From: Vitis vinifera
Taxonomy: Eukaryota; Streptophyta; Magnoliopsida; Vitales; Vitaceae
Assembly (NCBI RefSeq): GCF_030704535.1
Contig: NC_081807.1
Coordinates: forward strand, 4,443,001-4,507,000
Length of the DNA: 64,000 bases
Direction of reading: 5' to 3'
Made by a program: the position numbers and the translations under genes. Positions 1 to 64,000 of this stretch are shown here, in pieces. Each line of letters begins with the position of its first letter. The first letter of the stretch is position 1. The notes under the pieces are model-generated. The model was not told the origin of the DNA and did not search any database. It was given only the letters and a program-made list of their open reading frames with translations.

Positions 1-187
1 TGCAAAAAGAATTACTCATAGATAGAAATTTATTACTACCCAAGAGGATGAAATTTGAGATGAGAAGCTGAGAAAGGAGAACACCCACTACACAGGCCAT
101 TCAAAGTGAGTTACACAACATAAATATACCCTAAAGCATTGGGCTAATTAGGGGACTCTCTGGCTCACATAGAGTATTATTTACTTT

Positions 188-2081
188 CTATGCTGCTTCA
201 TAACTATAGAGCTCGAAAGGTAGCCTTGGAACAATGGTGACCTCCAGTGGGGTTGCTTTGGGGGCAGTCAACCCAGGACTTTCAGTCATATCCACCGGTG
301 AATCTGCAACCGCTCCCAATTCAAAACCATGAAGCAGTCTGGCTAGCGTCAGATGCGTCAACTCCAGTGCAAATGAGATTCCTGGGCATACCCTTCTACC
401 TGAACCAAAGGGTAGAAGTTCATAATTTTTACCCCTAACATCCAAACCTGCATGCTTTGTCAGGAACCTCTCTGGTTGGAACTCCAAAGGGTCCAACCAG
501 ACTCTGGGGTCACGATGCAACTTCCAGAGATTAACCAAAAGGCGCGTCCCAGCTTGGATGTGAAAGCCAGCCACAGTGCAATCTTCCATGGCCTCATGTG
601 GCAGGGAAAGTGGCCCAGGAGGGTACAATCGTAATGTTTCCTTGACGATGGCTTGCAAGTAGACGAGGTTTTTTATATCTGATCCATCCACTTGGCGATG
701 CTTTCCCACATGGATTTCCAGCTCTGCTTGTGCTTTTTTTAGCGCATGGCGGTTGTTCAGTAGAAGAGAGAGGGCCCATGTAAGAGTGATAGATGTTGTG
801 TCATTGCCAGCTAATATGAGGTTCTGCAATCAACAAATGATGTCGACTTCAATATGTGATCAGGAAAAGTTTACTTATCAGTAGTGAAATACCATGTTTA
901 GCAGAATGATAAAACAAACCGTGAATAAGGAATCTAAGTGAAATTTGATCACCCCACCTGGTTTGTCATGATAAATACAGATGATAAAGCTATACTGGAT
1001 TTGATGAATGCTTGTAGAAATGCGAGGAGGGTTTAGGAAATTGGGCAGAAAAAGTTGCAGAAATTATGATAGTAGATGGTGGTTTTTTTTCTTTTCGTTT
1101 CATGCTCAGGTTATGGAAGTAGCAGGGACATACCGAGCAAGTGCCCTTAATGATGGTGTCAGGATCACGACCAGAGAATTGGCCATCATCTATGACAGAA
1201 AGCATGGCATGTATGAAGTCTTGCTCAGCCCCATTGTCGTTCGCAGAAAGCCTATTCTGGCGATGCTCCTCCACCCAGCTTCCAAGCACATAATCCACCT
1301 CCTTAGCTACTCTCTTCATTTCAGCGGTAAACCCTTTCATCGTGTCCAACCAGCCGAGAAAAGGGATGACATCCGAGACCATGAACAGCCCCAGTAGAAT
1401 AATGAAATCCTCAAAGGCCTTCTTGGCCCGTTTTGGCTCATCACCACAGGCATGGGTCCCAAAATACCGTTTCCCAGCAATTGCTCTCACCACTACGTTC
1501 AGTGCCAAGTTCCCAAATCTTTCCTTCATCTCCACCAAAGCGGGGCCGTCCTTGTTGCTTGCCCATTGCCCATAAAGCTCTTTTATTAAGATCTTGACTT
1601 CTGAGTCCTGGACATGCTTGTGCATCTCAAGCTGGCGGTTTGACAGCAGCTCAACCATGGCTAACTTCCGCACATCACGCCAGTATGGTCCATAAGGAGC
1701 AAAGACAAACGAGCCATGATCATAGCCTATGAGCTTTATTGCTAAGGATCTTGGTCGAGTTGCGAATACCTTGTCACTTGTAGTGTAACATTCCTTTGCT
1801 ACTTCCCAGCTACTAACCACCAATGTTTTTTTGAGGCCAAGACGAACGCAAAAGATGGGTCCATACTTATCAGCCATGTCTCCAAGTGTCCGATGTAGCA
1901 GCTTGTCTGCTCCTAGAAGATGAAGGTGACCGATAAGAGGCCATCGCCCGGACGGCTCTGGTGGCCTTTTGCCTCTCTTCTTGTTCCCTTTGGCATTAAG
2001 TACTGTTGCCAACAACAGACAGATTGTAGCAAGAAGAAGCCCAAAAACTGTGATATCTTGAGGGCGAAGGGAGAATCCCAT
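188..2081 (-). CDS. Cytochrome P450, CYP82 family (type A gene, complete)
   Basis: Two exons, 2081-1134 and 823-188, are joined by a phase-0 GT-AG intron and give 527 aa, the usual CYP82 length. The start is the ATG beginning MGFSLRPQD; an upstream in-frame Met lies in the promoter and is not shared by the paralogues. Visible parts: an N-terminal membrane anchor (about residues 10-30), a proline-rich hinge with RPPEPSG (39-45), the I-helix oxygen motif AGNDTT (321-326), the K-helix ExxR as ETLR (378-381), PERF (433-436), and the haem loop [10 protein letters not shown] (455-464, Cys 462). CYP82 enzymes are ER-bound monooxygenases that use NADPH-P450 reductase and act on specialised metabolites such as terpenoids, phenolics or alkaloids. 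The substrate here cannot be read from sequence; the N-terminal half recalls CYP82D-like grape proteins. All key residues are present, so it is probably functional. Confidence 0.9.
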
Positions 2082-2180
2082 GACTAGATTGTACCAGAGT
2101 GAAGAGAAAGAGGGTCGGAGAGAGAAAAATGGTTTTCTATATATTCTGTTTTCACAGTTTTCTCTGTTCAGAACAGAGAT

Positions 2181-2188
2181 ATTTATAC
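2181..2188 (-). promoter_or_regulatory. Candidate TATA box of the type A P450 gene
   Basis: TATAAAT on the minus strand lies about 100 bases upstream of the ATG at 2081. The same motif sits at a matching distance before the paralogous gene (about 40243-40250), which supports a conserved core promoter. The call rests on position and conservation only. Confidence 0.45.
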
Positions 2189-3513
2189 ATACCAGGTCAC
2201 ACTTTCTGTGAGTGCTTCTTAGATGTAAAAAAAATATATAAAACGGGATTACATAGAGAAAAAATATAAATAAAAGGTGATTACATTGAGAAAATTGACA
2301 GGTCGAATTCATGTTCCACACATGTGCCATCCTAATACGGAAACTGTAGACAGCTGTCGATGATATAAAATGTGAAAGCTCCTTCGAAGTCTTATATATG
2401 ATAGTTCTGAGTATGAAAAAACCCATCTCTTTGGCCAGTTGTTATGATGCATATTTGTTCATTGAAAATCACGTGGGAGTGTATCTAGCCCCACAGAAAT
2501 TGATAGGTCCAGTCAAAGATTCGTGTTTTACAACAATTGATTAAAAGTATTTGGGTTAAAAAAATGTCATATCCTTTATCCATGTTCATGAGCAATAAAT
2601 ACAAATCAATCTAACAAACTTTCAGCATATGTCGTTGAAACTAAAGGTCCTTAACACTAGCGAAAGCAAAAATCAATACATCAACTTTTATTCTTCTACC
2701 ACTACTTATGACTCATTCCAAACACGTGGTTATTAATTCCTCCTAATTCTTTGGCTAGAAGAGAATAGCAACTTAACTATGAAATGATCCCACAACGGCT
2801 TGAATGCATCCATGTGTTCATGCATGAAATTTTGGATTTATTTTGATGGCAAGTTGCGAACGTCGTGGCCATTCAAAGTCTTATCAGAAATGTGCATGAG
2901 ATTGGGTGGGAAAATCCTCTCTCTTTCGTGTCATACTTATCCATATCAGGAAACTGCAAACACAAATATTTATATAAAAAAGCTAAGTTTGTACAAGCTT
3001 CCAAATAAGACCATTCTGCTGGTGGAAAAAATATATATATATATATATATACAAATCCCAATTGTGTTTCCCCCTACACTGAGTTGACTTAAAACATGAG
3101 CTAGGCCCAACCCAAACAAGAAACTTTGAAGCAGAAGCAAGAAAAATTATCAAATCAAATAACAACACAAGCATCAACATATGAACTCTATTTGATCGAT
3201 GAAGATGATCATAATCAACTGATGTATAATCTTAAATAAGTCGGGGTATAGGCAACCAAGTAGACTCTGCATGAAGCAGCAGTAGAAAGATATTGAAGGT
3301 TTTGAGTTGACAAATCATTCAGAATGAGCTACACATGCATAACAAGAGCAGATTTAATCATATTCTCCTGAGTCCAAACATTTGTAGACGACACCGCCTG
3401 GGCTTGTGAGGGGAGTTTGTGAATTGGGCTGTAACTTCTTATGCCTAATTAATCACAATACAGCTTAGAAGATAACATTTGGAGTAGACTTTTCCGTCTT
3501 CATGCATGCTTGC
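2189..3513. other. Intergenic DNA between type A and type B P450 genes
   Basis: No gene is visible. The part up to about 2480 is shared with the flank of the paralogue at 40149-40540. The part from about 2970 to 3245 recurs at 25020-25288. A (TA)n microsatellite lies at about 3031-3050. The small ORFs here are AT-rich chance frames. Confidence 0.6.
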
Positions 3514-3601
3514 TTAATAACCGTAGAGCTCGGAAGGTAGCCTTGGGAAAACGGTGACATCTAACGGGGTTGCTCTGGGAAGAGTCACCCCTGAACCTTC
3601 A

Positions 3602-6600
3602 GGGAGTGTTTGGCACGTCGGAATAGAGAATGAGAATAATATTTTGTTTCCTTTCCTATTTCTTAGTGGAATGGAATGAATTTGATGATTCCATTTCTAG
3701 CATTTGGATAAACTTAGGAATGCAAGATTGGAATGATTATTTGTTTCCATTCAAATATTTGATAATGATAGGAATGGAAATGAAAAAGAAATAAATTTAC
3801 AATAATATCCTTACATATAATTTAAAATATTTTTTTTATTTTTACTTTTATTTAAAAAAAATAAAATTTGAGAGGTTTTTTGTTATTAAATAATAAGACT
3901 AAAATATATATATATATACTCAATAAATAAAAAATTAACCATAAAAAATCGTATAACCCTAATGCACAAATATTCAATTATTATTTTTATTAAAAATTTG
4001 AATAATTTGTCATGCTTAAATAGTTCTAAAATTATATTTTTCAAAAAAAAATTATTTATTATAATATTTAAATTCTCAAAGCTAGCAAATGTTTTTCCTA
4101 TTTTCAAAAGAGGAAATAAAAGAATTCAAATTTATTATTAAAAAACCAAAAGTTTTGTTTTTTTCTTTTTATTTTTTTCCTAACCATTAAAAATTTTCAA
4201 TATTATAAACACGTGAAATCGAAAAATCTTTTTCCAACCATTTCAATTTTTCTCTCCAGTTTCCATTAGTACAATAAATAAAAAATTAACCATAAAAAAT
4301 TGTATAACCCTAATGCACAAATATTCAATTATTATTTTTATTAAAAATTTGAATAATTTGTCATGCTTAAGTAGTTCTAAAATTATATTTTTCAAAAAAA
4401 AAATTATTTATTATAATATTTAAATTCTCAAAGCTAGCAAATGTTTTTCCTATTTTCAAAAGAGGAAATAAAAGAATTCAAATTTATTATTAAAAAACCA
4501 AAAGTTTTGTTTTTTTCTTTTTATTTTTTTCCTAACCATTAAAAATTTTCAATATTATAAACACGTGAAATCGAAAAATCTTTTTCCAACCATTTCAATT
4601 TTTCTCTCCAGTTTCCATTAATACAATAAATAAAAAATTAACCATAAAAAATTGTATAACCCTAATGCACAAATATTCAATTATTATTTTTATTAAAAAT
4701 TTGAATAATTTGTCATGCTTAAGTAGTTCTAAAATTATATTTTTCAAAAAAAAAATTATTTATTATAATATTTAAATTCTCAAAGCTAGCAAATGTTTTT
4801 CCTATTTTCAAAAGAGGAAATAAAAGAATTCAAATTTATTATTAAAAAACCAAAAGTTTTGTTTTTTTCTTTTTATTTTTTTCCTAACCATTAAAAATTT
4901 TCAATATTATAAACACGTGAAATCGAAAAATCTTTTTCCAACCATTTCAATTTTTCTCTCCAGTTTCCATTAGTACAATAAATAAAAAATTAACCATAAA
5001 AAATCGTATAACCCTAATGCACAAATATTCAATTATTATTTTTATTAAAAATTTGAATAATTTGTCATGCTTAAGTAGTTCTAAAATTATATTTTTCAAA
5101 AAAAAAATTATTTATTATAATATTTAAATTCTCAAAGCTAGCAAATGTTTTTCCTATTTTCAAAAGAGGAAATAAAAGAATTCAAATTTATTATTAAAAA
5201 ACCAAAAGTTTTGTTTTTTTCTTTTTATTTTTTTCCTAACCATTAAAAATTTTCAATATTATAAACACGTGAAATCGAAAAATCTTTTTCCAACCATTTC
5301 AATTTTTCTCTCCAGTTTCCATTAGTACAATAAATAAAAAATTAACCATAAAAAATCGTATAACCCTAATGCACAAATATTCAATTATTATTTTTATTAA
5401 AAATTTGAATAATTTGTCATGCTTAAGTAGTTCTAAAATTATATTTTTCAAAAAAAAATTATTTATTATAATATTTAAATTCTCAAAGCTAGCAAATGTT
5501 TTTCCTATTTTCAAAAGAGGAAATAAAAGAATTCAAATTTATTATTAAAAAACCAAAAGTTTTGTTTTTTTCTTTTTATTTTTTTCCTAACCATTAAAAA
5601 TTTTCAATATTATAAACACGTGAAATCGAAAAATCTTTTTCCAACCATTTCAATTTTTCTCTCCAGTTTCCATTAATACAATAAATAAAAAATTAACCAT
5701 AAAAAATTGTATAACCCTAATGCACAAATATTCAATTATTATTTTTATTAAAAATTTGAATAATTTGTCATGCTTAAGTAGTTCTAAAATTATATTTTTC
5801 AAAAAAAAAATTATTTATTATAATATTTAAATTCTAAAAGCTAGCAAATGTTTTTCCTATTTTCAAAAGAGGAAATAAAAGAATTCAAATTTATTATTAA
5901 AAAACCAAAAGTTTTGTTTTTTTCTTTTTATTTTTTTCCTAACCATTAAAAATTTTCAATATTATAAACACGTGAAATCGAAAAATCTTTTTCCAACCAT
6001 TTCAATTTTTCTCTCCAGTTTCCGTTAGTACAATAAATAAAAAATTAACCATAAAAAATCGTATAACCCTAATGCACAAATATTCAATTATTATTTTTAT
6101 TAAAAATTTGAATAATTTGTCATGCTTAAGTAGTTCTAAAATTATATTTTTCAAAAAAAATTATTTATTATAATATTTAAATTCTCAAAGCTAGCAAATG
6201 TTTTTCCTATTTTCAAAAGAGGAAATAAAAGAATTCAAATTTATTATTAAAAAACCAAAAGTTTTGTTTTTTTCTTTTTATTTTTTTCCTAACCATTAAA
6301 AATTTTCAATATTATAAACACGTGAAATCGAAAAATCTTTTTCCAACCATTTCAATTTTTCTCTCCAGTTTCCATTAATACAATAAATAAAAAATTAACC
6401 ATAAAAAATTGTATAACCCTAATGCACAAATATTCAATTATTATTTTTATTAAAAATTTGAATAATTTGTCATGCTTAAGTAGTTCTAAAATTATATTTT
6501 TCAAAAAAAAAATTATTTATTATAATATTTAAATTCTAAAAGCTAGCAAATGTTTTTCCTATTTTCAAAAAAGGAAATAAAAGAATTCAAATTTATTATT

Positions 6601-9600
6601 AAAAAACCAAAAGTTTTGTTTTTTTCTTTTTATTTTTTTCCTAACCATTAAAAATTTTCAATATTATAAACACGTGAAATCGAAAAATCTTTTTCCAACC
6701 ATTTCAATTTTTCTCTCCAGTTTCCATTAGTACAATAAATAAAAAATTAACCATAAAAAATCGTATAACCCTAATGCACAAATATTCAATTATTATTTTT
6801 ATTAAAAATTTGAATAATTTGTCATGCTTAAGTAGTTCTAAAATTATATTTTTCAAAAAAAATTATTTATTATAATATTTAAATTCTCAAAGCTAGCAAA
6901 TGTTTTTCCTATTTTCAAAAGAGGAAATAAAAGAATTCAAATTTATTATTAAAAAACCAAAAGTTTTGTTTTTTTCTTTTTATTTTTTTCCTAACCATTA
7001 AAAATTTTCAATATTATAAACACGTGAAATCGAAAAATCTTTTTCCAACCATTTCAATTTTTCTCTCCAGTTTCCATTAATACAATAAATAAAAAATTAA
7101 CCATAAAAAATTGTATAACCCTAATGCACAAATATTCAATTATTATTTTTATTAAAAATTTGAATAATTTGTCATGCTTAAGTAGTTCTAAAATTATATT
7201 TTTCAAAAAAAAAATTATTTATTATAATATTTAAATTCTAAAAGCTAGCAAATGTTTTTCCTATTTTCAAAAGAGGAAATAAAAGAATTCAAATTTATTA
7301 TTAAAAAACCAAAAGTTTTGTTTTTTTCTTTTTATTTTTTTCCTAACCATTAAAAATTTTCAATATTATAAACACGTGAAATCGAAAAATCTTTTTCCAA
7401 CCATTTCAATTTTTCTCTCCAGTTTCCATTAGTACAATAAATAAAAAATTAACCATAAAAAATCGTATAACCCTAATGCACAAATATTCAATTATTATTT
7501 TTATTAAAAATTTGAATAATTTGTCATGCTTAAGTAGTTCTAAAATTATATTTTTCAAAAAAAATTATTTATTATAATATTTAAATTCTCAAAGCTAGCA
7601 AATGTTTTTCCTATTTTCAAAAGAGGAAATAAAAGAATTCAAATTTATTATTAAAAAACCAAAAGTTTTGTTTTTTTCTTTTTATTTTTTTCCTAACCAT
7701 TAAAAATTTTCAATATTATAAACACGTGAAATCGAAAAATCTTTTTCCAACCATTTCAATTTTTCTCTCCAGTTTCCATTAATACAATAAATAAAAAATT
7801 AACCATAAAAAATTGTATAACCCTAATGCACAAATATTCAATTATTATTTTTATTAAAAATTTGAATAATTTGTCATGCTTAAGTAGTTCTAAAATTATA
7901 TTTTTCAAAAAAAAAATTATTTATTATAATATTTAAATTCTAAAAGCTAGCAAATGTTTTTCCTATTTTCAAAAGAGGAAATAAAAGAATTCAAATTTAT
8001 TATTAAAAAACCAAAAGTTTTGTTTTTTTCTTTTTATTTTTTTCCTAATCATTAAAAATTTTCAATATTATAAACACGTGAAATCGAAAAATCTTTTTCC
8101 AACCATTTCAATTTTTCTCTCCAGTTTCCATTAGTACAATAAATAAAAAATTAACCATAAAAAATCGTATAACCCTAATGCACAAATATTCAATTATTAT
8201 TTTTATTAAAAATTTGAATAATTTGTCATGCTTAAGTAGTTCTAAAATTATATTTTTCAAAAAAAAATTATTTATTATAATATTTAAATTCTCAAAGCTA
8301 GCAAATGTTTTTCCTATTTTCAAAAGAGGAAATAAAAGAATTCAAATTTATTATTAAAAAACCAAAAGTTTTGTTTTTTTCTTTTTATTTTTTTCCTAAC
8401 CATTAAAAATTTTCAATATTATAAACACGTGAAATCGAAAAATCTTTTTCCAACCATTTCAATTTTTCTCTCCAGTTTCCATTAATACAATAAATAAAAA
8501 ATTAACCATAAAAAATTGTATAACCCTAATGCACAAATATTCAATTATTATTTTTATTAAAAATTTGAATAATTTGTCATGCTTAAGTAGTTCTAAAATT
8601 ATATTTTTCAAAAAAAAAATTATTTATTATAATATTTAAATTCTCAAAGCTAGCAAATGTTTTTCCTATTTTCAAAAGAGGAAATAAAAGAATTCAAATT
8701 TATTATTAAAAAACCAAAAGTTTTGTTTTTTTCTTTTTATTTTTTTCCTAACCATTAAAAATTTTCAATATTATAAACACGTGAAATCGAAAAATCTTTT
8801 TCCAACCATTTCAATTTTTCTCTCCAATTTCCATTAATACAATAAATAAAAAATTAACCATAAAAAATTGTATAACCCTAATGCACAAATATTCAATTAT
8901 TATTTTTATTAAAAATTTGAATAATTTGTCATGCTTAAGTAGTTCTAAAATTATATTTTTCAAAAAAAAAATTATTTATTATAATATTTAATTTCTCAAA
9001 GCTAGCAAATGTTTTTCCTATTTTCAAAAGAGGAAATAAAAGAATTCAAATTTATTATTAAAAAACCAAAAGTTTTGTTTTTTTCTTTTTATTTTTTTCC
9101 TAACCATTAAAAATTTTCAATATTATAAACACGTGAAATCGAAAAATCTTTTTCCAACCATTTCAATTTTTCTCTCCAATTTCCATTAGTACAACAAATA
9201 AAAAATTAACCATAAAAAATCGTATAACCCTAATGCACAAATATTCAATTATTATTTTTATTAAAAATTTGAATAATTTGTCTTGCTTAAGTAGTTCTAA
9301 AATTATATTTTTCAAAAAAAAATTATTTATTATAATATTTAAATTCTCAAAGCTAGCAAATGTTTTTCCTATTTTCAAAAGAGGAAATAAAAGAATTCAA
9401 ATTTATTATTAAAAAACCAAAAGTTTTGTTTTTTTCTTTTTATTTTTTTCCTAACCATTAAAAATTTTCAATATTATAAACACGTGAAATCGAAAAATCT
9501 TTTTCCAACCATTTCAATTTTTCTCTCCAGTTTCCATTAATACAATAAATAAAAAATTAACCATAAAAAATTGTATAACCCTAATGCACAAATATTCAAT

Positions 9601-11589
9601 TATTATTTTTATTAAAAATTTGAATAATTTGTCATGCTTAAGTAGTTCTAAAATTATATTTTTAAAAAAAAAATTATTTATTATAATATTTAAATTCTCA
9701 AAGCTAGCAAATGTTTTTCCTATTTTCAAAAGAGGAAATAAAAGAATTCAAATTTATTATTAAAAAACCAAAAGTTTTGTTTTTTTCTTTTTATTTTTTT
9801 CCTAACCATTAAAAATTTTCAATATTATAAACACGTGAAATCGAAAAATCTTTTTCCAACCATTTCAATTTTTCTCTCCAGTTTCCATTAATACAATAAA
9901 TAAAAAATTAACCATAAAAAATTGTATAACCCTAATGCACAAATATTCAATTATTATTTTTATTAAAAATTTGAATAATTTGTCATGCTTAAGTAGTTCT
10001 AAAATTATATTTTTCAAAAAAAAAATTATTTATTATAATATTTAATTTCTCAAAGCTAGCAAATGTTTTTCCTATTTTCAAAAGAGGAAATAAAAGAATT
10101 CAAATTTATTATTAAAAAACCAAAAGTTTTGTTTTTTTCTTTTTATTTTTTTCCTAACCATTAAAAATTTTCAATATTATAAACACGTGAAATCGAAAAA
10201 TCTTTTTCCAACCATTTCAATTTTTCTCTCCAGTTTCCATTAGTACAATAAATAAAAAATTAACCATAAAAAATCGTATAACCCTAATGCACAAATATTC
10301 AATTATTATTTTTATTAAAAATTTGAATAATTTGTCATGCTTAAGTAGTTCTAAAATTATATTTTTCAAAAAAAAATTATTTATTATAATATTTAAATTC
10401 TCAAAGCTAGCAAATGTTTTTCCTATTTTCAAAAGAGGAAATAAAAGAATTCAAATTTATTATTAAAAAACCAAAAGTTTTGTTTTTTTCTTTTTATTTT
10501 TTTCCTAACCATTAAAAATTTTCAATATTATAAACACGTGAAATCGAAAAATCTTTTTCCAACCATTTCAATTTTTCTCTCCAGTTTCCATTAATACAAT
10601 AAATAAAAAATTAACCATAAAAAATTGTATAACCCTAATGCACAAATATTCAATTATTATTTTTATTAAAAATTTGAATAATTTGTCATGCTTAAGTAGT
10701 TCTAAAATTATATTTTTCAAAAAAAAAATTATTTATTATAATATTTAAATTCTCAAAGCTAGCAAATGTTTTTCCTATTTTCAAAAGAGGAAATAAAAGA
10801 ATTCAAATTTATTATTAAAAAACCAAAAGTTTTGTTTTTTTCTTTTTATTTTTTTCCTAACCATTAAAATTTTTCAATATTATAAACACGTGAAATCGAA
10901 AAATCTTTTTCCAACCATTTCAATTTTTCTCTCCAGTTTCCATTAATACAAGATAAAGAAACATCAAAGATTCCAAACATAAATTAATAAATAAAAAATT
11001 AATCGATTTATAGAGAAAGAATAAACACATATAAAGAAGTAGAAGAAGAAAGAGAAAATAAAGTAAACCTGATCGAAGATGTAGAAGGGAGTTTTTAGAA
11101 CCTAGTTGTAGCAAACAATGAAGAATCTTAGATCCAACAATCAAAATGAACATCCAAAACCCTATAAATTAGAAATTGATTTTTTTTTTTTTAAATATCG
11201 TGGAAGGTTTAATTGATTCAATTTGGAAGAATCACTTCTTGCAGAGAATTGGATGATGAGTGGGTCTCTAGCTTTGCAAAGAAGATAAGAAGTGGATGAT
11301 GAATGGATTTCTACCTTTACAAAGAAGATAAACATCGGGTTTGAAAAACAAGATAAGAGGGTAAAATAGTAATTTAGGTTATTTTATATTATCAAATAGG
11401 TTTAATAAATCAGAATACCACCTACTTTTAATGAATGCAAATCCGACTCATAAGTTGGATTTGATTTCTGCCGGAATAATTTTTTATTTCATTTCTGCCT
11501 TCTTAACATTTATCCAAACATAGGAATAAGGGAGAAAAGGAATGAGATGTCTATTCCCACTCCCTATTCCTGTGTACCAAACACCCCCC
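3602..11589. mobile_element. Harbinger/Tourist-like non-autonomous element with an internal satellite array
   Basis: The element is 7,988 bp and is flanked by a 3-bp duplication TCA (3599-3601 and 11590-11592) that splits the P450 reading frame exactly; removing it restores the paralogous order. The ends are inverted copies: GGGAGTGTTTGG on the left, and on the right the complement of GGGGGGTGTTTGG followed by similar subterminal sequence (GGAATAG, GAGAATGAGAATA). The GGN2-3GTGTTTGG end with a 3-bp target duplication fits the PIF/Harbinger superfamily of DNA transposons and its Tourist MITEs. No transposase frame is present, so it would have moved in trans. Unique arms of about 320 and 640 bp flank the array. 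Most elements of this kind are a few hundred bp long; here the size comes from the repeat. Confidence 0.75.
3921..10950. repeat. ~351-bp tandem satellite, 20 copies
   Basis: Twenty head-to-tail copies follow each other at 351-352 bp. The start motif AATAAATAAAAAATTAACC recurs at about 3922, 4273, 4624, 4976, 5329, 5680, 6031, 6382, 6733, 7084, 7435, 7786, 8138, 8489, 8840, 9191, 9543, 9894, 10246 and 10598. Copies differ mainly by a few SNPs and by the length of one A-run. Each unit is very AT-rich and includes ATAACCCTAATGCAC, GCTAGCAAATG and AAACACGTGAAATCG. Diagnostic SNPs (TCGTATAAC or TTGTATAAC, CTCAAAGC or CTAAAAGC, TTAAATT or TTAATTT) show a higher-order order. The 71-codon minus-strand frames seen in several units are by-products of the repeat. 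Confidence 0.95.
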
Positions 11590-12793
11590 TCAGTCCTATC
11601 CACTGGTAAATCCGCAACCACTCCCAATTCAAAACCATGAAGCAGTCTGGCTAGTGTCAGATGCACGACCTCAAGCGCAAATGAGATTCCTGGGCATACC
11701 CTTCTGCCTGACCCAAATGGCAGAAATTCAAAATTTCGACCCCTAACATCCAAATCCACATGCTTCGTTAGAAACCTCTCAGGTTGGAACTCCAAAGGAT
11801 CCGACCAAATTCTGGGGTCCCTGTGCAACTTCCAGAGGTTAACCAAAAGGCGCGTCCCAGCTTGGATGTGGAAGCCTGCCACGGTGCAATCCTCCATGGC
11901 CTCACGTGGCACTGAAAGCGGTGCAGCAGGGTACAGTCGTAATTAAGGTTTCCTTGATGATGGCTTGCAAGTAGACTAGGTTCTTTATGTCTGACTCATC
12001 CACTTGGCGATGCTTTCCCACTTTGATGTCTAACTCATCTTGTGCTCTTTTTAGAGTGCTGGGATTGTTCATTAGCGGACAGAGGGCACAGGTCAGTGTG
12101 ATCACTGTTGAATCAAAGCCGCCTATATAAGAGTCTACATCAACATTACATCCATGTTGGTCTTTTGAGCCGGTGATATGGCTCCTTTGATCAGTATGTG
12201 TTAAAAAATAGTGAGTCTAGCTGTCGGTAGAACAATTTAAAAGTTTATCATAGTTTTCATTATTCCCAGAAAATTTGTCAAAGAAAGTTGAGAGTTAATA
12301 ATCAGTCCTGAAATAGCAAGTATAACAGGACAAAACAAATCATGATGGAGGTTTGCTGTTTCCATACAGAAGTGTGTGGAGGTTTATGGAATTTGACCAA
12401 GGAAAGTAGAAGAAACATACCAAGCAAGTAGCCTTAATGACGGTGTCATGGTCATGATCAGAGAACTGACCATCCTCAATAACAGACAGCATGACATGGA
12501 TGAAGTCTTGCACAGCCTCGTTCACGCTTCCAGAGAACCTCTTCCGGCGATGCTCCTCCACCCAGCTTCCCAGCACCTGATCCACCTCCCTAGCTATTCT
12601 CTTCATTTTTGCCGTATATCCTCTCACAGTCTCCAACCAGCCAAGGGAGGGAATTGCATCAGAAACCATAAATATCCTCGACAGATATAACAAATCTTCA
12701 AGGGCCTTCCGGCACCGTCTTGACTCATAGTCATTTGTAACGGTGCCAAAATACCGTTTCCCACCTACTTCGCTCACCATTACATTTGTTGCC

Positions 12794-13003
12794 TGTTGGA
12801 AAGTCAATCTTCCTAAATCTTCCATATTAAGAATAGATGATCTGTATGTGTTAGTTTTCCTATTGTAATTCCTGACTTATAGCTGGATAGTCTAGAATAT
12901 GGTAAGCTGATTCCTGACTTGTAGAAAAAGATCTCAAACCTCCTTATATAAATACACACTTCAACATCAATAATATTAATTCAGCCAATTCTTCTTCTTT
13001 TCA
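12794..13003 (+). repeat. 5' LTR of the copia element
   Basis: A 210-bp direct repeat with TG...CA ends. It contains a candidate TATA motif in CTTATATAAATAC near its 3' third and is followed at once by the primer-binding site. Confidence 0.92.
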
Positions 13004-16000
13004 TGGTATCAGAGCAGGACTAAAATCCTGATTCATTGCTGCACTCTAATCTCTCGTGTAGCATCTCTTTTCTTCAATCATCATAGCAAAATCAGAGATT
13101 CCTACGGATTTCTCAAAGGCAGATCTCTCCAATCCCTATTTCACTCACCATTCAAATCACCTAGGTTTGGTTTTGATTTCCAAATCTTTGAATGGAGACA
13201 ATTATTCGGCTTGGAAAAGGGCTATGATTTTAGCTTTAAATTCCAAGAACAAATTGGGTTTTGTTAATGGCTCGATCAAGGCTCCTTCAGAAGAAATTGA
13301 TCCTGAAGGTTATGCGACTTGGTCACGGTGTAATGACATGGTTCACTCCTGGATCGTCAATACTCTCAATCCAGAAATTGCGGACAGTGTAATCTATTAT
13401 TCTACTGCTCATGAAGTTTGGGAAGATCTCTGTGAGCGATTCTCTCAGAGCAATGCGCCTCGCATCTTTGAAATTCAGCGAGATATTGCTTGTCTTCGAC
13501 AAGAGCAACTCTCTGTCTCTGCCTATTACACAAAATTGAAAGGCTTGTGGGATGAACTGGCTTCCTACAACGCTGCATCACATGGGGCACAACAAGATCA
13601 ACAAAAATTGATGCAATTTCTGATGGGTTTGAATGAATCTTACAGTGTTATTCGCGGGCAAATCCTCCTGATGAATTCTCTCCCTTCTGTTCGCCAAGCA
13701 TACTCCTCTGTCTCTCAAGAAGAAAAGCAACGCCTTCTCACTTCGACGAACGCAGCAGCGGAATCTGCCGCAAGTGCTGCTATGGCCGTGCGCAGCAACG
13801 GCAAGTCTTCGGCAACTTGGAAGGACGGAATAGATCGATCGAACACAGGAAGGATGGAACCGACTGATCGCCCCTCTGGTTCTCAAAATTTTCGGCTGAA
13901 TCGATCTTCTCAAGGACAAGATGGTAGACCATTTTTTGATCAAGATCGGCGCCGCATGGGTTCTAGAAGAGGATGCCTCCAGTGCTCGTATTGTGGAGAT
14001 ATGGGTCATTGGGTCCAAAAGTGTTTTCAACTACATGGATACCCACCAGACCATCCTAAAACAAGAATGAACTTAGGCTCAAACTCAAATCGGAATAAAA
14101 GTTTTTCTGCGGCTAACCAAGTTTCTGAGGCAGATGAAGGGAAACCTGCAGTTGCATTGTCAGAAGCCCAACTCAAGCAACTTTTGTCACTTCTTAATAA
14201 CCAAGATGAAAACTCTAGTTCCAAAGTGAATGCGGTAACAAAGCCAGGTTTGTCCAAAGTCGCTTCCCACAATTGGATTATTGATAGTGGGGCGACGAAT
14301 CATATTACTTCATCCTCTAAGCTATTGCATAAAGATAAAAATTGCTCGTTACCGCCCGTATTGTTGCCTAGTGGAGAAAAAACGAATATTGTTACGAAAT
14401 GGACTTTGCCTTTGAATTCCGTTTATTATCTGCATGATGTTTTATCTGTGCCTACATTCAAAGTTGATTTAATATCAGTTAGTCGTTTGACAAGAGGTCT
14501 AAATTGTTCAGTGACGTTTTTCCCTTATTGGTGTATTTTGCAGGATCTGGCTACGAGAAGGACGATTGGTTTGGGTAAACAACGTGACGGACTATACTAT
14601 TTGGTGGCACTAGTGACGGAGAAATCTTTAACCAACCATTCCTCATCCATAAACCAACCAGCTTGCAATCTCGCCATCTCTTCCACCGATCTCTGGCACA
14701 GTCGCTTAGGCCATGTATCACCTTCTCGTTTGAGTTTCATTGCCAAGAATTTTTTGAATTTTTCTGTTCAGTCCAATAATGATTGCTCTATATGTCACTT
14801 GGCTAAGCAAAGTCGTTTACCTTTTGGTACTAGTGCTATTTCTTCTACAAAACCTTTTGAGATTATTCATTGTGACATTTGGGGTCGTTATCGACACCCT
14901 TCTCTGTTTGGTGCCTATTACTTTCTCACTATTGTCGATGATTATACACGTTTCACTTGGATATTTTTAATGCGACATAAAGATGAAGCACAATCACTTT
15001 TAAAACGTTTCTTCAGCTATGTGTTCACACAATTTGAATTTCGCATTAAAACTTTTCGAAGTGACAATGGTAGAGAATTTACCTCACTTCGTTCCTTTTT
15101 TCAAGATAATGGTGTCATCTTTCAACATTCTTGTGTTTACACGCCTCAACAAAATGGGGTTGTGGAACGCAAACATCGTCATATTTTACAAGTAGCCCGA
15201 GCTTTGAAATTCCATGCTCAAGTTCCCACTCAATTTTGGAGGGAGTGTGCTCTCATTGCCGTACACATCATCAATCGGTTACCTTCACCAGTATTGTCTT
15301 TCAAAACTCATTTTGAATTGCTTTACTCAAAACCACCTTCTTACTCCCATCTCCGTGTTTTCGGATGTTTAGCCTATGCCACCAATGTTCACACCTCTCA
15401 CAAATTTGATTACCGTGCCATGCCATCCATTTTCATCGGTTATCCTGTTGGTCAGAAAGCATACAAATTATCTGATTTATCAACCAAAAAGGTCTTTACT
15501 AGCCGAGATGTCAAATTTCATGAAGATATTTTTCCTTATGTCTCTCTCAAGCCCAACTCTACTCTCCCTTCGTTGACCCATAATTCTGGTCCAATCCCCT
15601 TGGTGGCCCATGACATCTCTTCCTCCCTTGACTCTACTTCTCATGCACTTTCCCCTCTTCTTTCCAACCACACAAGCACACCGTTTCCCACCACAAAAAA
15701 TGACAACTTTTCCTCTCCTTCTCGACCTTCCGAACTCATTATCGAACCTTCTTCTCAGATTGATCCAAACCCTTCACCACCGCCTTCTACAACTCTAGTA
15801 TCGCCTTCTCCGGTGCCACCGTTTGCATCCATCTCGTCCGCTCCTCCAGCTGAGACACCCATCTTTTCACCAGAAACACACTCACCCAAACCAGCCACTC
15901 CGCTCCGTCGCTCCAACCGCCATATCGCCCTGCCAATCAAGCTCCACGATTATGTTTGCTCCCACGTTTCCTCCAATCAATCGTCTTCCTTGATTCCAGG

Positions 16001-17644
16001 TCCAACTAAAGGTACAAGATATCCACTGGCCAATTATGTTTCTTATCACAGATATAAGCCTGCATATAGATCTTTTGTTGCTCAACATAGTGCTGTCACT
16101 GAACCTAGGTCTTATTCGGAAGCAGCCACTCATCCTGAGTGGCAGGAGGCAATGCGTTCTGAATTGCAGGCTCTCCAAGCTAATGGCACTTGGTCTCTCA
16201 CTCCACTTCCGGCTGGCAAGACACCAATTGGCTGTCGATGGGTGTATAAAATTAAACACCGTTCAGATGGGTCTATTGAGCGTTACAAAGCACGATTGGT
16301 AGCGAAAGGCTTTACTCAATTAGAAGGTGTCGATTATCAGGATACCTTTTCCCCCACCGCCAAGATCATATCTGTCTGCTGCTTGCTTGCATTGGCCGCA
16401 GCCCATGGCTGGTCTCTTCATCAAATGGATGTTAACAACACTTTTCTTCATGGCGACTTACATGAGGAAATATATATGTCTCCGCCGCTAGGGCTTCGGC
16501 AACAGGGGGAGGAAAACTTGGTATGTCGCCTTCATAAATCACTCTACGGTCTGAAACAAGCTTCTCGCCAGTGGTTCGCCAAGTTCTCAGAAGCTATTCA
16601 ATCTGCCGGTTATGCACAATCTCGAGCCGATTATTCTTTGTTCACTAGAAAATAAGGCAAGTCCTTTACTGCCCTCTTGATATATGTTGATGATATTCTG
16701 ATTACTGGAAATGATCCTGTGAGCATTGCTACAACAAAAAAAATTTCTGCATAGTCATTTTCATCTCAAAGATCTGGGTGATTTAAAATACTTTCTTGGC
16801 ATTGAAGTTTCTGCTTCTAAAAATGGTATTTTTATTTTCCAACGTAAGTATGCATTAGAGATTATTGAGGATGCAGGATTATTGGGCGCTGCCCCTATTG
16901 ATACACCTATGGAACGAGGATTGAAATTGTCTGATAAGAGCGATTTGCTCAAGGATCAAGGTCGTTATAGGAGATTGGTTGGAAGGTTAATATATCTAAC
17001 TGTGTCGAGGCCAGATATCACTTATGCAGTTCATGTGTTAAGCCGGTTTATGCATCAACCGAGAAAGGCTCATATGGAAGCAGCGTTCAGAGTTGTACGT
17101 TATCTCAAGAATGCACCTGGTCAGGGTATGTTCTTCTCTTCGAATAATGATTTCAGATTGAGAGCCTACTGTGATTCTGATTGGGCAGGTTGTCCACTTA
17201 CTAGAAGGTCCACTACAGGCTACTATGTATTCCTTGGACTTTCATTGATTTCTTGGAGATCAAAGCGACAGAAAACAGTGTCACTCTCTTCAGCCGAAGC
17301 AGAGTATCGTGCAATGACAGGAGATTGTTGTGAGTTGACATGGCTTCGGTACCTTTTGAAAGATTTGGGTGTTTTACATCAGGAACTTGCCTTGCTGTAT
17401 TGTGACAACAAGGCAGCGTTGCACATTGTAGCCAACCCTATTTTCCATGAGCGTACTAGACACATTGAGATGGATTGTCACTATATTAGGGACAAGATCC
17501 AAGATGGTTCCATTATTACAAGACATGTGAGCTCAGCGCACCAACTTGCAGACATTCTGACTAAACCATTGGGAAAGGAGATTTTTGCTCCTATGATTCG
17601 CAAGTTGGGAGTGTAGGATATCCACTCTCCAACTTGAGGGGGAG

Positions 17645-17854
17645 TGTTGGAAAGTCAATCTTCCTAAATCTTCCATATTAAGAATAGATGATCTGTATAT
17701 GTTAGTTTTCCTATTGTAATTCTTGACTTATAGCTGGATAGTTTAGAATATGGTAAGCTGATGTCTGACTTGTAGAAAAAGATCTCAAACCTCCTTGTAT
17801 AAATACACACTTCAACATCAATAATATTAATTCAGCCAATTCTTCTTCTTTTCA
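17645..17854 (+). repeat. 3' LTR of the copia element
   Basis: A 210-bp copy of the 5' LTR with about six substitutions and no length change. It is preceded by a polypurine tract and followed by the TTGCC target duplication. Confidence 0.92.
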
Positions 17855-18438
17855 TTGCCAGGTGCCAACATTTCTCCTTCATCACGACCAAGGCAGGCCT
17901 GTCCCCATTTTGTATCCATTGCCCGTAGAGCTCTTTGATGAAAAGCTTGACTTCTGAGTCCCGGACATGGTTGAGTAACTCAAGCTGGCGGTTTAAGAGG
18001 AGCTCAACCGAGACCAGCTTCCTTACCTCATGCCAGTATGGCCCGTAATGAGAGAAGCCAAACATGGCATGGTCATAGCCCATGAGCTTTCCTGCGAAGG
18101 ATCTGGGTCGAGTGTCAAATGCTTTGTCCATGGTAGTGAAACATTCTTTTGCTGGGTCCTAGCTGCTAACCAAAAAAGTTTTGCGCAGGCCAATATGAAA
18201 GCAAAAGATTGGTCCATACTTATCTGCCATGGCTCCAAATGATTGATGTTAGGGCTTGCCTGCTCATAGAAGATGAAGGTGTCCGATTAAAGGCCATGCC
18301 TTGGATGGTTCTGGTGCCCTTTTGCCTTTGTTCTTGTTCCCTTCGGCTTTAATCAACCACAAACAGAAGGCCAAAAACGATGATCCCTCGAAACTGAAGC
18401 CATGACTCAATAGAAATGAAAATGTTTTAGGGAGAAGA

Positions 18439-18914
18439 TGTTAAGATATGGACTCACACATATTTAACAATGTTATATGACTAAGCTATTCCCCTTTTGA
18501 TATTTATTTTGTATCAGTTTTACATAGTATGGGTCACCTTATGTGTAGAGTCCATTGCCATCACGAGCCTTAGATGATGGGCCTAAGACTCGTGAGGCCT
18601 AATAGCCAAAGGGTATGGTCCTAAGGCAGGAGGGTATAAAACCAAAGGCTAAGTGTCTGTTCAATCGAATCACATAATTTGAAATAAGAACAGACTTGTT
18701 TTCTCTCCCACTCCCATCGTCAGAGAGAATCCAGAAGGAGGTGATGCCCTCCACAGCCTTAGAAGATCCATACCTTGTTCATTCAACACTCAAAATGGAA
18801 TCAGGTTAGTTCAGTATGTTCCTTTCTATAGAAATGTTTGACATAATTTCTTCATATGATTCAACATGCAATTTCTGTCTAATAATTGGATACAAGCAAA
18901 ATGGAGTTTCAACA
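18439..18914. mobile_element. Solo LTR, 476 bp (copy 1)
   Basis: A TG...CA segment beginning TGTTAAGATATGG and ending GTTTCAACA. GAAGA lies on the left (18434-18438) and a one-base variant, TAAGA, on the right. The paralogue at 47855-48330 has GAAGA on both sides, and the type B copy at 25289-26972 shows the empty site GGGGGAAGAATC near 27000. It contains a TATA-like GGGTATAAAACC. No internal coding part remains, as expected after LTR-LTR recombination. Confidence 0.75.
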
Positions 18915-20849
18915 TAAGAATCACTTCCCACTACCATATATATATCTCTAATGTTCTGCCTATACTAGGAAAAGGATTCCAAGATCCTTAGAAAAGAAAA
19001 AGAAAAAAAAAATTTCTTTTCTGTAAATTCAGCTCTGTTCTTTTCCTTTCTGTTCTTCAGCTAACTGATTTTGAATTTTGAAGAACCAACCCTGAAAAAG
19101 GATGATCACCTTCTTGGTAATGGGTCTGTTGTTTATTCATGGACGGCTGCATTTAAATTTAAATATGCTTGAATGAGTGGGTTTGGTGCCTAAATAAAAC
19201 CATGGAATCTTCTGTTTTGTCTATAGTTCTAATGCGTTCCAGCACTAAGTAACAAAAGTGCTCCTGTTTATTTAGACAATAGCATGAGAGTAGGGCCTAG
19301 TAACTACTGTGTTTAAAACGTTAACGGCTGGGTAAGGATTCTTTAAAGTTAGAGTACTTCTTGTTCTAGCTTAAAAAAATATTTTTGACCAAAAAAAAAA
19401 AAATAAAACTAGATAAAATTTAGACAAGGGTTTTAAAAAGTTAAAAAATCACCTGTAATTCTTTGGACATGTTTATAGTGTTTTTAGAAAGTATTTTTAA
19501 TATTTTTAACATTTAAAATTTTTTATCTTTCAAGTATTAAAGATATTAGAAATACTTTCTATAATTACTTTCAAACACTCTTAAAACAATAGTGAAAATG
19601 CGCTTGAAAGTATTTATATTCAAAATTTCTTTAATAATAATGTTTTCTTATAAAATATTATTTTTCAGAAAATCATCTCAAGTGTTTTTCTAAAAAATGA
19701 TTTTTCAAAATCTGAATAGTATTTCTTAAATTCTGTTAAACATTCAATGTTTTTTTTAAAAAACATCTTTTTAGGGTAAAAACACTTCTTAGAATCACTG
19801 CAAAGATAACTCTTAATAAATGATTCTCTGAAAAAAAAACTATTAGAGAAAATGCTTTCACAAAAATCATGTTGACGCATTTTTAGAATTTTGATTAGTA
19901 TTTCCTAAATTCTATTAAACATTCCATGTTTTTTTTAAACTCTTTTTTACTGTAAAAGCACTTTCTAGGATTACTGTCAAAATAACTCTTAATAAATGAT
20001 TATCTGAAAAAGACTATTAGAGAAAATACTTTCACAAAAATCATGTTTAGTAAAAACATTGACAAACACATTTTTAAAATTCGTTTGATAGTAATTTTAA
20101 AATGTATTTTTAATATTTTTAATATTTAAAATTTTTTATCAAAAAAAATATTTTTAAGTTCTAAAAAGATTATAAACGCTTTTTGAAACCTCTATCAAAC
20201 AATTTCTTAAATCATGTCACAAATGATGAGTTTTAAAGGCCACACTCATTCCATTCACTCACCTATTATTCTTGAACACTTTAAATTCAACATTTCTATT
20301 TTTTTTTTTAAAAAGCTTAAGTTATGTTTACAAATTGTTATTAAGAATAATTATTTTATTTTTGAGAATTAAAAAAACATAAAAACGTATTTAATTAATT
20401 TTTAGAAATGGTTGAAAATAAAGCATTGGAGATGAAACTTCATTTAAAAAAAAATATTTGAAAATTAAAAAAAGAAAAAAACATGTTAAAAACTTTCTAA
20501 AATTTCAAACATATTTTTATTTTAGAAAATATGATAAAACAATTTTTGAAAATAGTTTAAAAATATATATATATTTTTAAGAATTATTTTTAAAAACCTT
20601 CCCAAAATAGACCCAAGACTCCTAATTTTAACATGTTCCAGTTAAATTACAAACACAAGGTACCTAGAAAGTATCCTGATTAAGAAAGCTTGAGTAGATA
20701 TGCAAGGACGGCAAGTGATGTAACATCCTAAGATGTGAGGCTTTTCATCGAGGTTTATTTAGGCAGATATGCATCCCGAGTGACCTCCAGTGGAGTAGAC
20801 CCTTCCTGGGCTAACCAGGGGATTTTGTTGCACACATTAGGATACTACT
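18915..20849. other. Intergenic AT-rich DNA, duplicated at 48331-50245
   Basis: No gene is visible. From about 19440 to 20600 it is AT-rich and contains diverged repeats around TCTTAATAAATGATT (two copies about 180 bp apart near 19810 and 19990). The same family recurs at 36360-36500 and 49200-49480. It looks like old MITE-type debris. The whole stretch is repeated near-identically in the second segmental copy. Confidence 0.6.
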
Positions 20850-22763
20850 TTAGTGGTATAGCTCGGAGGGTAGCCTTGGGACTAGGGTGACCTCCAGCGG
20901 AGTTGCTTTAGGCATAGCGAGCCCAACACCTTCAGTCATATCCAGGGGTGAATCTGCAACCACTCCCAATTCAAAACCATGAAGTAATCTGGCTAGTGTC
21001 AGCTGCAGGATCTCCAGAGCAAGTGAGATTCCTGGGCACATCCTTCTGCCTGACCCAAATGGTAGAAGTTCAAAATGTTGACCCCTAACGTCCAAACCCA
21101 CATGCTTTGTCAGGAACCTCTCAGGTTGGAACTCCAAAGGATCCGACCAAATTGTGGGATCGCGGTGTAACTTCCAGAGGTTAACCAGAAGGCGAGTCCC
21201 AGCTTGGATGTGGAAGCCTGCAATAGTGCAGTCCTCCATGGCCTCATGTGGCAGTGCAAGCGGCCCAGCAGGGTATAGTCGTAAGGTCTCCTTGATAATG
21301 GCTTGCAAGTAGACTAGCTTCTTTATATCTGATTCGTACACTTGCTGATTCCTTCCCACATGGAAGTCCAACTCTTCTTGTGCCTTTTTTAGTGCACGAG
21401 GGTTGTTCATTAGCAGAGAGAGGGCCCAGGTGAGTGTGATCGCTATTGTATCATTGCCCGCCAACATGACAGTCTGCATCAACATATTACACCCATGTTG
21501 AACTTGTGATTAAAGAAAAAAGTCCATACATCATTTGTGAAATAGTATGTCTAGCGTGTCGGCAGAAGAATCATGACTGGGGAATCCGGGTAAAAAAAAA
21601 TTATCCCAGTTCCTGTTATCCCTGCCTAATTTATGAATTCTGTCTGCTGTTTCCTTAGGGAATGGTCTCGGCAATTTTTGTCAAAGAAAGAAACAGAGTT
21701 ACTTCAATAGTCCTGAAATACTGTATAGCAGAAGGAAAAAATAGATCATGATGGAGTAATACGAGTATTATCAAGGTATTGATGAAGTTGCAGATGCTCA
21801 TGAGGATGGTGGTGTTATGAAGTAGTAGAAACATACCAAGCAAGTGGCTTTGATGACAGTATCATGGTCATGGTCATGAGCAGATAACTGAGCATCATCT
21901 ATAACAGACAGCATGGCATGAATGAAGTCTTGCTCAGCCTCATTGATGCTTCCGGAAAGCCTCTTCTGACGATGCTCCTCCACCCATCTTCCAAGAACCT
22001 GATCCAACTGCCTAGCTGTTCCCTTCATTTTTGCTGTATATCCCCTCACTGTGTCTAACCATCCAAGGAAGGGTACTGCATCAGAAACCATAAATTGCCC
22101 CATTAGATTCATGAAATCACCTAGGGCTTGGCACCATCTTGACTCGCCATTTTCACACCGTTTCCCAGCAACTGTTCTCATCGTCAAATTTGCTACCAGG
22201 TGCTCAAACTTTTTCTTCATGTCCACCAAAACAGGGCTGCCTCCATTTTCTACCCATTGCCCATAGAGCTCTTGGATGAAAAACTTGACTTCTGAGTCCC
22301 GGACATGCTTGAGCATCTCGTGCTGGCGGTTGGAGAGGAGATTAACCATGGCTAGCCTCCGCACATCACGCCAGTATGGACCGTGACGTTCAAACGCAAA
22401 CATGGCATGGTCATAGCCCATGAGCTTTACTGCTAAGGATCTTGGTCGAGTGGCGAGTGCCTTGTCCTTGGTAGTGTAACATTCTTTTGCTACTTCCGAG
22501 CTACTAACCACCAGAGCAGTTCGAAGGCCAAGACGAATGGAGAAGATTGGTCCATACTCATCAGCCATGGCTCCGAATGTCCTATGTATTTGCTTATCTG
22601 CTCCTAGAAGATGAAGGTGACCCATTACAGGCCATGCCCCGGAGGGCTCTGGTGGGCTTCTGCCTTTGTTCTTGTTACCTTTGGCATTAACCAACCACAG
22701 ACAGATAATTGCAAAAAGAATGCCGAAAACTGTGACATCTTGAAGCTGAAGAGAGAATCCCAT
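20850..22763 (-). CDS. Cytochrome P450, CYP82 family (type C gene, complete)
   Basis: Two exons, 22763-21837 and 21473-20850, are joined at a phase-0 intron (KATCL then TVMLAGND) and give 516 aa. The start chosen is the conserved MGFSLQLQD; a Met six codons upstream is less likely because the paralogues all begin at MGF. Features: an N-terminal membrane anchor, the hinge PPEPSGAWPVMGHLHLL, the I-helix AGNDT (314-318), ETLR in the K-helix (about 371-374), PERF (426-429), and the haem loop FGSGRRMCPG with Cys 455. It is about ten residues shorter than type A, partly because the segment after VAGKR lacks the YFG stretch. It is expected to be an ER-bound monooxygenase of specialised metabolism; the substrate is unknown. 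It lies in the duplicated block and is nearly identical to the gene at 50246-52161. Confidence 0.9.
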
Positions 22764-24589
22764 TAGAAGATGGAGATACAAAAATCTAGTTCTTCTCCGT
22801 TTCCTTTCTTGTCAATGAAGGATTACCATCCTCCTCCTTTCCTTTTTTAGTTCATTGCCTTTTTAACTTTTCATTTTGTCGTTGACGTTGCTGACAAGCG
22901 TGGTCCCGGGCTGACAGCCTTTTCCGCAAGTGCCATGGCCCATGGGTTGGTAGATTCGCATTTTACCCACGTTTCCCATTTTGCCCGATCTTAAGGTAGA
23001 TTCGCACTGAGGTACCTTTTTTGGAAGTCTGATTGAGGATAAGGATGAAAGTATCATAATAACAAATATATTGATAATTTTATTTTATGAATATATTTTG
23101 ATAGATATTTTAATATAAAATATAAAATATTTGATAAACATAAAATTGATTAAAGTGATTTTTTTCAAAAATAAAAATATTAAAAGTATAATAGATATTT
23201 TAAAATTATTTTATTAAATTTTTTTATACATAATATAATTTATCATATTTGATAATTATATTATATATAAGAATAAATAAATATATATTTTATAAGTGTA
23301 TATTTATTATTAAATTATATTGAATATTATTGTGATATTTGATTATTAAAAAATATATTTAATATTAAAATTAAATTTATAATCCATTTTATTTAATTGT
23401 ATTAAATAATATAAAATAAATAATGATATATATATATATATATGATTTTTAATATTTAATTAATATATTAATGGAAGATGTCTCAGTGGTTGGTGAACAT
23501 TTTGGCTAGGGTTGGATTCCCCTCAGTAGCAGTAGAAAATTTGAATTTTTTTGAAGTTTGACCAATCAAAATATTGGTGAAAAATCAATAAATTATCGAA
23601 ATATCGAGGTGCCAATATTTCTTCCCTATATTTCGTGTCGAGATCCACCTATACACGATTTTTAACGATATATTGTCAAAATATCATGATATTTTAATAC
23701 TGGTTAAGGTCAGGTTTTGAGGCAGTCTCTTGATGATCCAATTTTTAGCCGCTCAAGAGAAAATGAGTTAGTGGAAAGTTCAGTTCGGGTGCTTTCAGCC
23801 CAAGTTGTGCCTCCTCTTTACCTACCACACAATACATAGACTTACAAGCTCATCTCCAATATGATTTGATCGATGTTACGTAGTGTTTCAAGTTCTCTTT
23901 ACTTATTTATCTCTGAAAGTCTAATATAAGTATGCCAGACCTACGAGGAATCCTTAGGGAGCCGGTCTACTCACTTGGTCACTTATATTTTTCTTGATAG
24001 GTATCGTCATGTTGTTATTTCTGGTACTAACACAGGTTCAGTGGACTAAAAGTACCAGTTCCAGGCATAAAAAGGAACCATATGTAGGCACAATCGCCTG
24101 ATGAAGGAAGATATTAGAGCATTCTCTCATGCACACCTCACTCTGCATGGAGGACGATGACTAGTAATCTCGTGCACAACCACACGACAAACCAGCAATG
24201 TAAACTTGATTCAGTATCACTTCCCATATCACTTCTCGCTAAATAGAAGGTGGGAGAGTTTGTCACAACATCAACAAATTTAGCTCCTCTTTTTCTTCTC
24301 TATGTTTTTGTTTAGCTAATTGATTTTCTGAGGTCTGCAAACCAAGAACTGTTCTACCTTCCTGATTAGCTCTAGAGTTGATGGGGGAGAAAATGTCGAT
24401 TTCTATGAAGATTAAAGTATAATCAAACAACAAACAAGAAGAAAAAGAAGAAGATGCACTTTACGAGTATCAGATATGAATGCAATGTAAAAACATATAA
24501 TTCCAATTTGAAGAAGCAAAAAACTTTCAGATCATCAAAGCTTATTGCTTAAATTTAAAAAAAAAAAGGAAAAAAAATCTGTCAGCCAT
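22764..24589. other. Upstream flank of the type C gene, duplicated at 52162-54165
   Basis: No gene is visible. About 22764-23040 is promoter-proximal sequence. From 23040 to 23480 the DNA is extremely AT-rich, with a (TA)n run near 23428-23446. From 23700 to 24570 it is less biased and matches 53340-54165 closely. The short frames here are not convincing. Confidence 0.6.
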
Positions 24590-24733
24590 TGGTCATTGTC
24601 CGGACGGCTCTGGTGGCCTTTTGCCTTCCTTGATCTTGTTTCTTTTGGCATTAAGTGCTGTTTCCAACAACAGACAGATTGTAGCAAGAAGCCCAAAAAC
24701 TGAGATCTCTTGAGGCTGAAGGGAGAATCCCAT
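24590..24733 (-). pseudogene. 5' scrap of a type A CYP82 gene
   Basis: About 48 codons starting at the ATG at 24733 give the type A membrane anchor and hinge (MGFSLQPQE, then RPPEPSG). The reading then stops matching at the A-rich boundary with the duplicated type C flank. The DNA just upstream of the ATG (24734-24900) matches the flanks of the other type A genes. This is the remnant left where two P450 repeat units were joined. Confidence 0.75.
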
Positions 24734-25288
24734 GACTAGTTAGTACCAGAGAGAATGGATCAGGGGGAAGAATCACTTCTCCAAAATGGCTCAAAACTAC
24801 ATACACTAGAACACTCACAAGTAGGAATTCATGTTCCACACATGTGCCATCCTAATATGAAAACCATAGACGGCTCTCAATGCATGGTAGAAAATATGAA
24901 GCACCTTTGAAGTCTAAAATAAGATAGTTCTGAGTATGAAAAAAACCATCTCTTTGGCTAGTTGTTATTATGCCTATTTGTACATTGAAAATCATGTGGA
25001 GTGTGGCTAGCCCCATAGTTATATAAAAAAGCTATGTTTGTACAAGCTTCCAAATAAGACCATTCTGCTGGTGGAAAAAAAAAAAAAAAAACACAAATCC
25101 CATTTGTGTTTTTCCCTTACCCTGAGTTGACTAAAAAATATGAGCTAGGCTCAACACAAACAAGAAACTTTGAAGCAGAAGCAAGAAAAATTATCAAATC
25201 AAATAACGACATAGGCATCAACATATGAACTCTATTTGATCGATGAAGATGATCATAATCAACTGATGTATGATCTTAAATAAGTCGG
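24734..25288. other. Flank of the lost type A gene fused to the 3' flank of a type B gene
   Basis: No gene is visible. The first 290 bases match type A upstream DNA. From about 25020 the sequence matches 2970-3245, the spacer before the first type B gene, and contains an A-run at about 25076-25092. It ends where it joins type B coding sequence in mid-exon. Confidence 0.6.
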
Positions 25289-26972
25289 ATGCACGACCTC
25301 AAGCGCAAATGAGATTCCTGGGCATACCCTTCTGCCTGACCCAAATGGCAGAAATTCCAAATTTTGACCCCTAACATCCAAATACACATGCTTCGTTAGG
25401 AACCTCTCAGGTTGGAACTCCAAAGGATCCGACCAAATTCTGGGGTCCTTGTGCAACTTCCAGAGATTACCCAAAAGGCGCGTCCCAGCTTGGATGTGAA
25501 AGCCAGCCACAGTGCAATCTTCCATGGCCTCACGTGGCAGGGAAAGTGGCCCAGGAGGGTACAGTCGTAATGTTTCCTTGACGATGGCTTGAAAGTAGAC
25601 TAGGTTCTTTATATCTGATCCATCCCCTTGGCGATGCTTTCCCACTTTGATGTCTAACTCATCTTGTGCTCTTTTTAGAGTGCTGGGATTGTTCATTAGC
25701 AGAGAGAGGGCCCCAGGTCAGTGTGATCACCGTAGAATTAGAGCCGCCTATTATAAGAGTTTGCATCAACATTACATCCATGCTGGTCTTTTGAGCTGGT
25801 GATATGGCTTCTTTGATCAGCGTGTGTTAAAAAACCGTATGTCTGGCTGTTAGTAGAACAATTTAAAAGTTTATCATAGTTTTCATTATTCCCAGAAATT
25901 TTTTCAAAGAAAGTTGAGAGTTAATCATCAGTCCTGAAATAGCAAGTGTAACAGCTGGACAAAACCAATCATGATGGAGGTTTGCTGTTAAGTGTGTGGA
26001 GGTTCATGGAATTTGACCAAGGAAAGAAGAAGAAACATACCAAGCAAGTAGCCTTAATGACAGTGTCATGGTCATGATCAGAGAACTGACCATCCTCAAT
26101 AACAGACAGCATGACATGGTTGAAGTCTTGCTCAGCCTCGTTCATGCTTCCAGAGAACCTCTTCCGGCAATGCTCCTCCACCCAGCTTCCCAGCACCTGA
26201 TCCACCTCCCTAACTGTTCTCTTCATTTTTGCCGTATATCCTCTCACAGTGCCCAACCAGCCAAGGAAGGGGATTGCATCAGAAACCATAAATATCCCCG
26301 AAAGATATAACAAATCGCCAAGGGCCTTCCGGCACCGTCTTGACTCATAGTCATTTGTAACGGTGCCAAAATTTCCCAGCTACTGCGCTCACCATTACAT
26401 TTGCTGCCAGGTGCCAACACTTCTCCTTCATCTCGACCAAGACAGGCCTGTCCCCATTTTGTATCCATTGCCCGTAGAGCTCTTTGATGAAAAGCTTAAC
26501 TTCTGAGTCCCGGACATGGTTGAGTAACTCAAGCTGGCGGTTTGAGAGGAGCTCAACCGAGGCCAGCTTCCTTACATCACGCCAGTATGGCCCGCAGGGA
26601 GAGAAGCCAAACATGGCATGGCCATAGCCCATGAGCTTTCCTGCCAAGGATCAGGTCGAGTGGAAAATGCTTTGTCCATGGTAGTTAAACATTCTGTTGC
26701 TACTTCATAGCTGCTAACCACCAAAGTTTTGCGCAGGCCAATGTGAAAGCAAAAGATTGGTCCATACTTATCTGCCATGGCTCCAAATGCTTGATGTTGG
26801 GGCTTGCCTGCTCGTACAAGATGAAGGTGTCCGATTAAAGCCATGCCGGTGATGGTTCTGGTGCCCTTTTGCCTCTGTTTCTGTTCCCTTTGCCCTTAAT
26901 CAACCACAAACAGATGATAGCAACAGAAGGCTAGAAAACTATGATCCCTTGAAGCTGAAGATAGAATCCCAT
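25289..26972 (-). pseudogene. CYP82-type P450 pseudogene (type B), 3'-truncated
   Basis: Exon 1 is about 26972-26041 and exon 2 about 25760-25289. Exon 2 still reads from [13 protein letters not shown] through [13 protein letters not shown] and the haem loop [10 protein letters not shown], but ends soon after. A deletion has joined the codons following the haem loop directly to 3' flanking DNA at 25288/25289, removing roughly the last 55 residues and the stop. The intron acceptor AG reads AA at 25761-25762. An extra base lies near 25710 (after the I-helix), a stop lies in the membrane anchor, and exon 1 is spread over several frames. Unlike its type B sister at 3514-18403 it has neither the copia element nor the solo LTR. 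It is clearly dead. Confidence 0.85.
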
Positions 26973-27190
26973 GACTTAATAGAAAAGAAAATGTTTTATG
27001 GGGAAGAATCACTTCCCACTACCATATATATACCTCTAATGTTCTGTCTATACTAGGAAAAGGATTCCAAGATCCTTAGAAGAAAAAGGAAAATGAAAAA
27101 AAAAAAACTTTTCTGCAAATTCAGCTATGTTCTTTTCCTTACTGTTCTTCAGCTAACTGATTTTGAATTTTGAACAACCCTGAAAAAGGA
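26973..27190. other. Upstream flank of the type B pseudogene
   Basis: It matches 18915-19105 and ends abruptly after CCCTGAAAAAGGA. Unrelated repeat-rich DNA then begins at 27191, so this is a likely insertion edge. Confidence 0.5.
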
Positions 27191-27317
27191 GTTTTGGGTC
27201 AAATTGACCAATTTTATTTTTTTTAAAAAAGGATCTAACAACTTTATGAAATTTATGTTCAAATTGGTCTCTTTGGTCCCACGTAGATGCCATGTTATAA
27301 AAAATATTTTTTTTCAT

Positions 27318-27665
27318 CATTTTAGTTAAAGCCTCAATTGACAACTAAGACTTTATTTTTGAACTAAAGCCGCAGTTATCAACTAAGGCTTTAGTTTTTG
27401 AATTAAAACCACAGTTTTCAATTGAGGTTTCATTGTTGAACTGAAACATCAATTGACAATTGAGACTTCATTTTTGAACTAAATCCGTAGTTGCCAATTG
27501 AGACTTCATTTTTAAACTGAAGCCTCAATTGGCAACTAAGATTTCATTTTTGAACTAAAGCTGCAGTTGTCAATTGATGATTCATTTTTAAATTGAAGTC
27601 TCAATTGACAACTACGGCTTCATTTTTGAACTAAAATTGCAATTGTCAATTGAGACTTCAATTAA
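27318..27665. repeat. 38-bp minisatellite with a 76-bp higher-order period
   Basis: About nine units of 38 bp (one is 39 bp) start at 27361, 27400, 27438, 27476, 27514, 27552, 27590 and 27628, with a decayed unit before them. Each contains TTCATTTTTGAACTRAA and CAATTG-type palindromes. In the later units two versions alternate (GCAGTTGTC and TCAATTGAC), giving a 76-bp superunit. Confidence 0.8.
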
Positions 27666-27669
27666 TTTT

Positions 27670-28330
27670 TTTAATTTAAAATTTAATTAAAAATTATTAA
27701 ATTACAATTTATTATTGAAATTAAAAAAAATATACTTAAATAATAAATTATTTATATTTAAACTTAAGAATCTAGTATTACTTCAACAAACATAAATTAA
27801 TAAATAGAAGATATTATAAATAAATATTTTATTTATTAATAAATTAATAATATTAAAATAATAAATTTATATAACATATAAATAATATATAAAATTGTAT
27901 CATTTATTAATTTAAGATATTTAATTTGTTTTTTTTAAGACATTAATTTATTTGTATTATGAAAAATTTATCTTTATCGAAATAATAACATACTTTTAAG
28001 CAGTAGTTGCTAACTAAGATTTCAATTATAATTTGTTTTTACTTTCAAATTTAATTAAAAACTATTAAATTACAATTTATTATTAAAATTAAAAATATAT
28101 ACTTTAATAATAAATTATTTATATTTAAACTTAAGAATATAGTATTACTTCAACAAATATAAATTGATAAATAGAAGATATTATAAATGAATATTTTATT
28201 TATTAATAAATTAATAATATTAAAATAATAAACTTATATAACATATAAATAATATATAAAATTGTATAATTTATTAATTTAAGATATTTAATTTGTTGTT
28301 TTTTAAGATATTAATTTATTTGTATTATGA
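27670..28330. repeat. Tandem duplication of an AT-rich ~367-bp segment
   Basis: The motif AACTTAAGAATMTAGTATT occurs at 27761 and 28128, and the sequence around each matches over about 300 bp. A single stray copy of the neighbouring 38-bp unit lies between them near 28005. Together with the minisatellite this looks like the interior of a mobile element. Confidence 0.75.
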
Positions 28331-28491
28331 CAAATTCCACATTTGTCATATATAGATTTTTTGACAAAATTAGCTAATGAAATTAATTAGAAGAAGTCTA
28401 CTACAAAATGTAATTTTTAGTAATTTAATCAAAGTCATAAAAAATACCCAGTAAACATTATTATAGTGGGAAAAAAAAAACATATATAATC

Positions 28492-29073
28492 TCACATGTC
28501 TCCACAAGGAGAAAACCTATGTGTAACTGGTACTCTCTTTCTTGGACACTCTTCTCTAACTATAGCAGGTACTACATGTGACACATGAAGAACATCTGTC
28601 TGTGATGGGGCTGGAGCTGGAAATAGAGGTGGTGGTGGAGGTAGCAATCTAGGTTGATGTAGGCCTTGCCTACCCCTTGGAATGGCTGACAGTAAATCTA
28701 ACTGAGTAGATGTGTCAATCTCCACTAATGGTGGGTTTGAAGAACTAGGGGGTTGTAATGGAGGTAGGTCTAAAGAGGTAGGGGGTTGTACTGATGGTGG
28801 GTCTGAAGAAGTAGAGGGTTGTGTTGATGGTGGGTCTAAAGAAGTAGGGGCCTGAACTGAAGGTAAGTCTAAAGAAATAGAGGGTTGTACTGATGGTGGG
28901 TTTAAAGAGGTAGAGGGTTGCACTGATGGTAGGTCTGAAAAAGTAGGGTGTTGCACTAATGGTAGGTCTAAAGAGATGGGTGACTGTACTAATCGTGAGA
29001 ATAAAAATGTATGTGGGGGTTCTAGGAATGGTACATGGTATATATCTAAATAGTCAATGAGAATATCATTCAT
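28492..29073 (-). CDS. Proline-rich repetitive ORF, probably part of a transposon-associated gene
   Basis: An open frame of 193 codons from MNDILID to GDM. Residues about 30-125 are tandem 12-residue units of the type SLDLPSVQPSTS (36 bp each at the DNA level), followed by a short acidic linker, a polyproline stretch and a basic tail (RKRVPVTHR). I do not recognise a fold. The layout recalls the C-terminal tails of plant-mobile-domain (phosphatase-7-long-form-like) genes carried by plant transposons, but that is from memory. It sits in mobile DNA, just left of the large LTR-like element at 29217. It may be a last exon whose 5' part is missing or displaced. Confidence 0.4.
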   Translation of the reverse strand: MNDILIDYLDIYHVPFLEPPHTFLFSRLVQSPISLDLPLVQHPTFSDLPSVQPSTSLNPPSVQPSISLDLPSVQAPTSLDPPSTQPSTSSDPPSVQPPTSLDLPPLQPPSSSNPPLVEIDTSTQLDLLSAIPRGRQGLHQPRLLPPPPPLFPAPAPSQTDVLHVSHVVPAIVREECPRKRVPVTHRFSPCGDM

Positions 29074-30571
29074 CTTTGATTCTAGTCTGCTTGCTCATTA
29101 GAAAGTTGTTGTTTGTTTAAAAATAGGGAGGAAGAAAAAAATATTTTTTTGATGAAATTTACTCGCACTAATATTTACCCATTATTTTTTTTAGGCTATT
29201 TCCTCCAACACCCAGGTGTAGACCCTCAATTTTGTCCTTTTAGCACATGACTTTAAGTTCGTTTTCAGTGCTTCAAAATAGTTCCTTGGTGGTCCATTAC
29301 TACTCGTACAACTTACCTTTTTCTGAGTCACCTCGGGGACTTTGGTTAGGGGATTATCTTACCCCTTATTGTGACCCTTGGCAGCCCTAACTTAGACTTA
29401 GGCTTTTCTTGCTTTTTTTGGGATAGCTTTTAGATACACTTGACCCATTAGGCACCACCCTAGGCCCACTTAGATTCACCTAGGCTCATTCAGGCACATC
29501 TAGGCCCATTTAGGTTCACTAGATCCACTTAGGTATCTTAGCCCTCTCATGTCACCGTTGCGGTAATTCCTACATGACTTACATAATTTGCATGATTTGC
29601 ATTTTTTTAACACTTGTATGTACTTGATTTCCTATTCATTTATTTATCTACTTATTTTATTAACATTTAGTTAGTTATTTGTTTTATTTATTTATTTTAT
29701 AGAATATTGCATGAGATTGATGTCATTAATTGCGTAAACTGATGTCTTAATTTGTTTGTGTGTAGCTATGATAGATATATTGTTTTTGATTGCATATATT
29801 TTTTTATTAGTTTTAATTCTCAATTTCATAACCTCTACTGCTTTTAATTCTTATTTTATTTTGGCATGAGATTTGAATGCACACAGTGGAGAAGATCTTT
29901 GACGTACACGGCTGCATATAGAAAGTGGGCACATCACGGCTGAGGCACATCCGGGAGCATATGGAAAGAAGATTAAAGAGAATCTGATTACTTACCAAAT
30001 GAGAGAGGGGCTGCATCCTTGGAAAATCTCCAAGTAAGCTGCACATATGTAGACTTCCCATATCCACGCGTATAACAAAAAAAGGAAGTAAAATATTCTA
30101 CAAGAGTGGGCTGCCATATAAAAAAAAGTGGGGAGAAAAAAAGGCATGGGAGGATTTCGGAAGGAAGGAGGAAGAAGGAGTGACCGGGCAAAAGAGGATT
30201 TTTATCTGGGGAGTTGTCTTTAGAGGTGAGAGGAAAGCCGGAAGCCCAGCGATTGCAGCCAAGACTGCCCAAAATTTAAAATCCATTGGGTTTGGAGGAG
30301 AGGCATAGAGAAGAGGGGACTTTCAGCATGCACTGAGAACAGAGTGGAATCAGAAAAGAGAAGCAATCTTTGCTTCTTCAGAAAAGTTCTAAGCCCAAGA
30401 ATTGACATGCATTTGACTCTAAAGATCAAAGCTTTAACAAGAGAAGATTCAATTGTTCATTGATTCAGAAACAGAGGGTTAGGGTTTTGATTGTTTTGTG
30501 GTTCTGCAGATTGGGTGAAATTGTCCATTTAAAAAGAAAAAGAATCTTGGGCTTTTGAGGCTGGTGTAAAA

Positions 30572-32689
30572 ATGATGTCAAGATCGTATACCAATCTTTT
30601 AGATTTAGCTACTGGGAATTTTCCGGCAATCGGTCGAGAACGGAAGCGGCTTCCGAGGGTAATGACGGTTCCGGGCAATGTGTATGAACTTGATGATGAT
30701 CAGGCTAATAGTGTGTCGTCTGATAACCCCTCTTCAGTTGCTCAAGATCGGTTGATTATAGTGGCAAACCAGTTGCCTGTGAAAGCTAACCGAAGAGCAG
30801 ATGATAGAGGCTGGGTTTTTAGTTGGAATGAAGACTCATTGCTTCTGCAACTTAAGGAGGGTTTGCCAGAAGACATGGAAGTTCTGTATGTTGGGTCATT
30901 GAGGGTTGATGTTGACTTGACGGAACAAGAGGAAGTATCCCAGATTCTGTTGGAGACATTCAAATGTGTCCCTACTTTTCTGCCTCATGATGTTTTAGAG
31001 AAATTCTATCATGGATTCTGCAAGAAGTTGTTATGGCCGCTTTTCCATTACATGTTGCCATTTTCAGCTGATCATGGAGGTCGGTTTGATCGGTCTATGT
31101 GGGAAGCATATGTGTGGGCAAATAAGTTATTCTCACAAAAGGTTATTGAGGCGATAAACCCAGATGATGATTATGTTTGGATTCATGATTACCATTTGAT
31201 GGTATTGCCAACTTTCTTGAGGAGGCACTTTAACCAGTTAAGAATGGGGTTTTTTCTTCATAGTCCATTTCCATCTTCAGAGATCTACAGGACTCTTCCT
31301 GTCAGAGAAGAAATTCTTAAGGCTTTGCTTAACTCAGACCTTATTGGTTTCCACACATTTGATTATGCTCGGCATTTCCTTTCTTGTTGCAGTCGGATGT
31401 TGGGTTTGGAGTATCAGTCAAAGAGGGGCTATATAGGGTTGGAATATTATGGAAGGACTGTGGGGATCAAGATTATGCCTGTTGGGATTCATATGGGCCG
31501 GATTGCTTCAGTGATGAAGCTTGCAGATAAGGAGAAGAAGGTAGGAGAGCTCAAGCAGCAGTTTGAAGGGAAAACGGTGTTGCTTGGTGTTAATGATATG
31601 GACATTTTTAAAGGTATTAATTTGAAGCTATTGGCAATGGAACAGTTGCTTCAGCAACACTCAAAGTGGCAAGGAAAGACCGTGTTGGTTCAGATTGCAA
31701 ACCCTGCAAGAGGTAAAGGAGCAGATTTAGAGGAAATACAAGCTGAAATAAGGGAAAGCTGCAGAAGAATCAATGAAGAATTTGGGGAGCCCGGGTATGA
31801 ACCAATAGTTTTTGTTGACAGACCAGTTTCAATCAGTGAGAGAATTGCCTATTACAGTATTGCTGAGTGTGTTGTTGTCACGGCTGTCAGGGATGGGATG
31901 AACCTTACGCCGTATGAATACATTGTTTGTAGACAAGGAACAGATGATTCTGAATCAAGTTCGGATTTGAGTGGGCCCAAGAAGAGCATGCTAGTGCTAT
32001 CAGAATTTATTGGATGCTCTCCTTCACTTAGTGGGGCTATCTGTGTGAATCCATGGAATGTCGAAGCAACTGCTGAGGCAATGAATGAAGCTATTTCAAT
32101 GTCTCAATCAGAGCAACTCCTGCGACATGAGAAGCATTTTCGGTATGTTAGCACCCATGATGTGGCTTATTGGTCACGAAGCTTCTTGCAAGATATGGAG
32201 AGAACCTGCTCAGAGCTCTTTAGGAGAAGATGCTGGGGAATTGGTTTAAGTTTTGGGTTCAGAGTTGTAGCACTTGATCCTAATTTTAGAAAGCTTTCAA
32301 TAGAGGCTATTGTTTCGGCCTACTGTAGGGCTAAGAGTAGGGCCATACTGTTGGACTATGATGGCACTGTGATGCCCCAAAATTCCATCAACAAGGCTCC
32401 AAGTCAGGAGGTTATTTCAATTCTAAACACACTTTGCTGGGACAAGAAAAATATAGTTTTTATTGTCAGTGGAAGAGGAAGGGATAACTTAAGCCAGTGG
32501 TTTTCCCCCTGCAGGAAGCTTGGACTTGCAGCAGAAGCAATCTTAATGGAAGGAATAAATGAAGAGAATGAACGAGAAAATATTGATAATTTGGCAGAGA
32601 GTGAGGCAATTGATATGGAGCAGAATAGGAAGAATCAACCAAAGTCATCTGGAATGACTGATCAGCCCCCGCAAGCATCAACAGAATAA
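30572..32689 (+). CDS. Chimeric ORF: class II trehalose-6-phosphate synthase fused to a BEACH-protein piece
   Basis: An intronless open frame of 705 codons. Residues 1-655 are a class II TPS (AtTPS5-11 type): the glycosyltransferase-20 domain from about residue 58 (DRLIIVANQLPVK) to about 545, then the start of the phosphatase-like domain with LDYDGTVM (about 592-599) and FIVSGRGRDNL. The normal continuation HGYF after GLAAE is absent. At 32536/32537 the frame passes into about 50 residues (AILMEGINEENEREN onwards) whose downstream DNA resembles a BEACH-domain protein. Family members are usually about 850-860 aa, so roughly the last 200 residues of TPS are missing. Plant class II proteins are mostly regulatory. 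Whether this copy is expressed is unknown; its long open frame suggests it is recent or under constraint. Confidence 0.7.
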   Translation: MMSRSYTNLLDLATGNFPAIGRERKRLPRVMTVPGNVYELDDDQANSVSSDNPSSVAQDRLIIVANQLPVKANRRADDRGWVFSWNEDSLLLQLKEGLPEDMEVLYVGSLRVDVDLTEQEEVSQILLETFKCVPTFLPHDVLEKFYHGFCKKLLWPLFHYMLPFSADHGGRFDRSMWEAYVWANKLFSQKVIEAINPDDDYVWIHDYHLMVLPTFLRRHFNQLRMGFFLHSPFPSSEIYRTLPVREEILKALLNSDLIGFHTFDYARHFLSCCSRMLGLEYQSKRGYIGLEYYGRTVGIKIMPVGIHMGRIASVMKLADKEKKVGELKQQFEGKTVLLGVNDMDIFKGINLKLLAMEQLLQQHSKWQGKTVLVQIANPARGKGADLEEIQAEIRESCRRINEEFGEPGYEPIVFVDRPVSISERIAYYSIAECVVVTAVRDGMNLTPYEYIVCRQGTDDSESSSDLSGPKKSMLVLSEFIGCSPSLSGAICVNPWNVEATAEAMNEAISMSQSEQLLRHEKHFRYVSTHDVAYWSRSFLQDMERTCSELFRRRCWGIGLSFGFRVVALDPNFRKLSIEAIVSAYCRAKSRAILLDYDGTVMPQNSINKAPSQEVISILNTLCWDKKNIVFIVSGRGRDNLSQWFSPCRKLGLAAEAILMEGINEENERENIDNLAESEAIDMEQNRKNQPKSSGMTDQPPQASTE

Positions 32690-33075
32690 ATAGATACTCC
32701 AATTGCTAATAACCAAGATGTGGTCCAAGGTCCATCAGCAGTCGCCCCTAGATATGTTCTAAGTGAACTTGATGAAAGAATTGTTCTTAAGCTTCATTCA
32801 TGAATGGTCCGACCACTAAGGGTTGTACGAAGAATCTCTCAAATAACAACAAGACGAATCAATTTCATAGTTGATAATACTGAGTGCAATGGGGATGGGT
32901 TGGATTGCAGTTCAGAAATTAGAGATCAAAGAAAATGATAGAAGCTGGCTGATGTCTTCCCTTCACCAAATATTTAGCAGAAGATATTTCCTGAGAAGAA
33001 GTGCACTAAAATTATTTATGATTGACCGGTCAAACTTCTTCTTTGATTTTAGAGGCACTTGTCAGAGAGATGGGG
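32537..33075 (+). pseudogene. Captured fragment of a BEACH-domain protein (C2/SPIRRIG-like)
   Basis: Sequence typical of the PH-BEACH junction of plant BEACH-domain protein C2 is visible: RRINFIVDN near 32860 and [26 protein letters not shown] and FFFDF between about 32955 and 33050. These proteins are large cytosolic factors in vesicle traffic and mRNA-decay bodies. The first 50 codons are open and fused to the TPS frame; the rest is decayed. No intron is seen across about 540 bp, which suggests a processed source. Confidence 0.7.
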
Positions 33076-33249
33076 ATGTATTTGCCCACTACAGATAATT
33101 TAATCCATGCAAGAGATGGACTGGCAGATTGGAGAGCTTTTTGAGGTCACTCATTGGTTGCTTGGCATTAATGAAGGAGAAAAGAGCTGCTTGGAAGACT
33201 GTACAGTCGCTGTTTATCCTTGAATCTAGAGAGCAGAAATGTCATCATA

Positions 33250-34115
33250 ATCTGTAGGTAGAAAAGATGAAATCAGAGATGCTCAACCTATAATTCCAAC
33301 TTCAGAGTATGAGCACCAATTCAAACCGTGGTAAAACTTCTCCCAGGAATGAAAATCTAGAAGAGGCAGAATCTGGACAAGTGGATGGAAATTCTGAGAG
33401 GGGTGATCTGGGAAGAGTAATGAAGAGAAAGCTGACATGGATTTAGAGGCACCAGGGGAAGATGTCTTGAGATCTGGAAATTTTGACTTCACTAGTGATC
33501 ATGTGCTCAATACAGAATTTGTGACACAACTAAAGGATGACATGCAGGCTGCAGATTTAAGAAACAACGGCACCAGAACTCTAATAGCAGTAATATTCAC
33601 AATAACCTTGCACCTGTAAATGGCTTACCTCCCAATGATACTTCTGAGATGGAGATATTGGTGGGTGACTCATCTATGGACGGGAAACTCATCAATGATC
33701 AATCCAAAACTCAATTGCCTTAGCAAGATTCTTCATCCATCCGGAAAACCCAAGCCAACCTTTACCATAATGTTGAGGATGCGATTGAAGAGTGGAGAGA
33801 AGGAGCCGGAGTTGTCTTCTGATCTGCAGGAAGATAACACAGAGTCTCTGGATAATGTGGACGATGAGAATGCAGATTAATATGGATATTTTTCTGAGTT
33901 TGAGAAAGGAACTGCCTAGGCATTGGGACCTGCAACATTTGACCAGATTGACAAGAACATCACTCAAAATGAACCTGATGTTGAAGGAGTTATGGCACAA
34001 AAAGAACACCTCACTAAGGAGAATGATAAACAAAATTCTGAAACAGAGAAAAGAATAAAGGAGCAGATACAAGTTTCAAATTCAGAGGTTTCACTTAAAG
34101 GCTCATCCCCATAAA
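33250..34115 (+). pseudogene. Captured fragment, probably of midasin (MDN1)
   Basis: Acidic, Asp/Glu/Asn-rich frames with MDLEAPGEDVLRSGNFDF (about 33437), a segment resembling the 'VxDAIEEWRER' pattern (near 33780) and QALGPATFDQ-like sequence (near 33920) match what I remember of the acidic C-terminal region of plant midasin, the AAA+ ATPase that removes factors from pre-60S ribosomes. The identification is from memory and moderate. The piece is decayed and lies in the same orientation as the TPS piece. Confidence 0.45.
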
Positions 34116-34149
34116 CCCTTTCTCCCCCCTCAGTTTTCATGTTGGTTGC

Positions 34150-34420
34150 AGTTTCAAAGAGTATTGCTACTTTTTTTTACATATTCAGCAATTAGGTGTA
34201 AGATCATGATTCGAACAGCAGTTTCAAATGATGATGAAGACAAGAAAGCTCTACAGAAATCCCACAAAACAGTACATGGTGCTCTCTATGTTATTTGGAG
34301 AAGAGAAAGGGGACCGAGGTTCTTTAAGGAATTGCAAGCTTAGATCCTGAAAGTCGTACTAAGCTCAGCATTGCTTTTGATGATCAAGGAGAAAATTGTA
34401 GCAGGCACTTGAGTACTAAT
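34150..34420 (+). pseudogene. Captured fragment of a peroxisomal adenine nucleotide carrier (PNC1/2-like)
   Basis: YSAIRCKIMIRTA, then SHKTVHGALYVIWRRE (about 34175-34310) and sequence like LSSALLLMIKEKI near 34370 match the last repeat of the plant peroxisomal ATP carrier, a mitochondrial-carrier-family membrane protein. Only this C-terminal part is present, decayed, in the same orientation as the preceding pieces. Confidence 0.65.
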
Positions 34421-34439
34421 ACTTGCAGTCGCCCCAAAT

Positions 34440-35797
34440 TAAGCAAGAGCTGGAATTGTCATTTCCTGTCAGTTCCCACTGTTGCCCATGATTAAATGAA
34501 GCCCTCAAGCTCTCTTCCAGCAATATCTTTGACATCAAATGCCCACCAGAATCTCCATTCAATAACTGCTTCAATTTGAGCTCATGGATCCAAGGAAAAC
34601 ATGGATAGGGAAAGTTGGTTGCGCCAAGAAGCCCTAGAAAGTGCCAAGAGAGAGAAATGGCAGAATGTATTTGGGGATTCAACACCAGCAAGATAGTCTC
34701 AAATCTCATTCCTAGGCTCCAGTCCATTATGGCTACCTTGCTACACACACTTTCCCCTTTTCTTGCTTCTTTGCTTGGGAATTTACTGTTTTAAATTGAA
34801 TTTTTGAACCATTGTTCAACTAAACATTCCCGGCTTTGAAAAATTCATCTTAGGTCCTTTCTAGGTATAAAATCCATATTCTAACACACTCTTGCTGCCA
34901 TTTTCCTTCTAGCATGCATTTTCACTATTTTATTTGATTTTCAAATGATTTTCTTGATTTTTCTCAATTTTCTTAAGCATGAACAAACTCCATAATTCCA
35001 AGTCATGGAATTCATGGAATCAACTCATGCGAAATTAATTAGGGCTTTGGTGGGGGCCCGACATTCATGATACCTTCTTCAATATTGTTTGTTTGATATG
35101 TTGATTTTTTATTCTTCTTGATGATATACATGAATTCGTTTCGTATTTATTGTTGAGATGCTTTTGATTCCCATAGAGGAGTACTAGCTTGCTATCCAGG
35201 TATGCTCTCTTCTCATCTATTTTTTTTTAGAACTCTATATACTTGTATGTCATTGATGACCCTATCCATATTTGACGTGATTCTTGGATGTCTTGATATA
35301 TGCCTGATTTGCTTGAATAAAACAAATGTTGTATGATGTATCTCCAAATTAATCTCTTATGTTTTATGATAGCGTTTAGGAAGCTGTCCAGGTACGCATT
35401 TTTAACTCTCCTTAATTGTGATTTGATCTTGTTTGATATGCTATGTTTTTGGAATCACCTAGCCTACTTAAGTATCCATGATCAACCATTTAATTGCTAC
35501 GCTTCCCTTAACTTAGTCAGTAGAGACCTCTTTAGGGCTTAGAGGGGTGCTACCTCCTAGAGGTACCTTCCCAATAGGTAACCTGATCCCCGGACTTAGA
35601 CTCGGGTTTTTCAAAGACATGCTTTTTCCAAAAATTATGGAGTCACATTTTTAGGGTTTTTCTTTCTTGTTTTATTTTCCCTTTAAAATAAAAATAAAAT
35701 AAGTGGCGACTCCAACTTTTCTAAAATTAATTTTTCACAAATAAAAAGCGAGTCTCGCCGATCGAGTGGGGGCGCACGTGAAAGATGCGGGTCCACA
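34440..35797. other. Right arm of the LTR-like element
   Basis: No gene is recognised. A 110-codon minus-strand frame (34416-34748) overlaps the carrier fragment edge and is not convincing. From about 34800 the DNA is T-rich. It then contains GGGGGCCCGACA (about 35050) and the GC-richer terminal block with GTGGCGACTCC, typical of long plant gypsy LTR ends. Confidence 0.5.
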
Positions 35798-35802
35798 CCA
35801 GG

Positions 35803-36905
35803 CATTTATTTTAGCTTGTGGTAAAGCAAACCTCGGGTGATATGGACTCATCCTTCTACGAAGGATCTGTCCATTTTATCTTACATAACCTCTATATTAG
35901 AATCACGAATCTGTATGCTAAAATAGTCGTGAAGGACGTAAACAAAAGAGAAAAACAAAAGCAATGGGAAACAATAAATAAATTTTCTGAAAACCGAGAT
36001 TTTGAGATGGGGAAAAAAATGGGAAAGTGCCAAAAACTTTACATAAAACAAACCAAAAAGAAGATTGGGACCAACCTCAACCTTGATACTTTATAGCTCC
36101 AACAATGTCTCTTTCACAGTGGCCCATTGGTGGGGCTAGGGTTTTGAAGAAAAAAATTACACAGGGAATAGAGAATGGGATGGAAAGCTGAGAAAGTAAA
36201 CAAAAATAGTATAAAAAAAGATGGTTTTTATGGTTATGTGAATTGATGGGGACTAGTTTGAACAATAGTTTGGGAAGAAGCCCACTTTTAATATTAAGTT
36301 TCTAAAGAAGCCCATTTTGGCCCATTATGGTTATGTGATGTTTTTTTAAAAACTTTTTTTTTATGCTAAAAGCATTTCCTAGGACGGTTGCCAAGATGAT
36401 TCTTAATAAATGATTCACTGAAAAAGACTATTAGAAAAAATACTTTTACAAAAACCACTTTTAGTAAAAACATTGCCAAATGTATTTTTGGAATCTGATA
36501 GTTATATTAGAAAGTGTTCCATGAGATTGTATGGCATATATGTGAACATGTAAAACCTCTTGTCCGCTTAAGGGAAATTAATTTAGAGCATTTGATTCCA
36601 GTCTTCTACCAATAATATAGTAATTGGATTCTAATTTTTTTAAAGTTGTCTAAGTTGTGGTGGTGGGTTGGATGCTCAGTTAATATAAGATATTATAATA
36701 TTGAGTTCAATAGGTCATTCATGATGATCCTATGCTTGCTGCCAAATGTTGTATTCATCTTGTGGGAAAGAAAATGCTAAGTGTAGGTCGATCATGAGGG
36801 CCTGCAGGCTGCAACTTTGTACAGTTAACTATTTCCCAATTAATCCATATGATTTTTCTATGAAAATCAGGATCAATTGTTTTATCATGTGTTAATAAGT
36901 CAAGA
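35803..36905. other. Noncoding mobile/AT-rich DNA
   Basis: No convincing gene. 35820-36096 holds an unremarkable 92-codon frame. 36340-36500 belongs to the same AT-rich repeat family as 19740-20080. 36650-36905 matches 44605-44840, so this stretch is part of another local duplication. Confidence 0.5.
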
Positions 36906-36910
36906 GTAGG

Positions 36911-37642
36911 TGTAGGGACCCCTCCCCACACGTGGCACACATCTCATAATAACACGTGGCACACATTCTCATCTGGATCAGCCTCATCCGGATTTCCCCA
37001 AGAGTACACGTGGCGCGCTTCTCCTATCCGGACTCTCTCAAGGAAAGGCACACGACACTCACAAACATAACATCCGGACGACTGCCACAGCACATCCGGA
37101 CGACCGACATACACTATCCGGGTGTGTTTGTCCGGATCATTGACTGAAGTAAGCAAGTCTTACACGTTATCACAACAGCCTGCCATGACCCACATTCCGC
37201 CATCTGCAGGGTGAAAGGACAAGAATGAAGTGACGGCAAGTCACTTCCTACGATCACTTCCCACTATTTCAAACAATTGCAGCAACTACCACGATATCTG
37301 TCAGCCGCCCGTAGGGTGATGATGACCCTGCCACCACCTAGTGTCATCATGACAACACAAAATATCTCCCTACGATTAAAGAGAGAAACAAAGCTTCTGA
37401 TACTATATATATGAACCTTCACACAAAGAGGAAAGTAAGCTTGCTATACTTGGTAAAAGACCAACTGATTTATCTCTATTTCTCTAATCATGGCTGACAA
37501 AACCATCGGAGGGTGCGTCCGGACACCTCGTCCGGACGCCTTTTGCAGGTAGTACGATTGAATCAAGAATCTATATTGGTTGAGATCGTGCGTTCACCCA
37601 TTTGGCAACTACGTGGATCACCAAGGACGCGAGGCCTCAACA
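36911..37642. mobile_element. Solo LTR, 732 bp
   Basis: It begins TGTAGGGACCCCTCC and ends GGCCTCAACA, and is flanked by GTAGG on both sides (36906-36910 and 37643-37647). It contains repeated TCCGGAYG motifs, a candidate TATA (CTATATATATGAACC, about 37403-37417) and no coding sequence. It appears to be a complete LTR left by recombination. The homologous stretch near 44835-44845 lacks it. Confidence 0.8.
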
Positions 37643-37647
37643 GTAGG

Positions 37648-38052
37648 CACTCCAAATGATGAAGAAGCATAAGTTGCAGCATCATGGAAACTTCGTTTTG
37701 GAAGGAGTTCAAAATTTAAGGTTGTATTTGAGAAATGTTTTAAAAAATAGTTATGAAAAATGATATTTGAGAATTGTTTTTCAAAATTGTTTTTCAAAAT
37801 TGTTTTTCAAAATTGTTTTTGATGTTTTATGATTAAAATTTTATTTTAGAACTTGAAATATTTTTTTATGTTTTTTAAATAACTTTTATGTTAGTACTTT
37901 ATTTATTTATTTATTTTGTCATTTTTATATTTATTTTTAAAAATAAATAAAAATAGTTAAAATACGTAGAACATAAAACCATGCATTTTCTATTTCTTTT
38001 GTCTCAAACATGGTTTTTTCCCCCTCAAAAACAGGCTTAAGATATTTTAAGT
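37648..38052. other. AT-rich spacer with a short 13-bp tandem repeat
   Basis: No gene. TTGTTTTTCAAAA occurs three to four times in tandem at about 37775-37820. The stretch matches 44840-45180. Confidence 0.55.
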
Positions 38053-38247
38053 ATGCAAAAAGAAATACTCATAGATGGAAATTTATTACTATCCAAGTGG
38101 ATGAAAATTGAGGAGAAGATGAGAAAGGAGAACACCCATTACACCGCGACAATTCAAAGTCAGTCACACCAACATAAATATACCCTAAACTAAAGCACTG
38201 GGCTAATTAGGGGACTCTCCGGCTCACATAAGAGTATTATTTGCTTT

Positions 38248-40148
38248 CTATGCTACTTCATAACTATAGAGCTCGAAAGGTAGCCTTGGAACAATTGTGA
38301 CCTCCAGTGGGGTTGCTTTGAGGGCAGTCAACCCAGGACTTTCAGTCATATCCACCCGTGAATCTACAACCGCTCCCAATTCAAAACCATGAAGCAGTCT
38401 GGCTAGCGTCAGATGCGTCAACTCCAGTGCAAATGAGATTCCTGGGCATACCCTTCTACCTGAACCAAAGGGTAGAAGTTCATAATTTCTACCCCTAACA
38501 TCCAAACCTGCATGCTTTGTCAGGAACCTCTCTGGTTGGAACTCCAAAGGGTTTAACCAGACTCTGGGGTCACGATGCAACTTCCAGAGATTAACCAAAA
38601 GGCGCGTCCCAGCTTGGATGTGAAAGCCAGCCACAATGCAATCTTCCATGGCCTCACGTGGCAGGGAAAGTGGCCTAGGACGGTACAGTCGTAATGTTTC
38701 CTTGACGATGGCTTGCAAGTAGACTAGGTTCTTTATATCTGATCCATCCACTTGGCGATGCTTTCCCACATGGATTTCCAGCTCTGCTTATGCTTTTTTT
38801 AGCGCATGATGGTTGTTCAATAGGAGAGAGAGGGCCCATGTAAGAGTGATAAATGTTGATCCATAGCCAGCTAATATGAGGTTCTGCAATCAACATATGA
38901 TGTCGACTTCAATATGTGATCAGGCAAAGTTTACTTATCAGTAGTGAAATATCATGTTTAGCAGAATGATAAAACAAACCGTGAATAAGGAATCTAAGTG
39001 AAATTTGATCACCCCGCCTGGTTTGTCATGATAAATACAGATGATAAAGCTATACCGGATTTGATGAATCCTTATAGAAATGTGAGGAGGGTTTAGGAAA
39101 TTGGGCGGAAAAAGTTGTAGAAATTATGATAGTAGATGGTGCTTTTTTTTTTTCTTTCTTTTCATTTCATGCTCAGGTTATGGAAGTAGCAGGGACATAC
39201 CAAGCAAGTGCCCTTAATGATGGTGTCAGGATCACGACGAGAGAATTGGCCATCATCTATGACAGAAAGCATGGCATGTATGAAGTCTTGCTCAGCCCCA
39301 TTGTCGTTCGCAGAAAGCCTATTCTGGCGATGGTCCTCCACCCAGCTTCCAAGCACATAATCCACCTCCTTAGCTACTCTCTTCATTTCAGCGGTAAACC
39401 CTTTCACCGTGTCCAACCAGCCGAGAAAATGGATGGCATCCGAGACCATGAACAGCCCCACTAGAATAATGAAATCCTCAAAGGCCTTTTTGCCCCGTTT
39501 TGGCTCATCACCACAGGCATGGGTCCCAAAATACCGTTTCCCAGCAATTGCTCTCACCACTACGTTCAGTGCCAAGTTCCCAAATCTTTCCTTCATCTCC
39601 ACTAAAGCGGGGCCGTCCTTGTTGCTTGCCCATTGCCCATAAAGCTCTTTTATTAAGATCTTGACTTCTGAGTCCTGGACATGCTTGTGCATCTCAAGCT
39701 GGCGGTTTGACAGCAGCTCAGCCATGGCTAGCTTCCGCACATCACGCCAGTATGGTCCACAAGAAGCAAAGACAAACGAGCCATGATCATAGCCCATAAG
39801 CTTTATTGCTAAGGGTCTTGGTCGAGTGGCGAATACCTTGTCATTTATAGTGTAACCTTCCTTCGCTACTTCCCAGCCACTAACCACCAATGCTTTTTTG
39901 AGGCCAAGATGAACGCAAAAGATGGGTCCATACTTATCAGCCATGTCTCCAAGTGTTCGATGTAGCAGCTTGTCTGCTTCTAGAAGATGAAGGTGACTGA
40001 TAAGAGGCCATCGCCCGGACGGCTCTGGTGGCCTTTCGCCTTTCTTCTTGTTCCCTTTGGCATTAAGTACTGTTGCCAACAACAGACAGATTGTAGACAG
40101 AAGAAGCCCAAAAACTATGATATCTTGAGGGCGAAGGGAGAATCCCAT
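38248..40148 (-). pseudogene. Cytochrome P450, CYP82 family (type A), one premature stop
   Basis: Exons 40148-39201 and 38883-38248 have the same lengths and splice sites as the complete gene at 188-2081. Two changes matter. A CAA-to-TAA change gives a stop at 38788-38790, in exon 2 before the K-helix, so the product would lack ExxR and the haem loop. The I-helix reads AGYGSTFITLTW instead of [12 protein letters not shown], losing the acidic residue and the first Thr of the oxygen-activating motif. Downstream of the stop the frame remains open through ETLRLY, PERF and [10 protein letters not shown] to the natural end. It is therefore a young pseudogene, or a null allele in this haplotype. Confidence 0.85.
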
Positions 40149-40242
40149 GACTGGATAGTACCAGAGTGAAAAGAAAGAGGGTCGGAGAGAGAAAAATGGT
40201 TTTCTATTCTGTTTTCACAGTTTTCTCTGTTCAGAACATGGA

Positions 40243-40250
40243 TATTTATA
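40243..40250 (-). promoter_or_regulatory. Candidate TATA box of the second type A gene
   Basis: TATAAATA on the minus strand, about 100 bases before the ATG at 40148, at the same relative place as in the paralogue. Confidence 0.4.
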
Positions 40251-40779
40251 CATACCCTGGTCACACTTTCTGTGAGTGCTTCTTATAACTAAGAATCACT
40301 TCTCCAAAAGGGCTCAAAACTACACACACTAGAACACTCACAGGTCGAATTCATGTTCCATACATGTGCCATCCTAATATGGAAACTATAGACAGTTGTC
40401 GATGATATAAAATGTGAAAGCTCCTTCGAAGTCTTATATATGATAGTTCTGAGTATGAAAAAACCCATCTCTTTGGCCAGTTGTTATGATGCATATTTGT
40501 TCATTGAAAATCACGCGGGAGTAAATCTAGCCCCATGAAAATGGGGTTGATTTAGCTATTAAGTTTGGCATGCTCTTTACCACACACCACACATTACATA
40601 GATAATATTGAGAAGCTTTGCCTTACCTAAGTGTAAGGTGGATGCCCGTTTGGACTGAATGGTTCAGAATTAAGGAGTAGACAGTGCCTCAACTAAGTGG
40701 GAAGGTTGTAGCACACATTTTTTCCCACTTTCTATGTTGGAGTAGATAGTGCCTGAACTAACCTGAAGACTTTGTTGCA

Positions 40780-42464
40780 CACATTAGGCTATTACTTTTA
40801 ATGCTGCTGCTAATAGAAGTAGAGTTCAAAAGATAATAACGTCATGGTTGCTTTGGATAATGTGTTAGAAAAATTAGGTTAATCCAACCTATAGTAATCA
40901 GCCTAGAGGGGGATGAATAGGGTGATGGTCTCTTTTTGTAAATTTAAATTATGTGAATACAAGATATAATTATATGTAAATATATAATAAAACAATATAA
41001 AAAAAATTGCATATAAATTAAGAGAGTAGGGAAGAGAAAATGCAAACATAAGATTTTTATAATGGTTCAACGCAACCCGGCCTACGTTCACTCTCCTCTA
41101 GCTTCAATCCCAAGTTTGAGGTTCTACTATTTCAAGGCTTCTAAACCAAGCCTTCAAGCAATACAATTAGATTATGATTCCAATCCACCATTTTCAAACG
41201 TAAAAAAATACCCCACTCTTGAACAATCTCTCAAGTGATACCCCACACTTGAGAATTCCTAAGTGATACCTCATACTTAGATTCTTTCTCTCAAAGATTT
41301 ACAAATGAAGATAATAAAGAATCTCACAAAATCCTAGTACAAAACTTTAAGGTTTAAATGTTACAAGAAAACTAGGATTGAATGAGGCACTAATGATATG
41401 CAAGTTTTAGAACAATGGTGCACTCAAAAACACTCTCCTAAGGCTCAAATATATTCAAGAAAGATTAATAAAGGTTAAGCTCTTAAAACAATGAAGATTG
41501 GAGCCTTTTTATAGAGGAAAAAAACCAAACTAGCCATTAGGGGTTCGACTGGTTGAGCTGGGGGTAGATCGATTGACTAGTCGTTAGCATTTAATGTTTG
41601 GCAGGTGACCGTTGGACCTCGATCGCCCATTGACCGGACCTCAACCGGTTGCACAACCGTTTTGGAAGAGAGAGAATGTTTTTTTGTACCCCTCAACCAG
41701 TTGAGTTGGGAGTCGATCGATTCCTCATCTGGTTCAATCGGTTGAGCCATTTTTGGCTCAACAACCAATTTTTTCAACTTAAAATCTTTTAAACAAGTTG
41801 GGAAAACATTTGACACAAGGTTTTAGTTGAAAACATGAAATCATCCAATTTTAAAATATTTAAAATAAAATAACTCTTGAATGATTTTAGTGCATAAGTA
41901 AAGAATGTAATGCATGAAAATCTTAGTGCGCCAACAACTTTACAAAGAGATCTTATGAAGGTTGGGTCTTGAAAAACACTTCTCTTTGAGGTCTTCTTCT
42001 TCTTAATGATTTCTCTTTGGCTTGATTTATTTTTATGATTGCCACCTTGGAAATCGTCTTGTCTAATCATACCTGAAATATAATCATTAGTTCTAAACCT
42101 TATTTTGTTATAGAGACATGATTGGTCTTAGTCATCGGGATGGGTTTCTCATGGTAAGAGCATTAATGTATATATGATTATATGTACATTGGACATTATT
42201 TATGGTGAGTCATGACATAAAGCTTAGACAAACACAAATGGTTCATACTTATCATTTATGGCTCCAAATGTCTGATGTAACGACTTGTTTGCTCCTAAGA
42301 GATGAAGGTGACCAATAAATATTAAATGTGATGCTCTAGACAGGTCTGGTGGCCTTTTGCCTTTGTTTTTGTTTGCTTTGGAATTAAACAACTAGAGACA
42401 GGAAATTCATAGCAAAAAGAGGACCAAAAACTCTCATATCTTGAAGTTGAAAGAAGAATGCCAT
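40780..42464 (-). pseudogene. Relic of a further CYP82 gene, interior replaced
   Basis: The right piece (42464-42230) reads MAFFFQLQDMRVFG and on through the anchor and hinge region to the stretch before the C-helix, with stops. It is closest to type C (MGFSLQLQDVTVFG). The left piece (about 40863-40780) resembles the last codons (FELY and flank) and its 3' flank matches the type C gene (TTGTTGCACACATTAGG). Everything between is missing and replaced by unrelated DNA (about 40864-42229). It is an old, dead copy. Confidence 0.55.
40864..42229. mobile_element. LTR-like insertion in the P450 relic, limits uncertain
   Basis: About 1.37 kb beginning TGTTAGAAAAATTAGG, with CCTAGAGGGGGATGAATAG near its left end, a motif I associate with plant copia LTRs. 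There is a TTTTTATAGAGG-type TATA near 41508 and inverted CAACCGGTTG-like words around 41560-41770. No coding sequence and no clear target duplication were found, so the class and ends are provisional. Confidence 0.4.
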
Positions 42465-44334
42465 ACTATTTGTTAGCATAGAAAATAGGTTAGTTGAAAG
42501 AATTACTTCCCTTGCTACCACACATAATACTTCTATTGCACCATTAGTCTACTAGGAAAAGGATTCCATGATGACACAAAACTATCTACACTAGAACACT
42601 CTGAGAAGTAGATATTCATAATCTAAACGTAATCCATTCAAATCCAAATCTATTGAGGGCTAAGGATGATCATATTACAGTTCGAGTGAGGAACAAATTT
42701 GCCTAATCATACGCTACATTTTCTTTTGGATGACTTTAGTAACATTAGGATGACTAAGGTTTCCCTGAAACAAACTATTTTTCCTCTAGTCTCTCTGATT
42801 AGCTAGAAGTGGGGAGAAGACATTTGTCATTGTTAAGAAGGAAATGTGTCAAAGACACCATTCATCATTGTCAAGCGAGGAAGAAAAATATGAATCCAAT
42901 TTGAAGAAAGAAACCCTCACACAATCAAAGTTTCTAGTGTTAAATTAAAAAATAGACACAAAAGAAATGTAAGGCTTGTTTTAGAATTGTTCTTTTTTTT
43001 TTAAGATAGTGTTTTAACTTAGAAAAGTATGGTTGATAACTGCTTTACCAAACAGTTTTTTGATAATTTATTTTTAAAAACATGTTATTTAAAAGAAATA
43101 GTAAAAAATTGAGATATTTTTTTGTGAAGTATTACCAGAAACAATTGAAAATATAAAAATCTTTTTGAGAATTTTTGTGTTATACATAGGTTTTCAAATA
43201 GAATTTTGTTTTTGAAAATAATTAAATAGATTTTTTAAGAACTATTCTCAAACATTGTTTTTAAAAACATTTCTTGACAAGGGCTAAGCAACTACTCTTA
43301 AACCTTTGAATCCTCACTTCACCAATAAAGCCAAATGAGATGTTAGAGGATGAAGGGTTTAGAGGGAGTCATAATAAAGCCAAGGAGAGAATTTAGGAAA
43401 GTGGAAAATTTCTTCTTCTACCTTTAAATATAAAAATGTATATTGACATCACCTTTCCCCACCCTCATCTAAAACCAACCTCCTTTCAAGAGTTCATAGA
43501 AAAGTTCACACCAATAGGAATATTTAAATATGAACCATCATATAAATTGGAATTGTTCGATGAAACCTCTCAATTCTTTGATTTTTCTTATTGACCAATA
43601 TGACTTAACGTTTACTAGGTCTATTTCAATCCCTCTCTTGATGATGAAATCAAGTCATTTCATTGATGAAACATCAAACACTTTTTTGAATTCATCTTCA
43701 AGCAATTAAAAGCAATATCTATGCTTCATCTCCAAGCTCAACTATTTGACTTTCCCAATTATTCTTATTTGACTTCATCTATTAAATAAACAAAATGGGG
43801 TACTTATTGCATTTCAATTTCTTCTTAACAAGCCTTTGACTCCAACCACCATTGAGATGCATGATAAGATCCTTCAAGCTTTCTTTTTTACTAGGGCAAG
43901 CCCATTAGCATTAAAGTGCTACATATGATAATTTCAAAGGGTATAGGAGATTAATAAGCCATAACTATTTTAGAGAAATATTTAGTTTTTTAATGCAATA
44001 TGGGAACAATCATCAATTTGATTAGGTCCACATAGTGTCACATTGCTAAAAAGTAAAGAAAGATAAACTCTCTTTTCATATTGTAGATCATGAATAAGTA
44101 TCCATATATGTTCTATGGTTGTTGCATATGCAGAAATTGTTCCGATAAGTTCAAAGAGTTCTAAAAGAACCAAAGATAATTTTCTCTCACAAAATTATGA
44201 ATGAAATCTACATTGTTTTTCAATAAGCTAATGGATATTTAAGTACAAAGAGGTCCACGAATTAGGTAGCTAGAAAATCCCTAAATATATTGCCTAGGAT
44301 TCACAAATAGCTAGAAAAGGTAATTGGGTAATCA
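42465..44334. other. Noncoding, decayed DNA
   Basis: No gene is visible. 42977-43254 has weak inverted ends (TGTTTTAGAATTGTTC against GAACTATTCTCAAACA) and may be a small MITE. The remainder is AT-rich without recognisable coding sequence. Confidence 0.45.
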
Positions 44335-44600
44335 CCAATTTAGAAAACTCCACTCAATCCACGGAATTTGTGAGCTGTTCTTTTTGTGAGATTCTTCTAG
44401 ATTATTCAAAAGCTTGAATCATGGAAATCCAACCTTGTGGAACACGTGGAACATCTTCCTTGGTTCTCCACAAATTCAACTCAACCCAAATGTTTTGAAT
44501 CAATCCATTAAGAGTTTCCTTTAACTTTTTAGCTTGAGCCTTTGTAACTAGACCAATTGGAACTTGGATAGGATTTGTATTCCATTTTTTAGTCGTGCCC
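44335..44600 (-). mobile_element. Retroelement-derived fragment
   Basis: A minus-strand frame with words like TKAQAKKLKETLNGLIQNIW resembles a segment often found next to gag in plant Ty3/gypsy polyproteins. It is short and old; family assignment is tentative. Confidence 0.35.
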
Positions 44601-44604
44601 TCAT

Positions 44605-45180
44605 CAGTTTGGATGCTCTATTAATATAAGATATTTTAATATGAAGTTGGATGGTTCATTCACGATCATATGCTTGTTGCCAAAGCTATATTCACCTTGT
44701 GGGAAAGAAAAATGCAAATTTTGGATCAATCATAAGGGCTTGCAACCTTATACAAATGATTGGTTTCTAATTAATCCTTGTGATTTCACTATGAAAGCCA
44801 AGATGAATTGTTTTATAATATGTTAACAAGTCAATAGCAGACATTCAAAATAAACTTTACTTGATGAAGAAACATCTATTGCAGCAACAACAGATATTGA
44901 CTTTGGAAGAAGTTCAAAAATTACAGTTTTGTTTGAAAAGTGTTTTTGAAAATAGTTTTCAAAAATAGTTTTTATTTTTTATTTAAAAAAAAATCGTTAT
45001 TGATATTTTGTGAATAAAAGTCTGTTTTGGACATAGAAATGTTTTTAGACCATTTTTAATGTTTTTAAATTTTTATCTTAGTGCTTTATTTTTAATACTT
45101 TTTCATATTTGTATAATTATTTTTTAAAATGGTTTTTAAAACTAAATGAAAAAGACTAAAACATATTCTCATAAACACTC
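44605..45180. repeat. Partner of 36650-38030 without the solo LTR
   Basis: TTGGATGCTCTATTAATATAAG and about 550 bp after it match 36665-36905 followed by 37648-38030. The site that holds the 732-bp LTR in the other copy is empty here near 44835-44845. Confidence 0.65.
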
Positions 45181-45189
45181 AACCTTAGT

Positions 45190-47040
45190 CAATGCAGAAT
45201 ACGCTCTATCTACACCATAGGGATGAACTCTCATACAATTAGAATTGATAGAGCCCCTCAAGTCAACGAGTGATTTGTTATTACCCATATGAACCTGTTT
45301 CATGGAATTTCCATTTTAATAGGTTGGGTTACCACCACTCTTGACTTCTGTAATAGGCAAAAGCCCCATCCCCCTTGATGTTTCTTCCGCTAGTTTCTTA
45401 CTTAGTGGTTTGGTTAAAGGATCAACCAAATTCAACTCTGACCTCACAAATTCTAGGGATATAACCCCTGTTTCAAGCAGCTGTCGCACAATATTGTGCC
45501 TTAGGCGTATATGTCTATTCTTCCCATTAAATATTTTACTCTTAGCCTTAGCAATTGCAGCTTGGCTATCACAACGCATAGACACAGACGGGGTTGGTCT
45601 CGTCCATAAAGGGATATTTGCTAAGAGGTTTCTAAGCCACTCAATCTTAGAACTTGTCTTTTATAAGGCAATAAACTCGACCTCCATAGTAGATCGAGTA
45701 ATGCAAGTTTGCTTGCCAGACTTCCAAGAAACAACACTTCCACCAAGGATGAAAACATATCCACTAGTGGATTTCATCTCATCTGAATCTAAGATCCAAT
45801 TTGCATCACTAAATCCTTCAAGGACACTTGGAAATTCATTAAAGCACTAACCATAGTTAATGGTGCCTCTCAAATACTTAAGGACTCTACGAACAATAGT
45901 CTAATGGTCCTAATTAGAACTTTGGGTGTACCGACTCAATCTATCTACTACATAAGCAAGTTTGGTACAGTTCATTAAGTACATTAGGCTTCCTATGATC
46001 TGAGCATACTCTATTTGGGTAATACTATGTTCTCTATTTTCTTTAGCTGTGAGCTGGGATCATAAGGAGTTGACATTGGTTTACAATCAAAGTGTTCAAA
46101 CTTCCTTAGGATCTTCTCAACATAGTGTTGATCTTGAGAAAGTTTAAGCCCATTAGATGTTCTAGTTATTTTAATTCCTAGAATCACCTCTACCTCTCCT
46201 AGGACTTTCATATCAAACTTAGAACCTAGGAATTTCTTGTAAGGTCTTCTATTTTGAATATGACAAATGGATAGGAGAGCTTCCCCCCACAAGTTCAAGG
46301 ATACTCCTGAACTTACCAACACTGCATCAAAGGTTTTAAGTCAGTCAAAAAGTGTCCCAAGTTCACTACATCAATTGCATAGAAAACCCTTTCTTACCAT
46401 CTCTTAAAGAATGTTCCTTTGAAGGGATCAATTTTAAAGGTGTTAGGACAGGTGTGAACCAGGGAAGCTTCCATTTAGATTTATTTCAAGATTGTTGGAT
46501 TTAAGGGTATGAAAACAAAAGACTAGCCCAAAAGACAAACAAAGAACATAATAAATAAGAAGAAAAATTTATCGTGACAACCACTGTCTTTGAAATAGAT
46601 CCACCCTCCTTGAAGACGAACTCGGTGCACTAGGGTACCGGTGATCTACCTCTAGTATTCAACAATCAGATCCCGCCTTGGGTGCACTCTGTAAGCGAGA
46701 TGTGTACAACTTGGGTTTTGAATAAATTCCTCCAGAAGGATGTGTGAAAAAAACTTCCTGAAAAACTCTAAAAAATTCTCTGAAAAATTGGTATTCATAT
46801 AGAGAGAAGGGTGACTTGCTTTTATAGGCCACTAACACGATCCAATGAGAATCTACTTGTAATTAGAAGATGACACAAAGTGGAAGGGGAATCTACTTAT
46901 AAAAAGAATGAGACTCCACTAGCACAATCCCAATAGGACTCTTCCCAAAAATATAACATTAATAGAATAAAATAAAATAAAATAATAAAATAATTCTCAA
47001 TAGGACACTTCCCAAAAATAAAAGTAAAAATTATTTACAC
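45190..47040 (-). mobile_element. Decayed Ty1/copia fragment
   Basis: RNase H-like sequence (CDSQAAIAKAKS, then NIVRQLLETG and DPLTKPL, about 45370-45580) and reverse-transcriptase C-terminal sequence (LGIKITRTSNGLKLSQDQHY region, about 46090-46200) lie on the minus strand. 46480-47040 has LTR-like character but no repeat partner was found. Most of the element is missing and the rest has many breaks; it is much older than the element at 12794. Its right edge truncates the P450 piece at about 47050. Confidence 0.65.
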
Positions 47041-47049
47041 TCTTCCTAC

Positions 47050-47819
47050 ACCCAGCACCTGATCCATCTCCCTAGTTGTTCTCTTCATTTTTGTCGTATA
47101 TCCTCTCACAGTGTCTGACCAGCCAAGGAAGGGGATTTGCATCAAAAACCATAAATATCCCCGAAAGATATAACAAATCGCCAAGGGCCTTCCGGCACTG
47201 TCTTGATTCATAGTCGTTTGTAATGGTGCCAAAATGCTGTTTCCCAGCTACTACGCTCACCATTACATTTGTTGCCATGTGCCAACACTTCTCCTTCATC
47301 TCGACCAAAAGAGGCCTGTCCCCATTTTGTATCCATTGCCCATAGAGCTCTTTGATGAAAAGCTTAACTTCTGAGTCCCGGACATGGTTGAGTAACTCAA
47401 GCTGGAGGTTTGAGAGGAGCTCAACCGAGGCCAACTTCCTTACATCACGCCAGTATGGCCCGTAAGGAGAGAAACCAAACATGGCATGGTCATAGCCCAT
47501 GAGCTTTCATGCCAAGGATCTGGGTCGAGTGGCAAATGCTCTGTCCATGGTAGTGAAACATTCTTTTGCTGCGTCCCAGCTGCTAACCAAAAAAGTTTTG
47601 CGCGGGCCAATATGAAAGCAAAAGATTGGTCCATACTTATCTGCCATGCTCCAAATGCTTGATGTTGGGGCTTGCCTGCTCATAGAAGATGAAGGTGTCC
47701 GATTCAAGGCCATGCCCTGGATGGTTCTGGTGCCCTTTTGCCTTTGTTCTTGTTCCCTTCGGCTTTAATCAACCACAAACAGAAGGCCAAAAACGATGAT
47801 CCCTCGAAACTGAAGCCAT
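47050..47819 (-). pseudogene. CYP82-type P450 pseudogene (type B), exon 1 fragment
   Basis: Exon 1 only, from the ATG at 47819 to about the AKMKRTTREMDQVLG region, where a retroelement fragment begins. Recognisable words include [30 protein letters not shown] and [12 protein letters not shown] follows RSLA near 47510, the membrane anchor is shortened as in the copy at 3514-18403, and later frames shift near 47640 and 47130. At about 47270 it has a single TTGCC with no insertion: the empty site of the copia element in its sister. No exon 2 remains. Confidence 0.85.
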
Positions 47820-47854
47820 GACTCAATAGAAAAGAAAATGTTTTAGGGGGAAGA

Positions 47855-48330
47855 TGTTAAGATATGGACTCACACATATTTAACAATGTTACATGACTAA
47901 GCTATTCGCCTTTTGATATTTATTTTGTATCAGTTTTCCATAGTATGGGCCACCTTATGTGTAGAGCCCATTGCCATCACGAGCCTTAGATGATGGGCCT
48001 AAGACTCGTGAGGCCCAATAGCCAAAGGGTATGGTCCTATGCAGGAGGGTATAAAATCAAAGGCTAAGTGTCTGTTCAATCGAATCACATAATTTGAAAT
48101 AAAAACAGACTTGTTTTCTCTCCCACTCCCATCGTCAGAGAGAATCCAGAAAGAGATGGTGCCCTCCACAGCCTTAGAAGATCCATACCTTGTTCATTCA
48201 ACACTCAAAATGGAATCAAGTTAGTTCAGTATGTTCCCTTTCTATAGAAATGTTTGGCATAATTTCTTCGTATGATTCAACATGCAATTCCTGTCTAATA
48301 ATTGGATACAAGAAAAATGGAGTTTCAACA
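47855..48330. mobile_element. Solo LTR, 476 bp (copy 2)
   Basis: The same LTR as 18439-18914, same length, with a perfect GAAGA duplication at 47850-47854 and 48331-48335. It was therefore in place before the segmental duplication. Confidence 0.8.
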
Positions 48331-48335
48331 GAAGA

Positions 48336-50245
48336 ATCACTTCCCACTACCATATATATATCTCTAATGTTCTGCCTATACCAGGAAAAGGATTCCAAGA
48401 TCCTTAGAAAAGAAAAAGAAAAAAAAAAAATTCTTTTCTGTAAATTCAGCTCTGTTCTTTTCCTTTCTGTTCCTTCAGCTAACTGATTTTGAATTTTGAA
48501 GAACCAACCCTGAAAAAGGATGATCACCTTCTTGGTAATGGGTCTGTTGTTTATTCGTGGACGGCTGCATTTAAATTTAAATATGCTTGAATGAGTGGGT
48601 TTGGTGCCTAAATAAAACCAAGGAATCTTCTGTTTTGTCTATAGTTCTAATGCGTTCCAGCACTAAGTAACAAAAGTGTTCATGTTTATATAAACAATAG
48701 CATGAGAGTAGGGCCTAGTAACTACGGTGTTTAAAACGTTAACGGCTGGGTAAGGATTCTTTAAAGTTACAGAGTACTTCTAGTTCTAGCTTAAAAAAAT
48801 AGTTTTGACAAAAAAAAAAAAAAAACTAGATAAAATTTAGACAAGGGTTTTAAAAAGTTAAAAAAATCAATTGTAATATACTTCATAGATTGCATTTACA
48901 GTGATTTTAAAAAATGTTTTTAATATTTAAAATTTTTTATCTTTCAAACATTAAATATGCTAAAAATATTTTCAATAATTACTCTCAAACATACTCTTAA
49001 AATAGCACTAAGAGTGCGCTTAAAAGTGTTTTTATTCAAAAAAATTTTAATGACAATGTTTTCTCATAAAATATTATTTTTTGAAAAATCATCAATCAAG
49101 TGTTTTTCTAAAAAGTGATTTTTCAAAATTTGAATAGTATTTCTTAAATTCAATGTTTTTTTAAAAAAACATCTTTTTAAAGTAAAAGCACTTCTTAGAA
49201 TCACCACCAAGATAAGTCTTAATAAATGATTCTCTAAAAAAAAACTATTAGAGAAAATACTTTTACAAAAATCACGTTGACGCAGTTTTAGAATTTTGAA
49301 TAGTATTTCCTAAATTCTGTTAAACATTTAATGGTTTTTTTTAAACTTCTTTTTACGATAAAAGCACTTTCTAGGATCACTACCAAAATAACTCTTAATA
49401 AATTATTATCTGAAAAAGACTATTAAAGAAAATACTTTCACAAAAATCATGTTTAGTAAAAACATGGATAAACACATTTTTAAAATTCATTTGATAATAA
49501 TTTTAGAATGTATTTTTAATTTTTTTAGTATTTAAAAATTTTTTTCAAAAGAAATATTTTTAACTTCTAAAAAAATTATAAACGCTTTTTAAAACCTCTA
49601 TCAAACAAGTTCTTAAATCATGTTACAAATGATGAGTTTTAAAGGCCGCACTCATTCCATTCACTCACCTGTTATTCTTGAACACTTTAAATTCAACATT
49701 TCTATTTTTTTTTTCCAAAAAAAGCTTAAGTTATGTTCACAAATTGTTATTAAGAATAATTATTTTTATTTTTGAGAATTAAAAAAAAATAAAAACGTAT
49801 TTAATTAATTTTTAGAAATGGTTGAAAATAAAGCATTGGAGATAGAAGGTCATTTTTAAAAAAATATTTGAAAATTAAAAAAGAAAAAAACATGTTAAGA
49901 AATTTCTAAAATTTCAAACATATTTTTATTTTAGAAAATATGATAAAACAAAATTTGAAAATAGTTTAAAAATATATATATTTTTAAGAATTATTTTTAA
50001 AAACATTCCCAAAATAGACCCAAGACTCTTAATTTTAACATGTTCCAGTTAAATTACAAACACAAGGTACCTAGAAAGTATCCTGATTAAGAAAGCTTGA
50101 GTAGATATGCAAGGACGGCAAGTGATGTATGTGAGGCTTTTCATCGAGGTTTATTTAGGCGGATACGCATCCCGAGTGACCTCCAGTGGAGTAGACCCTT
50201 CCTGGGCTAACCAGGGGATTTTGTGGCACACATTAGGATACTACT
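48336..50245. other. Intergenic AT-rich DNA (copy of 18920-20849)
   Basis: No gene. It differs from the first copy by scattered substitutions and small indels, mostly in A/T runs. Confidence 0.6.
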
Positions 50246-52161
50246 TTAGTGGTAGAGCTCGGAGGGTAGCCTTGGGACTAGGGTGACCTCCAGCGGAGTT
50301 GCTTTAGGCAAAGCGAGCCCAACACCTTCAGTCATATCCAGGGGTGAATCTGCAACCACGCCCAATTCAAAACCATGAAGCAATCTGGCTAGTGTCAGCT
50401 GCAGGATCTCCAGAGCAAATGAGATTCCTGGGCACATCCTTCTGCCTGACCCAAATGGTAGAAGTTCAAAATGTTGACCCCTAACGTCCAAACCCACATG
50501 CTTTGTCAGGAACCTCTCAGGTTGGAACTCCAAAGGATCCGACCAAATTGTGGGATCGCGGTGTAACTTCCAGAGGTTAACCAGAAGGCGAGTCCCAGCT
50601 TGGATGTGGAAGCCAGCAATAGTGCAGTCCTCCATGGCCTCATGTGGCAGTGCAAGCGGCCCAGCAGGGTATAGTCGTAAAGTCTCCTTGATAATGGCTT
50701 GCAAGTAGACTAGCTTCTTTATATCTGATTCGTACACTTGCTGATTCCTTCCCACATGGAAGTCCAACTCTTCTTGTGCCTTTTTTAGAGCATGAGGGTT
50801 GTTCATTAGCAGAGAGAGTGCCCAGGTGAGTGTGATCGCTATTGTATCATTGCTCGCCAACATGACAGTCTGCATCAACATATTACACCCATGTTGAACT
50901 TGTGATTAAAGAAAAAAGTCCATACATCATTTGTGAAATAGTATGTCTAGCGTGTCGGCAGAAGAATTATGACTGGGGAATCCGGGTATAAAAAAATTAT
51001 CCCAGTTCCTGTTATATTCCAGCCTAATTTATGAATTCTGTCTGCTGTTTCCTTAGGGAATGGTCACGGCAATTTTTGTCAAAGAAACAAACAGAGTTAC
51101 TTCAATAGTCCTGAAATACTGTATAGCAGAAGGAAAAAATAGATCATGATGTAGTAATACGAGTATTATCAAGGTCTTGATGAAGTTGCAGATGCTCATG
51201 AGGATGGTGGTGTTATGAAGTAGTAGAAACATACCAAGCAAGTGGCTTTGATGACAGTATCATGGTCATGGTCATGGCCAGAGAACTGAGCATCATCTAT
51301 AACAGACAGCATGGCGTGAATGAAGTCTTGCTCAGCCTCATTGATGCTTCCGGAAAGCCTCTTCTGACGATGCTCCTCCACCCATCTTCCAATAACCTGA
51401 TCCAACTGCCTAGCTGTTCCCTTCATTTTTGCTGTATATCCCCTCACTGTGTCTAACCATCCAAGGAAGGGTACTGCATCAGAAACCATAAATTGCCCCA
51501 TTAGATTCATGAAATCACCTAGGGCTTGGCACCATCTTGACTCGCCATTTCCACACCGTTTCCCAGCAACTGTTCTCATCACCAAATTTGCTACCAGGTG
51601 CTCAAACTTTTTCTTCATGTCCACCAAAACAGGGCTGCCTCCATTATCTACCCATTGCCCATAGAGCTCTTGGATGAAAAACGTGACTTCTGAGTCCCGG
51701 ACATGCTTGAGCATCTCGTGCTGGCGGTTGGAGAGGAGCTCAACCATGGCTAGCCTCCGCACATCACGCCAGTATGGACCGTGACGTTCAAACGCAAACA
51801 TGGCATGTTCATAGCCCATGAGCTTTACTGCTAAGGATCTTGGTCGGTTGGCGAGTGCCTTGTCCTTGGTAGTGTAACATTCTTTTGCTACTTCCGAGCT
51901 ACTAACCACCAGAGCTGTTCGAAGGCCAAGACGAATGGAGAAGATTGGTCCATACTCATCAGCCATGGCTCCAAATGTCCTATGTAGTGGCTTGTCTGCT
52001 CCTAGAAGATGAAGGTGACCCATTACAGGCCATGCCCCGGAGGGCTCTGGTGGGCTTCTGCCTTTGTTCTTGTTGCCTTTGGCATTAACCAACCACAGAC
52101 AGATAATTGCAAAAAGAATGCCGAAAACTGTGACATCTTGAAGCTGAAGAGAGAATCCCAT
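50246..52161 (-). CDS. Cytochrome P450, CYP82 family (second type C gene, open)
   Basis: Exons 52161-51235 and 50869-50246 are identical in length and splice sites to the gene at 20850-22763 and also give 516 aa. The start is MGFSLQLQD; the longer frame beginning MVILHG is upstream leader. K-helix ETLR, PERF and the haem loop FGSGRRMCPG (Cys 455) are intact. One change stands out: the I-helix reads LASNDTIAITLTW where the sister reads LAGNDT, so the conserved Gly 315 is Ser. That glycine makes room for dioxygen in most P450s, so activity may be altered. Otherwise the two proteins differ at only a few positions. It is the last gene of the P450 cluster. Confidence 0.88.
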
Positions 52162-54165
52162 TAGAAGATGGAGATACAAAATTCTGGTTCTCCTCCGTTT
52201 CCTTTCTTGTCCATGAAGGATTACCATCCTCCTCCTTTTCCTTTTTTAGTTCATTTCATTTTGTCGTTGACGTTGTTGACAAGCGTGGTCCCGGGCTGAC
52301 AGCTTCTTCCGCAAGTGCCATGGCCCATGGGTTGGTGATTTTGCCCGATCTCGAGGTAGATTCCCACCGAGGGGAACTTTTTTTTAAAAAAAAAAAAAAA
52401 CAAAAGTGGTGGTGGTTGAGGATAAGGATGAAATTATCAATAATTATAAATATACGGCTAATTTTATTTTATGAATATACTTAATATATAAAAAATATAT
52501 CATATTTTGATATAAAATATACCTAAAATTGATCGAAACTTATAAATATATAAAAATAAAATTTTTAAAAATAAAATTAAAAATATAATAAATATTTTAA
52601 AATTACTTTATTTATAAAAAAATTGATATATATATATATATATATTATAATTTATCATATTTAATGGTAATATTGTATGTACATATTAAAAAATATATAT
52701 TTTATAAATATACATTTATTATTAAATTATATTAAATATTATTTGACATAATATTGTGATATTTCATTATTAAAAATTATATTTAATATTAAAATTAAAT
52801 TTATAATCTATTTAATTCAATTGTGTTAAATGATATAAAATAAATAATGATATATGTATGATTTTTAATATTTAATTAATATATTAATGATATTAAAAAT
52901 ACTATGAAAAAAAATTATCACGATAAAATTTATATTTTTAGTAATTAATTAAATAATTTTTTTTCATTTAATTATAAAATAATTATAATTAACTTGTTAT
53001 TTAAAACATTCTTTTAATATTATGTTTATATAATGAGTTTTAGTATATATATTTTTAGTGTCACATATAATAAGGGGCAAACTTGTCTCAGCGATTGGTG
53101 AACATTTTGGTTAGGGTTCGATTCCCTCAACAGCAATAGAAGATTTGAAATTTTTTGAAGTTTGACCAGTCAAAATATTAGCGAAAAATCAATAAATTGC
53201 TGATAAATTGTGAAAATTTGGTGAAATTTTCAATAAATTGCCAAAATATCGAGGTGTCGATATTTCTTTTCTATATATCATGTCGAGATCCACCAATACA
53301 CGATATTTCAACGATATATTGTGGAAATATTACAATATTTTAATCACTGATTGAGGTCAGATTTTGAGGTAGGCCAGTCTCTTGATGGTCCCATTTTTAG
53401 CCGCTCAAGAGAAAATGACTTAGTGGAAAGTTCAGTTCAGGTGCTTTCAGCCCAAGTTGTGCCTCCTCTTTACCTACCACACAATACATAGACTTACAAG
53501 CTCATCTCCAATATGATTTGATCAATGTTCTCTTTACTTATTTATCTCTGAAAGTCTAATATAAGTATGCCGGAGCCGGTCTACTCTCTTGGTCACTTAT
53601 ATTTTTCTTGATAGGTATCTTCATGTTGTTATTTCTGGTGCTAACACAGGTTCAGTGGACTAAAAGTACCAGTTCCAGGCATAAAAAGGAACCATATGTA
53701 GGCACAATTGCCTGATGAAGGAAGATATTAGAGCATTCTCTCATGCACACCTCACTCTGCATGGAGGACGATGACTAGTAATCTCGTGCACAGCCACACG
53801 ACAAACCAGCAATGTAAACTTGATTCGGTATCACTTCTCGCTAAATAAAAGGTCGGAGAGTTTGTCACAACATCAACAAATTTAGCTCCTCTTTTTCTTC
53901 TCTATGTTTTTGTTTAACTAATTGATTTTCTGAGGTCTGCAAACCAAGAACTGTTCTACCTTCCTGATTAGCTCTAGAGTTGATGGGGGAGAAAATGTCA
54001 ATTTCTATGAAGATTAAAGTGTAATCAAACAACAAACAAGAAGAAAAAGAAGAAGATGCACTTTACGAGTATCAGATATGACTGCAATGTAAAAATATAT
54101 AATTCCAATTTGAAGAAGAAAAAAACTTTCAGATCATCAAAGCTTATTGTTTAAATTTCAAAAAA
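52162..54165. other. Upstream flank of the second type C gene
   Basis: No gene. An A-run lies at about 52385-52400, very AT-rich DNA with a (TA)n run at about 52625-52645, then sequence matching 23480-24570. The copies differ most in the AT-rich core. Confidence 0.6.
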
Positions 54166-54175
54166 AAAAAAAATC

Positions 54176-57100
54176 CTAAACAACTGCTGTTAGATCATCA
54201 AGTGCATCAAACCCATCCAATCCCCGCCTTGCTTCTTGTTCTATCTCTTTCACCACTCCATCAAACCAGCGCCTGGATGTCGGTAGTCTTGAAAGTGTCA
54301 AACAAAATCCCTGCAGCCTGTTTGGAAGAAGAAGATGGAACCATAAAGCTTTTGCCACTAAGGGCTAGAAAGTTATTATCAAATGAATAAAAAGAATAAG
54401 AGATTGAGCGAGTATACTTATTAATGCAGATTGTGAAAGCATGATTCGCATTAAAATGAGGAAGAGGACATAACTCAGAAAAAAAGCAGAACACAACTAT
54501 TAATTTACTTTACCTTCTACTAATACCCTCTAACTGAGCTCTCCTAATCTCATCTTCTGGTGGGAAGCCACCATTTTGCCAAGCTTCCATTCTTTCTCTA
54601 TCACCATGGTACAGAGAAAATTTGTAGAGGTATAATTCTTCAGTCTCTACTAGATTTAGTCTCTTGAGCTGCTCTTTCATGATGCTCATGGGCTCAAACA
54701 TCCAGTCAAAAACCCTTCCCTCAGGTCTGTTCAAACTTGTTAATTCAACATTGTCACCTGATAGAGTAGGCAATGGCAATGAGAAATTGATGAACTTTCT
54801 ATCTCAACCCAACTCAAAAGAAAGATTCTATAAATAAAATTTAAGACAAACTGAAGGTTTTCAATCTTATGACAGATCCTAACAAGCTTTGTCATACATT
54901 CTCTGTGAACTTGATCGATAAGGTTCACCAGATTTGTTCATGAAAGCATGCATTCACCATTCTTGATGAGGCATATAACAGACTTATATGTTCTCTGAAA
55001 CAAAATGTTAAAAAAATGAGGTAATAGGCAGTTATCCATACGCATGAGAAATCCAGGGGAACCACTCTTGATAGAGTGAAGGAAGCATTCCAGAAACGAA
55101 TAAGCAGGAATTCCAATATTAATTATCTTGTTCTTTGAATTTCGCCATGTCTCCAGATCTGGCATCCCAACAGCTCCAGCTCTGAGAAGCTCTTTCCCGG
55201 TGTGCTCACATGCTTTGAAGTAGTTATCCCATATCTGATCAATGCATTGATTCAAGTGGTTAGCAACTATCCATACATACATGTGATAAGGTGCTAAAGT
55301 TCTTGGAGTTTCTTGGTGTTCAGACACCATGATCTGCATAAAAAAGCCCATCCTCACTCCAAACCGAAAACGAAACACAGCCCAGTTACAAAATCAATGT
55401 GCACTTACATTCCACAGTCAGATAGATACTGAATGATGTCAAACATACCCTTCTAATTGAGGGGGGAAATGGCACAAAAAAAAAAACTATAGTAATTGCA
55501 GAAATGGAAGACACTACAGCAGTATTCCCACAATCAGGACATACATGCACAAGCTATTACATAATAGAATCATAAGGTACATGTTCTTACCATCACAGCA
55601 CTAAGTGCCCTCTTTTTCTCAGAAGCTGTCCTTACAAGAGGTTCATTGGCATGGAGCTGTTCATTCAGCCCATTTACAGACACCAGTGTTGGACTATAAG
55701 TCAGCTGCTTGCAATATCTTGGTCTGGCTGCCCACATGAACAGAGGTTATCTTCTGGTACAAAGAGATACAAATTTTACAATAAAATAGTGTATGTTTAA
55801 CTGATAACAAGTCAGACAACAGCAAAATTGAAGTTGAAACAAAAAAATACATGTATATTTACAGTATAATCCATGAGGAATTGACTTGTGATGCAAAACT
55901 TGAATACCTGGGAAAGCAGGATCCTTCTCGTAGGTAAAGGAAGTCATTGGTGGACTCATCAAACAATGACATAGATGCAACTATATATAGCAACCCCCTC
56001 TTTATAGAGCTTTCCTGAAGCAATTCCATGGCAAAATCATAAGCATAATAACCATCAACGCATAAGGAAACCAGGCTGGAGCATGAGAGAACAAAGATCA
56101 AATAATCAGTATTGGAAGCACTAGATAATTGAAATAGTACCTGATATGCAATAACAGCAGCACAACAGCCAAAGAAGAAACTCGAAATAACTCCAGCCAA
56201 AGCAGCTAAAACAACCACAATTGGCCACAACAAAATCAAAAGCCCTGCAAAGGGGACACAGATGGTTTCAAAGAAAGGCCCCTCCCTTCCAATAAGATCA
56301 TGCAGTAACTGATTCCACCCTTTGAACAGCAAGATGGGGGATTTATAGAGGACTATCAGAGTTATAAAAGGCACGTCAACCAGAACTCCGAGAATTGCAC
56401 ATAAAATGCAACCTGGTATCTCAAAAACCCTGCATGAAGATTACTGAAGATCAGCTGCTGCCCATATCCCAAATTCTCCCATAACATTGACAAATTGAGA
56501 AAATAATAATAAATAGCATAGATTTATACTTTAGTTCTATGGGCTTCTCCCCTTTTGATTCAAGCAATCCATCCATCACTGAGAAGTAAGAATGGAAAGA
56601 AAAATCAGCAAAATCACGGACAATTGTGCAGGCACCCCAAACATTGCTCCAAGTACCATCCTATAGAAGTAATTCTTAAATTATTAAATCCACTCAATAA
56701 CAATCAATCAAACTACAAAATCGAATGCCCAAGGAGATCAGTGGAAAAGATACCGTGAAGCATCTGATCAATTTTGTTCGTAAAGAAACACCTTCCATGC
56801 TAACAGCCTTGAATGTATCCATCACAGGGCAAATGAAACCATAACCAATTCCCATAATCACACTACCAACCACCCCAACAACTGTCCACAATGCTACTGG
56901 AATTGGGACCATAAGAATCAATAGGCACTTCAAATATGGATCAAATTTCTTTGTCCTGTTCTTCATAAGTTACATTGAGTCAGTGAATTAATTGAATATA
57001 AACAAATAAATATTGAAACGGAAGGTTTCCTTCTGTATTCCCATGTTTGGTAGCTGGGAAAAAAAACAAAAAGAGGAAAATTTTGAATCTTAATCATACG

Positions 57101-57421
57101 GCATGTTGTCTTCCAGAAAGGAAAAGAGTTAAACCAAACAACCCCTTCTATCGGACACAGATGAGAAGAGGGTTTACTTAGGATTCAAATTTTTTTTGCT
57201 CTTCTTTCCCGTTCTGAGAAACCAAACAGCGCAATCTTCCTAGTTCCTTTCAACTCGAATAATACAGAGTAAAGAAACAAACCTCACTATACAGTAAACA
57301 GTCCAAACAAGATGACAAGGCCATAGCCCTACCACAACACCTATGTCCCCAAAAGCTATTACTAGAAACACAAAGGGACTGAAAATACCACCTGCATATC
57401 ATGAATCCATATATTGATTAG

Positions 57422-57459
<38 letters not shown>

Positions 57460-57567
57460 GACAGAGAGAGGACCTTTGATGATGCCAAGAGCAAAGAGAA
57501 GAACAAAGACAGGGAGGAAGAAGATGAAGTAACAGAGATATGTGAGAAACCCCTTTGAATCCACCAT
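54176..57567 (-). CDS. Multi-pass membrane protein, At3g27390 type
   Basis: Ten exons can be placed by GT-AG sites: 57567-57474, 57391-57283, 56955-56754, 56660-56530, 56429-56141, 56014-55908, 55723-55591, 55333-55042, 54757-54514 and 54317-54176. They sum to 1,743 nt in one frame and give 580 aa, close to the roughly 590 aa of the Arabidopsis protein. The start is MVDSKGF. Several hydrophobic segments are visible: YLCYFIFFLPVFVLLFAL, CLLILMVPIPVALWTVVG, IPGCILCAILGVLVDVPF and LLILLWPIVVVLAALAG. Family signatures DGTWSNVWGA, LLFKGWNQLLHDLIGREGPF and REGSCFPR are present. The C-terminal third is soluble, with GRVFDWMFEPM and RLNLVETEE. The molecular function of this plant family is not established. 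A (GA)n microsatellite sits in intron 1 (about 57425-57470). Confidence 0.9.
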
Positions 57568-59430
57568 TTGTGGTTCTGATTCTGAGCTCACTGCAACATG
57601 AATTTGGCTCAACCCGCATAAAAAAATTATCGACCCAGAGCAGAAATGAGAAAACTAGCAAAAATCAACAAAAATAAAAACACATTCGTGTACCAGGTAC
57701 CATGATATCCTAGAATGAATCAAACAGTTGCTTGAGTTCAAAGAGCATGGAGAATCTTTGACAAAGCAGAAAAATGGTGGAGCATCAGCATCCAAGTACA
57801 CAGAACCAATGCAAGAACATGACAAATATTTACGCTCACACACACACACACAAGGAAAAGGAAAATCATCATAAACCCATTTCCAACCTTTCTTTTATGT
57901 ATCATATTCATGGGAAATCGAACCACGTGAAGGATAAGGCTTTTCTACAGTTGATATTCACGAGTTTCCCTGCATTCCTCCCCCATTTCCTGCAAATCGT
58001 TGTCAAACAGCATCATCCTTTTCAGAGAGTTTCTGTAGTGATGTCATTATACCTAAACTCTCACTTTTTTCCAAAAATTTTCTGATAATTTAATCTATCA
58101 CCATGTTACGCATTTATTACTAAACCCATTAATCTCATGTGCATTTCTTGTTCAAATGACACTGGGTATATCATAAAAGTTCCTTTCTCTCTTACTAAAA
58201 CTGATGAAACCCCTCTACCCTACACTTGAAATACCATTAAGACAAGGATATTAATTTAATGTTATATATCCAACTTTCAATCTGAATCTTTCATATTAAA
58301 TTTGTATAGTTGAATAAAGATACAAATAATTGGAAAGTTTTGATCAAATGATGACCATTGTATTATTAAAGGGTAGCTTTTTTTTTTTTTTTTTTGTTTC
58401 TTTATTCCTTCTCTCTTTTTTCAAAAACTTTTTTGACCACACAGATAAGAAATCAAATCCACCTCAAACTTCACTTCACCACACTAATGATAAAGAGAAG
58501 ATAAAACCAACCTTGATGCCAGATAAATATATGCACATGTGATAGACTCTTATAAAAAAAATGTTATTGAAGCCAATTTTACAAAAACATACAACACAAT
58601 TATACATATTTTTCATATAATTTTTTTTTTCTGTTTTCAAGAATAAATCCATCATGAACTTTACTACTTTCATTCAATAAGAAATCAAGATTTGGAAGTA
58701 ATGATAATAAGTGAATGCTTTGCAGCACATTCATGGGTGTAGAATATGCTTGGAGAGTATTGCGTTGGGTTTGTGCTGTGGAGGATCCATTAGAAAAGGT
58801 GGAGCACACCTGGCCAAATTCTAGTTCATTTAATAATAATATTCCATGGAAAGTGCTTTCATGCTTGTTCTTAGCATGATTCTGTTTTGTTTTCCCTGCA
58901 ATGCCTGCACAATTATCACATCCATGTGTGGGCTGCTTTAGGATCTTTTTCCAAGGCCAATATGAACATCTTTTACCTCCTTATGGAACATCAGAACAGT
59001 GTCATCAAAATTCAAAAATTCCAAGATTCCAAAATTCCAAAATCCCCATAATCATATTTTAAATTTGGAATTAAGATTTTTGTAGAAATTATTGTGTGGA
59101 CAGGTTTGTCTGCAATGGAAATAAATTTCTCAACAAAAACAAATTTTATTCTTTTGTTCGTAATTAATTTAATCTTACCAAATACTATCCTTCCAAATTG
59201 TGGACAAGATGTCTCAATCCTCCATGGGATATGTGTGTAATATTCTTATCTCTCAACCAGACCAACAAATGTAATATCAATCAAGCATCTTACTATAAAA
59301 TTGTTGAAAAGGCTAGATTCTGTTTTGATAGCCAAAAACAATTCAGTCTCTGCATTGAACAGAGGGAAAGAAACAGAGGTTGTTGAATAACAAACAATTG
59401 ATACTAACTAATTTTATTCTGAAGTACTTC
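57568..59430. other. Intergenic DNA between the membrane-protein gene and petM
   Basis: It holds the promoter of the membrane-protein gene (minus strand) and the 3' flank of petM. A (CA)n run lies at about 57837-57853, a T-run at 58378-58396, and a short AAATTCC-rich repeat at about 59010-59045. No further gene is convincing. Confidence 0.6.
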
Positions 59431-59811
59431 TCATTCAGCCTCCTCCACAGATGCTTCAATTCGAAGAAGAACAAACCCCACTGCAACTCCAACGAGAACT
59501 AGGCCGTTCATGATTGCCGCAATCCTGAATATCTCTCCAACAGCATTGCAGGTAGAAGACAGAGCTCCTCCTCCTCTTCCTTTGCCTTGTGATGGGGACT
59601 TCAGTGAGCCCACAATCTTTGCAAAGGACTGCTCAGTACAAACAGGAAGGCCTAAAGAGGCCACACTGTTGTAAGCTTTCAGTCCATCAAAGGAGTTCAG
59701 TCCCCCTATGAAGTGTACATTGGTTTTTCTCCTCTGGGAGGTGCGGCCTAAGCCCGCAATGGCAGCAGCAGAAAATGTGGAGGGGGAAAGTGTGGCAGAA
59801 GCTGTTGCCAT
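59431..59811 (-). CDS. petM: Cytochrome b6f complex subunit PetM (subunit 7), chloroplast precursor
   Basis: A single coding exon of 126 aa. The ATG at 59811 (MATASATLS) is chosen because the only upstream in-frame alternative is a GTG. Residues 1 to about 90 are a Ser/Ala/Arg-rich, acid-poor transit region, containing the conserved block [14 protein letters not shown] and [13 protein letters not shown]. The mature subunit begins near NAVGEIF (89-95) and has one membrane helix (about 98-117) ending in [13 protein letters not shown]. PetM is a small subunit of the thylakoid cytochrome b6f complex, which moves electrons from plastoquinol to plastocyanin. It is nuclear-encoded in plants. The 5' leader contains a probable intron (59830-59969). 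Confidence 0.95.
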
Positions 59812-59829
59812 TGCTATCTTCCCCACAAT

Positions 59830-59969
59830 CTGGTGTGTATTTAAGGGAAAATTTTGTTAGCCTTGTGCTTGTTTGGATGCTGAGAAAAGATAGGAAAAGA
59901 TAGAAAAACTTCCTATAGTTTCATGGCAGTCAAGGAGAATATGCTAATGAGAAAAGAAGAAATGATTAC
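59830..59969 (-). other. Probable 5'UTR intron of petM
   Basis: On the minus strand, CATCAG|GTAATC at 59969 and ACACCAG|ATTG at 59830 form a donor and acceptor about 18 bases upstream of the ATG, leaving a short, C/T-rich first exon upstream. Confidence 0.5.
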
Positions 59970-60142
59970 CTGATGTGATGAGGTTGAAGAGCTTTGTTCA
60001 AATATCGAAGTACAGAGATGATGAGAGGGAAGCAAATGACACTTTGTAAGAAGTGAGATGGGAGAAGTTGGATAAGGTGATAGCAAGATGGTTGGCTGAC
60101 AAGCTGATGAGATGAGCTTATTTCTAGAGAAAGATTGTCCCA

Positions 60143-60156
60143 CTTTAAATATTGGC
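60143..60156 (-). promoter_or_regulatory. petM: Candidate CCAAT/TATA promoter elements of petM
   Basis: The minus strand reads GGCCAATATTTAAAG, giving a CCAAT word followed at once by TATTTAAA. It lies about 175 bases upstream of the putative first splice donor. Assigned by position and motif only. Confidence 0.4.
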
Positions 60157-60159
60157 CAA

Positions 60160-60937
60160 GAAAAAGTGAGACCCATGTCATGCTAGTGGGAGAGAGCCTG
60201 TATTAAAGTGCTTTTGTTCGTTTGTGAAAATTCATAACAGTCACTTGCTCAAACCACCAGTTTAAGCTTTGAAAACCAATCAATGATGCAATCAAGCCAG
60301 TTAGTTTTTGACTTTTCAAATGACACTGTTTTTTCTTCAAGCCCTAACTCTAAATTTATGTGATAGAGTCTACACCACTTGAGGAGAGTCAAAACAAATC
60401 AAGCAAACAGAGGTACATATATAGAGAATGGGTGTGTTTGGGTTTAGCCAAGGGCTCCTGCGGACAATTGAAACTCCCACCAGAGGATCTGAGAGTATTG
60501 CATCCTTGCTTGATTGAACTCTCACATCTTGAGAAATAGTTCAGGAAAAAAATAGCTAAAGAGAAAAGAATATGGGGTCAAAAACACAATATTCAAAATC
60601 ATGGATCAGGGCCATTCACTTCCATGGGATCCATGGCATTTCTGAGTTTGGGCAGCTAAAACTACACAAACCCAGTTGAGTAGGGGAAAAACAAATTGCA
60701 TAATCCTCTAGTAGTGAACAGACGCAGGGACTTTACTGCCATGCTGCACCAAGTCATGGACCAAACTCTCCCTTGGAAGCCTGCAGAGTTTGGAAGACTG
60801 TACAGGTAATAGAAGAGAAGATTGTTAATTATACATAGGGTTTGATAGATAGTTACATACCACATCCAGAAATTCATAATCTCATAGGAATTCCCATAAG
60901 ATAAATGTTAACAACCACAATAAATATCGATAGTTAA
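60160..60937. other. petM upstream DNA and 3' flank of the B3-domain gene
   Basis: No independent gene. 60180-60560 would carry petM promoter sequence; 60600-60937 probably includes the 3'UTR of the B3 gene. The frames here lack support. Confidence 0.5.
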
Positions 60938-63900
60938 CTATCCGGAAGTCTTGGAAGAAACTATTGGCAAACGTAAGTTGGCTTTACTTGGCTCAGCCAT
61001 CTCTTCACCACTTTCAGCTCGGCATTTGCATTTGGGTGCCCTCCGGCTAGGCTGTGCCCGAAGAATGTGAACAACAAGGAGATACCCCTCATGGCCACTT
61101 TCCTGTACAAATTCACAAATGCAGGTGTCATTTTCACCCACATTGTTCCACTTGCAGAATGGTTTCCACCCAATCCATGTCCGACCATCCTTCCAGACAG
61201 CAACCTTTCCAATCCACAATCTCCCAAGAGGGTCACGAAGGGTCATCTTTGGAGGTAATTTAATATTATGGTCTCTTAGCACATCTAATGGAACATACTG
61301 CAGTAGTGGACAAAGAAAGCTTCCATAAGCAACAAGCAAAATGAGAAGAACTAGTAACTACAGTTTCTGGCACTGCTCTACTAAGTTTGAGATCAAGTTT
61401 AAACTGAGGAAGTGAAGAAAAAGAAGCAAGCTGTGGTTTGGTGATGCCTGGAAGACTTCTTAAAAGAAGCAACATGTATGTACGAGACACATTACTAAAC
61501 ATGGTCATCATTTAGCAAGCAAATTAAGTAATAAACAGGAAAAAAAGAATTTTTTTTTTTTCATGGATGACAGCAAAAAAGCAAGATATATAGCACCAAA
61601 AAATACATTTGTTATAACTAAGAAGCTAGCAAGTAGTGCTATTGCAACATTACTAGTATTATTTGGTTAGCTCTCATCTGGCTTGAATGAAGAATTGTTA
61701 TTTGATCTATTGATGGTACATTTTATGGGAGAAGAGTGGCACGAAGATGATGAAATAACCAAGTTTGGGGGAATAGTGGAACAGCTTGTAATCAGATATT
61801 GAGTTGGGGAAACCCGGCAATAATCTTAGGGAGAATCATGCAATTATAAAGCTTGAGACATTCTCTTTTTATGGGAAGAAAGAGAAACTACATTATAGGA
61901 ATAGAAATAGGCCAAAAGAGATGAACTATCTTACAAACAGAATGTGGAAATAGAAAGAAATTAAAAGGCCAAACTTTTTACAAGCAATGGAACATCAAAA
62001 GATGGCTACCACAATGCCCAATGAAACCCAATCTCAACCTAGAAAAAAAAAAAATTATCCAAGGGGAAATGAAATCCCTAACTGAAGCCTATGACAAGTA
62101 GGCCTGGGTGTTTGGTTAAGCAATCCAGTATATAGTTTGCTCATCTAAGCTTCCAAGCAAACCAGCACTCCAAACCTCTTGAGGGGTCAATAGAAGATCT
62201 AATGTTAACATATGCATATATACAATACATGGTATCATACCCTAAAGAGATTCATACCAAACTCTCTTTAAGAGACAAAAGTATGAAGTCCATAAATAAC
62301 TGAAATCTAATGGTTGTTGCAACTTGCAACTTTTTGGGCAAAATCTAACAAGCACCAAGAAGCATCCTACCACCACTTCACAAGCCCACCCCAAGTACTC
62401 AGTGATTGGAAGGACAGGCACAGCATCAAGGTGGGAACGAGTCCATATAGGATCCCCTGAACCCTACTCTTAACTTGGCTCATTATAAATAAGGTGTTAT
62501 GCCTAAAGGGCACCTTTGATAGCAGATATTCTGAGGGATGCATCAAATGAAACTACCAGAAGTACTTTTTAAGGGGAAAAAATGTTGTGCCCTGAACACA
62601 TGATATACATATTTGAATTGAGCATATTGAGTATTTTATGATCTGGAATACATGGACCCACTGCAGAATGATGCATAGAAAATGTGGCACATCAATCTAC
62701 CAACCGATTCAAAGTCAAGCATCATCTGAAATTTGAATAAATTGTGTTAACTTCATTTTTCTACTAGGACTAGTTAGAGAAGATTTGATTTTAGTTTCCT
62801 TTGTTGTCAATTTTCTATAAAACCTTCTTATGGCCTCACACAAAGAAAAAAAGCTCAACCATAAATTTCATTTATTTCTGTAATAATTTCTAGTTTCTTT
62901 ATTTTACTTCATTAGGAACTCTTCATAACCAATATCTATATTTTTCTTCAAACCTGTAGGACCTTGTGATGGAGGGGATAGGAGTTTAAGATGTGAAAAT
63001 AGTTTGGAGTCACATATGAATCTATCTAAGAGAATAACTTAATTAATCTTTCCTGCACACCTTGACAATGATACACCTACAGCCTACAGGAACCTCTAGT
63101 TGATATGGGTTCTGACTCTACATCCTACCTCTCCTGAAGACAACCTGTTTTCCTTCATTTCAAACTTAAAGAGTGCAAAAGCTTACTATTATTCCCCTAA
63201 TTCCCAATTATAGACCACAATCATTCCTTCACCACTCATCTTCGCCTTGGTCCTTTATAATCAATCCCATATTTCCCTGTTTTCTATGATCTCTTACTAA
63301 AGCTATGGAGCCATCCTATCAAATCTCTTTCCATCCCTCTCCTTAACATTTTTGTTGCTAAAGTCTTCTGGCTACCAATCTAATTCCTTCTAACCACCCA
63401 TTTCTAGCTCCAAAGGTGTTCAAAATTTATGATTGTCCTCAATAAAAGAGTGTTGGCATAACAATGATTTCAATTATTGAACATTGCTTTCTTTCACACC
63501 CACTTTTCCTGTGGAAACTTATAGCACATTCTAATTTCCTATACAAGGAAGTTAACCTGGACAAAAATGCAATAGGTGAAATATTTAGCCAATGAAATTC
63601 ATCCTAGAAAGCCATCAGATCTCATTGAGGATTACTTATCTAAGATATTCAAGAAAAATACTAGATTTGACACTAGACAAAAACAAATTAACAAGTAAAC
63701 AAAGAAATATTTAAGGTCTAGCCATGACACTACATAAAGTTATAAAAGATATAACACAACCATAAAAGATGTTCACAGAGGAGAGATTATAAATAGGTGA
63801 TGCAAGCCTTACCAATTTGCTCCTCCTCGCTGGTCTTACTTTAGTTTCGAAATAAGGATTTTGGGGATTAACAATACTTTCTATTTCAAAAGCAATGTTT

Positions 63901-64000
63901 TCCTCAACCTGGACAGCAGAAGCTTCCTTATACTTTCTCTTGGTGCAGTTGCTTTCTTCGGATGCAACTCTGCTCTTTTTAATGGCAGTTTGTTTGTACC
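60938..64000 (-). CDS. B3-domain transcription factor (REM-like), 3' part; 5' end outside the window
   Basis: Two coding exons are visible. The partial exon 64000-63813 (62 codons, ending NPYFETKVRPARRSKL) splices in phase 0 to the last exon 61297-60938 (119 codons plus stop) across an intron of about 2.5 kb. The joint falls inside a B3 domain, with YVPLDVLRDHNIKLPP, then LRDPLGRLWIGKVAVWKDGR, WKPFCKWNNVGEND and LLVVHILR. B3 proteins of the REM group are plant nuclear DNA-binding proteins. The basic linker before the domain (KKSRVASEESNCTKRKYKE) suggests an earlier domain upstream, as in two-B3 REM proteins. A short Cys/Lys/Arg-rich tail follows the domain. The typical WIGGW is WIGW here. Target genes are unknown. 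Confidence 0.82.
61298..63812 (-). other. Long intron of the B3-domain gene
   Basis: 2,515 bp with a GTAAGG donor and an acceptor ending CTACTGCAG. No transposon or nested gene was recognised. The frame at 61266-61511 lies mostly in intron and looks accidental. Confidence 0.65.

What the first reader, a model, noticed from the sequence alone, without database searches (positions are those of the whole stretch)
29217..35797. An LTR-like element enclosing parts of four different host genes
Seen: a segment with TGTAGACCC/GGGTCCACA ends and a 5-bp CCAGG duplication encloses, in one orientation and without obvious introns, pieces resembling class II TPS, a BEACH-domain protein, midasin and a peroxisomal ATP carrier. 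Known: plant LTR elements, Helitrons and Pack-MULEs can capture host sequence. Four unrelated genes in a row inside one LTR is unusual. Inference: serial capture or template switching during reverse transcription built a chimeric retrocopy.
Basis: partly seen in the sequence, partly recalled or inferred. Interest (0 to 1): 0.85.

Follow-up and report, generated by a model that had tools for sequence, protein, structure and literature searches.

The report
Chimeric host-gene pieces between LTR-like arms
A plant DNA segment carries a row of broken-off pieces of unrelated genes between the two ends of what looks like a retrotransposon repeat, an unusual but not unprecedented kind of accidental gene capture.

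Summary
The segment 29217-35797 has TGTAGACCC...GGGTCCACA ends, an exact 5-bp CCAGG repeat, and same-strand host-gene pieces. Tools establish two: a TPS piece (30572-32536), open for 655 codons, and a BEACH-type PH domain (about 32780-33056) in the same frame, two stops further on. The carrier is suggestive (Mito_carr E 0.0021 on a frame-joined reading, below Pfam's cut-off). Midasin rests on recall; no tool found it.

The arms are not a pair of LTRs: no real similarity to each other, and no convincing primer site, gag or pol. A nearly intact Copia in the same window has LTR pair, primer site and gag-pol. The end signature alone is at chance level (15 in the window, mean 11.9 in 15 controls), though this instance is the least likely by composition (0 of 60 controls as rare; measure chosen afterwards).

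Decay is uneven: 0 disablements in 655 TPS codons, 12 in 537 codons of the other pieces on a hand-picked reading. That argues against one capture followed by neutral decay.

The host genome is not held and my searches found no plant relatives, so copies, parents and intron loss are untested. Best reading: stepwise, probably RNA-level capture inside one LTR unit, of the kind of maize Bs1 and soybean GmaRetroS15.

The parts
29212..29216 (.). CCAGG, left copy of the putative 5-bp target-site duplication
   Evidence: signature at chance level by itself, rare by composition
29217..29879 (+). left LTR-like arm (begins TGTAGACCC; T-rich; 20-bp tandem repeats at 29459-29534)
   Evidence: edge near 29880 placed by the change in base composition, so approximate
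29880..30571 (+). purine-rich leader of unknown origin, perhaps TPS 5' untranslated sequence and/or LTR sequence; holds the only TATAWA motif on the + strand of 29217-30571 (30117)
   Evidence: no Pfam match in its three + frames; - frames not scanned
30572..32536 (+). trehalose-6-phosphate synthase piece, 655 codons, no stop or frameshift, cut early in the phosphatase domain
   Evidence: Pfam Glyco_transf_20 E 6.6e-183; Trehalose_PPase profile 1-65 of 235; PDB TPS E 1.9e-110. 'Class II' and the exact 3' edge are by recall
32537..33059 (+). BEACH-protein piece with PH domain; its first part is in the TPS frame, with stops at 32687 and 32801 and one frame change near 32936
   Evidence: PH_BEACH E 3.1e-20; NBEA and LRBA. 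Tool support starts at about 32780; 32537-32779 is assigned to BEACH by recall only
33060..33317 (+). unassigned stretch
   Evidence: no Pfam match in six frames; CpG o/e 0.10
33318..34112 (+). broken acidic reading (3 stops, 3 frame changes), midasin-like by recall only
   Evidence: no support or 24
34124..34440 (+). mitochondrial/peroxisomal carrier-like piece, 2 stops and 1 frame change
   Evidence: Mito_carr E 0.0021 on the joined reading, below the curated cut-off; no PDB match; 'peroxisomal ATP carrier' is by recall
34441..34720 (+). unassigned stretch, possibly another captured piece; 34577-34666 gives a weak Nbs1_C match
   Evidence: Nbs1_C E 0.044, 0.015 and 0.013, below the 25-bit cut-off, no PDB match; no Pfam match in the other frames tried; CpG o/e 0.07
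34721..35797 (+). right LTR-like arm (T-rich; AATAAA at 35316, 35687, 35693, 35740; ends GGGTCCACA)
   Evidence: edge near 34720 approximate
35798..35802 (.). CCAGG, right copy of the putative target-site duplication

Best explanation
The segment is one copy of an LTR-type unit: a left arm, a right arm with polyadenylation-type motifs, and a single 5-bp target duplication. Its middle was replaced by exon-type pieces of several host genes, captured as RNA in more than one step. The BEACH, acidic (midasin-like) and carrier-like pieces came first and have decayed. The TPS piece came last or has been kept by selection. The unit was probably integrated in trans by a relative's enzymes and now stands as a solo-LTR-like insertion. 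Shown: ends, 5-bp repeat, TPS and BEACH pieces on one strand, shared frame of TPS and the first part of the BEACH piece, uneven decay on the chosen reading, no recognisable LTR pair. Inferred: LTR identity of the arms, promoter and terminator roles, RNA route, order of capture, trans-mobilisation.
For: Two gene pieces are secure and a third is suggestive, all on one strand. Domain matches are uninterrupted by intron-sized inserts (TPS residues 60-543; PH_BEACH profile 3-85 of 99; carrier profile 9-87 of 96). The ends and 5-bp repeat are the least likely of 15 such signatures by composition, 0 of 60 controls as rare. The right arm holds 4 AATAAA where base composition predicts 0.5, three of them in one AT-rich stretch. 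Base composition changes near 29880 and 34720. All 12 disablements fall outside TPS, in 537 of 1192 codons, P 7e-5 if uniform. Precedents: soybean GmaRetroS15 with exon-only pieces of three host genes (PMC4717578); maize Bs1 with three (PMC13317346).
Against: The arms are not alike. No convincing PBS, and no gag or pol, was found, while the Copia at 12794-17855 has LTR pair, PBS, TSD and gag-pol. The end signature alone is at chance level. No TATAWA motif lies in the left arm; the only one is in the leader at 30117. The T-richness test for introns has little power: its control, a presumed P450 intron, was not flagged. Midasin is unconfirmed. The disablement count rests on a hand-picked reading, about half of it (258 of 537 codons) in the unconfirmed acidic block. 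No other copy of the arms was found in the window (pieces of 60 bases or more) or by exact patterns in viral contigs. In B73 maize none of 425 intact LTR elements with gene fragments was found, under the conditions used, to hold more than one standard nuclear gene (PMC2774510).
Confidence: 0.5

Rival explanations
1. A solo LTR (or two LTR fragments) into which gene pieces were later patched as filler DNA during double-strand-break repair; the RNA route is not needed because each piece could come from within single exons.
For: No LTR pair, convincing PBS or gag/pol. TPS class II genes mostly have only two coding introns (PMC3414516), so a 1965-bp intronless piece may be one exon. Unassigned stretches at 33060-33317 and 34441-34720.
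Against: All recognised pieces are in one orientation, and TPS shares its frame with the first part of the BEACH piece, though that has a one in three chance of being accidental.
Confidence: 0.22
2. A DNA transposon (Helitron or Pack-MULE) carrying gene fragments that inserted into an LTR sequence.
For: These elements capture many gene fragments; in maize 1194 captures by Helitrons against at least 189 by LTR elements (PMC2774510).
Against: No inverted repeats of 20 nt or more within the segment and no hairpin-CTRR-T end by a simple + strand scan, which printed no hit.
Confidence: 0.1
3. A former full-length non-autonomous LTR element with cargo in its internal region, whose inner LTR parts, PBS and PPT were lost by deletion.
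For: TSD and TG..CA ends survive. In the passages I saw, captured genes lie between the LTRs (PMC3726574, PMC4717578, PMC5664825).
Against: Needs two deletions that left no overlap between the remaining halves of the two LTRs; no residual similarity between the arms beyond short words.
Confidence: 0.15

Closest known systems
Maize Bs1 LTR retrotransposon (review PMC13317346, passages)
   Same: Pieces of several unrelated host genes (three) inside one LTR-type element, giving a chimeric reading frame
   Different: By recall, Bs1 has two LTRs with the cargo internal; here there is no LTR pair and the pieces are from other genes
Soybean TRIM GmaRetroS15 (PMC4717578, passages)
   Same: Exon-only pieces of three host genes in one LTR-type element with 5-bp TSD
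   Different: These gene-carrying TRIMs are 1172-1449 bp with both LTRs, and most have two or more copies; here 6.6 kb, no LTR pair, copy number untestable
BARE-2 / Veju abnormal template switching (review PMC13317346, passages)
   Same: Foreign sequence introduced into an LTR element, for BARE-2 in the LTR region itself
   Different: The introduced sequence is another retrotransposon (BARE-2) or unknown DNA (Veju), not host genes
LTR-mediated retroduplication of plant genes (PMC5664825, PMC3726574, passages)
   Same: Host genes carried in LTR elements; in pepper about 72% of the retroduplicated NLRs are in non-autonomous ones; two or three genes in single LTR elements are mentioned
   Different: The genes lie between directly repeated LTRs; here there is no such pair

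Membership tests
LTR retrotransposon (full length) | two similar LTRs | tested here: not met
   nothing shared by the arms beyond a 22-nt T-rich repeat at 77-82% and words of 10-12 bases
LTR retrotransposon (full length) | TG...CA ends with 4-6 bp target duplication | tested here: met
   chance level alone, rare by composition
LTR retrotransposon (full length) | primer-binding site | tested here: inconclusive
   ten recalled primer complements, + strand of 29001-36000; best were 10 of 12 (30666, inside TPS), 10 of 13 (35704) and 11 of 14 (29550); none convincing
LTR retrotransposon (full length) | polypurine tract before a 3' LTR | tested here: inconclusive
   six purine runs of 14 or more; one (30159-30180) is followed by TG, but what follows is unlike the left end
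LTR retrotransposon (full length) | gag/pol genes (absent in non-autonomous elements) | tested here: not met
   one search lists three ORFs of 120 aa or more in the segment; none is gag/pol. The arms were not scanned in all frames
Solo LTR | single LTR with TSD and relatives of the same LTR in the genome | not testable with these tools
   host genome not held
Processed (RNA-derived) gene capture | parental introns precisely absent | not testable with these tools
   no plant genome or gene found
Pack-MULE | long terminal inverted repeats with 9-11 bp TSD | tested here: not met
   both inverted pairs of 20 nt or more in 28000-37000 lie at 28202-28320, outside the segment; only 10-12-base words; direct repeat here is 5 bp
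Helitron | hairpin then CTRR at the 3' end, inserted between A and T | tested here: not met
   simple + strand scan (perfect GC-rich stems of 6-9) printed no hit
LINE retrocopy | 3' poly(A) and longer TSD | tested here: inconclusive
   no long A-run seen near 34440-34760 by reading; cargo boundaries are uncertain and no TSD scan was made at them

The most novel reading that the evidence does not exclude
One LTR unit acted as a ready-made promoter and terminator cassette that collected four or more host transcripts in succession. The last capture left an intact 705-aa TPS-BEACH fusion frame that is expressed and under selection, a new chimeric gene assembled inside a single LTR.
Probability: 0.13. 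Interest if true: 0.7.

Novelty: new member of a known kind. Interest (0 to 1): 0.42.

Why it matters
Multi-gene capture by LTR elements is a proposed route to new chimeric genes. In the papers found by my searches documented cases are few: three genes in Bs1 and in GmaRetroS15, two or three genes in single elements mentioned in PMC5664825, and none with more than one among 425 maize elements in PMC2774510. A case with more pieces and graded decay would let the order and route of capture be read directly, and would test whether captures build up inside an LTR.

Tried and rejected
Genome copies: the host genome is not held. Plant relatives: none in viral contigs by TPS protein or by exact LTR patterns. 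In genome contigs 15 loci came back, all bacterial or archaeal by their titles, no help for plant introns. PDB search for the acidic block and the carrier gave no sensible match. Rfam: nothing at gathering threshold. tRNA: none. The T-richness scan flagged 3 of 120 windows within 29880-34719, two in the open TPS frame and one in the carrier-like piece; its control, a presumed P450 intron (21510-21797), was not flagged while one window outside it was, so I do not use the scan as evidence of intron loss. An unspliced acceptor at the start of the carrier piece (pyrimidine tract near 34115-34150) was considered and set aside because the same bases read as carrier-like protein; this is not settled. 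Papers on TPS give intron number but not position in the passages seen: two coding introns in most class II genes, but mostly three in lotus TPS genes (PMC5040708). LTR-end words in papers: none of the listed titles concerns a plant LTR (16 of 16, 2 of 2, 20 listed of 229). No paper holds three of the four terms midasin, BEACH domain, trehalose-phosphate synthase, retrotransposon. The first decay count used two wrong frames and was redone. A weak Nbs1_C match in 34577-34666 (E 0.044, then 0.015 and 0.013 on trimmed pieces) had no PDB support and is left as a lead.
Full report
What is there. The segment 29217-35797 begins TGTAGACCC, ends GGGTCCACA and is bordered by CCAGG on both sides. A blind scan for that kind of signature (5-bp repeat, TG..CA, at least 8 of 9 inverted end bases, 0.3-12 kb) gives 15 hits in the window against a mean of 11.9 in 15 first-order Markov controls, so the signature alone is chance level. 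Weighted by base composition this is the least likely of the 15, and 0 of 60 further controls held one as rare; the weighting was chosen afterwards. The right arm holds 4 AATAAA motifs where base composition predicts 0.5, three of them in one AT-rich stretch, and the left arm has 20-bp tandem repeats. No TATAWA motif lies in the left arm; the only one is in the leader at 30117, so the LTR part may reach further right than the composition change at 29880 suggests. I recognise the ends as typical of a plant LTR family from memory only.

Not two LTRs. The arms share nothing beyond a 22-nt T-rich repeat at 77-82% and words of 10-12 bases, and no BLAST piece of 60 bases or more. No convincing primer-binding site, no MULE-type inverted repeat and no Helitron end appeared, and none of the three ORFs of 120 aa or more in the segment is gag or pol. 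As a comparison from the same window, the Copia element at 12794-17855 has 211-bp LTRs 97% alike, TGGTATCAGAGC after the first, a purine tract before the second, TTGCC on both sides, and gag, integrase and reverse transcriptase domains in two frames. So the finding is at most a single LTR unit with cargo inside, or a heavily deleted element.

The pieces. TPS: 30572-32536, 655 codons with no stop, while the other five frames of the same span hold 26 to 61 stops. Glyco_transf_20 matches at E 6.6e-183, and the phosphatase domain stops at profile position 65 of 235; PDB best 1.9e-110. The frame runs on to 32689, into sequence that I assign to BEACH by recall, and it is the frame of the first half of the PH domain, after stops at 32687 and 32801. 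BEACH: PH_BEACH E 3.1e-20, profile 3-85 of 99, and neurobeachin and LRBA in the PDB; tool support starts at about 32780. Carrier: E 0.053, 0.14 and 0.0021 on three readings, all below the curated cut-off, and no carrier in the PDB search. Acidic block: an alternating broken reading that I take from memory for midasin; neither the PDB nor Pfam supports it. Unassigned: 29880-30571 (three + frames scanned), 33060-33317 (six frames) and 34441-34720, where 34577-34666 gives a weak Nbs1_C match that could be a further piece.

Decay. On a hand-picked reading path (TPS 655 codons; BEACH-like 174, acidic 258, carrier-like 105) the TPS piece has 0 disablements and the other 537 codons have 12 (7 stops, 5 frame changes). 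If disablements fell evenly the chance that all 12 miss TPS is 7e-5. The unassigned stretches and a few bases at frame changes were left out of this count, and the acidic block is itself unconfirmed. Either TPS was captured later or it has been kept intact by selection. A single capture followed by neutral decay does not fit.

Introns. Within the recognised domains no intron-sized insert interrupts the match. This is weak evidence: most class II TPS genes have two coding introns (PMC3414516, passages; also PMC8092105, PMC9466596 and PMC5710090, passages, each with exceptions; lotus genes mostly three, PMC5040708, passages). Their positions are not in the text I saw, and no parental gene is available. 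A composition scan flagged 3 of 120 windows but missed its own control intron.

Precedent. Three host genes in maize Bs1 and foreign sequence in the LTR of BARE-2 (review PMC13317346, passages). Exon-only pieces of three genes in soybean GmaRetroS15 (PMC4717578, passages). Two or three genes inside single LTR elements are mentioned in a study of six plant genomes (PMC5664825, passages). Against this, none of 425 maize LTR elements with gene fragments was found, under the conditions used, to hold more than one standard nuclear gene (PMC2774510, passages). V. [quoted passage not shown] the host is a guess from recall. Plant retrogenes are said to be mostly flanked by LTR elements in PMC4838847, which also reports an LTR-flanked retrocopy that keeps one intron and says that none had been reported for Arabidopsis before (passages).

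Verdict. A real and unusual chimeric cargo, with LTR identity and RNA route probable but untested. It belongs with known multi-gene captures by LTR elements unless genome tests show otherwise.

Noticed in passing
3921-10951: AT-rich (about 18% GC) 352-bp tandem array, 20 copies about 98-99% alike, next to the P450 cluster
   Followed up: no
12789-17859: Nearly intact Copia element (gag-pol split over two frames) inserted in a P450-like gene, with 211-bp LTRs 97% alike, Met-type primer site (named by recall) and TTGCC duplication
   Followed up: partly
17855-23473 and 47272-52889: Segmental duplication about 92% alike that carries P450 genes; 1-2493 and 38054-40535 are another pair at 93%
   Followed up: no
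28492-29094 (-): 200-aa proline-rich open frame with 33-bp (11-codon) repeats, no Pfam match, about 120 bp from the left CCAGG
   Followed up: no
33060-33317 and 34441-34720: Unassigned stretches inside the cargo with very low CpG (o/e 0.10 and 0.07), perhaps further captured pieces; a weak, sub-threshold Nbs1_C match at 34577-34666
   Followed up: partly
59431-59856 (-) and 60938-61357 (-): PetM (cytochrome b6f subunit 7) and B3-domain frames
   Followed up: no
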